From Streptomyces sp. SID486 (lineage in GTDB: Bacteria; Actinomycetota; Actinomycetes; Streptomycetales; Streptomycetaceae), in assembly GCF_009865385.1 (NCBI RefSeq), contig NZ_WWJT01000748.1, positions 1-64,000 on the forward strand: 64,000 nucleotides of DNA, read 5' to 3'. The notes beneath the pieces are model-generated. The model saw only the letters and a program-made list of their open reading frames with translations, made no database searches and had not been told where the DNA came from. The position numbers were made by a program, and so were the translations under genes. Below are positions 1-64,000 of this stretch, in pieces (within the stretch, counting starts at the first letter, position 1; each line of letters begins with the position of its first letter).

Positions 1-15
1 GCCTCCGAGGGAACT

Positions 16-243
16 CCCGCGCGTTGCGCGGGCGGACTCCTCGCGTTGCGAGGAGTTGGGCTCTGCGCTGCGCTCCGAGCCATGTTTCCTTCCGTCAGGA
101 GTTTTGCTTGATCCGGAGATTGGGCTGGTGCCTTCCGGCTCGCCGCTTGCGCTCTGAGCCGGTGGCTCCCTCGTCGCTACGCTCCTTGAGGGAGCTTTGG
201 GGTCCGTCCGCTGCGCTCCCGGACCCGGCCCGCGTTCGCGGGC
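16..243. repeat. Array of consecutive short hairpins
   Basis: Six clear inverted repeats follow one another: 16-22/26-32, 36-44/48-56, 135-141/156-162, 165-172/188-195, 201-206/220-225 and 228-234/237-243. A weaker one (ggctc/gagcc) lies near 59-83. The first two have GTT loops between G+C-rich 7-9 bp arms. Several of the longer loops carry a CGCTGCGCTC-like core. No long open frame is convincing here. The arrangement recalls actinomycete palindromic repeat clusters or tandem terminators. A telomere-like or origin role cannot be excluded, because the sequence to the left is missing. Confidence 0.7.
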
Positions 244-451
244 GGCTGGCTACGGGGTAGAGAGTTGAGCTGGTTCGCCGCCTGTTTCCTTTGTATCGGA
301 ACTTTTGGTGAATCCGGGTTAGGGGTGGGTGCCCGGTTGCGTTGGAGGTTGCGGTGGGCGGGCCGTGGTGTGTCCGGTTGGGATGAGGTGATGTCAGTCA
401 GAGGCGGCTACAAAGGTGTTGGGGTTCTCTTCGTGTGGGCGCCGAGGTGTG
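244..451. other. Non-coding stretch, nothing assigned
   Basis: This follows the hairpin array and runs to the stop codon of the small minus-strand gene at 452-619. I see no convincing coding frame, operator or terminator in it. Confidence 0.4.
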
Positions 452-619
452 TCAGTCGTGCTGCCACCAGGTCACCGCCAGGCCGGCCAGAAGGGCGCCG
501 ATGTGACGGGCTGCTCCGGTGACGAGTGCCACGGAGACGAGGCGCCACCACGGGGCCGGGGTGAGTGTCACGTCAGCCTGGTGCGGGGTGGCCGAGGAGG
601 TGCGGTTCTTCTTCAACAC
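452..619 (-). CDS. Small hypothetical membrane-type protein, 55 aa
   Basis: I do not recognise this protein. A GTG start at 619 has a plausible ribosome-binding site (GAAGGAC) about 10 nt upstream. The product is 55 aa: a basic, polar N-terminus (starting MLKKNRTSS), then a hydrophobic stretch at about residues 28-51 rich in W, A, L and V that could be one membrane segment or amphipathic helix, ending WWQHD. It is divergent from the 796-1590 gene, with about 176 bp between them that probably holds both promoters. Small proteins like this are common on actinomycete plasmids and integrative elements. It could also be a chance frame. Confidence 0.45.
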   Translation of the reverse strand: MLKKNRTSSATPHQADVTLTPAPWWRLVSVALVTGAARHIGALLAGLAVTWWQHD

Positions 620-795
620 GGTAGAGGTCCTTCTCTCAGTCAGTCGTGGCGGCGCCCTGTGCGCGGGGTGGGTTGATGCAGCGCGGCGGCTCGCCGGGTG
701 GTGTGTGCTGCTGTGTTGATCGTGGCAGTCGGGTGGTAGGCGCTGCATCCTCAACTGGGGCCCGGTTGGCGGGAGAACGATGTAATTTCCACCCC

Positions 796-1590
796 GTGTA
801 CACCTGGGAGAGCATCAGCGGGCCCGGCTCCATCGACGACCTCGTCGCGGATGCCCATGCGGCCGGCTATCCGGACGTGACCGTACGGCGGATCCACGAC
901 TGGATCGCCAAGGGGCTGCTGGACCAGCCGCGGCTGCGTACCCGGCGGCAGGGTTCGGACAAGGCCGAGCACAGCGCCACCCAGCGTCGGCTGCTGCTGC
1001 TCCTGCTGGACAAGCGGCAGCAGGTACAGCATCTGAGTGCGCTGGCGCAGGTTCCGTTGGCGATGTGGCTGTGGTGGAACGGCTACGTGCCCACCCGGCA
1101 GGCGCAGCGGGCGTGGGCGACGTGGGTGGGGCGCGGCCGGCGCAACCAGGAGGTGGCCCGCGAGGGCGCTCTCGGCCTGCTGGAGCAGGTCGGGCATCAG
1201 CTGGCCACGCCGACCGCGCGGGCCCGGTTCGTGCGGATCATCACCGAGCTGGGCAACGGCAAGGCCCTGACGGTGCGCGGGCGGGCAGAATTGCTGGACG
1301 CCGTGCGGGACGTCATGGAACCGGACACCGTGTTCGCCGCCAGCAGCCTCGTCCGCGCGCTCGGGCCCGCGCAGACACCGATGACCGTCGAGACGGTCGT
1401 GGACCACGTCGAGGCCCTCAGCATCGCGCTGAGCCGCACCCTGGACGGGAAGGTCGACACCACGCTGCTGGCCAACCTCTTCCGCGAGCCCACCATCCAG
1501 GAGCAGTTCGACCAGGCCGGACGGCAGCTACTGCTCGTCCTCGGCATGCACCTGATCCGGCCCCGCAACCGGCCGGGCTCACGGCAGTAG
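796..1590 (+). CDS. Hypothetical protein with N-terminal MerR/winged-helix-like segment, 264 aa
   Basis: The GTG at 796 is the most likely start, because the open frame further upstream runs through the divergent promoter region and has poor protein character. The first 60 residues (SIDDLVADAHAAGYPDVTVRR, then IHDWIAKGLL) look like the N-terminus of a MerR-type helix-turn-helix, in which a short helix pair is followed by a wing and a basic patch (RLRTRRQGSDK). The remainder is helical and Leu-rich (about residues 65-260) and I do not recognise it. DNA binding is inferred; the target is unknown. It is transcribed away from the 55-aa gene. Confidence 0.7.
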   Translation: MYTWESISGPGSIDDLVADAHAAGYPDVTVRRIHDWIAKGLLDQPRLRTRRQGSDKAEHSATQRRLLLLLLDKRQQVQHLSALAQVPLAMWLWWNGYVPTRQAQRAWATWVGRGRRNQEVAREGALGLLEQVGHQLATPTARARFVRIITELGNGKALTVRGRAELLDAVRDVMEPDTVFAASSLVRALGPAQTPMTVETVVDHVEALSIALSRTLDGKVDTTLLANLFREPTIQEQFDQAGRQLLLVLGMHLIRPRNRPGSRQ

Positions 1591-1610
1591 CCATCCATGA
1601 CCTTGCGTCG

Positions 1611-1745
1611 GTGACGAGCCAGATCACCGACGAGGCGCGGCCCTCGACGAGGCGGGCATGGCATCTGCGGGAGCCGGACGACTACGAGCTCCTCGGCCTC
1701 GGCTGCCTCAGCACCCCCGCGGCCGCAGTGGCTGGAGCTGTATGA
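1611..1745 (+). CDS. Possible small ORF or gene fragment, 44 aa
   Basis: A GTG-started frame 20 nt downstream of the previous stop encodes an acidic and basic mixed peptide (ARPSTRRAWHLREPDDYELL) followed by an Ala-rich tail. GC3 is consistent with coding, but there is no clear ribosome-binding site and no recognisable family. It may be a remnant of a larger gene or a chance frame. Confidence 0.25.
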   Translation: MTSQITDEARPSTRRAWHLREPDDYELLGLGCLSTPAAAVAGAV

Positions 1746-2015
1746 CGGAGAGGAAACTTGCCGCTCGGGAGGCAGACGCACCGGCAAGTCTTCCCACGCA
1801 GGAACACGGCAGCCTCTCAGAGGAGCTGCGCCATGATCGGCCGCCTGAACGGGCCCGAATCACAGGACGGCGCGCCGCAGTCTCCCCGCCCGCGGAGCAG
1901 AGTAGGACCCGACCAATAGGCCCCTTTTCCAGCGTGAATAGGAGATAGAGGCGGTCGGCTGTAATATCTCTACGAAGCGCATTCCGCGAAAACTGAACAG
2001 GAGAAGGAGAGTCAC
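1746..2015 (+). promoter_or_regulatory. Leader region of the 77-aa gene
   Basis: About 270 bp without a credible gene. The last 100 bp are clearly richer in A+T than the surroundings and end in a strong purine-rich ribosome-binding site (AGGAGAAGGAGAG) directly before the ATG at 2016. A promoter here is inferred from the A+T content; I cannot assign -35 and -10 elements with confidence. Confidence 0.4.
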
Positions 2016-2249
2016 ATGGCCGACCTCGATGAAGAATCCAACGAGGCGGCCGAGACCCAGGTCCCCGATCCCGTCAAGGAACCGGACGTTGAGCCGGACC
2101 AGATGGCGGCCCACGCCCACGGCAAGACTTCGTGGCGTGAGGAGGCGTACATGACGCTGGGGATCGTCTACTACGGCGGTCACATCGCCCTCTGGGCGTG
2201 GCTGCAGGTGCAGGAGCAGCTCTTTCCGCTGGTCCACCCCTACATGTAG
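2016..2249 (+). CDS. Small protein, 77 aa, acidic N-terminus and hydrophobic C-terminal segment
   Basis: The ATG is preceded by a very strong ribosome-binding site, so the gene is probably real and well expressed. The first 35 residues are highly acidic (DLDEESNEAAETQ, then EPDVEPDQ). Residues 47-75 are hydrophobic and aromatic (TLGIVYYGGHIALWAWLQ) and could form a membrane helix. The protein ends HPYM. I do not recognise the family. It stands alone, followed at 2364-2460 by a double-hairpin terminator, so it is a monocistronic unit. The layout (acidic leader-like half, distinct C-terminal half) could fit a peptide precursor or a small membrane-associated regulator, but there is no evidence for either. 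Confidence 0.7.
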   Translation: MADLDEESNEAAETQVPDPVKEPDVEPDQMAAHAHGKTSWREEAYMTLGIVYYGGHIALWAWLQVQEQLFPLVHPYM

Positions 2250-2363
2250 ACCGCGGAGCCCGACCTCACGGTCAGTGGAGTCGGGCTCCGCGACGGTCGC
2301 GGCATGCTCCAGGAGGCTTGGAAAAGTCCACATCCACAAGGCTCCCGGGTGAAGATTCAACCG

Positions 2364-2411
2364 GACCGTGTCCGAAGACTTTGGTTGCAGCCAGATTCTT
2401 CGGACACGGTC
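2364..2411 (+). terminator. 14-bp stem hairpin
   Basis: A perfect 14-bp inverted repeat (2364-2377 with 2398-2411) encloses a 20-nt loop, 115 bp after the stop of the 77-aa gene. There is no U-run of its own; it precedes a second hairpin that has one. Confidence 0.75.
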
Positions 2412-2418
2412 ATTCTAG

Positions 2419-2460
2419 CGCGCTACGGAAGTGAACTAATCACGCCGTAGCGCGTTTTTT
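2419..2460 (+). terminator. Rho-independent terminator
   Basis: A perfect 10-bp stem (2419-2428 with 2445-2454), 16-nt loop, then six consecutive T at 2455-2460. This is a classical intrinsic terminator, and it ends the 77-aa transcription unit together with the hairpin just upstream. Confidence 0.88.
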
Positions 2461-2627
2461 CAATCTGACGGTTCTGTCGAAAATCTAAAAAGTGGATTCG
2501 CCACACCGTACCAAAGTTGCCGGGATGGCGTTTTCACCATCCAGCACATTTGTCGTTTCGGCCCATCCGGTCAGATTGCCCGTCCTACGAATCTGCGATC
2601 CCGGCAGAACGCGAGGACTGTGAATCG

Positions 2628-3136
2628 GTGAACGAGATTCGCCGGACGTCCCCGCGGGACCGGCCCGGGCCCGCGAAGGCGAAAGTCCTGCTCGAGCATC
2701 TGGGCGGCGCCGCGCCCAACCCGCAGGCAACCGCGCAGTGGCGGCGATCGCGGTCGCCCTCGACCACACCGACCGCCACAGCGCTGTACGACCCGAAGGA
2801 CCCGTTCGACGAAGCGGTCGCCGCGGTCTACGTCCAGGCCTCCGGCGGACTCGGCGACCTGTCCGCGCCGGTGCTGTCCCTGACGGCCGGCGACACCGAA
2901 CGGCCCGGCCTGCTCAGCTACATCAAGGCCTGCGGTTCATCCGGATCGAGGCGTTCGACACCGACGCCGCGGTCACCGCCACCGCACTCCTGAGGTTCGG
3001 GCACTCCTGGGCCGCCGTCCACGCCATCCACGCCGCCCGCCCCTCCCCCACCCACCCCAGCGGACGATTCCTGCTCACCCTCACCCCCAAGGCCTACGCG
3101 GGCACCGGCGTCCAAGCCGTCCACCCCGACCAGTAG
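2628..3136 (+). pseudogene. Frameshifted remnant, possibly a PIN-domain-like toxin
   Basis: Good protein sequence jumps between frames. One frame carries an LDHTDRH-like stretch to about 2780, a second carries DPFDEAVAAVYVQ to GLLSYIKA at 2790-2930, and the first frame resumes with RIEAFDTDAAVTATALL to the stop at 3136. At least two frameshifts are needed to join them. The order of acidic positions and the C-terminal pattern (HSWAAVHAIHAARP, then LTLTPKAYAGTGV) recall small actinomycete PIN-domain proteins; I hold that loosely. Its last 48 bp and the DNA after it are repeated at 9452-9622. Confidence 0.5.
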
Positions 3137-3288
3137 CCGACAGCCACCCCGCCGGCAGACCGGCACGATCGTCGCGTCGGCCCGGGTCTGGTCGGGCCGC
3201 GCCCTGACAACCACGAAGACCCGGTGCTGCTCTCGCCGGGAGCAGCACCGCTCGCACAGGGCGGCTGCGTCGTCCGGACGGCCATCCC
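3089..3288. repeat. Direct repeat copy A, flanking the 3.3-9.1 kb block
   Basis: This copy begins with the last codons of the remnant (KAYAGTGVQAVHPDQ) and continues about 150 bp past its stop. Copy B is at 9452-9622 in the same orientation. They match over most of their length with scattered substitutions, and copy A has about 30 extra bp, including a hairpin. The pair brackets the minus-strand three-gene block. Confidence 0.8.
3222..3250. terminator. 11-bp stem hairpin, probable terminator
   Basis: An inverted repeat (3222-3232 with 3240-3250) with a 7-nt loop and no U-run. It lies between the end of the remnant and the 3' end of the minus-strand gene at 3307, so it could terminate either strand. 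It is absent from repeat copy B. Confidence 0.55.
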
Positions 3289-3306
3289 TCCGTCGGCCGG
3301 GGGCGG

Positions 3307-6300
3307 TTACAGCACGTGGGCGTCGATGTCCCCTGCGGTGATCAGGGCGTTGCGCAGTTCTTTTGTGGGCTGGGCGAGTTGTGGGTCCGGTGGTCTCTGG
3401 CCCATCGCGGCCAGGAGAGTGCGGGCGTGCTGGCGGACGGTGGCGTCCCGCCATGGGTCGGTGCTGGGGTGGGCGACGAGCAGGGCGGTGAGTTGCGCGG
3501 CTGCGGGCTTGTCCGGGTGATGGGCGGATCGCTCGGCGATGTGGTCCATATCGCGCAGGGCAGGCGTGTGGCGGGCGGAGGCAAGAGTGAGGTCGAGCCA
3601 GACCGTGTCGTTGATGCTGGCCTGGGCGAAGGTGCCCGCTCCCGCCAGGGCGCCTTCGGGAAGGTCCGCTGCCAGGGCGGCCCGCCACAGCTCCACGACG
3701 GCGGCGGCCGGGGCAGCGGCGGCGCGGGCAGCGCGGTGGGCGAGGAGTTCCAGCAGCCGGGACACCGCGGCCGCTCCGCCGTCCGCAGCGGCGAGCTCGG
3801 TGAGGAGCGCGGTCGGGTCGCCAAGGAAGTGCGGATCGTCCAGGAGGGCCAGTGCCACTTGGAAGGCGGCTTCTCGCGGGGTGCTGGTGCGCAGCCGGGT
3901 CAGGAGTTCGGCGCGGTCAAGTTCGACGAGCAGCGGAAAGTGGGAGAGGCCCCAGCGCAGCCAGGCGGAGGCGGCGGAGGGGGTGCCGTCGGCCGGCAGG
4001 TGCAGCAGGACGCTGCGACGGTCCAGGAGCCAATCTCGGGCCCGCTGGTGTAGCAGCGGCAGGTAGGGGCCGAGGGCGGCGGCGGTCCGGAGTTGGGTGC
4101 CGGTGGCTTCGGTGATGGTTGCCAGCTGCTTGAGGAGTCTGGTGGGCAGGCCGTCACCGGGAGCGCCGTGCTGGTGTTGTGCGTGTTCGAGGAGGCAGTG
4201 CAGTGCGCGGGCGGCGGGGTCGGTGCCGACGAAATCGGCGGGGATCGTGCCGGGTGGGGTGTCGTCGGGCGGACTGGCGGGTGGGCTGGTCAGAGGTGCG
4301 GTCAGGGCGTAGAGGTGGTCCAGGACGGCCGGGAGGCTGTCGCCGAGGTCGGTGCCGGTTCCCAACGCGAAGAGCACCAACAGGAGCATCGCCTGTTCGG
4401 CCAGATGCGCCGTGGACGGCTGGTCGTCGTCCGGGTCGGTCGCGGGAGGCTCGTTCGCGGTTGGGTCGGTGTCGCGGTGTACGGCGAAGGCCGTCGTTGC
4501 GGCCTCGGCCAGTGCGTTGCCGGGGAACGTGTCGCGCTTGGCGACCTGTTCAGAGGCGAGGTACAGGTAGAAGGCGCGCAGGCGGGGCTGGGTGAGGCGG
4601 GCGGTGATCTCGGCCGGTGCCGTGGTCCAGGCAACCGGATCATTCTGGATCAGGGCGCGCAGCACCTTTAGGTAGCGCCAGTCGCCAGCGTCGGGTGCGG
4701 CGGCCAGCGCGTCGGCGGCCGCGGCGGGGCCGTGTTCGGCGGCAATGGCCGCCGCCTGGGTCTCGTCGACCGCTGGCGGCAGACTGCTCATGATCTGGAC
4801 GAACGGTTCGGCGGTGCGCGGGTCTGCCGGACCGGACGGCTTGGCGCGGCGCAGCAAGGACAGCACCGGCTCCCAGGCGGTGAGGACCGGTGCGGGCAGC
4901 ACGGGCGACCAGTCCCACACCCGCACCCAGGCCCGCGGTGGCGGGCCGGACGAGGAAGGGTCGTAGTCGGCGAGTTCCTTCGGGCCGGGCACGGGGCCGC
5001 AGGCGTCGGCCAGCTGCGCGTGCAGGTGCGCGGCCGCCTCGGGCGGGCAGTGGCGGTGCAGGTAGTCGACGAGCCGGGCGCCTTCCGGCGTCGGGCGGTG
5101 GGCCAGCAGCGCGGGAAGCAGCTCGGTGGCCTTCTCCCACCAGGTGTCGGCCTCCTGGGAACCTGCGGTGGCGTCGGGCGGAAGCTGCTGGAGGTGGGCG
5201 GCCAGCAGCCGGTCGCGCAGCTGTGGGTCTGCCTTCCCCACCTGCCGCACCAGTGCCGCGGTGCGCTCCACCAGGGGCACCCCGGCGCGGGCGTCGGCCG
5301 CTGCCACGTCGAGGACCGCCCGCGCCAGCACCGGGCCGAAGAAGGCCTCCGGGTGGTCCAGCGCGACCTCGTCCAGATCCCGGCGGAAGACGGCGGTGTG
5401 CCGGACGGCCGGGTGCGTGCGCTGCACATCGGCCTGCAACAAAACGGCGAGCACGGTCCGGATCAACGGCAGGCACGGATGCGCCGGGCCTTCCTCAAGG
5501 CGGCGGGACGAGGGGTAGGCGGTGCGCCGCAGAGCCAGGAGCAGCTCGGCGGCCTCATAGGTGGGCAGCTGGGCGGCGGTAAGCCGGGGGGTGCGCTCTC
5601 GGGTCTCGTCGCCGGGCAGGTCCCCGTCCTCGGTGGCTGTCCGGAACTCCTGGTCGTGCTCGACGCGTACAAAGGCGGCCAGCAGCATCTCCACCGTGCG
5701 GATCCAGTCCTCATCGCGCTCCGCCAGCGGGATGTCGCCTGCCCAGTCGGCGGCCAGCCGTAGCAACCAGCCGTCCGCCGCCTTAGGCTCGCGCCCCTCG
5801 CGGGTCAGGGCGGACACCACGGTGCGCACCTTCGGGTGCAGGCCGATGCCGGGGCGGGCGGCCAGGCGCAGCAGCGCGCCCGTGGCTTCCGGGCCGGCCG
5901 CCGCTATTTGTGCGGCGTGCTCGGCCAGCCACGTCCGTGCCTGCTCGGGGGCGACTTCGGTGAGATGGTCGAGGTAGGGGGTGGCGGGCCAATTACCTTC
6001 CGGGCTGGTGGTGTCGGGCAGCAGCCAGACCTCATCCAGCAGGTCCAGCCAGGCCGCGGCCGGGCGGGAGAGGAAGAAGTACCGCATCGCGCGCGGATCC
6101 GCCCACGCCTTCAGCCTCTCAGCGTCCTCGACCGTGGGACTTCGCAGGCCGGTCAGTTCCAGAACCTCCGCGGCACGCCCGGGAAGCGGCACGAACACCT
6201 CGCGCGCCAGGCGCAGAACCTGCCGGTAGCGGGCGCGGGCCTGGCTGGAAGGGCCGCCGTGCAAGACGTCCGACGTGCCGCCGTAAAGCTCGCCCCAGGC

Positions 6301-6825
6301 ATCCAGAGCACTCTCCTGCGCCGCGCCCAGGCGCTCGCCCATCAGCCGCTCGGCCACGCCCATCGCCCGACGCCGGTGATGCCCGCCCGGCCGCTCGAGT
6401 TCGGGGCGCAGTCCCTCTGCTGCCTCACGGATACGGCGCAGGGCCGCTTGCGGGTCACGGGAGCCGCGCTTCTTCCTTCTGCCCTCCCCCGCTGCCGGTT
6501 CCTCGTCAGGAGGCTGGTAGGCATCCACAGCCTTCAGCAAGGCGCGGGCCGCGCTCTGCAGGCCGACCGGCTCGCGCCCGTCTTTCCGGGACCCGGGGAG
6601 CTTCAGCAGCGCTTCCGCCGCGCCCCTTATGCACGTTTCGGCGATCTCCGCCTGCCGCTCGTAGCGCTCGTCCCCCAGCATCCGGTGCGCGTCCCGCAGC
6701 AGCCCCAGCGCCCGGGCCCCGGCCTCGCCCTGCTCCAGCAGTGCTGCGGCCAACGCCTCGTCCACCGGCTTGAGTTCAGCTTCGCGGCTGGGTGGGGCGG
6801 CAGTCGCCGGGGTCGCGTCGTCCAT
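3307..6825 (-). CDS. Large helical-repeat protein with HEPN-like N-terminal motif, 1172 aa
   Basis: I do not recognise this as a named family. I chose the ATG at 6825 because the open frame upstream is low in protein character and overlaps the upstream intergenic DNA. Residues 1-200 are charged helices with a motif LYGGTSDVLHGG at about 180-191, reminiscent of the conserved Tyr/Ser-Asp/His signature seen in HEPN-type helical bundles of some abortive-infection proteins; that is an inference. The remaining 950 residues are almost entirely Ala/Leu/Arg-rich helices without a P-loop or nuclease motif, as in a long solenoid scaffold. It is the last gene of a minus-strand group with 6995-8143 and 8276-9118, and the block is bracketed by direct repeats. 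Confidence 0.8.
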   Translation of the reverse strand: MDDATPATAAPPSREAELKPVDEALAAALLEQGEAGARALGLLRDAHRMLGDERYERQAEIAETCIRGAAEALLKLPGSRKDGREPVGLQSAARALLKAVDAYQPPDEEPAAGEGRRKKRGSRDPQAALRRIREAAEGLRPELERPGGHHRRRAMGVAERLMGERLGAAQESALDAWGELYGGTSDVLHGGPSSQARARYRQVLRLAREVFVPLPGRAAEVLELTGLRSPTVEDAERLKAWADPRAMRYFFLSRPAAAWLDLLDEVWLLPDTTSPEGNWPATPYLDHLTEVAPEQARTWLAEHAAQIAAAGPEATGALLRLAARPGIGLHPKVRTVVSALTREGREPKAADGWLLRLAADWAGDIPLAERDEDWIRTVEMLLAAFVRVEHDQEFRTATEDGDLPGDETRERTPRLTAAQLPTYEAAELLLALRRTAYPSSRRLEEGPAHPCLPLIRTVLAVLLQADVQRTHPAVRHTAVFRRDLDEVALDHPEAFFGPVLARAVLDVAAADARAGVPLVERTAALVRQVGKADPQLRDRLLAAHLQQLPPDATAGSQEADTWWEKATELLPALLAHRPTPEGARLVDYLHRHCPPEAAAHLHAQLADACGPVPGPKELADYDPSSSGPPPRAWVRVWDWSPVLPAPVLTAWEPVLSLLRRAKPSGPADPRTAEPFVQIMSSLPPAVDETQAAAIAAEHGPAAAADALAAAPDAGDWRYLKVLRALIQNDPVAWTTAPAEITARLTQPRLRAFYLYLASEQVAKRDTFPGNALAEAATTAFAVHRDTDPTANEPPATDPDDDQPSTAHLAEQAMLLLVLFALGTGTDLGDSLPAVLDHLYALTAPLTSPPASPPDDTPPGTIPADFVGTDPAARALHCLLEHAQHQHGAPGDGLPTRLLKQLATITEATGTQLRTAAALGPYLPLLHQRARDWLLDRRSVLLHLPADGTPSAASAWLRWGLSHFPLLVELDRAELLTRLRTSTPREAAFQVALALLDDPHFLGDPTALLTELAAADGGAAAVSRLLELLAHRAARAAAAPAAAVVELWRAALAADLPEGALAGAGTFAQASINDTVWLDLTLASARHTPALRDMDHIAERSAHHPDKPAAAQLTALLVAHPSTDPWRDATVRQHARTLLAAMGQRPPDPQLAQPTKELRNALITAGDIDAHVL

Positions 6826-6994
6826 GCAGGCCACCGTAGACGACACGGTCTCGCGAACCGGCGGGTAGCACTCGATCACGGGCGTCCAAGGGAGCCCACA
6901 GGCGCGCGCCGATCGGCAGGCGCACGCCGCAGGTGCGCTTCGTGGACGCTGCCGGGGCGGAACGTGAGCCAACAGTCCGCACCAGCCTGAGTCT

Positions 6995-8143
6995 TTACCG
7001 ACTGCCTGCTGGACCGGCCAGATACTGCTGGACACGACGGCGGGCCGCCGGCAGCGGATTTCCGCCTCCTTGGCCTTGCAAGATCCACGTCCGGGACACG
7101 AAGTAGTCGGGCTGGCGGAAGGTGGTAAGCAATCTGCCGTTGGGCTGCAGGCGGTGCTCGGTGAAGCCGTCCAGAGCGCCAGTAGCGACCGGTGTGCGGG
7201 CCCACGGATTGTGCAGTACGTGGAAGCCCTCGCTGAAGGTCTCGTGCTCCTCGGGCCCGTAGTCACCGACGACGTAGCCGAAGGGCACGGCCAGGGACGC
7301 GTTCGGGTCAGGGTCGTACATGAGGCCGACGCGGGCTATGGCCACGTCTTGCGGGCCGTAGCCCCGTTCGGTTCCCATACGGGCGAACTTCGACACGGTG
7401 GCACTGTTGGTGAAGATCACGGCGGCTAGGTGCTCGGCTTCGGGTTGGGCGAACAGGCCGCTTGGGATGGTCTTTTCCTTGTGCCGGTGTTCTGTGACGA
7501 CCTGGGAGTTCAGCACGAGCGAGCCGTGGCTGTCGCGAGTGGCGACGTCCCGGATCCCGTAGAGGTAGGTCGCCAGGGAGCTGACGGTGTGGATCAGGGA
7601 GCTGGGGCTGTGAAAGGACTGCACGGCGAGTACGAAAGGGATGCCGTCGACGTGCGGCTTCTCCCAGTAGGCATGGCCCTTGGCATCGCGGTGTTCGAGT
7701 TTGCGGCGCAGGGCTTTGCCGATCTGCATGGTGAACTCCGCTTCCGCCGCCTCCATGTCGTCGGGGATGCGTCGGCGCACTGCTGTGGCGATGTCCACGT
7801 CTTCGGCCGTCTCGCCCTGGGGCGGGTTGGTCGTCGTTGCTTCGATGGCGACGGGAGTGTCGCCGCCCACCAGGAAGTCCGGTGCGGGGTGGGTGCGGTC
7901 CAGTTCCTTGCCATGTTCGCGCAGGGCAGCATAGAGGGCCAGTTCGAAGACGCGAGCGGAGAAGCCTGCGGTCTGGAACTCACGGACGAAGCTGTGGTCG
8001 ACGTCGGGATAGCCGGCGAAGGTCTCGTCCATGAGGCGGCGGGCGGCGGCGTAGGCATGGGCTCCGCTGAAGTCGCGGAACTCGCGGCTGGCCTTCTCCG
8101 GCGTCATCTTCCGGGCGAGGTCAAACAGGCTTCGCGTCATCAT
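6995..8143 (-). CDS. Nuclease-like protein with degenerate PD-(D/E)XK pattern, 382 aa
   Basis: Starts at ATG 8143 (MMTRSLFD). A pattern typical of the restriction-endonuclease fold is visible: E67 in a helix (VFELALYAAL), then PDF at 88-90, then a strand with AIEATTTNP at 99-107, giving E-(x)n-D-(x)n-ExT in place of ExK. The sequence therefore fits a PD-(D/E)XK-like core whose lysine is replaced by Thr, either a family variant or an inactive form. The C-terminal half (about 150-380) is mixed alpha/beta and unassigned. It lies 169 bp upstream of the large helical protein and 132 bp downstream of the 280-aa gene, all on one strand, so co-transcription is likely. Role in defence is inferred from context. 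Confidence 0.75.
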   Translation of the reverse strand: MMTRSLFDLARKMTPEKASREFRDFSGAHAYAAARRLMDETFAGYPDVDHSFVREFQTAGFSARVFELALYAALREHGKELDRTHPAPDFLVGGDTPVAIEATTTNPPQGETAEDVDIATAVRRRIPDDMEAAEAEFTMQIGKALRRKLEHRDAKGHAYWEKPHVDGIPFVLAVQSFHSPSSLIHTVSSLATYLYGIRDVATRDSHGSLVLNSQVVTEHRHKEKTIPSGLFAQPEAEHLAAVIFTNSATVSKFARMGTERGYGPQDVAIARVGLMYDPDPNASLAVPFGYVVGDYGPEEHETFSEGFHVLHNPWARTPVATGALDGFTEHRLQPNGRLLTTFRQPDYFVSRTWILQGQGGGNPLPAARRRVQQYLAGPAGSR

Positions 8144-8275
8144 CGGCCTCCAGCGTGCCGGTCAGGTCAGGGTAGGGATGGCAGGTGGCCGTGGGCATCG
8201 ACCTGTTGGCGGCCCCATCGGGCCAGGACGTTGGCCGGGAAGTACGGAGTTTGGCCAACGTCCGTACGACGTGGG

Positions 8276-9118
8276 TCACTGCGGCAGGTCTTCCAGCCGG
8301 GCGAGCAGGCCGGCGGCGGTGGCGACGGCCGCGATGGCGTCGGCGCGGGTCCAGGTGAAGTGCTCGGTCGTACCGGTGTCGTCGTGCGGGGCTCCGCTGA
8401 AGAGGGCGTAGGCGCTCTGGGTGAGCACCGCCCAGCGTTCGTCCTGGTCCCGGTCGCCGGCCCTCTTCTTCATCGCCTGGTCGTGGAGCTTCCTGCTGTT
8501 GCAGGTCTCGCGTACGGGATCGAGGGCTGCTCGTGCGAGGGCTACGGCGTGCTCGTAGCGCTGGTCGCGGATCGCGGCCTTGGCCTCGCGGATGCGGCGA
8601 GCTGCGGTGGCCCGGGTCTCCACGGTGGTGAGGGGGATGAGGACGTCGACGAAAGCGCCGGCGTCGAGCTGGATGAGGGCGTTGCTCCACGTCGCGTGCG
8701 GGATGCGGATGATCTCATCGCTTCGGGCGACGGGCCAGTGCTTCGCTTCGGCCAGGGCGGTCAGGGTGAGGGCGGCGCGCAGGGACAGGTCGGCGCCCGC
8801 GCGCGTCTTCTCCAGGCCGCGCAGCTGCCGGTCCGTCACGGTCGTCTCCAGCGTGATCTGATTCTTGTACGGCTTCAGCGCGACGGGTCCCGTGGGGGCG
8901 TGGAGGGGGCCGATGTAGCTGGCGGGGTTGGGCATGTCGTGCACCCAGAGGCTGCCGGAGACGAGGAAGGGAGCGTCCACGGTGTAGTTGCCGCGGGCGG
9001 TCACCTCGAAGGTCAGGGCGAGACGGTGGACGTCCCAGCCGGGGGTGAAGGTCACGTTGTGCTGCGCCTGGACGTCGACGCTGTAGTCGTTCATGCCGAA
9101 GGGAAAGTCGGTCATCAT
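8276..9118 (-). CDS. Hypothetical protein, first gene of the repeat-flanked block, 280 aa
   Basis: Two in-frame ATGs (9118, 9115) follow a GAGGA ribosome-binding site; either could be the start. The N-terminal 130 residues appear beta-rich, with repeating hydrophobic/polar strands. The C-terminal part (about 165-280) is helical with many Arg/Ala/Glu and ends in a helix (TRADAIAAVATAAGLLARL). No catalytic motif is obvious. I do not recognise it. As the promoter-proximal gene of a three-gene cluster it might be a sensor or regulatory subunit, which is a guess from position only. Confidence 0.75.
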   Translation of the reverse strand: MMTDFPFGMNDYSVDVQAQHNVTFTPGWDVHRLALTFEVTARGNYTVDAPFLVSGSLWVHDMPNPASYIGPLHAPTGPVALKPYKNQITLETTVTDRQLRGLEKTRAGADLSLRAALTLTALAEAKHWPVARSDEIIRIPHATWSNALIQLDAGAFVDVLIPLTTVETRATAARRIREAKAAIRDQRYEHAVALARAALDPVRETCNSRKLHDQAMKKRAGDRDQDERWAVLTQSAYALFSGAPHDDTGTTEHFTWTRADAIAAVATAAGLLARLEDLPQ

Positions 9119-9659
9119 TCCTCGCCTGGTTGAGCCCTTGCCCGATGTTCGCAGGCCAGTCGGCGCAAGGGCAGCGGTTTTCGCGGGCCATGGCGGCGTG
9201 AGCCGGCGTTGACGCCGGGACGGGTCCCCGGTCGACGGTCAGCCCGCCAGCAAGGCAGGTGGTGGCTGAACGGCCGGCTGAGTCCCGCCTGCTGAGAGCC
9301 GACCCGCACGCGGACCGCGGCCAGGCCCAGCCGGCGTCGCCTGGATGCGGCGGGAGAAGGCTCCCTCGCGCGCTCTGAGCCTCACGTCGTCCCCGCTCGG
9401 CGTCGCACGATGACTTAGGCCCAAACGCCCTCATACGCGGGTGAAAGGCGGAAGGCCTACGCGGGCACCGGAGTCCAAGCCGTCCACCCCGACCAGTAGC
9501 GCGGCAGCCACCCCGGCGACAGACCGGCACGATCATCGCGTCGGCCGGGCTTGGTCAGCCGTGACCTGACAGCCGCGAAGACCACGCACAGGGCGGCTGC
9601 GTCGTCCGGACGGCCATCCTGGTCGAGGTACGTGGTCACGCGCTCGTCGATGCCTCGGC
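9119..9659. other. Intergenic region containing direct repeat copy B
   Basis: About 540 bp without a credible gene, between the start of the 280-aa gene and the 3' end of the 692-aa gene, both on the minus strand. The first 330 bp should contain the promoter of the three-gene block; I see no clear operator. The rest is repeat copy B. Confidence 0.5.
9452..9622. repeat. Direct repeat copy B, flanking the 3.3-9.1 kb block
   Basis: Matches 3089-3288 in the same orientation, starting with the same 3'-terminal codons of the remnant gene, but nothing upstream of that point is related to the remnant. It lacks the hairpin present in copy A. This is the structure expected if a cassette carrying the last codons of the gene was inserted, or if the region was duplicated by recombination. 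Confidence 0.8.
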
Positions 9660-11738
9660 TTACTTGCGGGAGTAGGCAGAGGGCGTGGTGCGGTTACCGG
9701 CGACGATGCCGACGACGACCGCACGGTCTGTTGTGGCCCCGTGAGGCCGGTGGGTGGTGGTCCAGGCGACCTCATCGACGCGCAGGTTGCCTTGCGTGTC
9801 GTCTTTCGGGGTGAGGTCCAGGACGAGGAGTTGTCCGAACGGGGCGTTGGTGTTGCTGTATTCGGCGGCTTGGGTGAGGTAGCGGCCCTCGAGGTACCGG
9901 GGATTGTTGTCGGTGGCGTCCTGTTTGACCTCGGTGAGGTAGCGCAGGGCGCCGAAGTGCGCCATGACGTCGGCCCGGCCCATGCCCACGTCGACGGGTT
10001 CGACGAGGACGACGTTGTGCAGGGGCCCTTTCTGGAGCCACTGCTGGAAGTCGCGTTGCAGGTCGGCTTCGACGGGCTTGCGGTCTCCCTCAGGTTTGCG
10101 CCGGTAGTCGAAGGGGGCCGGCTCGCCCTTCTTGGTGGAGCCGACCAGGTTGGTGCGGGTCAGGTCAGAGCGGCTTTTGAGGAAGAGGAGAGTCTGCTCG
10201 ACCAGCACGGAGAAGGTCTGACGGACTTCCCCGGTGAACGCGGGATGGGCGGACAGCTCGGTCACGAGCCGGTCGAGTGTGGGCACGATGAGCGGGTCGG
10301 TGGCCTTGAGCCGGGCGACGTCACTGTCGTGAGCGAGGCCCTCCAGTAGGAGGAGCTGCTGGTCATCGACTGTGCTGGCGATGCTCAGGGCTTGGTCTTT
10401 GAGCTGGAGGAGCAGGGTGGGGGCGAGGCGTTGCAGGCGGCCAAGGGCTGCTCCGCCGGGGTCGTCGTCATCGCTGCTGTCGTCGGTGGCGTTGGAGGAG
10501 GCGGCAGGGCTCGTCTCGCGCTGGGCTGCGGTTTCGATCGCGGTGAGCAGGGCGCTGGCGGTAGCGGTATCGAAGCCGCGGGCGGCGTGCTGGTCTGTTT
10601 CCTGGGCGGCGCGGCGCAGTTGTGCCAGGAAGGCCTGCTGGCGCAGGAAGCCGTCTTCGATCGCGGGCTGGACCAGCAGGGCCAGGCCCTGGTCGGTGTC
10701 GTCTCCCAGGGGGCAGACGGTGCGGGCAGCGCTGTAGGCGGCGAGGACGGTGTTCAGGGCTTGCCAGGCGTCCATCCAGGCGTCGTCTTGGAGGGCGGTG
10801 GCCGCGGCGCGTAGCTGGAGGACGAGGTGGTGCCAGGCGATTTCTGCTGAGCGCCGCGGCTGGAGCCATTCGGGCTGGTGGGAGCGGTGGAGCCAGGCTT
10901 GGCGCTGATCCAGGGTCTCGGTGATCTGGTCGGCGGCGTGGTTGATGGCTGCGGCGTCTGCCCGGCCGAAGGCGAGGATGGCGTCGCAGACTGCTGCGTA
11001 GGTGAGGGCGTCGTGGCGGGCTTCCTCGGCCTGGGCGGCGGTCTCGAACTGCCGGCGGGCCTGGACGAGGTGGGTGGTGACGGTGCCGATGTCCGGGGAG
11101 GACAGGGCGCGGCGCAGCAGGTCGCAGCCGAGTTCGAACATCGCGTCCACGTCGGTGGCTTCGTCGTGGGTGAGCTGCTGCAGCAGGGTGCGTACCGTGT
11201 CGGCGATGGTGTCTTCGTCGGCCCAGCGGTCGAGGGTGAGGCCGAGGAGGCGGGGCAGGCGTTCGAGGAAGTCTTCGGGGCCGTCGGTCGGCACGTCCTC
11301 GAGCGTCTGCCACAGCTTGAAGGGGGTGACCGCCTCGGCGACGGCGAGGCGTACGGCGCCTTCGAGGCGCGCGGCGGCCAGGAGCGGTGCGGCCTCGATG
11401 CGGTCGGGCAGTCCGTCCAGCAGTGCTGCGGTCAGGGGCTTTCCCAGGGCCTTGGCGGCCGCGGGGCTGTGGAGCAGGGCGTCCATGGATGCGGTGAGGT
11501 GCAGGACGCTGTGCTGTGCGGCGAGTCCGGTGGGGAAGGCGGTGGCTGCGGGCTGCCATTGGGTGTCGCTGCGGTTGTAGGCGTCGGCGACGGCTTCGGC
11601 GAGGTAGGGGGCGAAGGGACCGGCGGCCACGTCGCCGGCCTGGCTGGCGACGGTGTCGGGGGCGAGGCCAAGGGCAGGGAAGGTGATGGGTTGGCCGTCT
11701 GCGGCCAGTTCGGTCAGCCGGTCGGCGAGTTGCGGCAC
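9660..11738 (-). CDS. Effector-like protein with C-terminal PD-(D/E)XK nuclease domain, 692 aa
   Basis: Third gene of a minus-strand operon. Residues 1-540 are long Ala/Leu/Gln-rich helices without recognisable motifs. The last 140 residues show a restriction-endonuclease core: E557 in an opening helix (VEADLQRDFQQWL), D590 in GMGRADVMAHF, then the strand YLTEVKQD with E603-x-K605, and a trailing helix with Gln and Tyr (LTQAAEYSN). Those are the canonical catalytic positions, so DNA cleavage is the expected activity. It begins 37 nt after the Rad50-like ATPase gene. In ABC-three-component and Lamassu-type systems an SMC-like ATPase restrains or activates a partner nuclease; this gene would be that effector. 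Confidence 0.85.
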   Translation of the reverse strand: MPQLADRLTELAADGQPITFPALGLAPDTVASQAGDVAAGPFAPYLAEAVADAYNRSDTQWQPAATAFPTGLAAQHSVLHLTASMDALLHSPAAAKALGKPLTAALLDGLPDRIEAAPLLAAARLEGAVRLAVAEAVTPFKLWQTLEDVPTDGPEDFLERLPRLLGLTLDRWADEDTIADTVRTLLQQLTHDEATDVDAMFELGCDLLRRALSSPDIGTVTTHLVQARRQFETAAQAEEARHDALTYAAVCDAILAFGRADAAAINHAADQITETLDQRQAWLHRSHQPEWLQPRRSAEIAWHHLVLQLRAAATALQDDAWMDAWQALNTVLAAYSAARTVCPLGDDTDQGLALLVQPAIEDGFLRQQAFLAQLRRAAQETDQHAARGFDTATASALLTAIETAAQRETSPAASSNATDDSSDDDDPGGAALGRLQRLAPTLLLQLKDQALSIASTVDDQQLLLLEGLAHDSDVARLKATDPLIVPTLDRLVTELSAHPAFTGEVRQTFSVLVEQTLLFLKSRSDLTRTNLVGSTKKGEPAPFDYRRKPEGDRKPVEADLQRDFQQWLQKGPLHNVVLVEPVDVGMGRADVMAHFGALRYLTEVKQDATDNNPRYLEGRYLTQAAEYSNTNAPFGQLLVLDLTPKDDTQGNLRVDEVAWTTTHRPHGATTDRAVVVGIVAGNRTTPSAYSRK

Positions 11739-11775
11739 GGCAGCCGTCCTTTCCTGCGTGCTCTCAGGTGCGGTA

Positions 11776-13758
11776 TCACCATAGGGAAGCGCCGGGCTCG
11801 GCCTGCCGGAGGCTGTCGGCGGGCAGGGCTGCGCGGGCCAGGTCGAAGTCCGCGGTGGTGATGACTACCTGCAGGTCGCTCTCGGCTGCGACGGTGGCCA
11901 GCTCCTTGAAGAGCTTATGGGCGTCGGCGGACTGCATCTCCTCGGACTTGGGGCTGTCGATCAGCAGCAGGCCGGGGTGGGTGGATACGCCGTTTGCCCG
12001 GCCGACCCGGAGCAGGGCGATGGCCACGGCGATGCGCAGCCGCAGGCGTGCGCCGGCGCTCTGGTCGCTGAACCATTCCTGCTTGCTGCCGAGAGGGAAG
12101 ATCTTCAGGCGGGCGCTGCGGTCGATGGACACCGACTTGAGGGAGGGGACCCCGAACAGGGTCGCCAGCTCGGCGGTCTCTTCGTTGACCTCTTTGAACA
12201 GCGCCTCGGCGGCCGTCTTGCTGTCCTTCTCCAGCAGAGCAGCGGCAGCTCCCAGGACCTTAATGGCCTTGGCCTCGGTTTCGTCCAGGGCCGGTTCCTC
12301 GGGCTCGCGGAACACGCTGAGCGCGCCTTCCAGCCGCAGCACGTTCTCCTGGGCGGCGAGGCGAGCGGGCAGGTCGGCGGCGGACTGGGCACGCCGCAGC
12401 TGCTGCTGCGCGCCTTCCAGCCGGCGTGTCAGGCCGTCGACGGTGGTCTCGGCCCGTTCCAGGGCCTGCTTGGCTGCCGCTTCGGCGGCCGTGCTCGTTT
12501 CCAGCCGCTGGTGTGCCTCGGCGGTGATCTCCTGCGGGTCTTCGTCGTCTCCGGTCACCTCGCGCGCGCACACCGCGCAGGTGTGGGCGTGCCGCTCCTG
12601 CTGGCGGCGCGCGTCGTCGATCTGCTGGTCGCAGCGGGGGCAGCTGGTCGGGTTCAGGCCGTGGAAGAGCAGGCGGGCGGTGGCGCTTTCGGTGACGTCG
12701 TTGAGGAGCTTGGTGGCCTGCTGGCGTTCGGTGCGCGCCTGGCGGAAGACACGTACGGCCTCGTCCCAGGCGTCCTGCGCGTCGGCGAGTGCCCGGGCGA
12801 GCTGGACCGCGTCGTGGGCGAGGTCGGTCAGGGAAGCGTCCGCGCCGTCCCTGGGCAGCAGGCGTGCCAGTGCGTCGCGGGCCTGGGTAAGTTCGGCTTC
12901 CAGGCGTGCGCGTTCGGATGCGCGTTCCGCTGCTTCGGCGGCCGCCACCGCGCGGCGTGCCTTGTCCTCGGCGAGGCGCACGTCGTGCACGGTCTTGACG
13001 CGGGTGAGGGCGGCGGCCGCGGGCAGGTCCAGGAAGACCTGCAGTAGACGGCCCGGCAGTCCGTTGGAGGTGACCTCGCCCAGCAGTGCCTTGTCGCCGC
13101 CGGCCGGGAGGTAGACCGCCCCGAAGTAGGCGGGCCATCCGTGGGTCTGGGTGCTGGTCTCCTTGAAGCTGTTGACCAGGGGCTGCAGATCCATCCGCCT
13201 CAGCATCAGGCCGGCGATCTGCTCCGCGTAGCTGTCGGTGCTGGAGGCCCGCAGCAGGGCGGTGATGCCCCGGTCCGGGGCGGGTCCGCGTACGCCGGCC
13301 AGTGCGTCCGGGTCGGGGCCGGTCAGGACGACGGCCGCAGTGATCTCCCCGTCGGTGAGGTCCAGGCGGAACGCCATGGGTTCGCCCGCGACGGTCGCGT
13401 CCAGGTCGACGTGGTGCATCCAGCTGCGGACACGGCTTTGCATCTCACTGCGCGGCGTGCCGCGCAGGCACCAGGTCAGCAGTTCCAGCACCGACGTCTT
13501 GCCGCGGAAGTTCGAGGCGACCAGCGCGGTCAGGCCTTCGGAGAAGGACAGTGTCTTGTCGAAGGGGCCCGGCTCGACGTCGCCGGTGCGCTCGCCGGCC
13601 ACCCGCAGCCGGTGCACCCTGAGCGACCTCGGGCGTGCCGGGGAGATGACCAGCGGCAGCCCGTATGCGGCGAACACGTCTCGGACGTCGTCGACCTTCA
13701 CGCCCGTCTTGTCCGCGATGCGCGTCTCCAGCAGCGCCTCTTCCTGCACCGTGGTCAT
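11776..13758 (-). CDS. Rad50/SMC-like ATPase with two CxxC pairs, 660 aa
   Basis: The ATG at 13758 overlaps the stop of the upstream gene by 4 nt. An N-terminal nucleotide-binding half has a relaxed Walker A ASNFRGKTS at 81-89, with Ala where the first Gly normally sits. A coiled coil with many Arg/Glu/Ala follows, interrupted at about 370-400 by CPRC and CAVC, which look like a zinc-hook or zinc-ribbon tip. The C-terminal half carries LLLIDSPKSEEM (Walker B with DSP) at about 592-604, and near the end VVITTADFDLAR. At 660 aa it is much shorter than SbcC. It is probably a DNA-end or structure sensor working with the nuclease downstream and the small protein upstream, like ABC-three-component or Lamassu LmuB ATPases. 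Confidence 0.88.
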   Translation of the reverse strand: MTTVQEEALLETRIADKTGVKVDDVRDVFAAYGLPLVISPARPRSLRVHRLRVAGERTGDVEPGPFDKTLSFSEGLTALVASNFRGKTSVLELLTWCLRGTPRSEMQSRVRSWMHHVDLDATVAGEPMAFRLDLTDGEITAAVVLTGPDPDALAGVRGPAPDRGITALLRASSTDSYAEQIAGLMLRRMDLQPLVNSFKETSTQTHGWPAYFGAVYLPAGGDKALLGEVTSNGLPGRLLQVFLDLPAAAALTRVKTVHDVRLAEDKARRAVAAAEAAERASERARLEAELTQARDALARLLPRDGADASLTDLAHDAVQLARALADAQDAWDEAVRVFRQARTERQQATKLLNDVTESATARLLFHGLNPTSCPRCDQQIDDARRQQERHAHTCAVCAREVTGDDEDPQEITAEAHQRLETSTAAEAAAKQALERAETTVDGLTRRLEGAQQQLRRAQSAADLPARLAAQENVLRLEGALSVFREPEEPALDETEAKAIKVLGAAAALLEKDSKTAAEALFKEVNEETAELATLFGVPSLKSVSIDRSARLKIFPLGSKQEWFSDQSAGARLRLRIAVAIALLRVGRANGVSTHPGLLLIDSPKSEEMQSADAHKLFKELATVAAESDLQVVITTADFDLARAALPADSLRQAEPGASLW

Positions 13759-14459
13759 GCTCCCCCCGCTCCCTGTGCCTGCATCTGCTGCCGGAAGGCC
13801 GCCAGCCGGCGGCGCGCCTGCCCGCTGATCGATCCGATCCGGCGCCCCCTTGGGGTGTCGGCGTACTCGCGCGTCAGGTACTGCTGCTTCTTCAGCTCGC
13901 TGCCGCTCCTCTCCCCCGCGAGCCGCAGAACGTCCTCGACGCGCTGCACGTAGTAGCCGAAATCCGGTTCCTGGCGGATGATCTCCCGGGCGACGTGGCG
14001 GCCGTGCTCCAGCAGGAAGTAGTCGTGCTGGCGCACCCGGTTGACCGTTCCCCGCCGCTTGCGGACCAGCAGCCCGGCGCTGCGCAGCACCGCCAGGGCG
14101 TCGTCCAGCCACTCGTAGGCGCCGAAGTGGTGGCGGAGCATCGGATAGCGCCGCACCTCCGGCTCCTCGGAGTCCAGAATGCGGCCGGCGAGGTCCAGCA
14201 GTGCTTCCTCGGGCTCGTCCTCGTAGGCCGTCAGCAACTCGTTGGCCAGGTAGTCCGGATTACGCAGCCAGAAGTCCAGCTTCTGCAGCTTGACCTGCGT
14301 CCGCATCACACCCACCGCCCGCTCCAGGCCGGACACGGCCTTCTCCACCTCGGTGAGCGGCTCGCACACCCCGTCGATCAACAGCAGCAAGCGCACCGCG
14401 TCCTGCTCCCGGCTGGTCACCGCGACCCCCGGCCCCTGCCCCGCCCCCTCGTGATCCAT
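13755..14459 (-). CDS. Middle-component-like helical/winged-helix protein, 234 aa
   Basis: The ATG at 14459 (MDHEGAGQ) is the most likely start; the open frame upstream runs into repeat-rich non-coding DNA. The protein is helical. Residues 25-75 look like an amphipathic helix pair, and residues 105-190 have a winged-helix look (AYEWLDDALAVLRSAGLLVR, then a basic turn RKRRGTVNRVRQH). The tail is very basic. It is translationally coupled (ATGA) to the Rad50-like ATPase. In ABC-three-component systems a small middle component bridges ATPase and effector; gene size, order and coupling fit, but I did not recognise a specific family. Confidence 0.75.
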   Translation of the reverse strand: MDHEGAGQGPGVAVTSREQDAVRLLLLIDGVCEPLTEVEKAVSGLERAVGVMRTQVKLQKLDFWLRNPDYLANELLTAYEDEPEEALLDLAGRILDSEEPEVRRYPMLRHHFGAYEWLDDALAVLRSAGLLVRKRRGTVNRVRQHDYFLLEHGRHVAREIIRQEPDFGYYVQRVEDVLRLAGERSGSELKKQQYLTREYADTPRGRRIGSISGQARRRLAAFRQQMQAQGAGGA

Positions 14460-14742
14460 CACGTCAGAGTAACCACCCGCACACGAGCCTGACCATGGAG
14501 TGACGAGACGAATAGGAGTGCACGCATACAGAAGCCCTGGCCCCGTCAGGCAGGTCGGCGCCACGACCGTCCACGCCCGGAGCACTGCGCGCCCGCCACT
14601 GTCCGGCGGGGCCACCACCTCCCCGTGGTGGCGGCCGGGATGCGGGTCTGCGTGGAGACGGAGCAGGCGCTGCGGTCCGTGGCACCAGGCCACACTCGCG
14701 GTCATACATGCGCTGACATCCGTGGCGGCCGCCCGCCGGGTA

Positions 14743-14785
14743 CACGGTGCGGGACCGGGACGGCGGATCCCGGCCCCGCACCGTG
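14743..14785. repeat. Long hairpin, 17 paired bases
   Basis: Arms 14743-14760 and 14768-14785 pair over 11 bp, have one A/C mismatch, and pair over 6 more bp, with a 7-nt loop (cggcgga). No T-run follows on either strand. Confidence 0.8.
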
Positions 14786-15010
14786 AGATTCGCGGCCAGC
14801 CCTACCCAGACGCCCGGTGGCGAGCAGGCGGGAGCAGACGGCACCACGCCGGGGGCGCGCTACGGGCATGCGAGTTGACCGTCGAGAGAGTGTGGCGGGA
14901 CCGGCCCGTGGTCGGACCGGTCCCGTCGGTGCAGGCCCGGCGTCAACCGGTCTGCGGTGTCCCTGGGTTGCTTCGGTTTGCGGCCAGTAGCGTGTCAGGG
15001 AGGCCCGAGG

Positions 15011-15076
15011 TCGGGGCGGTGTGGGGGGTGCGGCCCCAGCAGGCCTGCTGGGGCCGCACCCCCCACACCGCCCCGA
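15011..15076. repeat. Perfect 66-bp palindrome
   Basis: Positions 15011-15043 are the exact reverse complement of 15044-15076, with no spacer, centred on AGGCCT. G+C is about 80%. Such a structure can extrude as a cruciform and is symmetrical for both strands. It lies about 370 bp upstream of the plus-strand gene at 15446 and about 550 bp upstream of the minus-strand operon start, so it terminates no annotated gene. Confidence 0.9.
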
Positions 15077-15445
15077 CGCTCGAACGTGGTTGGTATCCAG
15101 GTTCCCGTCATAGCCCCGTCGCGGCAAGGCAACGTGGAACGCCGGTGAGCCCGCAGCCGGGGCGGCCTGCCCGTCGAGCTCGGCAAAGGCACTGGTCGGC
15201 TACGGGCGGGTGGGCCGGACGCTCTCGTTCCGGCCGTTGAGCAATTGATAGGACGCCTGGAACGCGCGTGAGCCGAGGAACCACGCGGATGTGACGGGGC
15301 GTGGCATCCTGCACTGCACCGGGGCGCGGCAGCGTCAACTGCCGTAGGCGCACCGGTTTTTGCGGCCAGTAGCACATCACCCGTGCGGGTCGCCGGCGTC
15401 GGAAGCCGTCGGCGGCCCGCCCGTCTGCCAGGGAGGCAGTCCAGC

Positions 15446-15712
15446 ATGTCCACCACCCTCAAGGGCGCCCCCGCGCCCACCCGCGGCCGGCGCCCGTCCC
15501 GGGCGCCGGTCACCGCAGCGCAGGCCTTCGGCATCAGCGTCTTCCCCCTCCTTGGCGCAGGTCTGGCCGCTACCGGCATGCCGGTGCGTGACGTGCTCGT
15601 CCTCCTCGCCGGGTGCGGGGCGATCGGCGCCGCCGTCTACGCCGTCGGCGGGAGCGGCCGTCTGCTGCTGCAGGCCTTCGCGGCGGCGCTGAACGCCGCC
15701 GCTCGCCGGTAG
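15446..15712 (+). CDS. Small membrane protein, 88 aa
   Basis: An ATG with a GGGAGG ribosome-binding site 10 nt upstream. After a basic Pro/Arg-rich N-terminus (about 25 residues) come two hydrophobic segments, about 28-44 and 48-66 (DVLVLLAGCGAIGAAVYAV), typical of a two-helix membrane hairpin, followed by an amphipathic Ala-rich tail. Function unknown. The stop codon is 16 nt before the ATG of an XRE regulator, whose ribosome-binding site overlaps this stop, so the two genes form an operon. Small membrane proteins beside XRE regulators recur on actinomycete mobile elements. Confidence 0.75.
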   Translation: MSTTLKGAPAPTRGRRPSRAPVTAAQAFGISVFPLLGAGLAATGMPVRDVLVLLAGCGAIGAAVYAVGGSGRLLLQAFAAALNAAARR

Positions 15713-15728
15713 GGGGAGGTTAACGACC

Positions 15729-16769
15729 ATGCGTGCGGTGCGAAGCGCCCCCGCTGGCTCGCCCGGTGCCGCTCTGGGCTCGATGCTGGAGAACCTGCGG
15801 CAGCGGGCCCAGCTCACCTTCGCCGAGCTCGCCGAGCGCACCGCCGCGCTCGGCGATCCGGCCCTGGCCGTCTCGGCCGCCACCCTCAAGCGCGCGGCTG
15901 GCGGTCACGCCCTGCCGAAGGAAAGCACCGTCGTGGCGTATGTGCGCGGCTGCGGCGCTACCCCGCAGCAGGAGCACAAGGCGCTTCAGTTGTGGAGACG
16001 GGCCCGGGCTAAGGACCGCGGCATCTTGCGCCACCTCCACGCTCCCGGGGTGGACAACATCCGCACCCGCCAGGACTTCACCGCCGCACTCGCGGCCGTC
16101 TACGAGGGCGCCGGGGCGCCACCGCTGCGCACCGTCCAGGAGCGTGCCGGCACGGTCCCGCAGCCGAATGGGGTCCCCAGCGAGCGTGAGGTGTTCCTGC
16201 TCCCCCTCGGGACCCTCTTCCGGATCGTCCACCGGAAAGTCAAGCTCCCCGCCTGGAACCACTGCGAGGCCTTCCTGCGGGGCTGCGGTGTCACCGGCCA
16301 GCGCACGCTCGCCCAGTGGCAGAAGGCGTGGCGTCGGGCGTCCACGGGTCCTGTCACTGCGCCTCACGGCGCGCGGCAGCCGGTGCGGGCCAGGGTCGGA
16401 AATCTGGAGCAGCTCCGCCGTGTCACTCAGGCGACCCCGACGGGTGGCTCCGCCCTTGACCGCCTGACGCACTACACGTTGACGTTGCCTATGCGCGATT
16501 CCCAGCTGGACACCGCCTTCGCGGACCTGTACCGGGAGTTGATGGGTCCCGCGCGGCGTAACGGCCTCGCATCCGACACCGGGGTCGACGCCATCCTCGT
16601 GTCCGGCGACGGCTCCGTACAGCTCGTGCAGATCGAGTCCAATGCTGCACCGCCGTCCGGGTCGAACCGGCGTGGGGAGCGGCCCAAGGGGAGGGTCCCC
16701 CTTCGCGGGGCGCAGGTGTGGCGGGAACCGCGCAGGATCCACCGGCCTGGTGTGGGCCAAGACGCGTGA
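15729..16769 (+). CDS. XRE-family helix-turn-helix regulator, 346 aa
   Basis: Begins at ATG 15729 after AGGGGGAGG. Residues 17-75 form an XRE helix-turn-helix: MLENLRQRAQLTFAELAERT, then a turn, then SAATLKRAAGGHALPKESTV, where the second helix should contact DNA. Residues 76-200 are helical with conserved Trp/Arg positions. The C-terminal 120 residues are less regular and run into a proline- and arginine-rich tail, so the natural C-terminus may be altered or poorly conserved. It probably regulates itself and the small membrane protein upstream. Convergent with the helicase gene at 16960. Confidence 0.85.
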   Translation: MRAVRSAPAGSPGAALGSMLENLRQRAQLTFAELAERTAALGDPALAVSAATLKRAAGGHALPKESTVVAYVRGCGATPQQEHKALQLWRRARAKDRGILRHLHAPGVDNIRTRQDFTAALAAVYEGAGAPPLRTVQERAGTVPQPNGVPSEREVFLLPLGTLFRIVHRKVKLPAWNHCEAFLRGCGVTGQRTLAQWQKAWRRASTGPVTAPHGARQPVRARVGNLEQLRRVTQATPTGGSALDRLTHYTLTLPMRDSQLDTAFADLYRELMGPARRNGLASDTGVDAILVSGDGSVQLVQIESNAAPPSGSNRRGERPKGRVPLRGAQVWREPRRIHRPGVGQDA

Positions 16770-16878
16770 CTGCAGGACCGGTCACCATCAAGGGGGCCAT
16801 TGCGCGGCTGGAGTGTCGGGCGGTCGGCCCCAGCCGCGCCGTGCTGTCACGGCGGAGCGTGATCAGCGAGATCCGTGC

Positions 16879-16901
16879 GCCTGCGGGTGTGGCCCGCAGG
16901 C
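16879..16901. terminator. 9-bp stem hairpin between convergent genes
   Basis: A perfect inverted repeat (16879-16887 with 16893-16901) and a 5-nt loop lie between the XRE regulator (ends 16769) and the minus-strand helicase (ends 16960). There is no U-run, as usual for Streptomyces terminators; it can serve both strands. Confidence 0.65.
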
Positions 16902-16959
16902 AGTTCGTCCGGCATCGAACCGGAGCCACACTCGGTCGTGTGAGTGGGCCGGGTAGCGC

Positions 16960-19410
16960 CTACACCAGAACGGCCGGCACGGCGTCCTCGGCCGTCCAGT
17001 CCCCCTCGAACAGGGCGGCGATCAGGCGTACGTGGTGGTCGGGGAGCTGGCTGGAGCGGTGCTTGGTGCGGGCCTTGGCCAGCCAGGCGCCGATCCGGAC
17101 GCTCTCGCCGTCGACGCGGATGCTCTCGCGGGCGGCGGGGACGCGGCCCTCGCGGTGCAGGAAGAGCTCCAGCAGTTGCACGATCTGCTCGAAGGTACGG
17201 CGGGTACGGCGGACGGAGGCGAGCGGATTCGCCTCGGGGGTGAGGCCCAGGGCGGTCATCAGCTGCTGCTGGCCATCGGCGAGGGCTTGCCAGGCGGTGA
17301 GCTGGCGGGCCAGCCAGGAACCGATCTTCACGCCGCCGAGCTGGGTGTCGCGGGTGAGGGTGGCGGGGTCGGCGCCGTCTGCGAGGTGGGCGCGCAGCAG
17401 GTGGTATTTGCGGTGCCAGTCCGCACCGTGCGGCAGGCGCCAGTCGGGGGCGAGGGCGGTGAGGGCCTCCACACGGGCGGGGTCGAGTTCGTGTCTGGTG
17501 GCGAGGTGGCGTTGTTCGGCCAGCCAGGCGCCGACCGGGGTGGTCGCGGGAGCGGCGAGGTGACCGTGCACCCGGTGGTAGTCGGCGGCTGCGGCGAGAC
17601 GGGAGCGCCAGGCGGCGTCGTGCTTGTCCCAGATCATGCCCAGCGCGTCGAGCTCGGCAATCCAGTCGGCGTCGGCATCGGCGTCGAGGCGGCCGGCTTT
17701 CGCCGCGTCGCGCATGCTGGTGATGAAGGTGCCGAGCCGGTATCCGGTGGGGTCGGTGTAGTCGGCGGGCACGTCGAGGTGGCCGTACTGGTCGCGGTAG
17801 GAACGGGCGGCGGCGAGGCCGAGGCGGCGGGAGCGGGAGACGGCCGGGTCGCGGGGGTCGAAGGAGACGAGGTCCATCGCCTGGGCGATGCGTTCGGGGT
17901 GGACGGTGAAGTCGAAGTGCCAGCGCCGGGCGATGACGTCGCTGGTCTCGCGTGGGAGGCGGTTGGCCTTGTCGGGGAGGCGTTCGAGGATGCGGTGGTC
18001 GTGGCTGGCCAGCGCGCAGGCGATCGCCCACACCGGCTCATACGCGCTGCCCAGGATGTTCTCGCTGTCGGCGCCCGGCGGGATGTAGACGGGGACGACG
18101 AGGCTGGCGGTCTTGCCGGAGATGTCCAGGCGCAGGGCGCGGCCGAGGGCCTGGACGCAGCGGATGACGCTGCGGGTGGGGTCGGCGAAGACGATCGCGT
18201 CGACGGAGGGGATGTCGACTCCTTCGGCGATCAGCTTCGAGTTGGCGAGGACCGCGGTGTCGGCGGCAGCGAAGCCGGTGAAGATGCCGGCGCGCTGGGC
18301 GGGGGTGTGCTCGCCGTGGGCGAAGAACAGCTCCGGGTCGATCCCGGGTGCAAGGTCGGGGTCCGTCCGGCGCAGCAGGCGCAGGGTGTGCGGGAGTTCG
18401 CGGGCGAAGCGGCGGGCGTCGGACACCAGATGGAAGTAGACCAGCACCTTCTTCAGGTTGTGCTCGGTCATGGCGCGCAGGACCGCCAGGTGCAGGGCGG
18501 TGGTACGCAGCGCACCGTCGTCATTCGCCTCCCGGGCGGCGGCACCCGTGGGCGTGGTGCCGGGGGCGGGCAAGTTCAGGCGGCGGCGCAGGTCGGTATC
18601 GGTCAGGGTGGGCACCACGATGCGGTAGTCCGCAGCCCGGCCGTCCGCCACTGCCCTCGCGAGGGGGTAGTCGACGACCTTCTTGCCGTACACCTGCTCG
18701 TTGTCCATCGAATTGGCGAACGCGTCCACGTCCGGCCCGGCCGGGCGCCTTCGGCGCGGGCGGGTGAGGTCGGCGGACTCCGCCAGCTCCGGGGCGGCGA
18801 AGATGCGGGGCGTGGCGGTCATGTAGAGGCGGCGGTCCGCGTGGATGCGCTTCGCGTCGTTGACGATCGCCCACTTCTTGTCGGCCCGGCCCGCGATCCG
18901 GTGAGCCTCGTCCATGACCGCCAGGTCGAACGGCGGCACCGCGAACCCGGTGTTCTGGGTCTCCTCGATCTTGGTCAGGGAGTCGTAGGTGCAGATCACC
19001 GTCAACGCCCGGAGCTGGTCGGGCCCCTCCCCCACCACCGACATCGCCGCCGCCAGCGCGAGCGGGTCACTGGTCGAGCCCACGCGCGCGGCTACCAGGT
19101 CATCACGGCCGGCAGCATCCAGGGAGGAGACGATCACCATGTGCTCGCCGTGGCCGTCGCCCCGCCACGCCAGCGCGGTCTGCGCGGCCAGGTCAAGGGT
19201 GGGGACGACGAACAGCACCAGCCGGGCGCCGAGTCCGTCCGCGACGCGGATGGACACCAGCGTCTTCCCGGTGCCTGTCGCCGACACGAACAGCGCTCTC
19301 GTCCCCGGCCGCCGCAAATGCCGCGCCAGCCGCTGAACCGCGTGCACCTGATCGGGCAACAACGTCTTCCGCCCCGACGAAGGGGACGCAGTACCGGCGA
19401 CGACACTCAT
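16960..19410 (-). CDS. SF2 DEAD/DEAH helicase with helicase-associated repeats, 816 aa
   Basis: ATG at 19410 with GAGGAAG upstream. Motifs of an ATP-dependent SF2 helicase appear in order: Walker A ATGTGKT (about 44-50), DEAH box VMDEAHRI, TATPR, then EGVDIPSVDAIVFADP (motif V) and QALGRALRLD (motif VI). After residue 500 come about four copies of the helicase-associated (HA, PF03457-type) pattern, each ending in LGTFI, GAWLAEQR, IGSWLARQ or IGAWLAKAR. Such proteins are frequent in actinomycetes and on mobile elements; the HA repeats are thought to bind nucleic acid. It follows the Dna2-like operon on the same strand after a 344-bp gap, so it may be an accessory gene of it or independent. A longer relative is at 53051-56698. 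Confidence 0.9.
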   Translation of the reverse strand: MSVVAGTASPSSGRKTLLPDQVHAVQRLARHLRRPGTRALFVSATGTGKTLVSIRVADGLGARLVLFVVPTLDLAAQTALAWRGDGHGEHMVIVSSLDAAGRDDLVAARVGSTSDPLALAAAMSVVGEGPDQLRALTVICTYDSLTKIEETQNTGFAVPPFDLAVMDEAHRIAGRADKKWAIVNDAKRIHADRRLYMTATPRIFAAPELAESADLTRPRRRRPAGPDVDAFANSMDNEQVYGKKVVDYPLARAVADGRAADYRIVVPTLTDTDLRRRLNLPAPGTTPTGAAAREANDDGALRTTALHLAVLRAMTEHNLKKVLVYFHLVSDARRFARELPHTLRLLRRTDPDLAPGIDPELFFAHGEHTPAQRAGIFTGFAAADTAVLANSKLIAEGVDIPSVDAIVFADPTRSVIRCVQALGRALRLDISGKTASLVVPVYIPPGADSENILGSAYEPVWAIACALASHDHRILERLPDKANRLPRETSDVIARRWHFDFTVHPERIAQAMDLVSFDPRDPAVSRSRRLGLAAARSYRDQYGHLDVPADYTDPTGYRLGTFITSMRDAAKAGRLDADADADWIAELDALGMIWDKHDAAWRSRLAAAADYHRVHGHLAAPATTPVGAWLAEQRHLATRHELDPARVEALTALAPDWRLPHGADWHRKYHLLRAHLADGADPATLTRDTQLGGVKIGSWLARQLTAWQALADGQQQLMTALGLTPEANPLASVRRTRRTFEQIVQLLELFLHREGRVPAARESIRVDGESVRIGAWLAKARTKHRSSQLPDHHVRLIAALFEGDWTAEDAVPAVLV

Positions 19411-19754
19411 CAGACGGAGGCTTCCTCAACACGTAGCGAGCAGCAGGCAGCCCCACACCCGCACACCGGCGTACCGCACACACGGCAGGCGCGTCGATCG
19501 CAGCGGCCGGGCAGGGCATAGACATAGGCGGCAGCCTAGAGCCCGGCACCGACACAAGCGGCCTCACCGCATATCCCGGCCAGGTCCCAACTGACCGGCG
19601 AGCCCCTTTATCTGCCGCAAGCGGAGTCTCGGCACGGCGCTGACACGGGAGGCATGCCAGGCGCAGTGGCGGCAGCGACCGCGTCGTTCTGGTTGGGGCG
19701 GAGCGTCAGCTCAGAAAGGGCCATGGGCGTGGGCGGCTTCCAGGGACTCGGCGG
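19411..19754. other. Gap between helicase gene and Dna2-like operon
   Basis: 344 bp on the 5' side of the 816-aa helicase, probably with its promoter. One oddity: a minus-strand reading frame ending TGATG on the helicase start encodes a cysteine-rich stretch (ACRVCGTPVCGCGAACC), but it has an in-frame stop 41 codons upstream and only a GTG in its middle as a possible start. I list no gene for it. Confidence 0.4.
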
Positions 19755-21080
19755 TCAGGGGGCGGGGACGCGGTGGTAGGCGAGGTGGTCGAGGATGTGC
19801 TGGTGGGCTTCCCAGCCGTCTGGGAATTTGGCGGGGACACCGAGGTGGACGGGGTCGTTGGAGGGGTGGCGGTCCAGGAGGTCGGTGATGCCGGCGCGGG
19901 CGACCATGATGCAGGCGTGCCGGTGACGTGAGGCGAGCACGCACAGGCGGCCGGCTTCGAGGTGGAAGGCGGAGGCGTCACGGCGGCCGGACAGCGGGTG
20001 TAGAACGATCGTGACGGCGAATTCACGGCCCTGCAGGCGGTTGGCGGTGTCGGCGCGTACGCCCCGGGTGTGGGGGTTGTGGTTCAGAAGGTGCTGGATG
20101 TGGCGGGCCTGTTCGCGGTGGGCGGTACCAATGGCGATGTCGGCAGGCTGCAGGCGGCGGCCGTCGGGATGGTTCTCGCAAACGGCTTCGGCGCCGCGGG
20201 TCAGCAGGCGGGCGGCCAGGGCGACCGTGGCGTGGGCGGCTTCGGCGTCGATGCGTGCGGTGTGCCGGGGCGGGAGTTCGTGCAGGGCCCAGCCGGTGCG
20301 GGCGGCTTCCTCGACGGTGGCGTCGCAGCGGTCGTGCAGGCCTTGGGTGGTGAAGGTGAGGGTACGGGTGGCGGGGGCCGTTCCCGGCTGGAACGGCGTG
20401 AAGGGGTAGAACGCCCGGGAGACGATGTCGGCCGCTGAGGGCGGAAGGCGCCAGGAGACGGGCAGGGTGCGGACGACTGCGTCGTTGTAGTTCGTCAGAA
20501 CGGTGACGGCATTGTTGAGTGGGTCGTGGGGCAGGCCGATCCACCGGGGGGTGCTGATGATGGAGAACGGGTCGAGCTGCCCGGGGTCGCCCACGAGAAG
20601 GGCGCGGTCGAAGAGCTTGGCGATCAGCAGGAGGGCGTCGGAGCGCATCTGGTAGGCCTCGTCGATGATGGCCCACTGCCAGTAGGCGCTGTCGACGTAC
20701 GCCCATTTCATGGCGGTGGCGATGATCACGTCGCAGGTGAGGACGTCTTTGATGTCCGTGCTGATGATGGTGTTGGGCAGGGCCAGAACGTGTTCAGGGA
20801 CCTCGTAGGTGCCTCCGGTGAGGCGTCCCAGGCGCAGTCGGGAGGCTGTGGGGTCGGCGAGGCGGATGAGAAGGTCGTCGACCTGGTGGTTGGTCTGGGC
20901 AACGATGATGCATCGTTCGCCGGCGGCGGCGAGGGTGCGGGCGGCCCGGACAACGAGGGTCGATTTCCCAGCGCCCGGGGGCGAGTCGACGACGAGGGGC
21001 TGGGTGGTCCCGCCGGTGAGGGCGGTGAGGATGTCGGCGACGGCCGCATTGGCCAGGTCGGCGGGCGGGGTCGTGGTCAA
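19755..21080 (-). CDS. SF1 (UPF1/Dna2-like) helicase, 441 aa
   Basis: Last gene of a four-gene coupled set; the TTG start overlaps the upstream stop (TTGA). Motifs of a compact SF1B-type helicase: Walker A DSPPGAGKST at 32-41, motif II AIIDEAYQM (DEA at 140-142), motif III VGDPGQLDP at about 163-171, a motif V-like NRLQGREF near 345-352 and motif VI LASRHRHAC near 385-393. It is shorter than UPF1 or Dna2 helicases because it lacks the 1B beta-barrel insertion; the protein encoded upstream may supply that. ATP-driven unwinding or translocation on DNA or RNA ends is expected, together with the Cas4-like nuclease of the same operon. Confidence 0.88.
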   Translation of the reverse strand: MTTTPPADLANAAVADILTALTGGTTQPLVVDSPPGAGKSTLVVRAARTLAAAGERCIIVAQTNHQVDDLLIRLADPTASRLRLGRLTGGTYEVPEHVLALPNTIISTDIKDVLTCDVIIATAMKWAYVDSAYWQWAIIDEAYQMRSDALLLIAKLFDRALLVGDPGQLDPFSIISTPRWIGLPHDPLNNAVTVLTNYNDAVVRTLPVSWRLPPSAADIVSRAFYPFTPFQPGTAPATRTLTFTTQGLHDRCDATVEEAARTGWALHELPPRHTARIDAEAAHATVALAARLLTRGAEAVCENHPDGRRLQPADIAIGTAHREQARHIQHLLNHNPHTRGVRADTANRLQGREFAVTIVLHPLSGRRDASAFHLEAGRLCVLASRHRHACIMVARAGITDLLDRHPSNDPVHLGVPAKFPDGWEAHQHILDHLAYHRVPAP

Positions 21081-22585
21081 GGCTTCTCGGTCTCTTCCAA
21101 TGCGGCGGCGGGGTGGTTGTGCTGGGGGCCGCCGTGGGTCCAGGGGGTGTTCTCGCGGCTTGGGAAGGCGGGTCGGCTAAAGAACTCGGGGGCGAAGGTG
21201 AGTTCAAGCTGGTCCCCGACAGCGGGGACAGAGTCGCTTCGGGGCTTGTTCACCGTGCCGGTCAGCGTGGTCACCTCCAGCAGGAGGTCAGTGCCCTGCC
21301 CGCGTGGGGTGATGGCGCGAACGGCCAGGTGGACGCGGGGGTTGTGAGGGCCGGCGAGCAAGTGGCCGAGGTCCAGGCGCACCGGGTCGGTGGTGTGCAG
21401 GGTCAGGCGGGGGCGCAGCCGGGGGCCCCTGGCTCCGGGGATGGTGTGGCGAGCGTCGACGTCGGTGACGGTGCCGGCGAGGGCTTCTCCGGTGGTGCGT
21501 CGCTCGGCCATGAAGAAGGGGTCTTCCAGGGCGCAGTGAGCGTCGAAGGCGGCCTGGGCCAGCTCCAGGCGGGCGAGACGGCGGGCGGCGGAGACGGCGT
21601 CGTCCTTGATGGGCTGGGGACGACCGTCGGTGGTGAGGTAGGTGCGGTAGGCGGTGAAGCGGTCGCGGTCGGCGGCCCAGCGGCGTTGGGCGTCGGGTAT
21701 CTCGGGCAGGGTGCGCAGCAGGCCGAGGGCGCGCCAGGCGTCGTCCCAGGTGGGGCGGAGGTAGGTGTGGAGGAGGTCGTTCAGGCGGTCGGTGTGGCGG
21801 GCTATGGCGGCGGTGTTGCCCTCTGCGGCGGCGATGTCGTAGGCCGTGAGCAGGGGGTCGAGTTCGAGGCTGTCGAAGGAGGGGTCGGTGGCGGGGCCGG
21901 CGGGCCGGTGCAGCCGGCCGTCGGGGCCGGGGAGCTGGGGGTTTTCGGTCTCGAGGGCGGCGTGCAGGCCCGTGGTGCCGGGCGGGGGGTCGATCCAGGC
22001 GAGGAGGGCAGCAAGGTGTTCGTCCTCCAGGCGGCTCTGGCCGGTGATCCAGCGGGTGGTCAGCAGGTCGGTCAGGGCGAGCAGGAAGGCGCTTCCGGGG
22101 TGCTCGGCGTGGTCGGCGAAGAAGGTGAGCCACTGTCCGAGGCGGCCGACGCTGTAGGCTGGGTCGCTCTCCTCAGGCGGCTCGGTGAAGCGCAGGGCGC
22201 GGCCCAGCCGCTCGACGTAAGTGATCGACTTGCGGTTGGCGACCAAGAGCTGAGGGGCGTGGGTGTGCCGTTCGCGGGCGGGCTTTCTGCCTTTCGCGGG
22301 CAGGCGTTCGGTGTTGCGGAAGCTGTCGATGTAGGTGAGGACATGGTCGGCCAGCTCTTGCAGGAGTGTGGTGGGCCGGCCGTGGGGCGGGGTGACGAGG
22401 AGGTGCGGGCGGGCCGGTTCGGTGCCGAGCATGACAGCCAGCGGGGTCGCTTCGGTGCCGGAGTGGTTGAGTGGGAGGAAGACTAGGGGCCGCTCGGTGA
22501 GGTGGAAGTGGCTGACGAGGCTGGCGTCCTGGGCTGTTTGGGTCTCGGCTGCCTCCAGGCGCAGCAGGGTGGACAGGCGGCTCAT
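21077..22585 (-). CDS. Uncharacterised partner of Dna2-like operon, possible beta-barrel domain, 502 aa
   Basis: The ATG at 22585 overlaps the stop of the Cas4-like gene (ATGA). Residues 1-250 are mixed, with many conserved aromatic and charged positions (SFRNTERLPAKGR, then VANRKSITYVERLGRALRF). Residues 250-380 are helical. Residues 385-490 form a beta-rich module (GEALAGTVTDVDARHT, LRPRLTLHTTDPVRLDL, QGTDLLLEVTTLTGTV, VGDQLELTF) that resembles the 1B/OB-like barrel inserted in UPF1-, SMUBP2- and Dna2-type helicases. I infer that this protein complements the short SF1 helicase downstream. I do not recognise a named family. Confidence 0.75.
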   Translation of the reverse strand: MSRLSTLLRLEAAETQTAQDASLVSHFHLTERPLVFLPLNHSGTEATPLAVMLGTEPARPHLLVTPPHGRPTTLLQELADHVLTYIDSFRNTERLPAKGRKPARERHTHAPQLLVANRKSITYVERLGRALRFTEPPEESDPAYSVGRLGQWLTFFADHAEHPGSAFLLALTDLLTTRWITGQSRLEDEHLAALLAWIDPPPGTTGLHAALETENPQLPGPDGRLHRPAGPATDPSFDSLELDPLLTAYDIAAAEGNTAAIARHTDRLNDLLHTYLRPTWDDAWRALGLLRTLPEIPDAQRRWAADRDRFTAYRTYLTTDGRPQPIKDDAVSAARRLARLELAQAAFDAHCALEDPFFMAERRTTGEALAGTVTDVDARHTIPGARGPRLRPRLTLHTTDPVRLDLGHLLAGPHNPRVHLAVRAITPRGQGTDLLLEVTTLTGTVNKPRSDSVPAVGDQLELTFAPEFFSRPAFPSRENTPWTHGGPQHNHPAAALEETEKP

Positions 22586-23715
22586 GCGGACTCCCGCAGG
22601 TGGGTGCGTACGGCGTGGGCGTGCCGGAGGGCGGCGGCCAGGTCGGCTTGGTCTGGGGCGGGGCGGCGGGTGTCGTCGGCCAGGCGCAGGGCGGTGCTGA
22701 TGTGATCGACGCCGCCGAGGTCGTCGCGGATGTCGCTGCCCAGGACGTCGATCAGTCCTTCGTCGCGGGCTTCGCTGCGGCAGACGTAGGCCAGGTCGCA
22801 GAAATGGCGGCAGGTGGGGGTGTAGCGGGCGGGGGCGGTCTGCAGGGCCGCGGTGAGGTCCTTGGCGTCGCGGGTGGGCCGTTCGTCCCGGTCGAGGGCA
22901 AGGTCGAAGGTCGTGTGGGGCGGCAGCGCGTCGAGCAGGGGTCCGATGCGGGTGAGCCGGTTGAGCTGGCGGGTGAGGGCGGCGATCTTCTTGCGTGCGT
23001 CGACGATGCTGGCGGTGGGGTTGCGGCTGAAGTTGCGTGGGGTGATGAGGATGATGTCGTGGGAGACGTTGTCCCCGTCGAGGCCCTCCGATTCGAGGAG
23101 TTCGCGCAGCGCGATGACGTAGACGGCGGCCTGGGTGACGGCGGCGGCCACCTTCGCCGGGTCGGCGCGGCCGTCGAGGACGGCAAAGGACTTGATCTCG
23201 ATGATGTGGAAGACACCGTCGACCTGGAAGGCGACCACGTCGGGTTCCAGGTAGACGGGATGGCCGGCGACCGTGAGCTGCAGGATGGGGTGGTCCAGCA
23301 GCGTGCGCACGGAGCGGGGGGAGCGCGCCGCTTCCAGGACGGCGGTGCGGGTGTAGGCATGGCGGACTGGCAGAGAGGCGTCCTGGCTGCCGACGGCGGC
23401 GAGGTCGGTGTGGGCCGCCTCGTGCAGGGGCAGGCCGAGGACATCGCGCAGCAGGCGCAGGAGTTCGGCGCCGCCATCGGCTTTCACTTTTTGCTCGAAG
23501 ACGGCCCCGTTGCGCAGGGCGATGGAGGACTTGGCGAGCGGGCGAGGCTTGCCCAGGTGGACGGCGATCGCGTCCTTGTCGACGCCGGCGGCGTCCATCA
23601 GGGCCCGGCGGGCGCAGCCGGGGTTGGTGGTGAGGGCCGCGAGGGTGCGGGCGTCGTGCCCCTTGGCGGGGGCGGGGCCGCGCAGTGCGTCGAGCCGGTC
23701 GTTGAGCAGACTCAC
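22582..23715 (-). CDS. Cas4/Dna2-like iron-sulfur nuclease, 377 aa
   Basis: The pattern of Cas4 and Dna2 nucleases is complete: an isolated N-terminal Cys (C34, in NPGCARRALM), catalytic D159 (EPDVVAFQ), E173-I-K175 (HIIEIKSF), the QxxxY motif at Q195-Y199, and three C-terminal cysteines C302, C306, C312 (TCRHFCDLAYVCR). Four cysteines placed this way hold a 4Fe-4S cluster in the family. The expected activity is metal-dependent single-strand exo- or endonuclease. It is coupled by ATGA overlap to the 502-aa gene and sits 32 nt after the coiled-coil gene. No CRISPR array or Cas1 is present, so a CRISPR adaptation role is unlikely; with the SF1 helicase it makes a split Dna2-like pair. Confidence 0.88.
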   Translation of the reverse strand: MSLLNDRLDALRGPAPAKGHDARTLAALTTNPGCARRALMDAAGVDKDAIAVHLGKPRPLAKSSIALRNGAVFEQKVKADGGAELLRLLRDVLGLPLHEAAHTDLAAVGSQDASLPVRHAYTRTAVLEAARSPRSVRTLLDHPILQLTVAGHPVYLEPDVVAFQVDGVFHIIEIKSFAVLDGRADPAKVAAAVTQAAVYVIALRELLESEGLDGDNVSHDIILITPRNFSRNPTASIVDARKKIAALTRQLNRLTRIGPLLDALPPHTTFDLALDRDERPTRDAKDLTAALQTAPARYTPTCRHFCDLAYVCRSEARDEGLIDVLGSDIRDDLGGVDHISTALRLADDTRRPAPDQADLAAALRHAHAVRTHLRESA

Positions 23716-23747
23716 GGATCTTCCTTGCGGGATGGGTGAGGTGGCGA

Positions 23748-24608
23748 TCAGGGGACGGAGCGCAGTCGGCGGGCGGACTGGAAGGAGCCGCCGAATAGCA
23801 GGCCGGCATCGTCGAGCTGGCGGCGGGCGCGGGCGGCGGCCTGGGTGCGGGTAGTGCTATCGCTGGTGGCGTGCAGGGCGAGTTCATCCTGGGCGGCACG
23901 GCGCAGCAGCGTGAGGTCGATGGGGAGGCCGGCTTCGGTCGGGTGTGGTGCAGGGGGCTGGGCGCCGGGGATGTTGCGTGCGTAGTGCAGCAGGAGGTGG
24001 CGGGCGGGCAACGGCAGGGTGCCGCCGCTGACGCGATCTGCGGCGTCGGCGATGTTCAGCGCGCCTGTGAGGAAGTGGACGCGGGCGCTGAGCGGTCCCA
24101 CAATGCGCTGTTCCAGGGGCCAGGTGCTGACTGTGAGCAGGCCGCGGGCGGGTGAGAGCAGATCGGAAGTGAGGGCCGGGCACAGGTAGTAGGGGCGGGC
24201 GCCGGGTGCGGAGCGGTAGGAGCGTTCCTCGTCGCGGCGCAGGCTGGTCAGCCGGGAGGGCGCCAGGGCACCGGCGAAGAAGGCTTCGTGAACGGTGCTG
24301 ATGAGCTTGGGAGCGGCGGGCACGGCGAGCAGCGTCAGGACCTGGTGGACCTGCTCGCGCGCGGGCAACACGACCGGTGGCTGCCCCGCCGGTTTGTTCT
24401 CGGACAGGATGCGGCGCGTCCCGTCGTCAGCGGATGTCTCCTCGGTGTCCTCGGCCTGCTCGAACAGGGCGTCCCAGGCGCGCTGGGTGCGGCGCAGTTC
24501 GGCGCGGAGTTGTCTGACCTGCTCGCTGTCACGAGCCAGTTGGGCGCTCCGCATGGCCTGCTGCAGCTGTTGCATGCGTTCTTCGAGTGCGTCCAGATGC
24601 TCCTGCAT
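23748..24608 (-). CDS. Coiled-coil protein, first gene of the Dna2-like operon, 286 aa
   Basis: I prefer ATG 24608 with AAGG 8 nt upstream over the GTG at 24617. Residues 1-55 are a strong coiled coil (MQEHLDALEERMQQLQQAMR onward). After an acidic linker the rest is helical and unassigned, with a conserved-looking PYYLCPALTSDLLSPARG segment near 140-158. No catalytic motif is visible. It may be the oligomerising or DNA-recognition subunit of the operon. Its start faces sbcD across a 134-bp divergent promoter region. Confidence 0.75.
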   Translation of the reverse strand: MQEHLDALEERMQQLQQAMRSAQLARDSEQVRQLRAELRRTQRAWDALFEQAEDTEETSADDGTRRILSENKPAGQPPVVLPAREQVHQVLTLLAVPAAPKLISTVHEAFFAGALAPSRLTSLRRDEERSYRSAPGARPYYLCPALTSDLLSPARGLLTVSTWPLEQRIVGPLSARVHFLTGALNIADAADRVSGGTLPLPARHLLLHYARNIPGAQPPAPHPTEAGLPIDLTLLRRAAQDELALHATSDSTTRTQAAARARRQLDDAGLLFGGSFQSARRLRSVP

Positions 24609-24742
24609 GGCGGCCACCTTACCGCATTCCAGTGTTTTCCAGATTTCTCCTGTGATTGCTGTTGTAGAGTTTCTGTCACTTCGTCAACTCCCGCTGGTGC
24701 GGGAGCGTCGGACAGTCCTGCCTGCACCGAGGAGAGCCGTCC
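24609..24742. promoter_or_regulatory. Divergent promoter region with hairpin
   Basis: 134 bp separate the start of the Dna2-like operon (minus) from sbcD (plus). It is clearly A+T-richer than the surroundings, as expected for two back-to-back promoters. A 7-bp stem hairpin (24688-24694 with 24699-24705, 4-nt loop) lies 38 bp before the sbcD start and could be an operator or mRNA leader structure. GAGGAGAG at 24731-24738 is the sbcD ribosome-binding site. Confidence 0.55.
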
Positions 24743-26026
24743 ATGAAAGCCCTGCACACATCCGACTGGCACCTGGGCCGCACGCTGCAGCGCCGCTCCC
24801 GGGACGCCGAGTTCGACGCTGTCCTGGCCGAGATCACGGCCATAGCGGAGGACGTGCAGCCGGACCTGATCGTGCACAGCGGTGACCTGTTCGACTCCTA
24901 CCGGCCCGCGCACAAGGACGTCCTGCGCGCGATGCGCTGCCTCAATGGCCTCGCCAGCATCGCCCCCACCGTGGTCCTGGGCGGCAACCACGACTCCCCC
25001 GAGTTGTTCGACCTGCTGAGCTACGTCTGCACCCTGCGGCCGTACGCCGGCCAGGATCGTCTGTGCTTCGTGCACAGCCGTGGCGACAGCGACCCTGGGA
25101 CGGTGCTCGACTTCGCCAGCCGCGACGGACGCGAGCGGATCCGCCTTGCTGCCCTCCCCTACGTGCACCCCAACCGCTACCTGCATCTCTTCCCCAACTT
25201 CGGGACCACCGAGGGGGCCTACGCGGCTGGCCTGCGCACCCTGCAGGACGGCCTGCTCGCCCGGCTGCGCGACGGCTACGCCCCGGACCGGGACGTGCTG
25301 CTGTTCACCGCCCACCAGTACGTGGCCAGCGCCGTCCCCGCGCAGAGCGAACGCATGTGGGAGGCGCGCGAGCCCTACGCCACCGACCCCGCCGCCCTGC
25401 CGGCTGTTGCCTACTGCGCGCTGGGCCACATCCACAAGCCGCAGCCGGTCGGGACCGGCCGGCTGCCGGCTCGCTACGCCGGCAGCCCCCTGCAGATGGA
25501 CTTCGGCGAGAGCGAGGAGACCAAGAGCGTCACCGTCGTCGAAGCGGGGCCCGGCCGGCGCACCCTCATCACCCCGCACACCCTGCACGCCGGACGGCGC
25601 CTGGCCCATTTCCACGGCACCCTCGAGGAACTGCGGGCCGACGCGGACCAGTACAGCGGCGTCTACCTCAAGGCCGTCATTTGCAGCGACGAGCCCGTCC
25701 TCCGGCTGGGGGACAAGGTCGCCGAGCTGGTGCCCCAGGCAATCGTGGTGAGCATCGAGGAGGACTGCGCAGCCACCCGCACCAGCGCCCTCACCAGTGC
25801 TGACGCGTCCGAGGACGGCACCGTGGACCTCACCGCGACGTTCGGCAGCTACCTCGCCGACCGCGGCACCCCTGGGCAGAGCGCCGACGAGGTGGTGGCT
25901 GCCTTCGCCGACCTCCTCGCCGCGCCGGAGTCCACGCTGCCCGCCTCCCCCGCCGAGCAACTCCTCACCGAGGCCCTCGCCACCCCCTGGACCGGCACCG
26001 CCGGCAGCCGAACGGAGACGGCATGA
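24743..26026 (+). CDS. sbcD: SbcD-like Mre11-family nuclease subunit, 427 aa
   Basis: All five metallophosphoesterase motifs are in order: D8 and H10 (TSDWHLG), D48 (HSGDLFD), N82-H83 (GGNHDS), a histidine in FTAHQYV near 193, and GHIHKPQP near 228-235. This is the two-metal active site of SbcD/Mre11. The capping region and a C-terminal helical segment that should bind the SbcC coiled coil follow. With SbcC it forms an ATP-regulated exo/endonuclease that opens hairpins and processes blocked DNA ends, in the cytoplasm. It overlaps sbcC by 4 nt (ATGA). Streptomyces chromosomes usually carry an sbcDC pair; placement here within accessory cassettes suggests a second, possibly defence-associated copy, which I cannot check. 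Confidence 0.95.
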   Translation: MKALHTSDWHLGRTLQRRSRDAEFDAVLAEITAIAEDVQPDLIVHSGDLFDSYRPAHKDVLRAMRCLNGLASIAPTVVLGGNHDSPELFDLLSYVCTLRPYAGQDRLCFVHSRGDSDPGTVLDFASRDGRERIRLAALPYVHPNRYLHLFPNFGTTEGAYAAGLRTLQDGLLARLRDGYAPDRDVLLFTAHQYVASAVPAQSERMWEAREPYATDPAALPAVAYCALGHIHKPQPVGTGRLPARYAGSPLQMDFGESEETKSVTVVEAGPGRRTLITPHTLHAGRRLAHFHGTLEELRADADQYSGVYLKAVICSDEPVLRLGDKVAELVPQAIVVSIEEDCAATRTSALTSADASEDGTVDLTATFGSYLADRGTPGQSADEVVAAFADLLAAPESTLPASPAEQLLTEALATPWTGTAGSRTETA

Positions 26027-29000
26027 AGATCGTCAGCCTGACCTTCTCGGGCCTGCGCAGCTATCCCGGCACCTGCGGCCCGCTCGACTTCACCGGCAAG
26101 AGCCTCGTCGGCATTCTCGGCGACACCGGCGCCGGCAAGACAAGCCTCCTGGAGGCCATCACCGCCGGCCTGTACGGCAGATGCTCCTGGACCGACCGCG
26201 CGGCTCAGCTGCGGGCCGACGACTCCCCAACGATGATGATCGACCTGACGTTCGCCGTGGACGGCCGTCAATGGAGGGTGCATCGCGTCTTCCACGAGAC
26301 CCGCCCCACCCAGGCACGGCTGACCGGCCCGGACAACAAGAACATCGACGGCGTGCGCGCCGTCGACGACGCCATCCGTAGCCTCATCGGCATCGACTAC
26401 GCCACCTTCCACTCGTCCGTTCTTATCCCGCAGGGCCGCTTCGGCGAACTGCTCAACGCCAACGACGCCGAGCGCACCCGAATCCTGAAGTCCATTTTCG
26501 GCGTCGAAGAGCTCCACCGAGTCCGCCAGCTCGCGCTCGATGCGGCCTCGCACCTCAACGAGCTGCTGCACCAGGCGGAGCGGGAGAACGACCGGCTGCA
26601 CGAAGATCCGCGGGCCCAAGCGGTAAACGCACGCGAACGCCACGACCAGGCCCTTGGTGTCGCTGCCGACCTCGACAACCGCCGGTCCCAGCTGCGTCGG
26701 CTGCGCACCGAGGCTGCCCGGGCCAAGCAGCACGCCCGCCTCAGCGCGGGCGCCGCCGCCGCGCTCCAGGAGCGCCGTATCAGCGACTATCACCGCACCA
26801 CGGAAGCCGTGCAACAGGCTCAAGCTGAACTGCAGCGTCTAGAGGACAAAAACGCCGCAGCCGAAAGCACCGCCCAGGCCGACCTCGAAACGGTCACCTC
26901 CCAGCAGAACGAGGCGGACTCCGCGGGGCTGGCCGCCGCGGTTCTGGCAGCGGCGGCCCAGGTGCTCAGCGACGTGCCCCGTCGGCTGACCACTCTCGAA
27001 CAAGAGGAGAGCGCGCACACCCGGCTCCTGACCGAACTCGAGACCGAAGAGGAGGCACTGTCCCGGCGCGCCGCCGACCTGGACGACGAGGACCGGCGGG
27101 CCGACGCCCTGCGCAGCCGCGTACGGGATGGTGAGGACGAGGCAGCCGACGCCGGCGAGACTCTGCAGATGCTGACGGACGCCGTCCGCGCCGGCGTCGA
27201 GGCAGCCGGCGCACTGGCCCAGCAGCGGGCCGCCCAGGCCACCACCGACCACAAGCTCACCGCGCTGCTGCAGGCACCCCCGGCCGACACGCTGGACGCG
27301 GCGCGGACCGAACTACGTCGTGCCCAGGGCATGCTGGAGGACACTCGGCGCAGGGAGGCCGCGCACGCGGCGGGCAGCGGCCTGGTCGCCGGAGACGGCT
27401 GCCCTGTCTGTGTGCAGCCGCTTCCCGGCAATTACCGGCCACCGCAGCCACAGGACGCCGATACCCTCGCGCGAGCCGAGACGGCGGTAGAGGCAGCCAT
27501 GGCCGCGCTGACGGCCGCCGAGCGGGAGCACACCCGTCACACCCACGAAGTCGAACTGCTCCGAGCGGCCCTGAGCGAGCAGCGGCGCAAGGTGCAGCAG
27601 GCCACCGACCGGCTGCAGGCAGCCCTGCCCCCGCTTCACGCACACGCCCTGCGGCTGGCGGCCCAGACGGCTCATCCCCAGTCGGCGACGTATGCCAAGG
27701 AGGTGGAGGACACCGCCGCGGCCGCGTTCTTCGCCCTCGCCGACCCCGCCACACCGGCGGACCACCGGGAGGCGGCGCTGCACGCTCTGCTCGGCGAGCC
27801 CCGCGACCGGGTCACGCAACTGCAGGAGACAGTCGTCGCCGGCCGAGCCGAGCTAACGCAGGCAGAGACCGCCCTGGCCGCCAAGCGGGCCTCGCTGACG
27901 GCGGACACCCGCGCGGCGGACCGGAGCCGCACGCAAGCACAGCAGGCCCAGCACCATCTGGCAGAAAGGCGGCTCAGTGTCCTGGCGAGCCTGTCCTCTC
28001 TGCCCGGGCCGATCCGCGCGCATCTGCCCCAGCAACCCGACCTCCCGACAGCGCATGATCTGGAGGCCGCCACCCAGGCCGTCCGGCAGGAGCAGGACCG
28101 TCACGAGGAACTGGCCGAACGGCACGCGGAACTGCGCACGCTGCTGCAATCACTGCTGGCCGAGCGGGAGAAGCTGGCCGAGCGTAGACGCTGTGAGGTC
28201 ACCGAACCCCTGCACCGTCTGGAGGCCGGACTACACCGGTGGGCAGACAGCGCGCGCAGCGCAGCCGAGCTGATCGAGGAAGGACAGCGCCCGGCACTCA
28301 CCCGCCCTCACGGAACCGGTGATGCAACAACCACCCAGGAGTACGCCGCCGCCCTTGAAACGTTCACCACGCGGCTGCTGGCATCCCTCGACGAGCACGA
28401 AACCGTCGCGCGGGCGGCCATGGCAGACCTGGCCGCCCAGCTTGCCGTGCACGCCGACGCACTGGCCGCCACCTACCCCTGCATCGCCGCCGCGCTGGTC
28501 GCCCCCGGCACGGACCCCCTGGGCCCCGAGTTGCTGGACAGCCTGACCAGCCAGGCCGGAACCCTCCGCAGCGAGGCCGCCCGCGCGCTGCGGGAAGAGC
28601 AGGACGCCCTGTCCCAGATCCCGCATAAGGACCGCCTCATGACGGCGATCGACGCCGGACAGCGCCAGAAGGCCGCATGGCAGACCGTGGCCGCGCACCT
28701 AACGGACGGAAAGTTCCCCGGTCACCTCACCGACCTGCGGACCCGCGCGCTGCTCGCACACGGCAGTGAGCTGCTGCAGCAGTTGTCCGGAGGACGGCTG
28801 GGCTTCGCCGACAACTTCGACATCGTCAACCTCGGAAGCCACAACCGCCGCAGCTCGCGCACCCTCTCCGGCGGCGAGACCTTCCAGGCTTCCCTCGCCC
28901 TATCCCTCGCCCTGATGGAAATGCACAGCCGCAGCGGCACCCGTCTGGAGAGCCTCTTCCTCGACGAAGGCTTCGGCACCCTGGACACCGCCGCCCTCGA

Positions 29001-29205
29001 CAGCGCCCTGCAGGTCCTGCGCACCCAGGTCGGCCCCGACAAGCTGCTCGCCGTCATCAGCCACCTGCGCCCCGTCGCCGAGACTGTCAACGACGTCCTA
29101 TGGGTGGAGAAGGATCACCGCGGCTCCCGGGCCCGCTGGCTTACCGCGGCCGAGCGCGACTCCCTCGTCCGCGACGACCTGTACAACCTGACGGACCCGG
29201 CATGA
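26023..29205 (+). CDS. sbcC: SbcC-like Rad50-family ATPase subunit, 1060 aa
   Basis: N-terminal Walker A GDTGAGKTS at 33-41 and a Q-loop segment IPQGRFGELL, then two long coiled-coil arms (about 180-450 and 480-900) flanking a zinc hook CPVC at about 460-463. The C-terminal half has the ABC signature LSGGETFQASLALSLAL near 948, Walker B SLFLDEGFGTLD near 978 and the H-loop VISHLRPV. This is a full-length SbcC/Rad50. It works with the SbcD product, using ATP-driven conformational change to license cleavage of DNA ends and hairpins. The stop is followed by a lower-GC stretch with an HNH gene, so the transcript probably ends there. Confidence 0.95.
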   Translation: MKIVSLTFSGLRSYPGTCGPLDFTGKSLVGILGDTGAGKTSLLEAITAGLYGRCSWTDRAAQLRADDSPTMMIDLTFAVDGRQWRVHRVFHETRPTQARLTGPDNKNIDGVRAVDDAIRSLIGIDYATFHSSVLIPQGRFGELLNANDAERTRILKSIFGVEELHRVRQLALDAASHLNELLHQAERENDRLHEDPRAQAVNARERHDQALGVAADLDNRRSQLRRLRTEAARAKQHARLSAGAAAALQERRISDYHRTTEAVQQAQAELQRLEDKNAAAESTAQADLETVTSQQNEADSAGLAAAVLAAAAQVLSDVPRRLTTLEQEESAHTRLLTELETEEEALSRRAADLDDEDRRADALRSRVRDGEDEAADAGETLQMLTDAVRAGVEAAGALAQQRAAQATTDHKLTALLQAPPADTLDAARTELRRAQGMLEDTRRREAAHAAGSGLVAGDGCPVCVQPLPGNYRPPQPQDADTLARAETAVEAAMAALTAAEREHTRHTHEVELLRAALSEQRRKVQQATDRLQAALPPLHAHALRLAAQTAHPQSATYAKEVEDTAAAAFFALADPATPADHREAALHALLGEPRDRVTQLQETVVAGRAELTQAETALAAKRASLTADTRAADRSRTQAQQAQHHLAERRLSVLASLSSLPGPIRAHLPQQPDLPTAHDLEAATQAVRQEQDRHEELAERHAELRTLLQSLLAEREKLAERRRCEVTEPLHRLEAGLHRWADSARSAAELIEEGQRPALTRPHGTGDATTTQEYAAALETFTTRLLASLDEHETVARAAMADLAAQLAVHADALAATYPCIAAALVAPGTDPLGPELLDSLTSQAGTLRSEAARALREEQDALSQIPHKDRLMTAIDAGQRQKAAWQTVAAHLTDGKFPGHLTDLRTRALLAHGSELLQQLSGGRLGFADNFDIVNLGSHNRRSSRTLSGGETFQASLALSLALMEMHSRSGTRLESLFLDEGFGTLDTAALDSALQVLRTQVGPDKLLAVISHLRPVAETVNDVLWVEKDHRGSRARWLTAAERDSLVRDDLYNLTDPA

Positions 29206-29397
29206 CCCTCGTCATATTTCATGCACCGAATTAATGGTACTTGAGGCGCCATTTGAGATCGACACCTGAGCCTACCTGGCGTAATCCCTTCAATACATGT
29301 TACTGAATCCCATGTAGAGCTCTGGTGACAAAGATGATTCTGGAGGTTGTGGCCACAATCCCGGGGTCATCAACCTAACGTGATTAGAGGGATTCAT

Positions 29398-30381
29398 ATG
29401 AGCGAGCCTGCCTGCTTGCACCACGAGTGTCCACGAACCGTCTACTACCGGGGTCTGTGTTACCGCCACTATCGAGAAATCCTGGCCGCGCGCCCTGCAG
29501 AACCCAAGCGCCGAGCACCACGCCGCCCCCGTCAACCACTCACCTGCCCTGCATGCGGCTCAGATTTCAAAGGCACCTACGCGCAGTACACAGCCGTCGA
29601 ATCCGGTCGACTCGCCTACTGCTCACGAACATGCCAGAAGTCGGCCACACGAATGGCCGACGTAGTTTGCTCGCGGTGCGGAACGACATTCCAGCGAAAC
29701 CCGACGAGAATCCCTGCCTCAGGGGTCGTCTACTGCGGCATTGTGTGTCGAAATAAGTCCGGCAGCACCCGCCAAGGCGCAGTGGTTCCCTGCGAGGAGT
29801 GCGGTAAGGAACGTTACCTGAGTCCGTCGCTGGTAGGTGTGCGGCGTTTTTGCTCAACCAAGTGCAAAAGTGCGAGCCGCCAAGTTGAATGTGTCTGCAA
29901 ACGGTGCGGCAAGGTGACAAAGCGGAAGAGTTCGCTCGCCACCATCTACTGCTCCCGCGAATGCGCGCTGGCGGCTAAGCGGGAGGAAGCACGTGGTTCT
30001 CTCAACCCCGACGGCTACCGGATGATCTCACAGGGTCTCGGAAATTCCCCTAAAGGAGAGCACCGCATTGAAATCGAAAAAATCCTCGGCCGCCCCCTAC
30101 TCCCGACCGAGCAGGTGCACCATGTCAACGGGGTCAGGCACGACAACCGCACCGACGGACCGCTAGTGATGGACGAACGAGGGCGACTCCGGTCCGGGAA
30201 TCTCGAACTGTGGTCACATGCTCACCCACGGGGCCAAGAGATAGGCCCGAAGCTGGAGTACGCGCGTGGCTTGCTAGCCTTGTACGGAACACAGGAAGAG
30301 CGCGAAACTTATATGGCATTCCTGGAGTACGTAGTGAACGCTGAAGGTGCGGAACTGGCTGAGGACACCCGATCTGTCTGA
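29398..30381 (+). CDS. HNH endonuclease-like protein with multiple zinc fingers, 327 aa
   Basis: ATG at 29398 with AGAGG upstream. The N-terminal 195 residues contain a series of CxxC/CxxxC units (CPAC, CSRTC, CSRC, CGIVC, CEEC, CSTKC, CKRC, CSREC), which should bind several zinc ions as tandem ribbons. Residues 203-280 have the HNH pattern of phage-type homing endonucleases: NPDGYRMIS, EHRIEIEKILGRPL, VHHVNGVRHDN and NLELWSHAHP. It is probably a DNA-nicking or cutting enzyme with zinc-finger DNA recognition. Base composition is markedly lower in G+C than the neighbours, and the gene stands alone between sbcC and a gene remnant, both signs of recent transfer, perhaps from a phage. Confidence 0.88.
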   Translation: MSEPACLHHECPRTVYYRGLCYRHYREILAARPAEPKRRAPRRPRQPLTCPACGSDFKGTYAQYTAVESGRLAYCSRTCQKSATRMADVVCSRCGTTFQRNPTRIPASGVVYCGIVCRNKSGSTRQGAVVPCEECGKERYLSPSLVGVRRFCSTKCKSASRQVECVCKRCGKVTKRKSSLATIYCSRECALAAKREEARGSLNPDGYRMISQGLGNSPKGEHRIEIEKILGRPLLPTEQVHHVNGVRHDNRTDGPLVMDERGRLRSGNLELWSHAHPRGQEIGPKLEYARGLLALYGTQEERETYMAFLEYVVNAEGAELAEDTRSV

Positions 30382-30660
30382 CCGGCGTCGGCTGCCTCAT
30401 GCAGGGTGGCGCCCAGGCGGATCAAGAACCGCATCAGGTTCGCCGCGTGATGGGAGTAGAAGTTGAGGATCTCCAGTTGCCGGGTGTCGGGGATGTGCTC
30501 GTAGTCGGTCAGGAGATCGGGGTCGGCGGCGACGGGACCCGACCTGCTTGACCTCCGAGACATGGATGAGCGTGGTGGGGTCGCGGGAGAGGACCGCGTC
30601 GACGCAGGTCTTGAAGATGTGGATGCAGTCCTCAATGCCGGCCTCGTACCCGGCAGTTCA
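30380..30660 (-). pseudogene. Frameshifted gene remnant
   Basis: On the minus strand, good protein sequence (AGYEAGIEDCIHIFKTCVDA, then LSRDPTTLIHVSEVK) ends near 30545 and resumes in another frame (ADPDLLTDYEHIPDTRQLEI, then HHAANLMRFLIRLGATLHEA) to about 30380. Only the C-terminal end of a protein is left, with one frameshift. I do not recognise the parent family. Confidence 0.6.
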
Positions 30661-30726
30661 GCCCCGATTGTCAGACCCTCCCCGTAGCGTTGTGAGTCCT
30701 ACTCGCGGCGGCTGCGGGGAGCCCCC

Positions 30727-31935
30727 ATGGACGACGAGCTTCAGATCGACAGCGATCAAGAACTCTTCCGCAACCCCGTCTACTACGAACCTGCCGGCCG
30801 CGCCCTCGACCTGGACCGCCCCGACCTCGGCGTCCCGCAAGGCCAAGACCTCCTGAACGTGCTCCTGCGCATGCGAAAACGTGTCCCCGTCGAAAAGCGA
30901 GGGCTCATCTGCCCCGAGTGCCGGGACCTCCGCGGCCGACGCGTCCCCATGTACCTCGTCCAGCGTGACGGCGTATGGCTTGCCTCCCACTACCGCAAAC
31001 CGGGGGAGAAGCCCATCAGCCACGAGTCCGACGAGCACCTCGCCCGCAAGGAACGCGTCGCGAAGGACTCCGAAGATCACGGCTTCCACGCCGACATCGA
31101 GTCGCAGACCGCCGACGGGCACGCGCGCCTCGATGTGCGCATCAACGGCGCCAACGGCATCGTCCTCGGCTACGAGCCTCAGCTGAGCGCCCAGACAGCC
31201 CGCGGAATGCGTGCACGGGAGGCGTTCCGGCGCCGCGGCGGTATTCAGCCGGTCTGGGACTTCGCCGACCCCGACCACGCAGGCATCGGCACCGTCCCTT
31301 ACGTCCGCACGCCCAACCTGCCGGCCTCCGTCATCCGCGTGCAGAAGAACCCCATCGCGGTCCAGGACGGCAACTTCGTCCTGGAGGAGGGCCAGTGCAG
31401 CCAGAACGGTTCGCTCACCCGGTGCCCGGAGAAGCCCTACGACCCGGAGAACCCCACCGACGCCGGGTACTGCGGGGGCTGGCACCGCGTCCTCATGCCC
31501 GCCCATCAGTCGAGCACCTTCACAGGGGAAGGCGACCTGACCCTCACCCGGTTCATCGTGGAAGCTGCAGCCGGTGAGCGGATCCCGTTCCAGCGGGGCG
31601 GCCACCACGGTTGGCTCCCCGCACAGCAGTGGCAGCAGTACCTCGAGGCGAACGGACCCGCCCTGGACGACAAGGAGTGCCAGCCATCCGTACGACAGGG
31701 GGACCGGCACGACAGGTGTACCGAGGACCGTCCGGCTTCGGAGGTGCGGGCTGAACCGAAGCAGAGACGTGGCAGCCGCGCAATCGTTCTTGAGTCCCGC
31801 CCTCGGGAAACCGAGGCCGCCAGGGTTCCGCTCGACGCGTCGGGTCAAGCGATCCCGCTTCGGCTGCGGTCAGCCCGCAAGCCTTCCAGGACCCGAAGGG
31901 CTCCCCGAGCACTTATCGTGCCGCAGGAAGCATGA
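30727..31935 (+). CDS. CoiA-like nuclease-fold protein, 402 aa
   Basis: ATG after GGGGA. A CPEC pair at 62-65 opens a small metal-binding segment. The region 99-180 then follows the competence-protein CoiA pattern: HESDEHLARKERVAK, ESQTADGHARLDVRI (D136) and GYEPQLS (E150-x-Q152), followed by an Arg-rich helix and PVWDF. In the family this is a restriction-endonuclease-like fold whose usual third motif is ExQ. Residues 190-300 have further Cys/His, and the C-terminal 100 residues are basic and irregular. Actinomycetes lack classical competence, so a DNA-processing or defence role is more likely. The gene lies between two remnants. Confidence 0.75.
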   Translation: MDDELQIDSDQELFRNPVYYEPAGRALDLDRPDLGVPQGQDLLNVLLRMRKRVPVEKRGLICPECRDLRGRRVPMYLVQRDGVWLASHYRKPGEKPISHESDEHLARKERVAKDSEDHGFHADIESQTADGHARLDVRINGANGIVLGYEPQLSAQTARGMRAREAFRRRGGIQPVWDFADPDHAGIGTVPYVRTPNLPASVIRVQKNPIAVQDGNFVLEEGQCSQNGSLTRCPEKPYDPENPTDAGYCGGWHRVLMPAHQSSTFTGEGDLTLTRFIVEAAAGERIPFQRGGHHGWLPAQQWQQYLEANGPALDDKECQPSVRQGDRHDRCTEDRPASEVRAEPKQRRGSRAIVLESRPRETEAARVPLDASGQAIPLRLRSARKPSRTRRAPRALIVPQEA

Positions 31936-32098
31936 GGCGTGATCTCTCGGCCACCGTTGACCGCTCTCGCAGCGTCACCTGATGCCAGAGGCCCCTGCCC
32001 GGTTCGGACGGGGGATGTCGTGTTTCCGCCTGACATATCAGTCCCTGGTGCCACAGTGGGCGCAGCACACCTATCACCCCTTTTCCGAGGAGCCGACC

Positions 32099-32560
32099 GT
32101 GGCCCAGAGCACCACCTATCGCACCAGCACTAAGCAGGACACCCTCGCCGACCACGTTGCAGAGTTCCTCAGCCGGGTCTCACGCGTACTCCGGAACTTG
32201 GCCGACTCGGCTGACTACGCGGCGAAGATGGTGCGGAAAGCGGACGCGGCACGGCGAAGCTGAACCGGCATCACCCAGGTAGGCCAGCAGACGTGCTCCG
32301 CGCGCGAGACGATCAACCGCGCCCTCACCGCCCTCGTGTGCGCCGGTCTCGCCATCGTCCGTTTCCACGTTCCCGGCCTGCGCTGGCACCGCGGACTCAA
32401 AGCCCGCGCCACGATGGAGGCCTTCTTCCGCCACCACATCCCCGCCAAGCGGCCCACCGGGGGCGACGGCCTGTTCGCCGCGCTGTGCGGCACGCTCCGA
32501 GACGAGTTTTCGGAGCTAACGGACGTCATAGAACACAAGAGCCCGGTGCACCGGCCGTGA
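32099..32560 (+). pseudogene. Small gene ending at 32263, with in-frame continuation to 32560
   Basis: A GTG at 32099 with GAGGAG upstream opens a 54-aa frame, helical and basic at its end (KMVRKADAARRS), which stops at TGA 32261-32263. The same frame continues without another stop for 98 codons: an RETINRALTALVCAGLAIVR segment resembling a winged helix, then a compact tail. Either a longer gene was split by a nonsense mutation, or a small gene precedes the fragment of another. The end overlaps the 3' end of jetD tail to tail by 35 bp. Confidence 0.45.
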
Positions 32561-33803
32561 TGTCGGCCAGCAGTGCGGGAAGCAGATCCTCCTCGTAGAC
32601 CGGCACGGAGTGTTTGCGCATCACGGGTACCAGGTGGTCGTCCCAGGGGGCATCCGAGCCCTGCAAATGCAGGACGTCAGTGCCCTCGGGGACGGCCGCG
32701 AGGTAGTCGGCTGCGCCCATCCGCCACGCAACCGCGGAAGGTGCTGCAGCCAGGAGGGCACGCATGTGTGCCAGGCCGGCCTGGTCGAAGTCAGCGCGGA
32801 CGGCGATGTTCCATCCGGTGTCCGCCAGAGCACCAATGGCTTCGCATTCCCGTTGGGATGGTGTGCCGGCGGTGCAGATCACCCGTGGTCTCACGAGGTT
32901 GTCCCGGGCCAAGGCCTCCGTGCTGGCTGCGGCCAGCACGGAGGGGTTCTCGGTAACGAAGACCCACGTGCCGGTGGTCTCGGGAGGCTCCCAGTCGATA
33001 TGGGCCAGCTCGCGGGGCGGCAGGGTGAATGTCGCACCGGGCGGGATCCGCCACCCCCGGGGCGTGACGCCGGTGATGATGAGCCCACCGAGCAGATCGT
33101 CGCAGTCCACCCCCAGACGTGCCCAGCCCGAACGCACGGGGGTACCAGAGGATCCGGTCAGGGCCAGCACGAGTGCGGGCAGCGCGCCCGTATCAAGGGC
33201 GTGGGGATTGCCGGATACCAGGAGGCGGCGGTCGATACGCCGCCCCGGCGGAGGCAGTCGCGCGGCAACCTGCAGCGCCTGGCTTAGCAGTTCGGCGGGA
33301 TCCGGCGCATTGAGCAGGCGGGTAACCCATCCCAAGGTGCGCAGGCGGGTGAAGACGGTCTCTGGGGCGACGAGATCGCGGACATGAGCAGGTAAATCAG
33401 CGGCCTTGCTTTCGAGTTGAGCGCGGATACGGTCGGCCGCGACGGCCTGTTGGGTACGGCGGCGGGCGTTTGCCGCCAACCGTCGGTTGCAGGCGTGGGC
33501 TGCGACGGCCCCGGGGGTAAGGCGGGGGCCGCGGGTGGCCAGGGCAGCGGTCAATCGTTCCAGGCTGACGCGGCGGCTTTGGCCCGGTTCCAGGGGCCGT
33601 CCGTCGATGAGACCGGCCGCTGCGGCGCGCTGTACTGGTTCTGCGGGCACCGCCACTGTCACGGCGGGACCGCTGGTGAGGGACTCGTCTCCGCGCCGGT
33701 CGGCCACGGCCGCCAGGGCCTTCCACAGCCAGGCGAGTTCGGGGCTGAGCAGCGGGGCCAGATCGGCACCGTCGCATGCTCCCTCGCACAGGACGCAGCT
33801 CAT
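32526..33803 (-). CDS. jetD: JetD, TOPRIM-like nuclease of a Wadjet system (DUF2399), 425 aa
   Basis: ATG at 33803, overlapping the jetC stop by 4 nt. The C-terminal third shows the TOPRIM-like core of the family: FVTENPSVL with E285, a strand and turn VICTAGTPSQ at 308-317, and VRADFDQAGL with the acidic DFD at 338-340. A late acidic helix VYEEDLL follows at 402-408. The N-terminal 240 residues are helical with a CxxC near the start. In Wadjet systems JetD is the nuclease that cleaves circular DNA after the JetABC condensin-like motor has extruded a loop, which restricts plasmids. Confidence 0.9.
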   Translation of the reverse strand: MSCVLCEGACDGADLAPLLSPELAWLWKALAAVADRRGDESLTSGPAVTVAVPAEPVQRAAAAGLIDGRPLEPGQSRRVSLERLTAALATRGPRLTPGAVAAHACNRRLAANARRRTQQAVAADRIRAQLESKAADLPAHVRDLVAPETVFTRLRTLGWVTRLLNAPDPAELLSQALQVAARLPPPGRRIDRRLLVSGNPHALDTGALPALVLALTGSSGTPVRSGWARLGVDCDDLLGGLIITGVTPRGWRIPPGATFTLPPRELAHIDWEPPETTGTWVFVTENPSVLAAASTEALARDNLVRPRVICTAGTPSQRECEAIGALADTGWNIAVRADFDQAGLAHMRALLAAAPSAVAWRMGAADYLAAVPEGTDVLHLQGSDAPWDDHLVPVMRKHSVPVYEEDLLPALLADITAGAPGSCVL

Positions 33804-36800
33804 GCCACTCCCCCGGCCTGGGGTGCGGAACCCGTGTCTCCGGGCAGGGCCTGGCCTGCGCGGATGAGCATGGGGAAGGCGACGACGGTGCCGTCGGCGC
33901 CTGCTTCGAGGTCGTGGGCGTCGATGCCGTCCCAGGCTCCGGGTGCGCCGTCCCACAGGTAGGACGTGCACAGGATGTCCAGGTCGAGTTCGGCGAGGTA
34001 GCGGGCCAGTCCTTCGCGGCCGCGCTCGTCGACTTCCGCGGGAACTTCGTCGAGCGGGACCAGGCGCAGGCCGGTGCTGGTGAAGCGGTCGTAGCTGGCG
34101 GCAATGGCGGCGAGCATAGGTGCCAGGACGACCAGGCGCCGTTCGCCGCCGGACAGGCCGGTGCGCGAGCCCCACTGACCAGTGACGGGCTTCCCGTCGG
34201 GGCCGGGGCGTTCCACGAGGTAGCGAACCTCGACCCAGCTGCGGATGTCGACGGCGGCGGCGAGGCGTTCTTGCATGGTGGAGCCGTCCGCGGCGGCCAG
34301 CAGGGACTGCAGTGCCTGGCCGACTTCTTCCTTCTGCGCGTCGGTGCGTAGGGCGTCACCGACGGTGCAGGACAGCTCATACACGGTGCGGGTGGCGGCG
34401 TCGAGGTCGCTGCGCAGGTCGATCTGGACTTGTACGCCGACGCCGGAGGATGCCTGGGCCGCCCGCATTTTGCGGTTGACGGTCTTCTTCCAGCCGGTCA
34501 GGGCGGCCCATGCGGTGCCGATGGCGGAGGGCAGGCGGCCGATGACGAAGTCGCGCAGCGCAGCCGCTTCCGCGGCGTCGAGTGCGGCTTTGGCCCGGCC
34601 GGCGAGGGCCTTGGCGCGTTGGGCAGCGGTGAGGGGGTCGTAGTGGGTTTCTGCGTGGGTGAGGACGAAGGTGTCGAGCTCTTCGATGCCGGCGGGTGAG
34701 TCGTCGTGGGCGATGGTCCAGGTCTGGGCGAGTTCGGCACGGACGGCGTCGTAGTGCTCGCCGAGGGTCTTCTTGGAGGCGGTGGGGCGGCGGGCGAGCA
34801 GGTCGTCGACGGCGGTGAGGAGGTCGGCGGTGTCGGTGTCCTTAGCTGTGAGGCGGGCATCGGCGCCGAGGGCCTGGGTAAGGGGAGGGCAGGCGAGTAG
34901 TGCGGTCAGGTGCGCCCGGGTGGTTTTCTGCAGGGGCAGGGATTCGTTGAGGCGTTCTTGGGCGGCGGTGAGGTCACTTTCGCAGGTGCTGAGGCGTTTT
35001 TCGGCGATGAGGACCTGCGCTGCGGCTTGCTTGAGCTGCTGGTGGAGGTCCTTGGCCTGTGCGGTGGCCTGCTCGTAGCGGCGTGCCGCGTCATCGGCGT
35101 CGCCGTGGGACTGGGCTTCGGTGAGTTCTGCCTGGGTCTCGAGCACGGTGGTGTGCATGTCCTGGGCGGTGTGCTGGAGTTCGGCGAGGCGCTCGGCGAG
35201 GGCGGCTTCGTCAGGCAGAGCGTCCACGATGCGCTGGATCCGGGGCAGCAGCCGGGTGGTCAGCTGGGTTGCGTAGCCGTTCAGCTGCTGGGCGGATGCC
35301 TGGCTTGTGTCGATCAGCTGGGCCAGGCCGCCGGGGTCGGCGGGCAGGCCTAGGCTCCGGGCGCGGGTCTCCCAGGCGGTGCGCAGGCGGGTGTGTTGGG
35401 CCGCGGCGTCATCGGCCCGCCCGCGCAGGGTCCGTGCGGTGCCGTGGCGTTCATGCGCCGTCTTCGCGGTGCGGGAGCGCTCGGCCTCGGCGGTGGTCAG
35501 CTCGTCCCGTGGGGGGAAGCCTCGTCCTTCGACGCGGAGGGCGTCGCGTTGCTGGCGGCGCTCGCCAGCAAGCCGGCGCTCGTTGGCGGCGCTGGTCTCG
35601 AGTTCCTGCGCGGTGGCGTCGAGTTCGTCGGCTTTGGCTCGTGCCCGTGCGAGGCGGGTGCGGGCGCCGATGTGTGAGGCGGCCGGGATTTGGTTGCTGG
35701 CGGCGTGCAGGGCGGTGGCGGGGTCTGCGGCGAGGGGGCCGGCGGTGAAGGTGCCGTCGCGTCCGATGACGAGCGCCGGCGTGTCCGGGCGGTCGGAGGG
35801 GGTGGCGGTGTCGGCCAGGGCGATGCGCTGCAGGAGGGCGCGGGCGAGGTCGGTGTGAGGGTGGCTGGGGGCGATGTCGAGGACTGCGGTCAGGTTGTGC
35901 TCTTGGACGGCCCCTGCGGGGCTGATGTGCCAGGCGTGGGTAGTGGCGCCGCCTTCGTACAGGTGGGCGCCGAGGATTCCGGAACTGGCAAGGGCCAGCT
36001 CCAGCAGGGCCTTGTGGTCGTCCGCATCGTCGAGGGTGGGGTGCCATTCAAGCAGGCTGCCGAGTGCAGTGTCGTCCTCGCCCGGCCCGGCCCAGGCGGG
36101 GCGCGGCAGTGGTAGGAGCCGTCCCGAGCGCAGGTGGTGGGCCTCGGTGCGGTGCTGGGCGGCGGTGGCGTCGAGGCTTGCTGCGGTGGCGAGGTGCTGC
36201 TGGGCTGCGCTCTCGTGACTGGCGGCGAGGGTTTCGCCGATGCGCAGGGCTTGGTCGGCCCAGGTGTTGAGCTGGTCGCGGACCGCGGCGGGTTCTGCGT
36301 GGATGAGGGCCTCGACGTCGTCCGTGTCCCATACCGTCAGTTCGTCCCCGGCCAGTGGTGCTTCGTCGTGCAGGCCCCGCAGAGCGGGGTGTTCGGGTGC
36401 CCACCGGGTCAACTCGGCGAGTGCCTGGCGGGCGGCCGAGCGAGCCGCCGCGGTGGCGCGGTCATGGGCCTGGCTGGCTTCGTCGTAGGCGCTCTCGGCG
36501 CCGGCTGCTGTGCGGTGTGCGGTCTCGGCTGTCTTTTCGGCCGCCGCGACGGGGCCGTGGTCGCGTAGGACCAGTGTGGCCCGGTCGGCCGTGGATCGGT
36601 GTTCCTGGGCTCGGGTCCTCAACGTGGTGGCAAGCTGGTCGAGGCCTTCGCGGTCGTAGGTGAGGGTGATGCCCGGACCTGGATCGGCGATGCGGTCGGC
36701 GACCGGACGGGTGACGCGGGCCCGGGGGTGGTGGGCGAGCAGGGTCTCAAGGGCCACCGGCGGGGAACCGGCCGCCTCCGCGTCGGCCAGGGTGTCCTCG

Positions 36801-38038
36801 ATGTCACCGATGGCGTCGTCGAGGGCGTCTCGGCCGGTCTTGGTCTGGGTGCGGGCCTGCTGGGCGGCGGTGTGCAGGCTGTCGTAGCTGCTGGATGCGG
36901 CGCGCTGTTCGGCGCGGAGCCGTTTACGCAGGTCCATGACGTGCCCGTGGGAGCGGTAGGCATCGCTGGTCTCGATGGCGCGGACGGCGGCCTGAGCCTT
37001 CTGGTGGGCGTTGTCGAGCCGTTGGACGTCGCCTGCGGCCTGATCGGCTTCGGCCTTCGCGCTCTCCAGCAGGCCGGTGCACTGCTGGACGCGGCGCTTG
37101 CGGGTGCTGGCGTCGTCGTGGGCGTGGCGTGCGGCGGTGTGGGCGGTGCGGGTGACGTCGACGGCGTGCCCGGTCCATACGCGGGCGAACTCCTCGAGGA
37201 GGGTGGCGGCGCGCTCGTCGCGTTCGAACGCCTCGCGGGTCGTGTCGGATTCGGCGAGGGCCTCGGCGGTGGCGGTGAGAACGTCCTCAGCCACGCCGGG
37301 CAGGGACTGGCGCAGTGCGTCGGCGGCTGCGGCCGGGGAGACGTCGCCCAGCAGGGTGGGATTGCGCACTTCCCGCAGCCGTGAAGCGAGAAGCCTCAGT
37401 TCGCCGGAGGTGGTGGACCAGATGCGGGCGGCCAGCTCTTCGATGTAGTCCTCGGGCTCGGCAAAGACCCGTCCGCCGACGGCCTCGACGCCGTCGGAGA
37501 ACTCCTCATGCTCCAAGGCGCTGTTGTGGGGGCCGCGCAGCGCCAGGTCCTTCAGCGGCCGGCCCGGCACGGTGAAGGGGACGACCCTGACGGCGGGGGT
37601 GGAGCTGGGCGAGTACTGCAGCCGGACACCGAAGCTGACGACGCCGTCTGCCGCCCCGTCCGGCGCGTTCGGTGCCGGTTCGCCGGCCGGGGCTGCGAAC
37701 GTCAGCCAAAGATAGCCGTAACGGCGGCCCTTGGCAGGGGCGCCTTCGCTCATCAGGAGTTTCAGGGTGGTGGGGCGTGCCTTGCCGGCGGCCAGTTTGG
37801 CTCCGTTCAGATCAAGCAGATAGGGCCACAAAGCTTCCAGAGCGGTGGTCTTGCCGGTCCCGTTGGGTCCGCGCAGCAGCAGCCGGCCCGATGCGGCAGG
37901 CAATTCCAGGTCGCCGTAGCGCCACACGTTCGACAGCCCGGCGCCGACCAGCCGCCAGCGGCCGCCGAAGCGGCCGGTGTTGCCTGACGGTGCGGTCGCC
38001 GGCGGCAGGGTGAAGTCGAGGTCGAAGATGCCACTCAT
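33800..38038 (-). CDS. jetC: JetC, SMC/MukB-like ATPase of a Wadjet system (TIGR02680 type), 1412 aa
   Basis: ATG at 38038 overlaps the jetB stop (ATGA). Walker A GPNGTGKTT at 57-65 is followed by the family-typical segment LEALWPYLLDLNGAKL. Long coiled-coil arms occupy about 270-560 and 780-1120, with a hinge-like region between them. Near the C-terminus are the ABC signature LSGGERRLV at about 1295 and Walker B LRLVPLDEV at about 1324-1332, then an LDILCTSYLWDG segment. This is the DNA-loop-extruding motor of the system, forming a complex with JetA and JetB. It is the largest gene in the window and of usual length for the family. Confidence 0.92.
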   Translation of the reverse strand: MSGIFDLDFTLPPATAPSGNTGRFGGRWRLVGAGLSNVWRYGDLELPAASGRLLLRGPNGTGKTTALEALWPYLLDLNGAKLAAGKARPTTLKLLMSEGAPAKGRRYGYLWLTFAAPAGEPAPNAPDGAADGVVSFGVRLQYSPSSTPAVRVVPFTVPGRPLKDLALRGPHNSALEHEEFSDGVEAVGGRVFAEPEDYIEELAARIWSTTSGELRLLASRLREVRNPTLLGDVSPAAAADALRQSLPGVAEDVLTATAEALAESDTTREAFERDERAATLLEEFARVWTGHAVDVTRTAHTAARHAHDDASTRKRRVQQCTGLLESAKAEADQAAGDVQRLDNAHQKAQAAVRAIETSDAYRSHGHVMDLRKRLRAEQRAASSSYDSLHTAAQQARTQTKTGRDALDDAIGDIEDTLADAEAAGSPPVALETLLAHHPRARVTRPVADRIADPGPGITLTYDREGLDQLATTLRTRAQEHRSTADRATLVLRDHGPVAAAEKTAETAHRTAAGAESAYDEASQAHDRATAAARSAARQALAELTRWAPEHPALRGLHDEAPLAGDELTVWDTDDVEALIHAEPAAVRDQLNTWADQALRIGETLAASHESAAQQHLATAASLDATAAQHRTEAHHLRSGRLLPLPRPAWAGPGEDDTALGSLLEWHPTLDDADDHKALLELALASSGILGAHLYEGGATTHAWHISPAGAVQEHNLTAVLDIAPSHPHTDLARALLQRIALADTATPSDRPDTPALVIGRDGTFTAGPLAADPATALHAASNQIPAASHIGARTRLARARAKADELDATAQELETSAANERRLAGERRQQRDALRVEGRGFPPRDELTTAEAERSRTAKTAHERHGTARTLRGRADDAAAQHTRLRTAWETRARSLGLPADPGGLAQLIDTSQASAQQLNGYATQLTTRLLPRIQRIVDALPDEAALAERLAELQHTAQDMHTTVLETQAELTEAQSHGDADDAARRYEQATAQAKDLHQQLKQAAAQVLIAEKRLSTCESDLTAAQERLNESLPLQKTTRAHLTALLACPPLTQALGADARLTAKDTDTADLLTAVDDLLARRPTASKKTLGEHYDAVRAELAQTWTIAHDDSPAGIEELDTFVLTHAETHYDPLTAAQRAKALAGRAKAALDAAEAAALRDFVIGRLPSAIGTAWAALTGWKKTVNRKMRAAQASSGVGVQVQIDLRSDLDAATRTVYELSCTVGDALRTDAQKEEVGQALQSLLAAADGSTMQERLAAAVDIRSWVEVRYLVERPGPDGKPVTGQWGSRTGLSGGERRLVVLAPMLAAIAASYDRFTSTGLRLVPLDEVPAEVDERGREGLARYLAELDLDILCTSYLWDGAPGAWDGIDAHDLEAGADGTVVAFPMLIRAGQALPGDTGSAPQAGGVA

Positions 38039-39408
38039 GCAGGGTGTCCCTCCGGGTTCTTGTCGGTCTCGGTCGCGCTGAACAGGCCCTGCTGTACGGG
38101 GATATGGGGGCGCTGCGGTGTGGGTGTGCCGCGGCGTGAGCGAGTGCGGGCGGTTTTGGGCTGGGCGGTGCCTTCCTCCGCCCAACGGCCGGTGGTGGGG
38201 GCGAACCACCACATGAGCGTCGTCTCGCCATCAACCTGCGGGGTGGTGGGGGTCAACCGGGCCAGGTGGGTGCCCGTCAGCAGGTCGCGGACTTTAGCGA
38301 CCAGTAGAAAGGGGTCTCGGACGTACTCGGTGCTCCAGCCGCCGCGGCCGGAGGTGTTGTCGGCGCCGAATGCCGTCAGTGCTGCCACCACCGCCTCCTC
38401 ACTCAGGCTGCGCCAGCCCGGTCCGGGGGCGTTCTCAACGGCGCCGTGCAGGGCGGCATGGTCGAGGAGCAGCAGCGCGGCGTGGGCAATGGTTCCGGGT
38501 GCCGGAAAGGGCATCGGGCCGAGTTCGCTGAGGTGGCGAAGGGCGTCGTCAGGCACCACGAATGCGGCTCCCTCCGCGCGGCGTTCCAGTACGAGCCCGA
38601 ACGCGTCGGCCAGCGGGCCGCCGTCGTCGCCGCGCACACGCTGGCTCAGCCACTGGGCCTCGGCATCGTCCAGTAGCGCGGTGTGTACACAGGTGTCGTC
38701 CACGAGCGCGCGGCGCATCCGGCGGGCGGCGTCCGGTTCGCGCTGTGCCTGTTCCAGCCATGCGTGGGGGTCGGCGGCCGGATCGAGGGTGCCGGGGTTG
38801 GCGATGACGTAGGCCAGCCGGGTGTGGTGGACGGCCAGCAGCACTGGTGCTTGTTCGTCGTGCAGGTAGCGGTCGAGGTCACCGTCGAGGCGTTCGATCA
38901 CGCCGCGGTCGTCGAGCATGTGCAGGGCGGCCAGGATCGCCCGACGTTCCGTGATGTCGTGGTGGACGGGCAGTCCGGCCTCGGCAGCGGCAGCGTGGGC
39001 CTGGGTGACCAGGTGTCCCACGGCGGTACGCGGCGGCATCGACTCGGCGGCAGCCAGCAGCAGGAAGAACCAGGAGCAGGCGGCGGCATTCGGTCCCTGG
39101 TCGGCCCACGCCTGGGGGCGTGGTGGCGGGCTCTTGCGCAGGCGGACCAGGTCGCGTTCGACGATCAGGCCCCATCCCAGCCGGGCGACGGCGGAGCGCA
39201 GCGCGTGCTCGTTGCGGCGTACCGCGGCAATAAGTTCGTCGTCGCGGCCGCCGATGAGCCAGCAGGTGGCCGCCAGGCGGCGCAGGAGTGCGGCTGCCTC
39301 GGCGTCGGCCTCGGGGCGCCATGCCCTGCGCCGCTGCTGAGAAGACGGGGATGCCGGATCCGGTGCGGACTCCTGCTCGTATACGGGAACGTCCGTGTCC
39401 TCGCTCAT
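38035..39408 (-). CDS. jetB: JetB, condensin-accessory subunit of a Wadjet system (DUF2398 type), 457 aa
   Basis: Overlaps jetA upstream and jetC downstream by 4 nt each. The protein is mostly helical. Residues 35-110 and 135-185 look like winged-helix modules (ERRAILAALHMLDDRGVIER), in line with a MukE-like role. The C-terminal 70 residues are Pro/Thr/Arg-rich and probably flexible. My assignment rests on position between a DUF2397-like protein and the TIGR02680-like ATPase and on general pattern, more than on a diagnostic motif. Expected role: bridges kleisin-like JetA to JetC on DNA. Confidence 0.82.
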   Translation of the reverse strand: MSEDTDVPVYEQESAPDPASPSSQQRRRAWRPEADAEAAALLRRLAATCWLIGGRDDELIAAVRRNEHALRSAVARLGWGLIVERDLVRLRKSPPPRPQAWADQGPNAAACSWFFLLLAAAESMPPRTAVGHLVTQAHAAAAEAGLPVHHDITERRAILAALHMLDDRGVIERLDGDLDRYLHDEQAPVLLAVHHTRLAYVIANPGTLDPAADPHAWLEQAQREPDAARRMRRALVDDTCVHTALLDDAEAQWLSQRVRGDDGGPLADAFGLVLERRAEGAAFVVPDDALRHLSELGPMPFPAPGTIAHAALLLLDHAALHGAVENAPGPGWRSLSEEAVVAALTAFGADNTSGRGGWSTEYVRDPFLLVAKVRDLLTGTHLARLTPTTPQVDGETTLMWWFAPTTGRWAEEGTAQPKTARTRSRRGTPTPQRPHIPVQQGLFSATETDKNPEGHPA

Positions 39409-41051
39409 GCTGCGCCCTCCTGCCGGGAGATGATGCGGGAGGTTTCGTTGTCGGACGTGCTCGGGCCGGTGTGCGGGGTGATGCGCAGTGTTGCGTGCGC
39501 CGAGATGTCGTCCGTCATCGTCGTTCCCGCGAGGGCGGCGAGGGCCGCGGCCGAAGGACGCTGGCCGGGCCGATGGAAGAGCGGGATGCGTCCGGGCAGG
39601 AGCACCCTCCAGGTGGGGGCGTGCAGGATGCCGGTACCAGAGCCGGTGTGCACGAGCGTGCAGGCAAGACCCCCGCTCGTGCCGGTGCGGCGGGGCCCGG
39701 TTGCGGCGGCGCGCGCGGCGGCCATCAGGGCGGCAAGCGCGACCCGGGCGGCTGCCTCGTCCAACTGCTCGCCGGGAAGCGCGGCCAGAACCTCGGCGAG
39801 CGCCCTTTGGTGTCCGGCCTGGCGGCGTGCCCGGGCCTCGGCGACCTGGGCCTTGGCCACGGTGTCGTCGCGTGGTGCGGCGCCTCTGCCACGCGGCCCC
39901 GACCGGCCGGCGGTGCGCAGCAGTGTCGGCACCGGCACCTGCGGTCCGCCACGCCAGGACGGGTTGCGGCCCATGTCGTCCTCGTCGGCCTGGCCGTAGA
40001 GCTTGCGCCAGGAATGGTCGCCGACCGCGGCCTGGAAGATCTGCACCCCGATCTCCGGAGTCAGCACCGCCCGGGCCAGGGCCAAGGCGCGGCTACGGGT
40101 GGAGGCGGTGCCTGCCGAGGAGTGCAGCCGACGCAGGTTGGCGTGCATGCCTGGCAGCGCCCTCACCAGGCGCAGCGAAAAACGTGCGGCCCGTCCGGTT
40201 CGGGCATCGAACCACGCGCACAGTCCGTCCCAGTCCTCCGCGCGGCCGCCGCGGGAGGCGCTGAGGGCACCCGCGGCGATGAGGTCACGGGCCTGGGAGG
40301 CATCGACGACCGCCTGGGCCAGCAGGCCGAACCACGGCCGCAGCACCGCGAGTGCTGCGGCGGCCCGTGCGGAGCCGGAGTCGAGTTCGACTGCCACGCG
40401 GGTGGCGTAGTCGACCAGAAGACCCTTGAGGTCGTTGGTGTGTTCCTCGTCCAGGTCGAACCGGTCGGCGAGACCGATCAGGGCATCCTCGGCACCCACC
40501 AGGGCAGCGTCGAGGTCGTCGTGGCTGGTGAACACAGAACTCACGGCATCCAGCACGGTAGCGTCGAGAAGGCTGGCATCGGGCTCGCCCACGCCCAGGG
40601 CTGCAGCGAGCTGTTCAAGGTGGGACACGATGCGGCTGAGCGACACGATCGGGATTTCCCGCACGGTGACCGTTCCCGCCAGGACCTGGCGGTAGAAACG
40701 CTGGACGTGCCTGCCCGCCGGGCTGGCGGTGTAGCGCCAGTTCCGGGGCAGAATCTCGGCGTACCGGCGCGCGTGACTGGTGTCCGACCGGAACGAAACC
40801 GCACCCATGTCTTTCAGCGCGTCCAGGCGCTTCTCCACCAAGCGTGCGTCCAAGCGCACTCCGGCAGCCACCAGTGCTGCCACGACCTCGGCAACCGTCA
40901 GGTCGGTCACCGACCCCTCCAGCACATCCATGATCGCGATGTAGTCGTTGGCTTCCGGCCGCACCAGGTATCCCACCACCTGACGCGCATCAGTCACGTC
41001 GTCAGCCAGGCCCAACTTCGGCTCTTCTGGCGTCACCACTCCCCCATCCAC
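39405..41051 (-). CDS. jetA: JetA, kleisin-like subunit of a Wadjet system (DUF2397 type), 548 aa
   Basis: First gene of the jet operon; a GTG at 41051 is the best start. The N-terminal region (ARQVVGYLVRPEANDYIAIM onward) matches the DUF2397 opening, followed by a winged-helix-like stretch at about 48-85 and long helices through 300. Around 400-430 is a charged linker (KAQVAEARARRQAGHQRALA). The C-terminal part has strands consistent with a second small domain. JetA is thought to act as the MukF/kleisin-like clamp of the JetABC complex. Each downstream junction is an ATGA overlap, so the four proteins are probably made in fixed proportion. Confidence 0.85.
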   Translation of the reverse strand: MDGGVVTPEEPKLGLADDVTDARQVVGYLVRPEANDYIAIMDVLEGSVTDLTVAEVVAALVAAGVRLDARLVEKRLDALKDMGAVSFRSDTSHARRYAEILPRNWRYTASPAGRHVQRFYRQVLAGTVTVREIPIVSLSRIVSHLEQLAAALGVGEPDASLLDATVLDAVSSVFTSHDDLDAALVGAEDALIGLADRFDLDEEHTNDLKGLLVDYATRVAVELDSGSARAAAALAVLRPWFGLLAQAVVDASQARDLIAAGALSASRGGRAEDWDGLCAWFDARTGRAARFSLRLVRALPGMHANLRRLHSSAGTASTRSRALALARAVLTPEIGVQIFQAAVGDHSWRKLYGQADEDDMGRNPSWRGGPQVPVPTLLRTAGRSGPRGRGAAPRDDTVAKAQVAEARARRQAGHQRALAEVLAALPGEQLDEAAARVALAALMAAARAAATGPRRTGTSGGLACTLVHTGSGTGILHAPTWRVLLPGRIPLFHRPGQRPSAAALAALAGTTMTDDISAHATLRITPHTGPSTSDNETSRIISRQEGAA

Positions 41052-41705
41052 GGTGCCAAGGGCCGCATATCCGGACCTCGTTTTGGAAAGTAGCCGTCAC
41101 CACTGACAGAGCCCCGGGAAATCCGCGAATTTAAGCGGTGCCCCCTGCCAAATATGGCTCGAACACGCCGCCCGCCTCTCAGGCGAAATGGATCAAGCGC
41201 CGTTGACAGTCTCAGCTCGCTTCCCCCTCGTCAATTTCCGCACCTGACCTGCTTCGATGGTCGACTCGACTGGAAGAATGATCACGCAGAGCCCGGCTGC
41301 CAGGCGGGTGGCGTCACAGTCATCGCCACCTTCGGGACGCCGGATGAATTCGGCCATATCGGCCTGTGAAGCGCTGCTGACGCTAAACAACAGGACCGAG
41401 AGGCCACACCCCCGAGAATTCGACAGCGCGTTCGAGAATTCAAGGAGTTGACTCTTACGCGTGACTGCCGGGGAGGTCGCGCCCGGCATGCACGTCGAAT
41501 CCTCCAGGCAACTGCCCTTGCTGGTCTCTCAGGGGTACTGACAACCTCCCATCGCCGGGCCGCGGCAAGAACACCTTCGTGCGGGACATGGCAACCCTTC
41601 GAAGCTTTCCACGGCGGCTGGCGGTCCCGGTGCTGCGAGTTGCCGACGCAGTGGCGGTGCCGCGCCGTAATACCTCCCTCCCGCTGCACTGCTACGGTCG
41701 CGTGT
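41052..41705. other. Intergenic region upstream of jetABCD
   Basis: About 650 bp between the divergent jetA and kinase-like genes. The part from 41090 to 41470 is A+T-richer than its surroundings and holds two GAGAATTC octamers near 41413 and 41433, 20 bp apart. Short open frames exist on both strands but none has a good ribosome-binding site or recognisable product. It should contain the jet promoter and that of the kinase-like gene. Confidence 0.45.
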
Positions 41706-42563
41706 ATGACGCTCTCGGTCTCCACGGGTCGGGCTGTTGATCTACGGGTGCAGCCGGTTGATGAGGTTCTTGATCACGTCGAGCGGTCTCTCCAGGTGCG
41801 CTTGCTATCAGATGCGTTGATTCGCAAGCGCCGTTCTGTGGGAGCCCGGACAGACCGCGATACCTGGGTTCGGATCGAGCGACGCTTGCTCGACAAGATC
41901 ACCGATCAGGGGTGGAACGGCACCGAATGTGCCGCGCGTCTGGAAGGCGTCGTCCAGCCCGCATGGCTGGGATGCGTGGTCTGGCGCGACACGAGTGAGC
42001 CAGTGATGTGGCGGGCCGATGAGACGGAGCTGCTGCCGGGCGCTCCTGTCGGTACCGCCGTGTTGAGCGAGGCCCCGGAACTGCCGGGCGAGTGGTGGGA
42101 AGCGCTGAACGCCTCGTTGAACGCGCTGGCGGCTCAGAGCACGACGCGGGTGGCCACACCGGACACCGTCCCCGTCACCCAGGCCCTCGTCACCGAGTCC
42201 ATCCGCAGTGTCTTCCCCGACGACTTCGACACAACTGTGAAGCGGTGGGTGCCGGCCCATGCGGATCTGAACTGGGCCAACATGACCTCTCCGGCGTTCA
42301 GCCTCTTCGACTGGGAGGACTGGGGTAACGCACCGCTGGGGCTGGACTCGGCCTCTCTGTGGGCCAGTTCCCTTGCCGTCCCGGCTCTGGCAGAACGCGT
42401 ACGGCACGAGCGCCGTTCCGATTTCGAGAGCCGGGACGGCAAGTTGATGACGTTATTCGTCTGCTCGAAGATCCTCGGACCGTACGTGCACCCGGAGGAC
42501 CCTCGGCTGGAACCCGCCCGGCGTATGGCAAAGCAGGTCATCGAGGAGCTTCAGGCAGGCTGA
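41706..42563 (+). CDS. Aminoglycoside-phosphotransferase-like kinase, 285 aa
   Basis: ATG at 41706. The C-terminal half has the APH/kinase catalytic signature: VPAHADLNWANM (HxDxxxxN, catalytic Asp and metal-binding Asn), then SLFDWEDWG with the second metal-binding Asp. The N-terminal lobe is short and lacks an obvious glycine-rich loop. The substrate is unknown; the fold covers aminoglycoside, choline, homoserine and peptide-tailoring kinases, as well as HopA1/LanK-like proteins. It converges with the aldo/keto reductase gene, overlapping it by 26 bp at the 3' ends, and may belong to the same locus. Confidence 0.85.
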   Translation: MTLSVSTGRAVDLRVQPVDEVLDHVERSLQVRLLSDALIRKRRSVGARTDRDTWVRIERRLLDKITDQGWNGTECAARLEGVVQPAWLGCVVWRDTSEPVMWRADETELLPGAPVGTAVLSEAPELPGEWWEALNASLNALAAQSTTRVATPDTVPVTQALVTESIRSVFPDDFDTTVKRWVPAHADLNWANMTSPAFSLFDWEDWGNAPLGLDSASLWASSLAVPALAERVRHERRSDFESRDGKLMTLFVCSKILGPYVHPEDPRLEPARRMAKQVIEELQAG

Positions 42564-43413
42564 CCGCGCGAGCGGTCTGGTCTCGAAGGAGACTCCGGTA
42601 CTCCTGGACGGTCCGCTCATCGACCTCGCCGACCAGGGCGCCGACGAGCTCGCCCAGATGGGCGCGTTCATCGGTGCCCACGGCAACGGAGTCGACCTGC
42701 GGGAGGTGATAGGCGGTTCTGAACGCCGCTTGCACGCGGGAGAGCTGGCTGTTGTCCCGGAGGAAGACGCGTGGGTCGATCCTGTCCCACACTGGGGCGC
42801 TGGTGCTGCCTCCGAATGGGCTCATCCCCCACACCGTGCCGCCGCACGGACACCACCCCTTGATAAGCGCATCTGCGGCATCCAGCGTTCTGGCTCCGAC
42901 AAACAAGCCGGCGCGGACCATGAGGACCGCTGGCGTCGGTGCGGTCGTGTCGATCAGGTTCAGCAGCGATGCCGGGTCCCAGGATGCGACGCCCCAGGCA
43001 GCGCACAGTCCCTTCGCTGCGGCGGCGTCGAGGGCGGTGCACGCCTGCGCCAGCAGGTCGTGGTGGTGAGGGATGGCTTCGCGGAGTGAATGTTCCGGGT
43101 TGTGCAGGAACACCAGGTCCGGCTCACGTCCGAGGTCCTTGGCCGCCTGTTCCACCGCCGAGTGCAGCCGTGTGGGATCCAGGGAGTGCTCCACCCCGTC
43201 CGGCCCCGGGAAATAGCCGACCTTGGTGGAGAGCGTGAACTTCGGCAGCAGGTCGCCGGCTGTCCGCGCCAGCCTCTGGTGCGAGCGGAAGTCGAGGTAG
43301 TTGGTGCTGGTGTCGAGTGCGGTGACACCGAGGTCCAGTGCCCCGATCAGGAGACGGCGTTCGTGACGAGACCGGTGTAGCCCGAGGACAACTCGGGGGT
43401 CAGTACCGCGCAC
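42538..43413 (-). CDS. Aldo/keto reductase family protein, 291 aa
   Basis: The GTG at 43413 gives the expected N-terminus of an AKR barrel (VVLGLHRSRHERRLLIGALD). Features: GVTALDTSTNY with catalytic Asp and Tyr at about 29-39, LSTKVGYFPG with Lys, and DLVFLHNPEHS with the His position. It starts 67 nt inside the upstream oxygenase gene, so the two are translationally linked. NAD(P)H-dependent reduction of a carbonyl is the family reaction; the substrate is unknown. The neighbours suggest it acts on the same product as the oxygenase. Confidence 0.85.
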   Translation of the reverse strand: MRGTDPRVVLGLHRSRHERRLLIGALDLGVTALDTSTNYLDFRSHQRLARTAGDLLPKFTLSTKVGYFPGPDGVEHSLDPTRLHSAVEQAAKDLGREPDLVFLHNPEHSLREAIPHHHDLLAQACTALDAAAAKGLCAAWGVASWDPASLLNLIDTTAPTPAVLMVRAGLFVGARTLDAADALIKGWCPCGGTVWGMSPFGGSTSAPVWDRIDPRVFLRDNSQLSRVQAAFRTAYHLPQVDSVAVGTDERAHLGELVGALVGEVDERTVQEYRSLLRDQTARAVSLPEAPR

Positions 43414-44543
43414 AGTTCCTCCTTCACCAGGATCTCGGCGAGCTCCGTCACTTCAGTCCCGACGACGGCTGCGGCTCGCTCCAGCGGGACGGGCCTGCCG
43501 CTCAGCAGCAGACGCAGTGCGGGCAGGGCCTTGGCCGCGAAGGTGAGCTTTTTCCCCGAGGTCACGATGTCGACGCTCTCGCCGTGCTCTTGGAACCGGG
43601 GAGGGAAGTGGGTGGTGCACGCCACGGCGTCGAGCGGTCCGAGTATGTCGAGGAACGGCACCTGCCGAGGCAGCATCGTCTCCTGCTCGTAGGCGTCCAG
43701 GAAGTCGTCCGGGGAGCGTTCGCCGACCAGCTGGGCGGCAGCTGTGGTTAGGGCTTCGCCGCCGGTTTCGTGCCAGCGGTCGAGGTCGTGGCGGAAGATC
43801 TCGCGCTCGCGGCACCAGTCGGCAAGCCAGGCGAGCCAGCTCGCTCCCGTGCGCTTGGTGATGCCGAAGGTGACATGAAGGCTCTTGCCGGAACCGCTGC
43901 CGGTCCGTGTCGCCTGGTGCCAGTGGCCTCGGGGGATGTGCATGACGTCACCCGTCCGCATGACGCCCGACCAGATGATCTTGTCGCTCGGGGTGTTGTT
44001 GGGGTCGGAGTCCCGGTACATCGGGACCTTCCGCGAGGCAGCGTGTACCTCCCACTCCTTCTCACCGGCGAGTTGGACGATCACGACGTCGTGGTCATCC
44101 CAGTGCAGGGGGAAGCCGGCGGCATCGTTGGTCGTCAGGTACGCGTTGACCTGGACTCGCTCGCGGGACCACCACTGCAGGGCCCGGCAGGCGACCTCCA
44201 TCGTCGGATCGAAGACGTTGGCCTGGTCCATGATCACCGTTGCGCCTTCCTGCAGGAGCTTGCCCAGGCTGCGCATGTTGACCATGGGGATGCTCTGGCC
44301 TCGGGGGCTGACGCTGTCGGTGTAGTAGATGGCCGGGTGGACCTCCTCACCTTTCTGGAAGCACCGGAATTGCGGGCGGTTCAGGCTCCTGCGCATCGCG
44401 ATGTCGAGCAGGCGGTTCGCAGTCATGATGCGGGAGACGAGTGTGGGGTCCTCCATGCTCCCGCGTACAAAGCTATTGCCCAGCTCTTCGGCTCCACTCC
44501 AGCCGAGGGCTACCTCGATGGCGCTGATCAACCGATGTTCCAT
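43347..44543 (-). CDS. JmjC/Cupin_4-type 2-oxoglutarate-Fe(II) oxygenase, 398 aa
   Basis: I chose ATG 44543 (MEHRLISA) because AAGGAGG lies 7 nt upstream; an in-frame ATG at 44558 lies before that ribosome-binding site. The iron-binding triad is visible: H147-x-D149 in FPLHWDDHDV, and H209 in IPRGHWHQA, within a double-stranded beta-helix. The C-terminal 170 residues form a helical dimerisation and winged-helix-like region, as in ribosomal oxygenases of the RoxA/YcfD type. Those enzymes hydroxylate protein or peptide side chains. The gene immediately upstream encodes a 55-aa peptide, a plausible substrate, and the next gene is an aldo/keto reductase. Confidence 0.9.
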   Translation of the reverse strand: MEHRLISAIEVALGWSGAEELGNSFVRGSMEDPTLVSRIMTANRLLDIAMRRSLNRPQFRCFQKGEEVHPAIYYTDSVSPRGQSIPMVNMRSLGKLLQEGATVIMDQANVFDPTMEVACRALQWWSRERVQVNAYLTTNDAAGFPLHWDDHDVVIVQLAGEKEWEVHAASRKVPMYRDSDPNNTPSDKIIWSGVMRTGDVMHIPRGHWHQATRTGSGSGKSLHVTFGITKRTGASWLAWLADWCREREIFRHDLDRWHETGGEALTTAAAQLVGERSPDDFLDAYEQETMLPRQVPFLDILGPLDAVACTTHFPPRFQEHGESVDIVTSGKKLTFAAKALPALRLLLSGRPVPLERAAAVVGTEVTELAEILVKEELCAVLTPELSSGYTGLVTNAVS

Positions 44544-44630
44544 CGTTGCCTCCTTCATGGGTTCGACCGCGTGATTCGGACGCGGTGGGGGCCGGCACGA
44601 CCGACCACACCCGCCCCCACCGCTTGGTGC

Positions 44631-44798
44631 CTACTCGCTGTCGTGCAGGTTGCCGTCGCCACCCGGCCACGGCGCATCGCCGGAACTCCCGGCGTTGTCC
44701 GACCGGAGGCTGTCGTACCGGTCGTGGACGGCGGTCAGCTCTTCCACCGCCACCAAGAGACCGCTCTGGGCCGGAGGCGGTGCCGTGTGCTCTGCCAC
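44631..44798 (-). CDS. Small peptide gene, candidate precursor peptide, 55 aa
   Basis: A GTG at 44798 has an excellent ribosome-binding site (AGGAAGGAG) ending about 8 nt upstream, and the stop is 88 nt before the oxygenase gene on the same strand. The product starts MAEHTAPPPAQSG, has an amphipathic middle (LLVAVEELTAVHDRYDSLR) and a Gly/Asp/Pro-rich tail (GDAPWPGGDGNLHDSE). This is the leader/core layout often seen in ribosomally made, modified peptides, with candidate sites (D, N, P, W, H) in the tail for the oxygenase next door. I do not recognise the family. It could instead be a small regulatory or structural protein. Confidence 0.6.
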   Translation of the reverse strand: MAEHTAPPPAQSGLLVAVEELTAVHDRYDSLRSDNAGSSGDAPWPGGDGNLHDSE

Positions 44799-44921
44799 CT
44801 CGTACTCCTTCCTCTTCGGTTCTCCCGCCAGAGCTCCGGCGGGAGGTCAGTGACTGCCCCACGGCGGCGGGAGAAGTGGTGCCGTGGGACAGCGGGCATT
44901 GGGGGCGGGTGGGCCGCGGTC

Positions 44922-45260
44922 CTACACTCGCGACTGGACAGGGCCGCGATTCATCGGCAAGGTGCCTGTGTCCTGGCGGATATTGGTCTCCAAAACGCGC
45001 TGGTCCAGTTCGTACAGACATGCACGGCAGGCGTAGAGGGACGCGTGCATGCCACTTGACCGGACGGGCCCGATCCATGTCACCTCGACGTCGTCGCGTC
45101 CGCACCACAGCCAGCACTCGCCGCGCGCCTGCCATTCGTGGCGGTCCCACACCGCGTACTCAGTGGGCTCCCTTGTGACAGGGTCGGTATCGCGGCGGGT
45201 AGGACGGAAGACCACATCGGGATCAGGAAGCGGATTCGCTCGTAAGGCGTGCCGTCCCAT
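44922..45260 (-). CDS. Hypothetical protein paired with the HATPase gene, 112 aa
   Basis: ATG at 45260 overlaps the stop of the HATPase gene by one base (TGATG), so translation is coupled. The protein has a charged N-terminus and a compact central part with paired Trp and Cys (ECWLWCGRDD, then YACRACLYELDQ), suggesting a small metal-binding or disulfide-containing fold. I recognise the layout as a common Streptomyces partner of anti-sigma-like ATPases, without a functional assignment. The peptide gene starts 124 bp downstream. Confidence 0.75.
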   Translation of the reverse strand: MGRHALRANPLPDPDVVFRPTRRDTDPVTREPTEYAVWDRHEWQARGECWLWCGRDDVEVTWIGPVRSSGMHASLYACRACLYELDQRVLETNIRQDTGTLPMNRGPVQSRV

Positions 45261-45751
45261 CACCCCACCGCCAGAGTGAGCGACTCGAACTCGGCAACGA
45301 CCCCGCGCATCGGCCGGAGCGCGAATAACCTGCGCAGAACGGCGGCTCGGATAGCGGGCGCCGCCGTGGGAAGCGCGATCTCTGCCCATACGCGCTTCCC
45401 TCGGCCGGAGGGCTCCCAGGCACACCGCGAAGCGAGAAGTCCGACCAGCGCCAGACCGCGCCCATTCTCGTCGTCGTTCTGGGCACAACTCGTTCGCGGA
45501 GCCGCGGGATTGCCATCGTGGACATCGATCACCAGGCGACCGGGCCGGTGGTACAGCGCGACGGTGACGGGCCCCTTCCCATGCACCACGGCGTTGGTGA
45601 TGAGCTCAGAAGCAACAAGACGGATGGCGTCAGCCGTCTCGTCGTCCATCGGCACGCCCCACGTGCGCACCTTGTCGACGGCCTTGCACCGGGCGAGGGA
45701 CACGTCCCTATCCGCACCCGCGAGGATGAATCGATGGACGAGCGTGGGCAT
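45260..45751 (-). CDS. HATPase_c anti-sigma-factor-like ATP-binding protein, 163 aa
   Basis: A GHKL-type ATP-binding fold is evident: N-box VASELITNAVVHG, G1 box VIDVHDGNP and G2 box GRGLALVGLLAS. Size and motifs match RsbW/SpoIIAB-like serine kinases that are abundant in Streptomyces, where they act as anti-sigma factors or in BldD/WhiJ-like regulatory loci beside XRE regulators. Here the divergent gene at 46005 encodes such an XRE protein. The 5' untranslated region contains a stable hairpin (45779-45815) and an overlapping short ORF that may control expression. Confidence 0.88.
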   Translation of the reverse strand: MPTLVHRFILAGADRDVSLARCKAVDKVRTWGVPMDDETADAIRLVASELITNAVVHGKGPVTVALYHRPGRLVIDVHDGNPAAPRTSCAQNDDENGRGLALVGLLASRCAWEPSGRGKRVWAEIALPTAAPAIRAAVLRRLFALRPMRGVVAEFESLTLAVG

Positions 45752-46004
45752 GGCGGATGCCTCCGAAGAGCTGGAGAGCGGCTCCGTCCCCGACGGGGGA
45801 ACAGGGGCGGAGCCGCCGATATGGAGGCCGTTCCAGAGCGGACGCCCTGGGCGTGCTCCGTAGACGGCTGATACTCAGTCAACGGCTTCCAGTCCTCAGG
45901 GCGGAACGTTTCTAGGGGGTTCCTCATGGGGACGCCCTCCCCCGTACGCGGCCACGCGAAGTAGCCCCCGCGCTACGCCGTGAAGGGATGACGGGAGTGA
46001 TGAC
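45752..46004 (-). promoter_or_regulatory. Leader with short ORF and hairpin upstream of HATPase gene
   Basis: On the minus strand an ATG at 45927 follows a strong ribosome-binding site (GGGGGAGGG) and opens a frame beginning MRNPLETFRPEDWKPL. It passes through an inverted repeat (45779-45786 with 45808-45815, extended by four further G-C pairs after a bulge) and continues out of frame into the HATPase gene. The hairpin ends 28 nt before the HATPase ATG. A translated leader with a hairpin at this place could attenuate or couple HATPase translation. The plus-strand side holds the promoter of the XRE regulator. Confidence 0.5.
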
Positions 46005-47348
46005 GTGCCTGCTGAGCCGTTGGCAATCCACCCGCTGAGCTTCCTCCGCCAGAAGCATGGCTGGGGGAAGGCCGAGTTCGCCCGACTCATGCAGGCGCAC
46101 GGGCGGTTGCTCGGAATCCCGCTCGCGACCAACCGGACGACTGTATGGAAGTGGGAGCAGGGCCAGGCGCCGGACACGGACGCCCAGCGCGTACTCGCCG
46201 ACTTACTACGCGTCCCGTACGAACTGGTGCGGGAGGAAGGATGGCCCCGGTGGCTCCCGGTCTGGGAGGTGACGGGGCTCGCCGCGCCGTGGACCGAGGC
46301 CGGTACCGTTGAGGCGTTGTCCGAACTCGTGGGGAGTGGCCGCATGGACCGCCGGGGCTTTCTCACCATCACCGGCGCCGCCCTGACGGGCCTCGCAGCG
46401 AGCTGGGTGGACGCGCCCTCCGCCTTCGCCTCGGCCCTCAACGGGGATCAGGTCACGGACACAATGGTCTCGACGATCGAGCAGCGCATCGGCACGCTCC
46501 GCACCCTCGACGACCAGCTCGGAGGCGCCAGGCTCCTGGAGCAGGCACGCGGCGATCTCGCTTTGGTCACCGGTCTCCTGAGCGCCGGCCGGTATACCGA
46601 CAGCGTCCGACTCCGTCTCTACGCCCTTGCGGCCCGGGTGTCGCACCTGACCGGGTGGATGGCCTACGACGCAGGACTGCGCTCTGCCGGCCAGCGGTAC
46701 TACGTCGGGGCCCTGCGCAGTGCCCGTACCGCTGGAGACGACGCCTTCGGCGCCTTCATCCTCGCGGAGATGGGCGTTCACGTCTCCGAAGCCGGACGGA
46801 CCGCCGAGCGGGTCGACCTCATCTCGACCGCCATCGACAACGCCCCTCGAACGCTGTCGCCGGACACCCAATCCTTCCTCTACCTGCACAAGGCCGAGGC
46901 ACTGTCGCGCGACGGCGACCACCGGAGGGCGGGGACGGCGCTCAACCGTGCCGTCTCACTCTGGGAGCACCACACAGCGGAGGAGAACCCCGACTGGCTC
47001 GACTGGTTCGGCGAGGCCCAGCTGAAGTCGACCGAGGGCAAGGTCCTGCTGCGGTCCGGGCAGGTGGAGCGCGCGACACGTTCTTTGGAGACCTCCGTGA
47101 AGAGCGCGGCGCCTCGGGACAAGGCCGTACGGTCCAGCCGCCTGGCTGAGGCCCGGCTCGTCGGCGGCGACCTGGAGGGAGCGCTGGACGCCGCGAGCTA
47201 CGGCGCCAGTCTCCTGGAGAGCCGTGTCAGCTCCGTGCGGGCTCTGGACCGCTTGAAGGAGTTCTCCGCACGGCTCGAACCGCGTAAGTCCGTCCCCGCT
47301 GTCCGTGAGTTCCGCGAGCGCCTTCAGGCGCTGCCTGTTGCATCCTGA
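46005..47348 (+). CDS. XRE-family regulator with TPR-like C-terminal domain, 447 aa
   Basis: GTG start at 46005. Residues 10-65 are a helix-turn-helix (FLRQKHGWGKAEFARLMQ onward, and NRTTVWKWEQGQ as the recognition helix). Next is a linker with a twin-Arg/hydrophobic stretch (RRGFLTITGAALTGLAASWV) common in Streptomyces XRE-TPR regulators, where it seems not to be a secretion signal. Residues 160-440 are helical pairs of the TPR type. Such proteins regulate neighbouring HATPase and effector genes, often in secondary metabolism or development. It is divergent from the HATPase gene. Confidence 0.88.
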   Translation: MPAEPLAIHPLSFLRQKHGWGKAEFARLMQAHGRLLGIPLATNRTTVWKWEQGQAPDTDAQRVLADLLRVPYELVREEGWPRWLPVWEVTGLAAPWTEAGTVEALSELVGSGRMDRRGFLTITGAALTGLAASWVDAPSAFASALNGDQVTDTMVSTIEQRIGTLRTLDDQLGGARLLEQARGDLALVTGLLSAGRYTDSVRLRLYALAARVSHLTGWMAYDAGLRSAGQRYYVGALRSARTAGDDAFGAFILAEMGVHVSEAGRTAERVDLISTAIDNAPRTLSPDTQSFLYLHKAEALSRDGDHRRAGTALNRAVSLWEHHTAEENPDWLDWFGEAQLKSTEGKVLLRSGQVERATRSLETSVKSAAPRDKAVRSSRLAEARLVGGDLEGALDAASYGASLLESRVSSVRALDRLKEFSARLEPRKSVPAVREFRERLQALPVAS

Positions 47349-47412
47349 CACCAGCCGTCTCGGATTTTGAGGTTGAGCCCGTCCCCTCGGAGCAGGTGAT
47401 CGAAATGCCAGG

Positions 47413-48594
47413 ATGGGCGGCATGACGACGATCGACGGTGAGGTCGCGGCGGGGTTCGAACCGGTGCGTGAGGCGTTCGCGGCGAACTTCGCCCAGCATG
47501 GGGACATCGGCGCGGCGGTGTGCGTGTACCAGTACGGCCGGCCGGTGGTGGATCTGTGGGGTGGCATCGCCGACCCTGAGACCGGTCGTTCGTGGACGCG
47601 GGACACACTGCAACTCGTCTACTCGGCTACCAAGGGGGCGACCGCGACCGCGGCGCACATGCTGGCCGAGCGCGGTGCGCTGGACCTGGACGCGCCGGTG
47701 GCGAAGTACTGGCCGGAATTCGCCACAAATGGCAAGGCGGACATCCCGGTGCGCTGGCTGCTGTCCCACCAAGCGGGCTTGGTGGCTCTGGACCAACCGG
47801 TGCCGCTGCATGAGGCGTTGGTCTGGCATCCGATGGCGGCGGCGCTGGCCGGTCAGCGTCCCCTGTGGACTCCGGGCACTGCGCACGGCTACCACGGCCG
47901 GACCTGGGGCTGGCTCGTCGGCGAGGTGATCCGCCGAGCGTCCGGCCGGACACCGGGCCGCTTCTTCGCCGAAGAGATCGCCGCCCCCCTTGGGCTGGAC
48001 TTCTTCATCGGATTGCCGGCGGGTGAGCGCGACCGGGCCAGTCGCATGGTGTACCGGCGACCAGAGGTCGACCTCACCACCGTGCCTGCCGAGTCGATCC
48101 CCGATGAGCTCCGCGAACTAGTCGCGGCGTGGCGCGACCCAAACTCATTCAGCAACAGGGCGTACGCGGTGACCGCACCAGCCGAGATCAACTTCGACTC
48201 GCCCGAGGTGCAAGCCGCGGAACTCCCGGCGTCCAACGGCATCAGCACTGCTCGCGCACTGGCGCGCATGTACGCCGCGCTAATCGGCAAGGTGAACGGC
48301 GTCCGCTTGCTCACCCCCCAAACCCTGGAGGCGGCGACCAAGGAACAGGCCAACGGGAAAGACCAAGTGATGCTCATCCCTAGCCGGTTCAGCGCCGGAT
48401 ACATGCTGCCCACCGAAAGCATCCCCATGACCGGCCCGAACGCCTTCGGCCACACCGGCCGAGGCGGATCACTCGGCTTCGCCGATCCCGAGCACACGAT
48501 CGCCTTCGGTTACGTGACGAACCACATCATCGGAGGAACCGACGATGTGCGTGCGGCTTCACTGGTCGATGCAGTACGAAAGTCCCTGACGTAG
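47413..48594 (+). CDS. Beta-lactamase-family serine hydrolase, 393 aa
   Basis: Two in-frame ATGs (47413, 47422) are possible starts. The class C/esterase pattern is present: YSATKGA with the catalytic S71-x-x-K74, a Tyr-containing motif HGYHGRTWG near 156-164 in the YxN position, and HTGRGG near 336-341 in the KTG position. No signal peptide is seen, so it is cytoplasmic and more likely an esterase or peptidase (EstB-like) than a beta-lactamase. It is an ordinary housekeeping-type gene of actinomycetes and shows no link to the defence genes around it. Confidence 0.9.
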   Translation: MGGMTTIDGEVAAGFEPVREAFAANFAQHGDIGAAVCVYQYGRPVVDLWGGIADPETGRSWTRDTLQLVYSATKGATATAAHMLAERGALDLDAPVAKYWPEFATNGKADIPVRWLLSHQAGLVALDQPVPLHEALVWHPMAAALAGQRPLWTPGTAHGYHGRTWGWLVGEVIRRASGRTPGRFFAEEIAAPLGLDFFIGLPAGERDRASRMVYRRPEVDLTTVPAESIPDELRELVAAWRDPNSFSNRAYAVTAPAEINFDSPEVQAAELPASNGISTARALARMYAALIGKVNGVRLLTPQTLEAATKEQANGKDQVMLIPSRFSAGYMLPTESIPMTGPNAFGHTGRGGSLGFADPEHTIAFGYVTNHIIGGTDDVRAASLVDAVRKSLT

Positions 48595-48714
48595 CGACGT
48601 CGCACCTGCCGACGACACGCCCTCATACGGAGAAGATCTCGCCGTCGGCCTGCTGCTGGCGAAGCTGCGGGATGAGGATCTGGTCGATCGCATACCCTGC
48701 CCCGGGCCGGATGG

Positions 48715-49743
48715 CTACGGGCATGGTCCCCACCTCGTGCCGCGTGCGAGGGTCCACTGCAGATCTCCCAAGTCCGGGCAAGCCCGCCATGACCCCAGCA
48801 GTCCTGTTGCCGCCAGTCGGTCAAGTGTGGCTGGCAGTTCCGCAGGCTGGGTACCGCAGGCGCGCGCTATCTGGTCGAGCTCGCCAAGGCCACTGCTGGA
48901 TTCCGGGTCAGTGTGCGCTGCAAGATACACGCTGGCCAGTCGAGGCAGCGCTCCGACCGCCCCTGCTGCATAGGAGGAGCCGGCGCGCAGTGCCCAGTCC
49001 GCGGCATGCCTTCGGTCGGGGCGGGCTGGGGCTTGGCCCAGCAGAGTGACATCGAGCAGTTCAGCGGCGATCTCGTTGGCCGCGTTCCCGGGGGCTCTAC
49101 GCAGCCATCGCGCCTGCTCCAACTCGCGCCAAGGATCTGGGGCGGCGTTGAGGCGGAGGCTGCGCAGCACGCCCCTGGGCAGCCGGACTTGCATCCTGGT
49201 GTTCATGCGGAGCGCGCACTGCAGCGCGAGCAGGCGCGCGGCGGCCGAGGTGCCTGCCGGGAGCGCAGCGGCGAGGTAGCTGAGCATTTCGCAGACTCGG
49301 ATCTTCTCACCCGGCCCTTTGGGGTGCCTGTGCCGCCGTGTGGTTGCCGGCTGCGGTGGTGCGTGGGCGAGGGCGGTGTCGGGTACGACGGCGGCCTGTG
49401 CTGTTGCTGCGGCGCAGGCGCTGCAGGCGTCGACGAGCCGCCACAGCCGTCCGCCGCGTTCACATGCGAGGAGGAGACGGATGGGGCCGACGCATCCGCG
49501 GTGGCGGGAGTGCCAGCGGCAGCCGCGTTCGTGACACTGGCAGATCCGCAGGTGCGGGGGACGCAGGTCACCTCGCGCATGCCGTGCGAGGTGGGCCAGG
49601 GCAGCCGAACGAGCAGAGACTGCGGTGACCGGGGTAGTGCCGTGTGGGCAGTGCTGGCAAACGAGAACGAGCCCGCCGGCATGCGGGCGCAGTTCCACGG
49701 TCCAGGCGCGCGGCGTCGCCGGACATGCTGTGCGCAGCCTCAT
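48715..49743 (-). CDS. Cys/His-rich hypothetical protein, 342 aa
   Basis: ATG at 49743 with GGAGGA 10 nt upstream. The N-terminal 150 residues have metal-binding pairs (CQHCPHG, then RICQCHERGCRW, RHRGC, and DACSACAA). The middle is a basic linker (RRHRHPKGPGEK). The C-terminal part is helical and Leu/Ala-rich, with what may be a winged helix near the end (LDRLAATGLLGSWRACPDLG). I do not recognise the family; a zinc-binding DNA-binding protein is the best guess. It is divergent from the small XRE regulator, and the space between holds three matching operator sites. Confidence 0.75.
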   Translation of the reverse strand: MRLRTACPATPRAWTVELRPHAGGLVLVCQHCPHGTTPVTAVSARSAALAHLARHARGDLRPPHLRICQCHERGCRWHSRHRGCVGPIRLLLACERGGRLWRLVDACSACAAATAQAAVVPDTALAHAPPQPATTRRHRHPKGPGEKIRVCEMLSYLAAALPAGTSAAARLLALQCALRMNTRMQVRLPRGVLRSLRLNAAPDPWRELEQARWLRRAPGNAANEIAAELLDVTLLGQAPARPDRRHAADWALRAGSSYAAGAVGALPRLASVYLAAHTDPESSSGLGELDQIARACGTQPAELPATLDRLAATGLLGSWRACPDLGDLQWTLARGTRWGPCP

Positions 49744-49814
49744 GGACGCGTGTTCCTCCAGTTGCTTCCGCGCTGGTCGTGCCCTTGGTCGTGGGGGCGG
49801 CCGCCCACCGTAGT

Positions 49815-49891
49815 GCAGACGTCTGCCCTCTGCGACTGACGTCACCTGGGGAAATAGGGCAGAGGTCTGCACTGACAGGGCAGGGGTCTGC
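49815..49891. promoter_or_regulatory. Three operator-like sites, consensus GCAGAnGTCTGC
   Basis: Related dyads lie in the divergent promoter region: 49815-49826 (perfect palindrome GCAGACGTCTGC), 49859-49870 (GCAGAGGTCTGC) and 49880-49891 (GCAGGGGTCTGC). The second and third start 21 bp apart, two helical turns; the first and second 44 bp, about four turns. Same-face spacing suggests cooperative binding, most simply by the XRE protein encoded at 49908. Confidence 0.75.
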
Positions 49892-49907
49892 ACCGTCGGA
49901 TGGACGG

Positions 49908-50171
49908 GTGACGATCTTGCCGCCCGATCCGGACCTCGACGCGCTGCGGTTGGAACTCGCGCGTCTTCGGGCCGCGCGCGGGTGGAGCTACGACGAGCTC
50001 GCAGCCCGCAGGGGCCTGGCCAGACGCACCCTCATCGAGATCGAGCAGGGCCGCACCATCGGCACGCTGAAAACCTGGCACGCCCTCGCCCACGCCCTGG
50101 ACACCCCGCTCGACGAGTTCTTCAGCACCCTGTGCCGCGGGCACGACCTGCCCGGGCCGACCCGGGACTGA
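49908..50171 (+). CDS. Small XRE-family regulator, 87 aa
   Basis: GTG at 49908. Residues 10-70 are a compact Cro/C1-type helix-turn-helix: LRLELARLRAARGWSYDELA, RRGLARRTLIEIEQG (recognition helix), then TWHALAHALDTPLDEFF. It is close to the minimal size for a repressor and has no effector domain. Its start lies 16 bp after the third operator site, so autoregulation and control of the divergent Cys/His-rich gene are likely. Confidence 0.9.
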   Translation: MTILPPDPDLDALRLELARLRAARGWSYDELAARRGLARRTLIEIEQGRTIGTLKTWHALAHALDTPLDEFFSTLCRGHDLPGPTRD

Positions 50172-50332
50172 CTCCCCGTCCGGGCACCCTGTCGCAGATC
50201 ACCCGAACCGGCGAGACGTTCCCGAACACGCGATCACGCTTTCGCACTCCAGTAGCACTGTGCAGGGCTGACCGGGCGATCCGACAGAGCTGCTGCCACG
50301 AATCCGGCGTGTTGGCTGGCAGGTTCGCCCGC

Positions 50333-51223
50333 ATGCGCTCCACACCTCCTCCCCCGGCCCGGCGATGGGACGGCAGCCTGGTCAGCCACCGCGTGCGCCG
50401 TTCCCTGCACGTCTCCCCCGACGGCGTCAGCCGACTCCTGCGCTGCGGCCAAAGCGACCGGTGCCGCGAGTGCGGCAACCGGATCGAGTGGTACCACCGG
50501 GGCACTCACCGACAGCCTGTCCGCCTTCATCCGCACGAACTGCCAGCCGCCCGGGTACCCGCCTCGTGCCGCTGGCACGTCAGTTCCGGTGTCGCCTACC
50601 CGGCTGAAGACGGCAGTAGCTGGTGCCGTCTGCCGCACGCCGTCGTCTGCCCCGCCCGAGACGTTCCCCCGGCCCCTCCCGAACTGACCGGGCTGCGCCG
50701 GTCGCTGGCCCTGAACACCCGCCGCCTGCTCGACGCCGGAGCCTTCACCCCTCCCCCAGCCTCGCCGGACGGCCCGGCACCTCAGCCGGCCGTCTGCCGC
50801 CCGGCCCGGCCCGTCGTGCAGCTGCTGTACATCCGCTACCTCGCTGCCCGGCCGGTGGACGAGATCCAATGCGTCGCCCAGACCCGGCGCCGCCGCCGCT
50901 GCACCAACCCGCTACTCACCACCGACACCCCGCGCGGCACCTGGGTACTGGTACCGGCCACCCAGACAAACGGTCAACTGGCCCTGCCCGCTGAGACTAT
51001 GGCGGTCTACGACCTCAGCAGAGTCCCCTACACCGAGCAGCTGCGCTGGCGCGCCCAGCGCTGCTCGCAGCATGCTGCCGTTCCCACGGCCGCCGACCTG
51101 GCTGTGGCCGAGTGGGAGCCTTTTGATCCGCTCCGCCACCACGAGCACATCAACGCCCGCCTGCCCGTCCCCGCCCGGCGTCCGGGGCCTGCGGGCCACG
51201 CCCGACGGGCGGCCCGGTCGTGA
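50333..51223 (+). CDS. DUF6083-like Cys/His protein, 296 aa
   Basis: ATG at 50333. Residues 30-130 carry the signature I associate with Streptomyces DUF6083 proteins: RLLRCGQSDRCRECGNRIEW, LHPHELPAARVPASCRWHV and a WCRLPHAVVCP end, with paired cysteines that probably bind zinc. The C-terminal half has strands, further Cys (QTRRRRRCTNPLL) and a Pro/Arg-rich tail. Function unknown. It lies 161 bp after the small XRE regulator and 144 bp before the helicase gene on the same strand, so it may share their transcript. Confidence 0.7.
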   Translation: MRSTPPPPARRWDGSLVSHRVRRSLHVSPDGVSRLLRCGQSDRCRECGNRIEWYHRGTHRQPVRLHPHELPAARVPASCRWHVSSGVAYPAEDGSSWCRLPHAVVCPARDVPPAPPELTGLRRSLALNTRRLLDAGAFTPPPASPDGPAPQPAVCRPARPVVQLLYIRYLAARPVDEIQCVAQTRRRRRCTNPLLTTDTPRGTWVLVPATQTNGQLALPAETMAVYDLSRVPYTEQLRWRAQRCSQHAAVPTAADLAVAEWEPFDPLRHHEHINARLPVPARRPGPAGHARRAARS

Positions 51224-51367
51224 CGCCGCGACCACGCAATGCGTGCCGCGGCGTGCCCCGGGCCGCGAACGCGGGGCTGCATCCGGCTTCTGGTGGTGCA
51301 GAGCCCTGGCGCGAATGCAGGCCCTCTCCGCTCCCCTCGGTTCTTCATCCTTTTCGCGGAGCCTTTC

Positions 51368-52855
51368 TTGCACACCCCCACCGATGAACAGGCCCACGCC
51401 GTGGATGCTTTCCGGGCCGGCCACCATCTCGTCCTGCAGGCCGGCGCCGGGACGGGAAAGACCAGCACGCTCGGCCTGCTCGCCGCCAGCACCCGCCGCC
51501 ACGGCCGCTACCTCGCCTTCAACAAGGACATCGCCCAGGACGCTGCCGCCCGTTTTCCCAGTACGGTGTTGTGCAAGACCGCCCACGCCACGGCCTACGC
51601 CGCACTGGGCCACCGCTACACGAGCCGGCTCAACAGCCCCCGCCAGCCGGCCTGGAAGACCGGCCAGGCACTGGGGATCACCCGCCCCGTCTGCATCGGC
51701 GATCACAAGATCAGCCCCAGGGCACTCTCGCATGCCGTGCTGCGCACCATCACTCGCTACTGCTACTCCGCCGACCGCGCCCTGGCCCGCCACCACGTGC
51801 CGCGCATGCGCGGCCTGGACACGCCTTGCGGTCACGCCCAACTCGCTCACGAGGTCCTGCCGTTCGCCGTCAAGGCCTGGGCCGACTTGCAGAACCCCGA
51901 GACGGGCGTGGTCCGTTTCGAACACGACCACTACCTGAAGATGTGGGCCCTGACCGAGCCGACGATCGAAGCCGACTTCCTCTTCCTCGACGAGGCCCAG
52001 GACACCAACCCCGTCCTGGAAAAAGTCTTCGCCGCCCAGCGCGACCATACGCAGCTCGTCATGGTCGGGGACTCCGCACAGGCCATCTACGGCTGGCGCG
52101 GCGCCCGGGACGTAATGACCGGCTTCGACGCCACCCCACTCACCCTGACCCGCTCCTTCCGCTTCGGCCCCCTGATCGCCGAAGAGGCCAACCGCTGGCT
52201 CACCCTCGCCGACGCCCCCATCCGGCTGACCGGCAGCGAGACCATCCCGACCGAAGTCGGCAGCCTCAAGCGGCCGGACGCGGTGCTGTGCCGCACCAAC
52301 ATCGGCGCCATGGCCGAAGTCATGCGCCTGCTCGCCGCCGGCCACCGCGTCGCCCTCACCCGCGGAGGACAGCAACTCGCTGCACTCGCCCTCGCGGCCC
52401 GCGACCTCAAGGACGGCCGCCGCACCTCCCACCCCGAGCTCGTGCTCTTCGCCGCCTGGGGCGAACTGCAGGACTACGCCGCCCACGACCCCGCAGGACG
52501 TGACCTTCAGCCCTTCGTCGACCTCGTCGACACCCACGGACCCGAGGCCATCCTCGCCGCCGTCGACCAGCTCACCGACGAACAGCACGCCGACGTCACC
52601 GTCTCCACCGCCCACACTGCAAAAGGCCGCGAATGGCCCACCGTCCAAATCGGCAACGACTTCCCCCCGCCCAAGGACACCGACCAGCACGACAGCCAGG
52701 GCCGCCCCGTCCCGGAACCCGTCAACGACACCGACGCCCGCCTCGCCTACGTCGCTGTCACCCGCGCCCGCCACCACCTCGACCTCGGCGGCCTCTCCTG
52801 GATCAACACCTACCCCACCGCACCGAGCTCGCCTTTGCCGCCCGGACACGCTTGA
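51368..52855 (+). CDS. UvrD/Rep-type SF1A helicase, 495 aa
   Basis: I prefer the TTG at 51368 with GGAG upstream (then HTPTDEQAHAV), since the frame upstream is Arg/Pro-rich and looks non-coding. Motifs: Q-motif-like TDEQ, Walker A QAGAGTGKTS, motif II FLFLDEAQDTNP, motif III VMVGDSAQAIYGWRGA, motif V STAHTAKGREWPTV and motif VI VAVTRAR. It is a small but complete UvrD-like helicase without the long 1B/2B insertions, expected to move 3'-5' on single-stranded DNA. It converges with the tandem SF2 helicase gene. It could serve repair, element maintenance or defence. Confidence 0.92.
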   Translation: MHTPTDEQAHAVDAFRAGHHLVLQAGAGTGKTSTLGLLAASTRRHGRYLAFNKDIAQDAAARFPSTVLCKTAHATAYAALGHRYTSRLNSPRQPAWKTGQALGITRPVCIGDHKISPRALSHAVLRTITRYCYSADRALARHHVPRMRGLDTPCGHAQLAHEVLPFAVKAWADLQNPETGVVRFEHDHYLKMWALTEPTIEADFLFLDEAQDTNPVLEKVFAAQRDHTQLVMVGDSAQAIYGWRGARDVMTGFDATPLTLTRSFRFGPLIAEEANRWLTLADAPIRLTGSETIPTEVGSLKRPDAVLCRTNIGAMAEVMRLLAAGHRVALTRGGQQLAALALAARDLKDGRRTSHPELVLFAAWGELQDYAAHDPAGRDLQPFVDLVDTHGPEAILAAVDQLTDEQHADVTVSTAHTAKGREWPTVQIGNDFPPPKDTDQHDSQGRPVPEPVNDTDARLAYVAVTRARHHLDLGGLSWINTYPTAPSSPLPPGHA

Positions 52856-53050
52856 CGTCGGAGAGCAGCCCGACCGGGGCGGCGGCCCGGAACCGCCCGC
52901 CCGGCCGTCGGCGGCGGATGGGCCGAATCGCCGCGGAAGACCGCAGCGCCATCAGTTGGGACCGCCGCCTGACGCCACAGGATGGCCCACGGACCGCGCG
53001 TGTCGCTGCATGCACCCCGGCCACCGCCCTCATTGATGGCAGGGTTCCGT

Positions 53051-56000
53051 TCACCGAGAGCCGGCGGGATCGTGTGCCCAGAGGGCTGCTGCAATGCGGC
53101 GCAGGACGGCATGGGATGCGACAGGTGGTGCGTCGTCGTCGGGGTCATAGGGTTCAGGGACGATAATCGCTGTCTGCGCGGCACGTTCGGGGTGCTGGCG
53201 CATCAGGGGCGAGAGGGCGTCGACCAGTTCCAGCGCGGTGTAGGCGCTGGAGGGGAGCACGAGGGCGTCGAGGTCGGGGGGCGTGGGGTCGGTCGCGCGC
53301 TGGCAGCGGATCACCGGCTGGTTGTGCGGGTAGCGCACGGCTCCTTGCAGGGGAATGAGGATCTCCGCGTCGAGCATTTGGACGGCGAGTTGGCAGGCGA
53401 AGGCTTCGGCCTGCTTCCGGTCTGGGAGTACGGCCACCACACGGCGCAGGCGGTGCTGTTCGATGAGGTGGGCTGCTCCGATGGCCTGGGCCCGCCAGAT
53501 GGGGGATCTGGGCAGTTCGGGCACTTGGATCCGCATCATCTGGTATGGGCTGAGCAGTCTTTTGTCCACGAGTTCTGCGCGGTCCACGCTGGGATGGTGG
53601 GTGCCGAAGATCGGCTGGGAGGGCATCTCCACGGCCCAGGCGATCTCGGTTCGGCTGTCGCTGGGGTCGAGCAGTTCGCTGGGGATGCGGGGTGTGGCCG
53701 TCACGTAGACACGCTTGTAGGCGAGGATGCCGTCGTCGTAGTGGATCAGGGCGTGCGGATGGTCCGGGCTGATGATGCCCTCGGCGGTGCGGTGGGCTTC
53801 CTCGACGATGAGGTGTTCCCAGGGCGGCAGGTGGTGGTCGCGGTGGCTTTCGGCGATGAGTCCAGCGTCGCGGTAACGGGCCACGACGAGGGCCCCCGGG
53901 GGCCGTTGTGCCACCCAGTCGGCCAGTTGCCTTGCGGTGGTCAGTTTGTCGCCCGGATTGCCACTGCGGGTGGGCTGGATGTTGATGCCCGCGAGCGGTC
54001 CCCGGCTGACCATGCGCCAGGTCTTTACCACGTGATGGAGGTAGGTCTGGTCAGGCCCGAGCACCAGGCATGCCGGACTCGCGGCTTCATGAACCGCTGT
54101 CGCTACCGTCATGGTCTTGCCTCCCCCGGCCGGCATGCTGAGCAGCATGCGCTGGCCGCCGTTGAGGATGATGTCGGGCAGCATGGGAGGTGACGGTTCG
54201 CGGCCCGCGACCCAGAAATCCTGACCGTGTTCATGCGAGTCGAGGACACCGGGTGTCGGCTGCGGCCGCTGAGCAGGCGGGCGCTCGTCGGTAGTGTCCG
54301 TGGATGTCCCAGAGAGCGTCGCCGGGACGCTCTCATAGTGGGGTTCGGGGACCCATTCCATGGCCAGGGCTTCGACGGAGTCGATCTCTTCGCGGCTGAG
54401 GAGGCCCGCGATGGCGAGGACGCGCAGGTCGGCGATCCACTCGCCCAGTGGGAAGCGCGGGTTGGTGTGGTCGTCGAGGTAGGCGGCGGGAACGCGCAGG
54501 TGTTGGTGGGTGCGGTAGAAGCGCCGGGCGGCGCGCAGGCCGCGGGCGTGGGTGGCGGCCTGGATACCGAGGGGGCGGCGCAGTGCGAGGGCGAGCGGGT
54601 CGTGCTGCAGGGGCAGCGCGGCCAGTTGTGCCTGCTGGTCCTTGGCGAGGGCGGGAAAAGAGTCGAACTGTTCGTCCAACCAACGGGTGAGGGCATCGGC
54701 GTCGGCCGACAGCGGGCCCGCCGGGATGGCCAGAACCTTGCCGTGGGCGCGGGCACGGGCGCACATGCGCTGCCACTCTTCGGGCCAGGCGGGGTTCCAC
54801 CAGGGGTCGATGTCCTTCAGGGCGCGCCGGTAGGGGGCGGGCAGGGTGCCGTCGGCTGCCTGGCGGCGCTGCTCGGCGAGCCACTGGCCCAGGGGACGAC
54901 CCTGGTAAGTGTGTGCCGGTGCCGGGAGCAGGTGGCCGTGCTCGCGGGCGTAGGCCTGGGCGATGTCCAGGAAGGTCTCCGCACTGTTCTTGGGGTGCGC
55001 CCAGGGCATGTTGCAGGTGGCCAGCGCGGCGGCGCGTGCCGCGGAGAGGTTTCCGGCGGCTTTGAGGGCGCGCTGGTAGCCAAGCCAGCAGCCGAGGTGG
55101 AAGCCGTCGGGGGTGATGTGGTTGCTGGGAACGCTCAGGTGGCCGTGGGTGTCGAAGAAGGCTTGCGCGCAGGCCATCCCGGTCTCCCAGACATCGGGCT
55201 CCGGTTCCATGATCCGCAGCATCAGGTGCGGGGCGATCTCCGGGGCGCGTGCGGGCCGGATGGCGGAAGCCGGTGTGGACAGCAGCAGTCGGGCGCCGTT
55301 GACCGGGAGGCGGTAGAAGTAGTGCTCGTCGTACGCCTTGAGCGCGATCATGACCTGGTGCAGCAGGTGGTACGGGGTGCCGAACGCCGCTTCTTCGGCG
55401 CGTTGCCCGGGCCCGAAGAATACGGGGATGACCAGGGTGGAGATCTTGTTCATGCTGGGGCCGATGCGCAGCGCGCGGCCGATCGCCTGGACGATGTCGA
55501 TGGTGCTCTGCTTGGGGTCGGCGAAGAGCACGGAGTCGGCCAGTGGGAAGTCGACGCCTTCGACGCACAGGCGGACATTGCACAGCACGCTCAGCTCCGC
55601 CAACCGGCCGGTGCGCGTGTCTGGTGGGGGCTGGGCAAATCGTGCCAGGCGCTCTTGCCGCTCGCGGCGGCCGTTACGGGAGTGGACGCTGGCGACCCAC
55701 AAACCCTCGGCGTGGCCGCCGGGTATGGCGGCGGCGGTTTCGGGCAGGGTTTCGGCGAAGGCCTCGCTCTGGACGATGCTGCGGCTGAAGACGACCGCGC
55801 GGCGAATCGCGTGATCTTCGCGTGCTTTGAGCAGGGCCAGCTGGGCCGCCGCCACGCGCATGGCGTCGGCCTGGGGGGTGCGCCTGGCCCCCTTGCGTGT
55901 GCGCCCGGCCAGGAAGGCGTGCAGCTGCGCGTTGTGGATTTCGGGGGCGGCGATGCGGTAGTCGGCGAGCCGTCCTTCGTGAATGGCTTCGGCCAGTGAG

Positions 56001-56698
56001 TAGCGGTAGGCGATGCGGCCGAAGAGGTCGACGTCGTCCATGGAGGCGATCGGCTCCGTGGTGATGCCGCGGTTGACGTCCCAGATACGCGGTGTGGCGG
56101 TGAGGTAGAGCCGGTGGCGCGCGGGAATGGCGTCGTCGTCGTGGATGACGGCCCACGGCTTGGCGCGGGCGCCGGCGGTGCGGTGCGCTTCGTCGACGAC
56201 CGCGATGTCCCAGCGCGGCAGCAGATGGCGCTGGTGGGCCTCGACGAGTTTGGGCAGCGAGGCGTAGGTGGCGAAGACGCTGACGGGCCCGTCGGCGCCG
56301 CGCACGGCGGCGGCCAGCCAGGCCGGGTCATTGGTCATGGTGAGCACGCCGCTGAGAACGGGCTCGCTGGTCTGCTTGTCGGAGCACAGGCCGAAGAAGT
56401 GGCCCGGTCGGCCGGAGGTGTGCCAGACGCGGGCTGTCTGGTTGAGCAGGTCCAGGGTAGGCATCACCGTCAGGGTGCGACTGTCGGAGGTGATTTCGTG
56501 GGCGATGTGGACGGCGAGGTGGGTCTTTCCCGTACCGCACGGCATGATGACCTGCTGACGTTCGGAACCCATGGCGAACGCGTTGAGCACGCAGTCCGCC
56601 GCCGAACGCTGGCGCGTCCACAGTTCGCTGGGCAGGCGTTCGACAGGCAGGTCGTGCAACACAGGATGGCTTCCCCGCTCGAGCTGATGACGCTTCAA
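53051..56698 (-). CDS. Tandem SF2 helicase protein with second, degenerate helicase module, 1215 aa
   Basis: The frame opens with a TTG at 56698 without a clear ribosome-binding site; GTG codons shortly after are alternatives. Module 1 (about 30-470) is a full SF2 helicase: MPCGTGKT, VVDEAHRT, TATPR, EGVDFPLADSVLFADP and QAIGRALRIG. The middle (about 500-780) holds helicase-associated repeats (LGCWLGYQRA, LGQWLAEQRR, LGEWIADLR). Module 2 (about 850-1200) repeats the N-terminal half of a helicase: MPAGGGKT, IVEEAHRT (Glu for Asp), TATPR, but no motif V/VI is visible. Two helicase modules around HA repeats are unusual. The N-terminal two thirds resemble the 816-aa protein at 16960-19410. Confidence 0.88.
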   Translation of the reverse strand: MKRHQLERGSHPVLHDLPVERLPSELWTRQRSAADCVLNAFAMGSERQQVIMPCGTGKTHLAVHIAHEITSDSRTLTVMPTLDLLNQTARVWHTSGRPGHFFGLCSDKQTSEPVLSGVLTMTNDPAWLAAAVRGADGPVSVFATYASLPKLVEAHQRHLLPRWDIAVVDEAHRTAGARAKPWAVIHDDDAIPARHRLYLTATPRIWDVNRGITTEPIASMDDVDLFGRIAYRYSLAEAIHEGRLADYRIAAPEIHNAQLHAFLAGRTRKGARRTPQADAMRVAAAQLALLKAREDHAIRRAVVFSRSIVQSEAFAETLPETAAAIPGGHAEGLWVASVHSRNGRRERQERLARFAQPPPDTRTGRLAELSVLCNVRLCVEGVDFPLADSVLFADPKQSTIDIVQAIGRALRIGPSMNKISTLVIPVFFGPGQRAEEAAFGTPYHLLHQVMIALKAYDEHYFYRLPVNGARLLLSTPASAIRPARAPEIAPHLMLRIMEPEPDVWETGMACAQAFFDTHGHLSVPSNHITPDGFHLGCWLGYQRALKAAGNLSAARAAALATCNMPWAHPKNSAETFLDIAQAYAREHGHLLPAPAHTYQGRPLGQWLAEQRRQAADGTLPAPYRRALKDIDPWWNPAWPEEWQRMCARARAHGKVLAIPAGPLSADADALTRWLDEQFDSFPALAKDQQAQLAALPLQHDPLALALRRPLGIQAATHARGLRAARRFYRTHQHLRVPAAYLDDHTNPRFPLGEWIADLRVLAIAGLLSREEIDSVEALAMEWVPEPHYESVPATLSGTSTDTTDERPPAQRPQPTPGVLDSHEHGQDFWVAGREPSPPMLPDIILNGGQRMLLSMPAGGGKTMTVATAVHEAASPACLVLGPDQTYLHHVVKTWRMVSRGPLAGINIQPTRSGNPGDKLTTARQLADWVAQRPPGALVVARYRDAGLIAESHRDHHLPPWEHLIVEEAHRTAEGIISPDHPHALIHYDDGILAYKRVYVTATPRIPSELLDPSDSRTEIAWAVEMPSQPIFGTHHPSVDRAELVDKRLLSPYQMMRIQVPELPRSPIWRAQAIGAAHLIEQHRLRRVVAVLPDRKQAEAFACQLAVQMLDAEILIPLQGAVRYPHNQPVIRCQRATDPTPPDLDALVLPSSAYTALELVDALSPLMRQHPERAAQTAIIVPEPYDPDDDAPPVASHAVLRRIAAALWAHDPAGSR

Positions 56699-56958
56699 GG
56701 GGCAGGGTGCGGAGGGGGATACGGTGCGGGGTGCTCAATGCGGGTCTCCTCACCCCTGGGGGTGAACCCTCAGGTCGAGGAGCGGTGCGTCGTGGTAGAG
56801 AGGGCGCAGGGCCGCACGGGCTTCGAGGGCATCACGGGCCGGGACAGCCATTCAGCGGGGCGCAGCCCGGGGCCCATCAGCCGGACGGACGGCAAGGATG
56901 ACAAGGGCTGTGCGGGGGTGCCGTGGCCGGGCAGCCGCAGGGCCCGGGCGAGGGCAGC

Positions 56959-57999
56959 ATGTTGGGGGATGCGGTGTGGGGCGGGAGCCTGTCGCGGCAA
57001 CCGGTTCGTTTTGTGGCGCACGAGTCGAACTGTTCGTTCTTGTGGCGGGTGGCCGGTGTGCAGGGGGTGGAGGTCGACTTCCTGCTCGCCGAGTTGGGTG
57101 ACGGGCCGCCAGGGCAGCAGGCCCTGCGACCGCATCTGGCGGAAGTGCTGCTGAGCGGCGCGGCGGCGGACCGGCTCGCACAGATGCTCGGCGTGCCGTC
57201 CGCGCGACTGCGGTGGGCTCTGCCGCATCTGCGCGCACCGCACCTCATGCCGGGCGAGCGGGCGCGGTGGGAGTGGCCGTGGGAGCCGTTGGCGCACTGT
57301 CTGGTGCCGGCCTGCGGGTTGTGTGCGGCAGTCCGGGGCGGGGGCTGGGGTGAGGTGTGGCTGGTCTGGCCAGAGAGGTGGAAGATCTGCGAGCGGCACG
57401 GCCGGTTCACTCACCTGCGTCAGGTCGGGCCGGGAGGGGTCGATATGGCCCAACTGCCGGAGTCCGTCGACGCGCACCGCAGGCGGGGCAGGCTCGAGCG
57501 GCGCCTCGGACCCACCGGAGCCGTGCTGGTCGCGGACGCGTTCGCTCTGACCGGATGGTGGTGGCGCCGTGCCCCGCTCACCCGCCGGTGGGCCGAGCGT
57601 GCCGGGCGGGCAGGCCTGCAGCCCGGAGACGTCGAGACGGCGTGGCTGCTGGTGTATCCGGAGGCGCTGCAGGTGGCCCGGGCGCTGCTGCGCTACGAGC
57701 AGCAGCGGGCCGACCGGCCCGGCGGGCCCTGGGCTGAAGCCGAAACTGATCTGGTGGCCGAGCTGTCCCGACTGGCGAGTGAGCTCGGGCTGCCACCGGG
57801 CAGATGGCAGGTGCCGGTGGCGGAGTGGCTCGGCCGGCACCATAAGTGCGCACCTGCCGCAGGGGACAGTGAAGGCAGCGGCCGGCGTCGTGACAGGCGG
57901 CCGGTCACGGCATTGATCCATCACGGCGACAAGAATCCGGCGTCACTCGACCACAGCTGCCTGCCCTGGGACTGGAGCGATCCGTTCACCGCCGTATGA
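56959..57999 (+). CDS. tniQ: TniQ-family target-selection protein, 346 aa
   Basis: ATG at 56959. The N-terminus has the TniQ opening (FVAHESNCSFLWRVAG), and around 112-150 a zinc-binding arrangement ACGLC ... WPERWKICERHGRF. The rest is helical with many Trp/Arg. TniQ/TnsD proteins bind the target DNA and bring in the TniB/TnsC ATPase. It opens a plus-strand run with the TnsA-like, TniA and TniB genes, which identifies it as part of a Tn7/Tn5053-like module. It is divergent from the tandem helicase with 260 bp between. Confidence 0.85.
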   Translation: MLGDAVWGGSLSRQPVRFVAHESNCSFLWRVAGVQGVEVDFLLAELGDGPPGQQALRPHLAEVLLSGAAADRLAQMLGVPSARLRWALPHLRAPHLMPGERARWEWPWEPLAHCLVPACGLCAAVRGGGWGEVWLVWPERWKICERHGRFTHLRQVGPGGVDMAQLPESVDAHRRRGRLERRLGPTGAVLVADAFALTGWWWRRAPLTRRWAERAGRAGLQPGDVETAWLLVYPEALQVARALLRYEQQRADRPGGPWAEAETDLVAELSRLASELGLPPGRWQVPVAEWLGRHHKCAPAAGDSEGSGRRRDRRPVTALIHHGDKNPASLDHSCLPWDWSDPFTAV

Positions 58000-58165
58000 A
58001 GTCCCGCACGGGCGACACCTCCCTTGATTCGCACACACATCCGCGCGTTTCCCCGATCGGAGGGCGGAGACGCAAGCCGCTGCGGACATCTCCTCGTTGC
58101 CCGGATGCTGGAGCAGGGACACGCACGGCTGCGGCCCGCAGCACCGGCGGACGTAAGGGGCGGAC

Positions 58166-58900
58166 ATGCTGGGGATCCCGGTCAGCGCGGGCGATATCGC
58201 CGTCCTTTATGTAGACCGGTTCGGGCGTCGGCGTGAGGTTGCGGTGACCTGGGCCGCCGAGGTGCCGTTCGAACAGCTGGCCCCGTTGGATCGGCCGATC
58301 CCCTACCCGGGACGACAGTCGTTCGTCACCAACGCATGGGCATCGGCCACCGACCAGTTGCTGGCGTGCGGCTCGCTGCGTCAGCAGCACTGCGCCATCC
58401 TCCTGGACCGCGATCCCGCGGTGGGACTGCGCAGCGCGGGGCCGATGGAGTTGCGCTGGAGCGGCCAGGGGCGCCGTCACAGCGTGCGGCCGGCATTCGT
58501 CGCCTCTCGGGCAGGACAGCGCGAAGTGATCTGCGTACAGCCGGAGGAAGTCACCGACCAGTGGCGGTACGAGCAGGAGGTGCTGACCGTGGCGGCGGCA
58601 GCCGCCGGCTGGCAGATCCGCGTGCTGGTGCCACCCGCTGGTGTGGAGCTGGACAATCTCCAACTCCTCTATGCCGCCCGCAGTCCACGGTGGCTCACGG
58701 CGGGGCAGGACCAGGTGCTGGCCGAGCAGTTCACCTCGCCGCGCACGATCCGCTCCGGGGTGCGTGCCGCCGCTCTGCCCCTGCTGTTGGGGCTGGATCT
58801 CGCCTATCACCTGATCTGGATGCGGCGTCTGCACACCGACACGAGCATCCCGCTCACACCGTCGTCGACGGCATGGGCTTGCGCTGGAGAGGTCGCGTGA
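58166..58900 (+). CDS. TnsA-like protein lacking recognisable catalytic residues, 244 aa
   Basis: ATG at 58166 with AAGGGG upstream; the stop overlaps the TniA start (GTGA). Order and spacing match actinomycete TnsA-like endonuclease subunits: YPGRQSFVTNAW near 50-61, a core at 68-120, and a C-terminal GWQIRVLVPP part. The active TnsA pattern of E-(x)n-D-(x)n-ExK or DxK is not there: the expected YESxxE helix reads ACGSLRQQH, the PDF turn reads RPAFVAS, and the VDVKP strand reads VICVQPEE. It probably keeps a structural role in the transpososome without cutting 5' ends. That reading depends on my alignment by eye. Confidence 0.72.
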   Translation: MLGIPVSAGDIAVLYVDRFGRRREVAVTWAAEVPFEQLAPLDRPIPYPGRQSFVTNAWASATDQLLACGSLRQQHCAILLDRDPAVGLRSAGPMELRWSGQGRRHSVRPAFVASRAGQREVICVQPEEVTDQWRYEQEVLTVAAAAAGWQIRVLVPPAGVELDNLQLLYAARSPRWLTAGQDQVLAEQFTSPRTIRSGVRAAALPLLLGLDLAYHLIWMRRLHTDTSIPLTPSSTAWACAGEVA

Positions 58901-61311
58901 CCGCAGTTCCCCGGCACGCCGCCGACGCGGCAGCGCCGGCTGCTGCTGACACCATCGCGCTGGGGGATACCATCCACTTCCGTGGTGCCGACTGGGTGGT
59001 CACCGCCTTCCACGGGTCTCGTCTGTTCCTTGACGTCGCGGAGCCGGTGGAACCCGGGGAACCGGCAGAGCCACTGATCATCCTACAGACGGCGGTGACC
59101 TCAGCTCCCGACTTCGCCGTGCTGAACCGGGCGGCCCCGCGCAGTACGCTGCCCGGCCGCATCGGCGAGTTCCATGCCCTGCCCCGCGACGTACGCAAGG
59201 CCGCTGAGAAGTGGGAGCGGCACGTCAAGGAGGTACTGCACCAGCAGGCCCCGAACGTTCCCGCCACCACCCCACCCAAACCGGCCTTCGACCCGAAGAG
59301 CCGTACCCTCCGCCAGCGGTACCAGGCCAAGGCCGACCAGCTCACCCAGGCCGGAGCGCCGGTGTCCGCGGCCACCGTGGAACGCAAGTGCGCGGCCTGG
59401 CGCAAGGAAGGCCTGATGGGCCTGGTCGACAAACGGCACCTGCGCACCGCGACCTCGCACGGACGCGTCGACGGGCGAGTGGTCGACATCGTGTGGGAGA
59501 TCCTGGACGACGAACGTTCCAGGGGCCTGTCACCGGGAACGCTGTCCCGGTTGATCGACCGGGTGGAGCAGACGATTCAGGCCCGCTACTCACACCTGCT
59601 CGCCGACCCGAAAACCGCCCGGGGGCTGGTGAACAGTCCGGCGACGTTCTACCGGCTGCTGGAACGGCTGGGGATCACCGCGGAGAACGCACATACCGCC
59701 GCGGCCCGGCATGCGGCGGGCTCCGCGATCTCGTCGGCGCGGCCCGGGGCCCGGCGGGCGATCTGGGCCCGCTGGCCCGGGGAACTGGTGCAGATCGACA
59801 CCACTGGGCTGGACGTCCTCGTCCTCGGGGACGACGGACGGGTTATCTCCGTGGAGCTCACGATCGCGATTTGTGTCGCGACCCGTAGCATCGTCGGCTC
59901 GCTGATCGTGCCCAAACGGATCGGCCGCACAGGCGGGACCGGACGGTGGCTCGGCGGGCGAGCCACCCGTTCCTTCGACACCATGCAGGTCGTTGCCCAG
60001 ACCACAGCCCCGCTGCCAGCGCGGCCGGGCTGGGCGCCGGAGACGTTCGTGGAAGGCTCCGATCTGCCCTTCGAGGACCTCCTCGCCGCCGACCCCCGCT
60101 TCGCCGGCGCCGCCGCACGGCCCGTCATCAAGCCGGAAACAGTCGTCGTCGACCACGGCTCACCGTTCATCTCGGCGGATTTCACCCGCGCCTGCCACTC
60201 CCTGGGCATCGAGGTACGCGAGGCGCGCCTGCGCACCGCCGTCGACAAGGCGATCGTGGAGCGCGCCATGCGAGCGGTGAAGACCGGCTTCAGCCAGTAT
60301 CTGGCCTCCTACACCCACCACCGCCTGGACCTGCGCGGCAAACGCGTCCGCAAGCAGCCGCTGTGGACGATCCCCCAGCTCCAGGAACTGTTCGAACAGT
60401 GGGTGGTCCTCCACTGGCAGCAAACCCCCCACGGAGCGCTCCGCTCCCCCTTCACCCCCGGGCTGCGTCTGACTCCGAACCAGATGTACGCGGCGCTGGT
60501 GTCCCTGCGCGGCTACCGGTCCACCGCTCTGGCCGAGCAGGAGAACCGCAAGCTGCTGCCGGCGGTGTGGGTGCGAGTCAGCCGCAAGGGTTTCCAGATC
60601 AACAACCGCACCTACAACCTCGGCCGGGGCAAGCTGGACCCCTGCCGCGGGTCCTCTGGGATCACAGCCCAGCAGGGCCGGTGGGAAGTCCACTACTCCC
60701 CCGACCACCCTGAGGTTGCCTGGCTGTTTAACCACCGGGCCGAACCGGGCACCGACCCGTGGATCGAGGTGCCCTTCATCCACCGTCGACTGCTCAATGA
60801 CCGGTGGACCGAGGAGACCTGGGCCGAGGCCCTGAACATCCACCTCGCCGGCGGCGGCAGCCGCCGCGATGAGGCGGCCATCGCCCGGGCCACCGCGAAG
60901 CTGCTGCGCACCGCCGCTGCCGGCCCGCAGGCCGCCCCCGCGAGCAGCCCGACACCCCGCGCGGCTGTGCCGTCCCGTCCGGCGCTGCCGGCGCCGGCCG
61001 AGCCCTACGACGACGACATGCCGCCTCTGGACCCGGACTCCGTCCGTCCGTTCCGGTCCCTCGACCGCCCGGCCGGGGATCTCTTCGACACCTCCGAGCC
61101 TGGCCGGGGCGCGGGCCAGAGCCTTGAGGAATTCTTGGCCTCCCTGCCCGGCCTGCACCCACCCGGCCCCGGCGATCCCGGGACCCTGGGCAACGACAGC
61201 GCGAGGCCCGCCCCAGGCGACATCCCCAAAGCCGACACCCCCACCTCTCCCCCGCCCGGCAGTCTGCCCGGCGATGAACCGGACAGCTCACGGCAAGGAG
61301 ACACCCAGTGA
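58897..61311 (+). CDS. tniA: TniA/TnsB-like DDE transposase, 804 aa
   Basis: The GTG at 58897 is the start, overlapping the upstream stop by 4 nt; the frame open further upstream is a shadow of the TnsA-like gene. Residues 1-270 have winged-helix and Ibeta/Igamma-like DNA-binding segments (VSAATVERKCAAWRKEGLMG). The catalytic DDE residues are D301 (QIDTTGLDV), D419 (VVVDHGSPF) and E455 (KAIVERAMRA), with the classic 35-residue gap between the last two. A C-terminal beta-barrel and a long Pro/Asp-rich tail (from about 690) follow; the tail may contact the ATPase. It joins transposon 3' ends to the target. Confidence 0.92.
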   Translation: MTAVPRHAADAAAPAAADTIALGDTIHFRGADWVVTAFHGSRLFLDVAEPVEPGEPAEPLIILQTAVTSAPDFAVLNRAAPRSTLPGRIGEFHALPRDVRKAAEKWERHVKEVLHQQAPNVPATTPPKPAFDPKSRTLRQRYQAKADQLTQAGAPVSAATVERKCAAWRKEGLMGLVDKRHLRTATSHGRVDGRVVDIVWEILDDERSRGLSPGTLSRLIDRVEQTIQARYSHLLADPKTARGLVNSPATFYRLLERLGITAENAHTAAARHAAGSAISSARPGARRAIWARWPGELVQIDTTGLDVLVLGDDGRVISVELTIAICVATRSIVGSLIVPKRIGRTGGTGRWLGGRATRSFDTMQVVAQTTAPLPARPGWAPETFVEGSDLPFEDLLAADPRFAGAAARPVIKPETVVVDHGSPFISADFTRACHSLGIEVREARLRTAVDKAIVERAMRAVKTGFSQYLASYTHHRLDLRGKRVRKQPLWTIPQLQELFEQWVVLHWQQTPHGALRSPFTPGLRLTPNQMYAALVSLRGYRSTALAEQENRKLLPAVWVRVSRKGFQINNRTYNLGRGKLDPCRGSSGITAQQGRWEVHYSPDHPEVAWLFNHRAEPGTDPWIEVPFIHRRLLNDRWTEETWAEALNIHLAGGGSRRDEAAIARATAKLLRTAAAGPQAAPASSPTPRAAVPSRPALPAPAEPYDDDMPPLDPDSVRPFRSLDRPAGDLFDTSEPGRGAGQSLEEFLASLPGLHPPGPGDPGTLGNDSARPAPGDIPKADTPTSPPPGSLPGDEPDSSRQGDTQ

Positions 61312-62402
61312 GAGCCCCCGTACGCGACGCCCAAAGCGCCCCGCCCCCCGCGCCGTCACCGGTCCTATCCCCCGGACCGCCGACCACCCTGCACGGCTGG
61401 CGGACACGCGTGCGCCACCAGCCCTCCCCTCCCCCGATCCCGTCGGCCGACGACTCCACACCCGACGAGGACGACCCCCGGGTGCGCTACCACGCCCAGC
61501 TCGGACTCGTCGAAACCACTGACATCGCCACAGGACTGAAGACCGCACGGCGACTGCTGCGGCTCAACGGCGAACGCCGCCACCCTTGCCAGCACGTCGC
61601 CATCGACAGCGACTGCCGCGGCACCGGCAAACGCACCCTGCTGCACCACATCGGGCTGGCCCACCAAGGACGCCGAGAGAAGCTTTACGGCATCGACGAC
61701 AGCCGCATCCCGGTGGTCTGTGTCAACGCCCCTCCGGAGCAGGGCTCGCCCGCCGACTGGTCCGCGGCCCTGGCGGTGTTCATCGGCTGGGACCTGTACC
61801 GCTCCGACACCGAGCAGCGGCCCGTGCAGCGTATGAAGGACTTCACCGGCCCCGCCGTCCACGTCATGCGCCATGCCCGCACGGAAGTCTGCCTGGTCGA
61901 CGGGATCGACCGGCTACGGCCCGAGGATCTACAGCCGACGTTCGACTTCTTCGACTACCTCGCCGACGAGCTGGAGCTGACCATCTTCTGGAGCGGCATC
62001 GGCTCCAGCGACATCCTGCGTGAAGCACGCGCTGCCCGCTTCCCCGCGCTGCGTCCGCCCACCGAGACCAGCGCCCCGATCCGGCAGCGCTCTGTCCCTA
62101 CCCTCTGGGTCAACCGGCTGCCGCCCCGCTGCAAGGAACACCCCGACGAATGGGTCAGCACCCTGGCCACCCTCGACGGCCGTCTGAGGCTGCGGCAGCA
62201 CAAGCCCGGCAGCCTCCTGGAACACGAAAAGGACATCTACCGCATCACCGACGGCCTCATGGAACACATCACCCCGCTGACCGGCATGGCCGCCCAACTC
62301 TCCATCCTCGATGGCACAGAGGCCATCACACGTGACGTCCTACACGACGCCGCCCGCTACCTCGACCTGCCCACAACAGACGAAAACGGCAAGGCGTGGT
62401 AA
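61308..62402 (+). CDS. tniB: TniB/TnsC-like AAA+ ATPase, 364 aa
   Basis: GTG start overlapping the tniA stop (GTGA). The nucleotide-binding core has Walker A DCRGTGKRT at about 102-110, Walker B EVCLVDGID near 192-200 (Asp-Gly where Asp-Glu is usual) and a sensor-like stretch FWSGIGSSDI near 226-235. The first 50 residues are a Pro-rich extension. TnsC/TniB proteins polymerise on DNA with ATP and link target selection by TniQ to the transposase. The variant Walker B could affect hydrolysis, though AAA_22-type TniB proteins often differ here. It ends the transposition operon. Confidence 0.87.
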   Translation: MRAPVRDAQSAPPPAPSPVLSPGPPTTLHGWRTRVRHQPSPPPIPSADDSTPDEDDPRVRYHAQLGLVETTDIATGLKTARRLLRLNGERRHPCQHVAIDSDCRGTGKRTLLHHIGLAHQGRREKLYGIDDSRIPVVCVNAPPEQGSPADWSAALAVFIGWDLYRSDTEQRPVQRMKDFTGPAVHVMRHARTEVCLVDGIDRLRPEDLQPTFDFFDYLADELELTIFWSGIGSSDILREARAARFPALRPPTETSAPIRQRSVPTLWVNRLPPRCKEHPDEWVSTLATLDGRLRLRQHKPGSLLEHEKDIYRITDGLMEHITPLTGMAAQLSILDGTEAITRDVLHDAARYLDLPTTDENGKAW

Positions 62403-62940
62403 CAGAGCCACACGCTTTGTTCCACAGGCGTGGCGAGGTTCATCGGTATGACATCGGCAGGGGCCTCAGCAAGGAGTCACAGAAACCCGAGCGCCCGACC
62501 GACTCCATCCAGTACGCCGCCCGGTGCGCCCGGCGCACCGGCGGCATCTCGCCCTACGAAGTCGGCGAACCCAAGGAGCTGTTCGCCATCCCCGAGCGGG
62601 CCGGCCTACTGCGCCCGCGCTTCCACACGATCATTCGCCCAGCCCGGCCTTCAAGCCGGCGCCACCATCAACGGCCAGCTCCTCATCGTGGAAGGGGACG
62701 TCCGCGACGCTAGCGCCAGCGACTTCACCGTTATTGCAGCTGGCAAGCACGGGGCGCGCTCCCGCGCCGTGTGGGCACCTCATTGCCGCCCCAGAGCGGC
62801 CGTCCCGTCCCAAGCGGGACCCGGCCCTGATCACGGGCTGGGTGCGGTAGGCCGACGGCAGCCTGCCGCACGGCGCCGACCAGTCGACGATGACGCGCAT
62901 GACGGAGCATCCTGAGCCCACCGTGCGAGCCAGGGCGTGT
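62403..62940 (+). pseudogene. Frameshifted remnant after the transposition genes
   Basis: Protein-like sequence changes frame several times: DSIQYAARCARRTGGISPYE to RFHTIIR in one frame (about 62500-62635), AQPGLQAGATINGQLLIVEG to ASDFTVIAAGKHG in the next (62636-62757), then HLIAAPERPSRPKRDP in a third. I do not recognise the parent. The right end of the transposon may lie in or just after this stretch, but I found no terminal repeats I trust. Confidence 0.4.
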
Positions 62941-62991
62941 CATCTGCGCTTGGCGTCCGGATTCGGATGTACTTCCCCGGGCTTTCTACGT

Positions 62992-63024
62992 GTTGGGAAC
63001 GCTCACAGCCAGGGCGTTCCCAAC
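62992..63024. terminator. 11-bp stem hairpin, probable bidirectional terminator
   Basis: A perfect inverted repeat (62992-63002 with 63014-63024) with an 11-nt loop lies 17 bp before the 3' end of the minus-strand MazG-like gene, between convergent units. Confidence 0.72.
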
Positions 63025-63040
63025 CGTCACATCCCCACTG

Positions 63041-63925
63041 TCAGTCGTGGGTGAGGGTGAGAGTTCGTTGGTCGAGGTCGAGGTGGACGGTGCCCCCGGT
63101 CTGCTCACGGAGCTGTCGCCAGGCGGCATAGCCGGTGAGGATGGCGCGCTCCCAGTCGGCGGCGCGGCAGATGCTGACCTCGAGGTGGGCTGTCATGTGG
63201 CCGATGGTGGCGAGGAGTTCGTGGTCGATGTGTGTGATGTCGGCGAGGTAGCGATGGCGGGCGGCGTAGGAGAAGACGAGTGCTGAGATGCCTTCTTCGA
63301 TGGCGATGGCGCGGCCGCCGTCTTCGGCCTCGTCGGTGCGGGGGTCGCTTTTGCGTTTGCGGCCCAGCAGGAAGCGGGTGACGGGGGACCAGCCGAGGAC
63401 CGTGGCGTGTGCGAGGTGGAAGATGTCGTGGAAGCGGTAGTCGTCTTCGACGTGGGAGGCGCTGGTGAGAGGGTCGCCGCCGGGGGTTCCGTCTTCCCGG
63501 GTGAGGATGACGACGGTGCGGCCGTCGTCGGTCTTGGTGGGCGTGAAGGTGAGCGTGGTCTGCCGGGGTAGCTGTTCGTGGGTGGGATAGCCGGCGTCGA
63601 AGGGGGCGCGCTCCTCGTGGGGGGTGGGGCGCCAGCGGTCCTTGGTCTTCTCCAGGTTGGCGGCGGCCACGTCGTCGAGGTCGAGTCCGAGGCGGTGCGT
63701 GAGAGCGGCGATGTACCACAGGACGTCGCCGAGTTCTTCGCGTAACTGGTGCTTGCCCTGCTCGAAGGCGGGTCCGTCGCGCAGGAATTTCTTGTAGGCG
63801 GTGGTCAGGGATCCAACCTCGCCGGCGAGGCCGAGGAGGGGGACGATGACGGGGTCGGTGCCCTCGGCGGGGAGTTGGAGGGTTTTGACGGCCGCTTCCT
63901 GGTAGCGCTTGAAGTCCACACGCAT
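63041..63925 (-). CDS. MazG-like nucleotide pyrophosphohydrolase with C-terminal extension, 294 aa
   Basis: ATG at 63925. The N-terminal 100 residues have the MazG-like helical pattern: LLGLAGEVGSLTTAYKKFL with E36, then LREELGDVLWYIAAL with E63, E64 and D67 for metal binding. The second Glu of the first ExxE is Ser39 here, as I recall in part of the family. Residues 120-294 form an additional domain (HVEDDYRFHDIFHLAHATVL, then IAIEEGISALVFSYAARHRY) with several His and Glu that could be a second metal site. Expected reaction: NTP or modified NTP to NMP and pyrophosphate. Some MazG-like proteins act in phage defence through nucleotide depletion. Confidence 0.85.
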   Translation of the reverse strand: MRVDFKRYQEAAVKTLQLPAEGTDPVIVPLLGLAGEVGSLTTAYKKFLRDGPAFEQGKHQLREELGDVLWYIAALTHRLGLDLDDVAAANLEKTKDRWRPTPHEERAPFDAGYPTHEQLPRQTTLTFTPTKTDDGRTVVILTREDGTPGGDPLTSASHVEDDYRFHDIFHLAHATVLGWSPVTRFLLGRKRKSDPRTDEAEDGGRAIAIEEGISALVFSYAARHRYLADITHIDHELLATIGHMTAHLEVSICRAADWERAILTGYAAWRQLREQTGGTVHLDLDQRTLTLTHD

Positions 63926-63969
63926 GCCTGTCTGATCTTGGGACAGCCCCGTTGGCTTTCCCGACAGTA

Positions 63970-63986
63970 TGTCGTATGCTACGACA
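63970..63986. promoter_or_regulatory. Palindromic operator candidate
   Basis: A perfect 17-bp dyad TGTCGTA-TGC-TACGACA lies 45 bp upstream of the MazG-like ATG, in an A+T-richer patch that probably holds its promoter. Size and symmetry fit a dimeric GntR- or TetR-type repressor site; the regulator is not in the window as far as I can tell. Confidence 0.6.
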
Positions 63987-64000
63987 GCGTCGTTGGAAAT

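What the first reader, a model, noticed from the sequence alone, without database searches (positions are those of the whole stretch)
19755..24608. Split Dna2-like helicase-nuclease operon with coiled-coil partner
Seen: four minus-strand genes, three joined by 4-nt overlaps. They encode a coiled-coil protein, a Cas4/Dna2-type Fe-S nuclease with complete motif set (C34, D159, E173-x-K175, QxxxY, C302/C306/C312), a 502-aa protein with a beta-rich C-terminal module, and a 441-aa SF1 helicase without a 1B insertion. Known: Dna2 joins an Fe-S RecB-like nuclease, a beta-barrel and an SF1B helicase in one chain. Inference: this operon is the same machine cut into separate subunits plus a recognition subunit. 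I know of no described bacterial defence system with this exact gene set.
Basis: partly seen in the sequence, partly recalled or inferred. Interest (0 to 1): 0.78.

Follow-up and report, generated by a model that had tools for sequence, protein, structure and literature searches.

The report
Split Dna2 nuclease-helicase beside plasmid defences
Some soil bacteria carry what looks like a DNA-end-destroying machine, built like the eukaryotic break-processing pair Mre11-Rad50 plus Dna2 but cut into separate proteins, often next to known anti-plasmid or anti-phage systems, which suggests it degrades foreign DNA.

Summary
The four genes are real. The nuclease is accompanied by the 502-aa protein and helicase in 67 of 69 related loci, by the small first protein in 63. 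All nine nuclease motif residues are invariant in 36 of 36 sequences. Predicted folds and profiles fit a Dna2-type machine cut between the 1B barrel and the helicase core. The family is not confined to defence: the helicase is in 143 of 150 genomes of the genus; the window holds a second, accessory copy.

The operon faces its own SbcD-SbcC (Mre11-Rad50), and the block lies between a complete Lamassu and a complete type II Wadjet. The block is in 18 of 392 genomes, window's included; in 8, Wadjet type I or II directly follows the helicase. Near-identical blocks carry different Wadjet types, switching 4-10 bp after the helicase stop, in two genome pairs. A sister form faces a pPIWI-RE island in 11 of 15 loci. 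In 4 of 5 finished chromosomes the SbcCD form is within 25 kb of an end.

Best reading: an end-processing, DNA-degrading arm of anti-plasmid/phage defence. Function is inferred, untested.

The parts
19755..21080 (-). SF1 helicase core (Dna2/UPF1 type, 441 aa, TTG start) without its own 1B barrel
   Evidence: best PDB profile hit DNA2 E 7.9e-11; hhalign to a fused RecB-like/RNase_H_2/helicase family prob 99.5, E 3.8e-23
21077..22585 (-). 502-aa linker subunit: predicted RNase H-like N-terminal part, long helices, C-terminal beta barrel, invariant PWTHGGP tail
   Evidence: model pLDDT 86; Foldseek/VIA matches
22582..23715 (-). Fe-S PD-(D/E)XK nuclease (Cas4/RecB/Dna2 type, 377 aa)
   Evidence: motif residues invariant 36 of 36; model pLDDT 89; Cas4, RecB, AdnA, AddB, Dna2 matches
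23748..24608 (-). 286-aa protein with presumed N-terminal coiled coil and conserved LRRDEER region; role unknown
   Evidence: present in 63 of 69 loci
24609..24742 (.). 134-nt region between the two divergent arms of the block
   Evidence: no sigma-70-like site found
24743..26026 (+). SbcD (Mre11) with phosphoesterase motifs DWH, GD, GNHD, GHIH
   Evidence: TIGR00619 E 1.4e-33, over cut-off; motifs; a separate, higher-scoring SbcD lies on another contig
26023..29205 (+). SbcC (Rad50) with Walker A, CPVC hook, LSGGE signature, DEG
   Evidence: TIGR00618 E 1.2e-52, below its curated cut-off; motifs
16960..19410 (-). Neighbour: SF2 helicase with HA repeats; also directly downstream of the SF1 helicase in L146 and L158, but not found in Streptomyces typhae L003, whose block is 99.4% identical
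9660..14693 (-). Neighbour: complete Lamassu (LmuA 9660-11738, LmuB 11776-13749, LmuC 13755-14693)
   Evidence: PADLOC E 1e-203, 8.8e-199 (run on 11776-13734), 8.2e-90
32526..41039 (-). Neighbour: complete type II Wadjet (JetD2 32526-33803, JetC2 33800-38038, JetB2 38035-39408, JetA2 39405-41039)
   Evidence: PADLOC E 3e-52, 0, 3e-237, 0; no internal stops

Best explanation
The four genes encode a Dna2-type nuclease-helicase divided into subunits: an Fe-S RecB/Cas4-fold nuclease, a linker subunit that carries the 1B barrel and a probably degenerate RNase H-like part, the SF1 helicase core, and an extra small protein. In some actinomycete lineages a three- or four-gene version is a common chromosomal gene set, probably of DNA repair. 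A divergent accessory version has been joined to its own SbcC-SbcD and works as an end-processing arm of defence: a neighbouring system (Wadjet most clearly; pPIWI-RE for the sister form; Lamassu perhaps, in the window) cuts or recognises foreign DNA, SbcCD binds and clips the ends, and the Dna2-like complex unwinds and degrades the DNA. Shown: gene set, motifs, predicted folds, co-occurrence, neighbourhoods, replacement of one Wadjet type by another behind near-identical blocks. Inferred: that the proteins form one complex, that it degrades foreign DNA, and the order of steps.
For: Folds and motifs. Co-occurrence in 67 of 69 loci. SbcD faces the operon in 18 of 33 cc-positive genomes, always in the same divergent arrangement, with SbcC detected in 17 of the 18 (window included). 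Wadjet I directly after the helicase in 4 and Wadjet II in 4 of those 18; a JetC3 piece 1.5 kb beyond SbcC in a ninth; Wadjet II 3.3 kb beyond SbcC and Lamassu on the other side in the window. The whole row SbcC-SbcD / four genes / JetABCD on a linear plasmid. DNA identity of 98.0% and 93.0% across the blocks ends 10 and 4 bp after the helicase stop where Wadjet I replaces II (proteins 96-99% identical in the first pair). pPIWI-RE island divergent from the sister form in 11 of 15 loci. SbcD and SbcC beside the operon in another lineage and orientation, Actinoplanes L034.
Against: No function was measured. A helicase of this family in 143 of 150 genomes of the genus points to a housekeeping origin. 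Counts are not independent: SbcCD-linked rows fall almost in one clade and the other cc-positive rows of the genus in one. Actinomadura sp. DC4 (L071) groups with the SbcCD-linked clade but has no SbcCD match in its locus. Lamassu and Wadjet are themselves enriched at chromosome ends (PMC10482375, passages), so neighbourhood may partly be shared location. Lamassu and the HA helicase are not kept: S. typhae L003 is 99.4% identical to the window from 219 bp past the helicase stop through SbcCD into Wadjet, but neither was found in its 6.9 kb beyond. Eight of the 18 blocks showed no Wadjet or Lamassu by the queries used, their flanks being only partly scanned. SbcCD is broken in G022 and fragmented on plasmid NZ_CP027023 while the other genes stay open. 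Barrel and RNase H-like matches are moderate (Z 7.9 and 9.3; no Foldseek E at or below 0.001; the tool warns that Z under 8 may mean only a common arrangement). hhalign of the 502-aa protein and of the nuclease to the fused family was not significant.
Confidence: 0.55

Rival explanations
1. A repair module, not a weapon: the accessory block mends chromosome breaks made by the neighbouring nucleases or during transfer, by resecting ends for recombination, as Mre11-Rad50 with Dna2 does in eukaryotes.
For: The helicase is near-universal in the genus, which fits a housekeeping repair role; SbcCD and Dna2-type enzymes are repair factors (recalled; PMC6943134 and PMC12047661 seen only as listing and abstract start).
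Against: All 10 genomes tested have a separate SbcD over the family cut-off, the six with a linked block included, so a second set is needed only if its task differs. Linkage to Wadjet and to pPIWI-RE is better explained by a shared target.
Confidence: 0.2
2. A telomere or conjugation module of linear replicons: the block sits at ends to process or recombine them, and defence neighbours are passengers of the same terminal regions.
For: SbcCD form within 25 kb of an end in 4 of 5 finished chromosomes, in three of them at both ends, against 0 of 6 for the pPIWI form (Fisher p 0.015); on a linear plasmid about 6-16 kb from its end; ttrA helicase genes lie at ends (PMC8743542, passages).
Against: Present in only 18 of 392 genomes, so not needed for linear replicons; G110 has it 523 kb inside; the sister form is internal and tied to pPIWI-RE; breakpoints lie at the helicase stop beside Wadjet.
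Confidence: 0.13
3. A self-standing defence system that both senses (SbcCD at DNA ends) and destroys phage DNA; neighbouring systems are ordinary defence-island company.
For: Constant gene content with or without a detected neighbour; a dense defence island in the window; downstream company differs between window and S. typhae with a 99.4% identical block.
Against: Exchange of Wadjet I for II at the helicase stop, in two pairs, suggests a specific partnership.
Confidence: 0.1

Closest known systems
Eukaryotic DNA2 with Mre11-Rad50(-Nbs1)
   Same: Fe-S RecB-fold nuclease, beta-barrel region and SF1 helicase in this order (order recalled), working beside Mre11-Rad50 at DNA ends
   Different: Three separate proteins here; an RNase H-like part and an extra small protein are added; bacterial; accessory copies lie at defence loci
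Fused bacterial TM0106-type RecB-like nuclease / RNase_H_2 / SF1 helicase (TIGR03491)
   Same: Order nuclease, RNase_H_2, helicase in one chain (two proteins scanned); helicase homologous
   Different: One chain; no significant profile match for the 502-aa protein or the nuclease
AdnAB / AddAB / RecBCD
   Same: RecB-family nuclease coupled to SF1 helicase for end degradation; nuclease fold similar
   Different: Their helicases are UvrD-like SF1A and fused to the nuclease (recalled)
Wadjet (JetABCD)
   Same: Frequent neighbour
   Different: No Jet protein belongs to the block itself
pPIWI-RE island (PADLOC Ppr)
   Same: Divergent neighbour of the sister form
   Different: The published three-gene island, in the passages of PMC3702460 that I saw, does not include these genes
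Mokosh (MkoA) and PLuB helicases
   Same: Helicase core similarity
   Different: Only the helicase part of those long proteins matches

Membership tests
DNA2 | Fe-S RecB-like nuclease with D, ExK, QxxxY and four cysteines | tested here: met
   Invariant in 36 of 36; fold match incl. Dna2 Z 6.1; cluster itself not testable
DNA2 | SF1B UPF1-like helicase core | tested here: met
   DNA2 best PDB profile hit, then IGHMBP2 and UPF1
DNA2 | 1B beta barrel between nuclease and helicase | tested here: inconclusive
   Barrel in the 502-aa protein, IGHMBP2 Z 7.9 over 87 residues at 2.2 A; unrelated barrels at Z 6-6.7
DNA2 | All in one chain | tested here: not met
   Three ORFs; therefore called Dna2-like, not DNA2
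TM0106-type fused nuclease-RNaseH-helicase (TIGR03491) | Match to TIGR03491 and PF13482 | tested here: not met
   No such NCBIfam or Pfam hit in the nuclease or 502-aa protein; hhalign not significant
SbcCD (Mre11-Rad50) | SbcD phosphoesterase motifs; SbcC Walker motifs, zinc hook, signature | tested here: met
   SbcC below the curated TIGR00618 cut-off
Wadjet | JetA, JetB, JetC, JetD among the block's own genes | tested here: not met
   None of the block's genes matches a Jet model; a separate complete Wadjet II lies 3.3 kb beyond SbcC
Lamassu | LmuB with LmuA effector among the block's own genes | tested here: not met
   SbcC matches an LmuB model in part (E 1.1e-16); true Lamassu is the neighbour at 9660-14693
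Mokosh | MkoA over its full length | tested here: not met
   441-aa protein matches MkoA positions 771-1075 of 1112 only; partner gene not tested
Catalogued defence system (PADLOC-DB 2.0.0) | Any model matching the nuclease or 502-aa protein | tested here: not met
   0 families for both at E up to 0.1; newer catalogues not searched
Defence system | Protection against phage or plasmid | not testable with these tools
   needs experiment

The most novel reading that the evidence does not exclude
Bacteria have assembled a Mre11-Rad50 plus Dna2 pathway, known as a pair from eukaryotic break resection, as the second stage of SMC-based immunity on linear replicons: Wadjet opens circular plasmids, SbcCD and the split Dna2 complex then destroy every uncapped end, while the carrier's own protein-capped linear ends are spared. 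The block is an interchangeable cassette whose sister form serves pPIWI-RE.
Probability: 0.3. Interest if true: 0.9.

Novelty: new variant of a known kind. Interest (0 to 1): 0.72.

Why it matters
What happens to plasmid DNA after Wadjet cuts it was not explained in the passages I saw; this block is a concrete candidate and makes the question testable. If right, it shows a bacterial counterpart of the Mre11-Rad50/Dna2 partnership used for immunity, and may help explain why SMC-type defences gather at the ends of linear chromosomes. It also offers a naturally separated version of Dna2, useful for dissecting how nuclease, barrel and helicase work together, and points to an uncharacterised helicase family carried by nearly all sampled members of the genus.

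Tried and rejected
Rejected: that the four genes are a defence-only operon (helicase near-universal in the genus). Rejected: that the block is itself Lamassu or Wadjet. Dropped: the HA helicase and Lamassu as fixed members, because neither was found beside the 99.4% identical block of S. typhae. Rejected as membership: the fused TM0106 family, because hhalign of the 502-aa protein (prob 1) and the nuclease (prob 3.6) was not significant, although domain order fits. Tried without result: PDB sequence profile of the 502-aa protein gave no hit; of the nuclease only two engineered or de novo proteins over profile positions 17-46, judged spurious; of the small protein only weak matches, mostly to coiled or helical stretches; Pfam scans of 36 members each found no family in more than 2 (502-aa) or 5 (nuclease) members, the only informative one being PDDEXK_1 in 2 of 36 nucleases; no relative in viral contigs; no sigma-70 promoter pattern. 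The RNase H-like reading rests on fold search alone; its first beta strand lacks the D-x-E I would expect of a DnaQ-type exonuclease (by eye), so I call it probably degenerate. Ten paper searches listed no description of the block: (open-licence papers only; I saw listings, abstract starts, and passages of PMC8743542, PMC10482375, PMC12624138, PMC10586767 and PMC3702460). Rows set aside before counts: draft contigs, G719's 1.2 Mb one included, were left out of the finished-chromosome comparison; L057 and L064 end inside the nuclease gene; G022, whose SbcD is truncated and SbcC missing, is counted among the 18. The control '0 of 70 loci L002-L071 with Jet, Ppr or Lmu hits' became 2 of 70 when further queries were added: L003, which carries the window's own JetD2, and L029, a JetC3-like match. 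Plasmid NZ_CP107835 matches only 35% of the 502-aa protein, with no gene annotated there; NZ_LT559118 was not followed.
Full report
OBSERVATION. The four minus-strand genes exist at the stated coordinates. The nuclease, 502-aa and helicase genes are joined by two 4-nt overlaps; the small first gene ends 32 nt before the nuclease starts.

CO-OCCURRENCE. A scan of one genome per species with the nuclease gave 69 loci, all actinobacterial by record title. In 67 of these 69 the 502-aa protein and the helicase are present beside it; in the other two the contig ends inside the nuclease. The small protein is present in 63 of 69; the six without it are all Actinacidiphila. A sample of 396 genomes of the phylum found the 502-aa protein in 14, in 3 of 236 genera, so the set is limited to some actinomycete lineages as far as tested.

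CORE AND ACCESSORY COPIES. In the window's genus (the nearest named record is Streptomyces typhae at 99% nuclease identity) the helicase is found at E 1e-60 or better in 143 of 150 genomes; only the helicase was counted. The window's genome holds two copies: this one and one on contig C316 at 45% identity for the 502-aa protein. The two core copies read with wide flanks (L151, L152) have nuclease, 502-aa protein and helicase but no small protein or SbcCD; for C316 the genome-wide searches found the small protein and the linked SbcD only on C731. A tree of 122 helicases puts the core copies, the SbcCD-linked copies and the remaining cc-positive copies of the genus in separate groups: 1, 2 and 1 label changes, none of 500 shuffles as low; the one other row within the 20-row set of SbcCD-linked copies is Actinomadura sp. 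DC4, L071, which has no SbcCD match in its locus (quick method, SH-aLRT support only; L175 is a long branch).

WHAT THE SUBUNITS ARE. Nuclease: AlphaFold model pLDDT 89; structural neighbours are Cas4, RecB, AddB, AdnA, Exo5, MGME1 and Dna2 (best Z 9.9, 196 residues, 4.8 A). Helicase: the profile's best solved relative is DNA2 (E 7.9e-11), then IGHMBP2 and UPF1. The 502-aa protein: model pLDDT 86. Its residues 357-469 align with the barrel of IGHMBP2 (Z 7.9, 87 residues, 2.2 A) and of Sen1 and senataxin; unrelated barrels follow at Z 6-6.7; Foldseek puts Sen1 first but with E 0.015, and the tool warns that Z under 8 may mean only a common arrangement. Its residues 30-351 align with KOD-type family B DNA polymerases over their residues 135-352, which I recall as the exonuclease domain (Z 9.0-9.3, 181-184 residues, 3.4-3.6 A). 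In IGHMBP2 the matched barrel residues 37-141 precede the helicase core (helicase match from residue 197), so a gene boundary between barrel and core is what a split Dna2/UPF1-type enzyme would show. A fused family with the order RecB-like nuclease, RNase_H_2, SF1 helicase exists in other actinomycetes; its helicase is clearly homologous, but the 502-aa protein and the nuclease give no significant profile match. The split-Dna2 reading is well supported for nuclease and helicase and moderately for the linker.

THE BLOCK IS LARGER THAN FOUR GENES. Directly divergent, 134 nt away, lie SbcD and SbcC with the expected motifs. They are extra copies: this genome has another, higher-scoring SbcD on contig C218, and the five other tested genomes with a linked block also have a separate one. 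In 392 genomes of the genus the small protein marks 33; in 18 of the 33, window included, the operon faces SbcD in the same divergent arrangement, with SbcC detected in 17 (in G022 only a truncated SbcD remains). In Actinoplanes sp. RD1, a different lineage, SbcD and SbcC follow the helicase on the same strand. In the window and in two related blocks (L146, L158) an SF2 helicase with HA repeats follows the SF1 helicase on the same strand, but not in S. typhae (below), so I treat it as a neighbour.

DEFENCE NEIGHBOURS. In the window a complete Lamassu lies downstream and a complete type II Wadjet lies 3.3 kb beyond SbcC. In 8 of the other 17 SbcCD-linked loci Wadjet follows the helicase directly: type I in L147, L159, L160, L161; type II in L148, L149, L162, L163. 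A ninth, L158, has a JetC3 piece 1.5 kb beyond SbcC, near the contig end. A linear plasmid carries SbcC-SbcD, the four genes and JetABCD in one row; a second plasmid has the four genes and JetABCD with SbcC/SbcD in fragments. In 11 of the 15 cc-positive loci without SbcCD the operon faces a pPIWI-RE island; 88 of 382 genomes of the genus have the pPIWI-RE nuclease domain, so only a subset of such islands is involved. With the first query set 0 of 70 loci L002-L071 gave a hit; with further queries 2 did: L003, the window's near-identical relative, and Dactylosporangium vinaceum L029, a JetC3-like match about 2 kb past the helicase, so 1 of 67 outside the genus. The queries come from this genus, some loci are short, and distant systems could be missed. 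The remaining eight SbcCD-linked loci (L139, L140, L142, L144, L145, L146, L150, L173) were only partly scanned; seen there were a TerD and a NACHT-type gene in L142, a PD-T4-6-like kinase in L150 and a GajB-like helicase in L139.

EXCHANGE AT THE HELICASE STOP. L147 (Wadjet I) and L148 (Wadjet II) are 97.98% identical in DNA over 5540 bp, and the identity ends 10 bp after the helicase stop; L149 (Wadjet II) and L160 (Wadjet I) are 93.0% identical over 9.6 kb, ending 4 bp after the stop (gene ends). In the first pair nuclease, 502-aa protein and helicase are 99, 96 and 97% identical. Two replacements of one Wadjet type by another at this point argue for a partnership. A result on the other side: the window and S. 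typhae L003 are 99.4% identical from 219 bp past the helicase stop through SbcCD into Wadjet (window 19536-33707, to the end of L003), yet neither the HA helicase nor Lamassu was found in the 6.9 kb of L003 beyond that point. So the downstream side of the helicase is a hot spot of exchange; the Lamassu link is seen in one strain only, and recombination near chromosome ends could explain part of the pattern.

POSITION. Among chromosome-scale contigs the SbcCD form lies 4.7, 6.7, 24.2 and 24.3 kb from an end in four of five genomes, in three of them at both ends, and 523 kb inside in the fifth; the pPIWI form is more than 1 Mb inside in 6 of 6 (Fisher p 0.015; rows not independent, contig ends taken as chromosome ends). 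PMC10482375 (passages) reports that Lamassu and Wadjet are enriched at the extremities of these chromosomes, so the position fits company with them and cannot by itself show a telomere role. Whether the window's contig (131,757 bases) begins at a telomere was not tested.

MECHANISM. Wadjet restricts smaller circular plasmids by cleavage and Rad50 complexes recognise DNA ends (PMC10586767, passages). SbcCD targets DNA termini, and Streptomyces ends are bound by terminal proteins (PMC12624138, passages). The simplest joint reading is: a neighbour cuts or flags foreign DNA; SbcCD clips the ends; the nuclease-helicase unwinds and degrades; the host's capped ends escape. Every step after gene content is inference. 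Rivals are repair of self-damage, a telomere or transfer function, and a self-standing system.

NOVELTY. No PADLOC-DB 2.0.0 model matches the nuclease or the 502-aa protein, and the plasmid annotation calls the first three proteins hypothetical. Ten paper searches listed nothing that describes the block; subscription papers and newer catalogues were not searched. I rate it a new variant of a known kind: a Dna2/RecB-type nuclease-helicase in separate subunits, joined to SbcCD and often beside SMC-type defences.

CHANGES AFTER CHECKING. 

Noticed in passing
window 9660-14693 and 32526-41039: Complete Lamassu and complete type II Wadjet in the same 64 kb, on either side of the block.
   Followed up: partly
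window 6995-8143: 382-aa protein matching PD-T7-1 (E 1e-90) and PD-T7-5 models of PADLOC: a further defence candidate.
   Followed up: no
window 16960-19410: HA-repeat SF2 helicase; 22 of the 40 listed plasmid homologues (of 733 records) lie within 30 kb of a record end (hand count), reminiscent of the terminal ttrA helicases; kinship with ttrA not tested.
   Followed up: partly
window 53051-56662: 1203-aa helicase-like protein that clusters with the HA helicase by BLAST and matches restriction enzyme-methyltransferase models in part.
   Followed up: no
L142:808-10203 (G129, near a chromosome end): TerD-domain protein, 1800-aa NACHT-type NTPase and a 391-aa protein next to the block; no PADLOC match: possible undescribed defence operon.
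   Followed up: no
G022 (L148) and plasmid NZ_CP027023 (L225): SbcD truncated with SbcC missing, and SbcC/SbcD in fragments, while the nuclease-helicase genes and Wadjet remain open.
   Followed up: partly
contig C316 of the window's genome (L002): Core three-gene copy; the helicase family is in 143 of 150 sampled genomes of the genus and I found no assigned function.
   Followed up: partly
502-aa protein residues 481-487: PWTHGGP tail invariant in 36 of 36 sequences after the barrel; possible contact with the helicase.
   Followed up: no
window 19536-33707 against L003: S. typhae shares the block and Wadjet at 99.4% DNA identity but not the downstream side (HA helicase, Lamassu): recent exchange next to the helicase gene.
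   Followed up: partly
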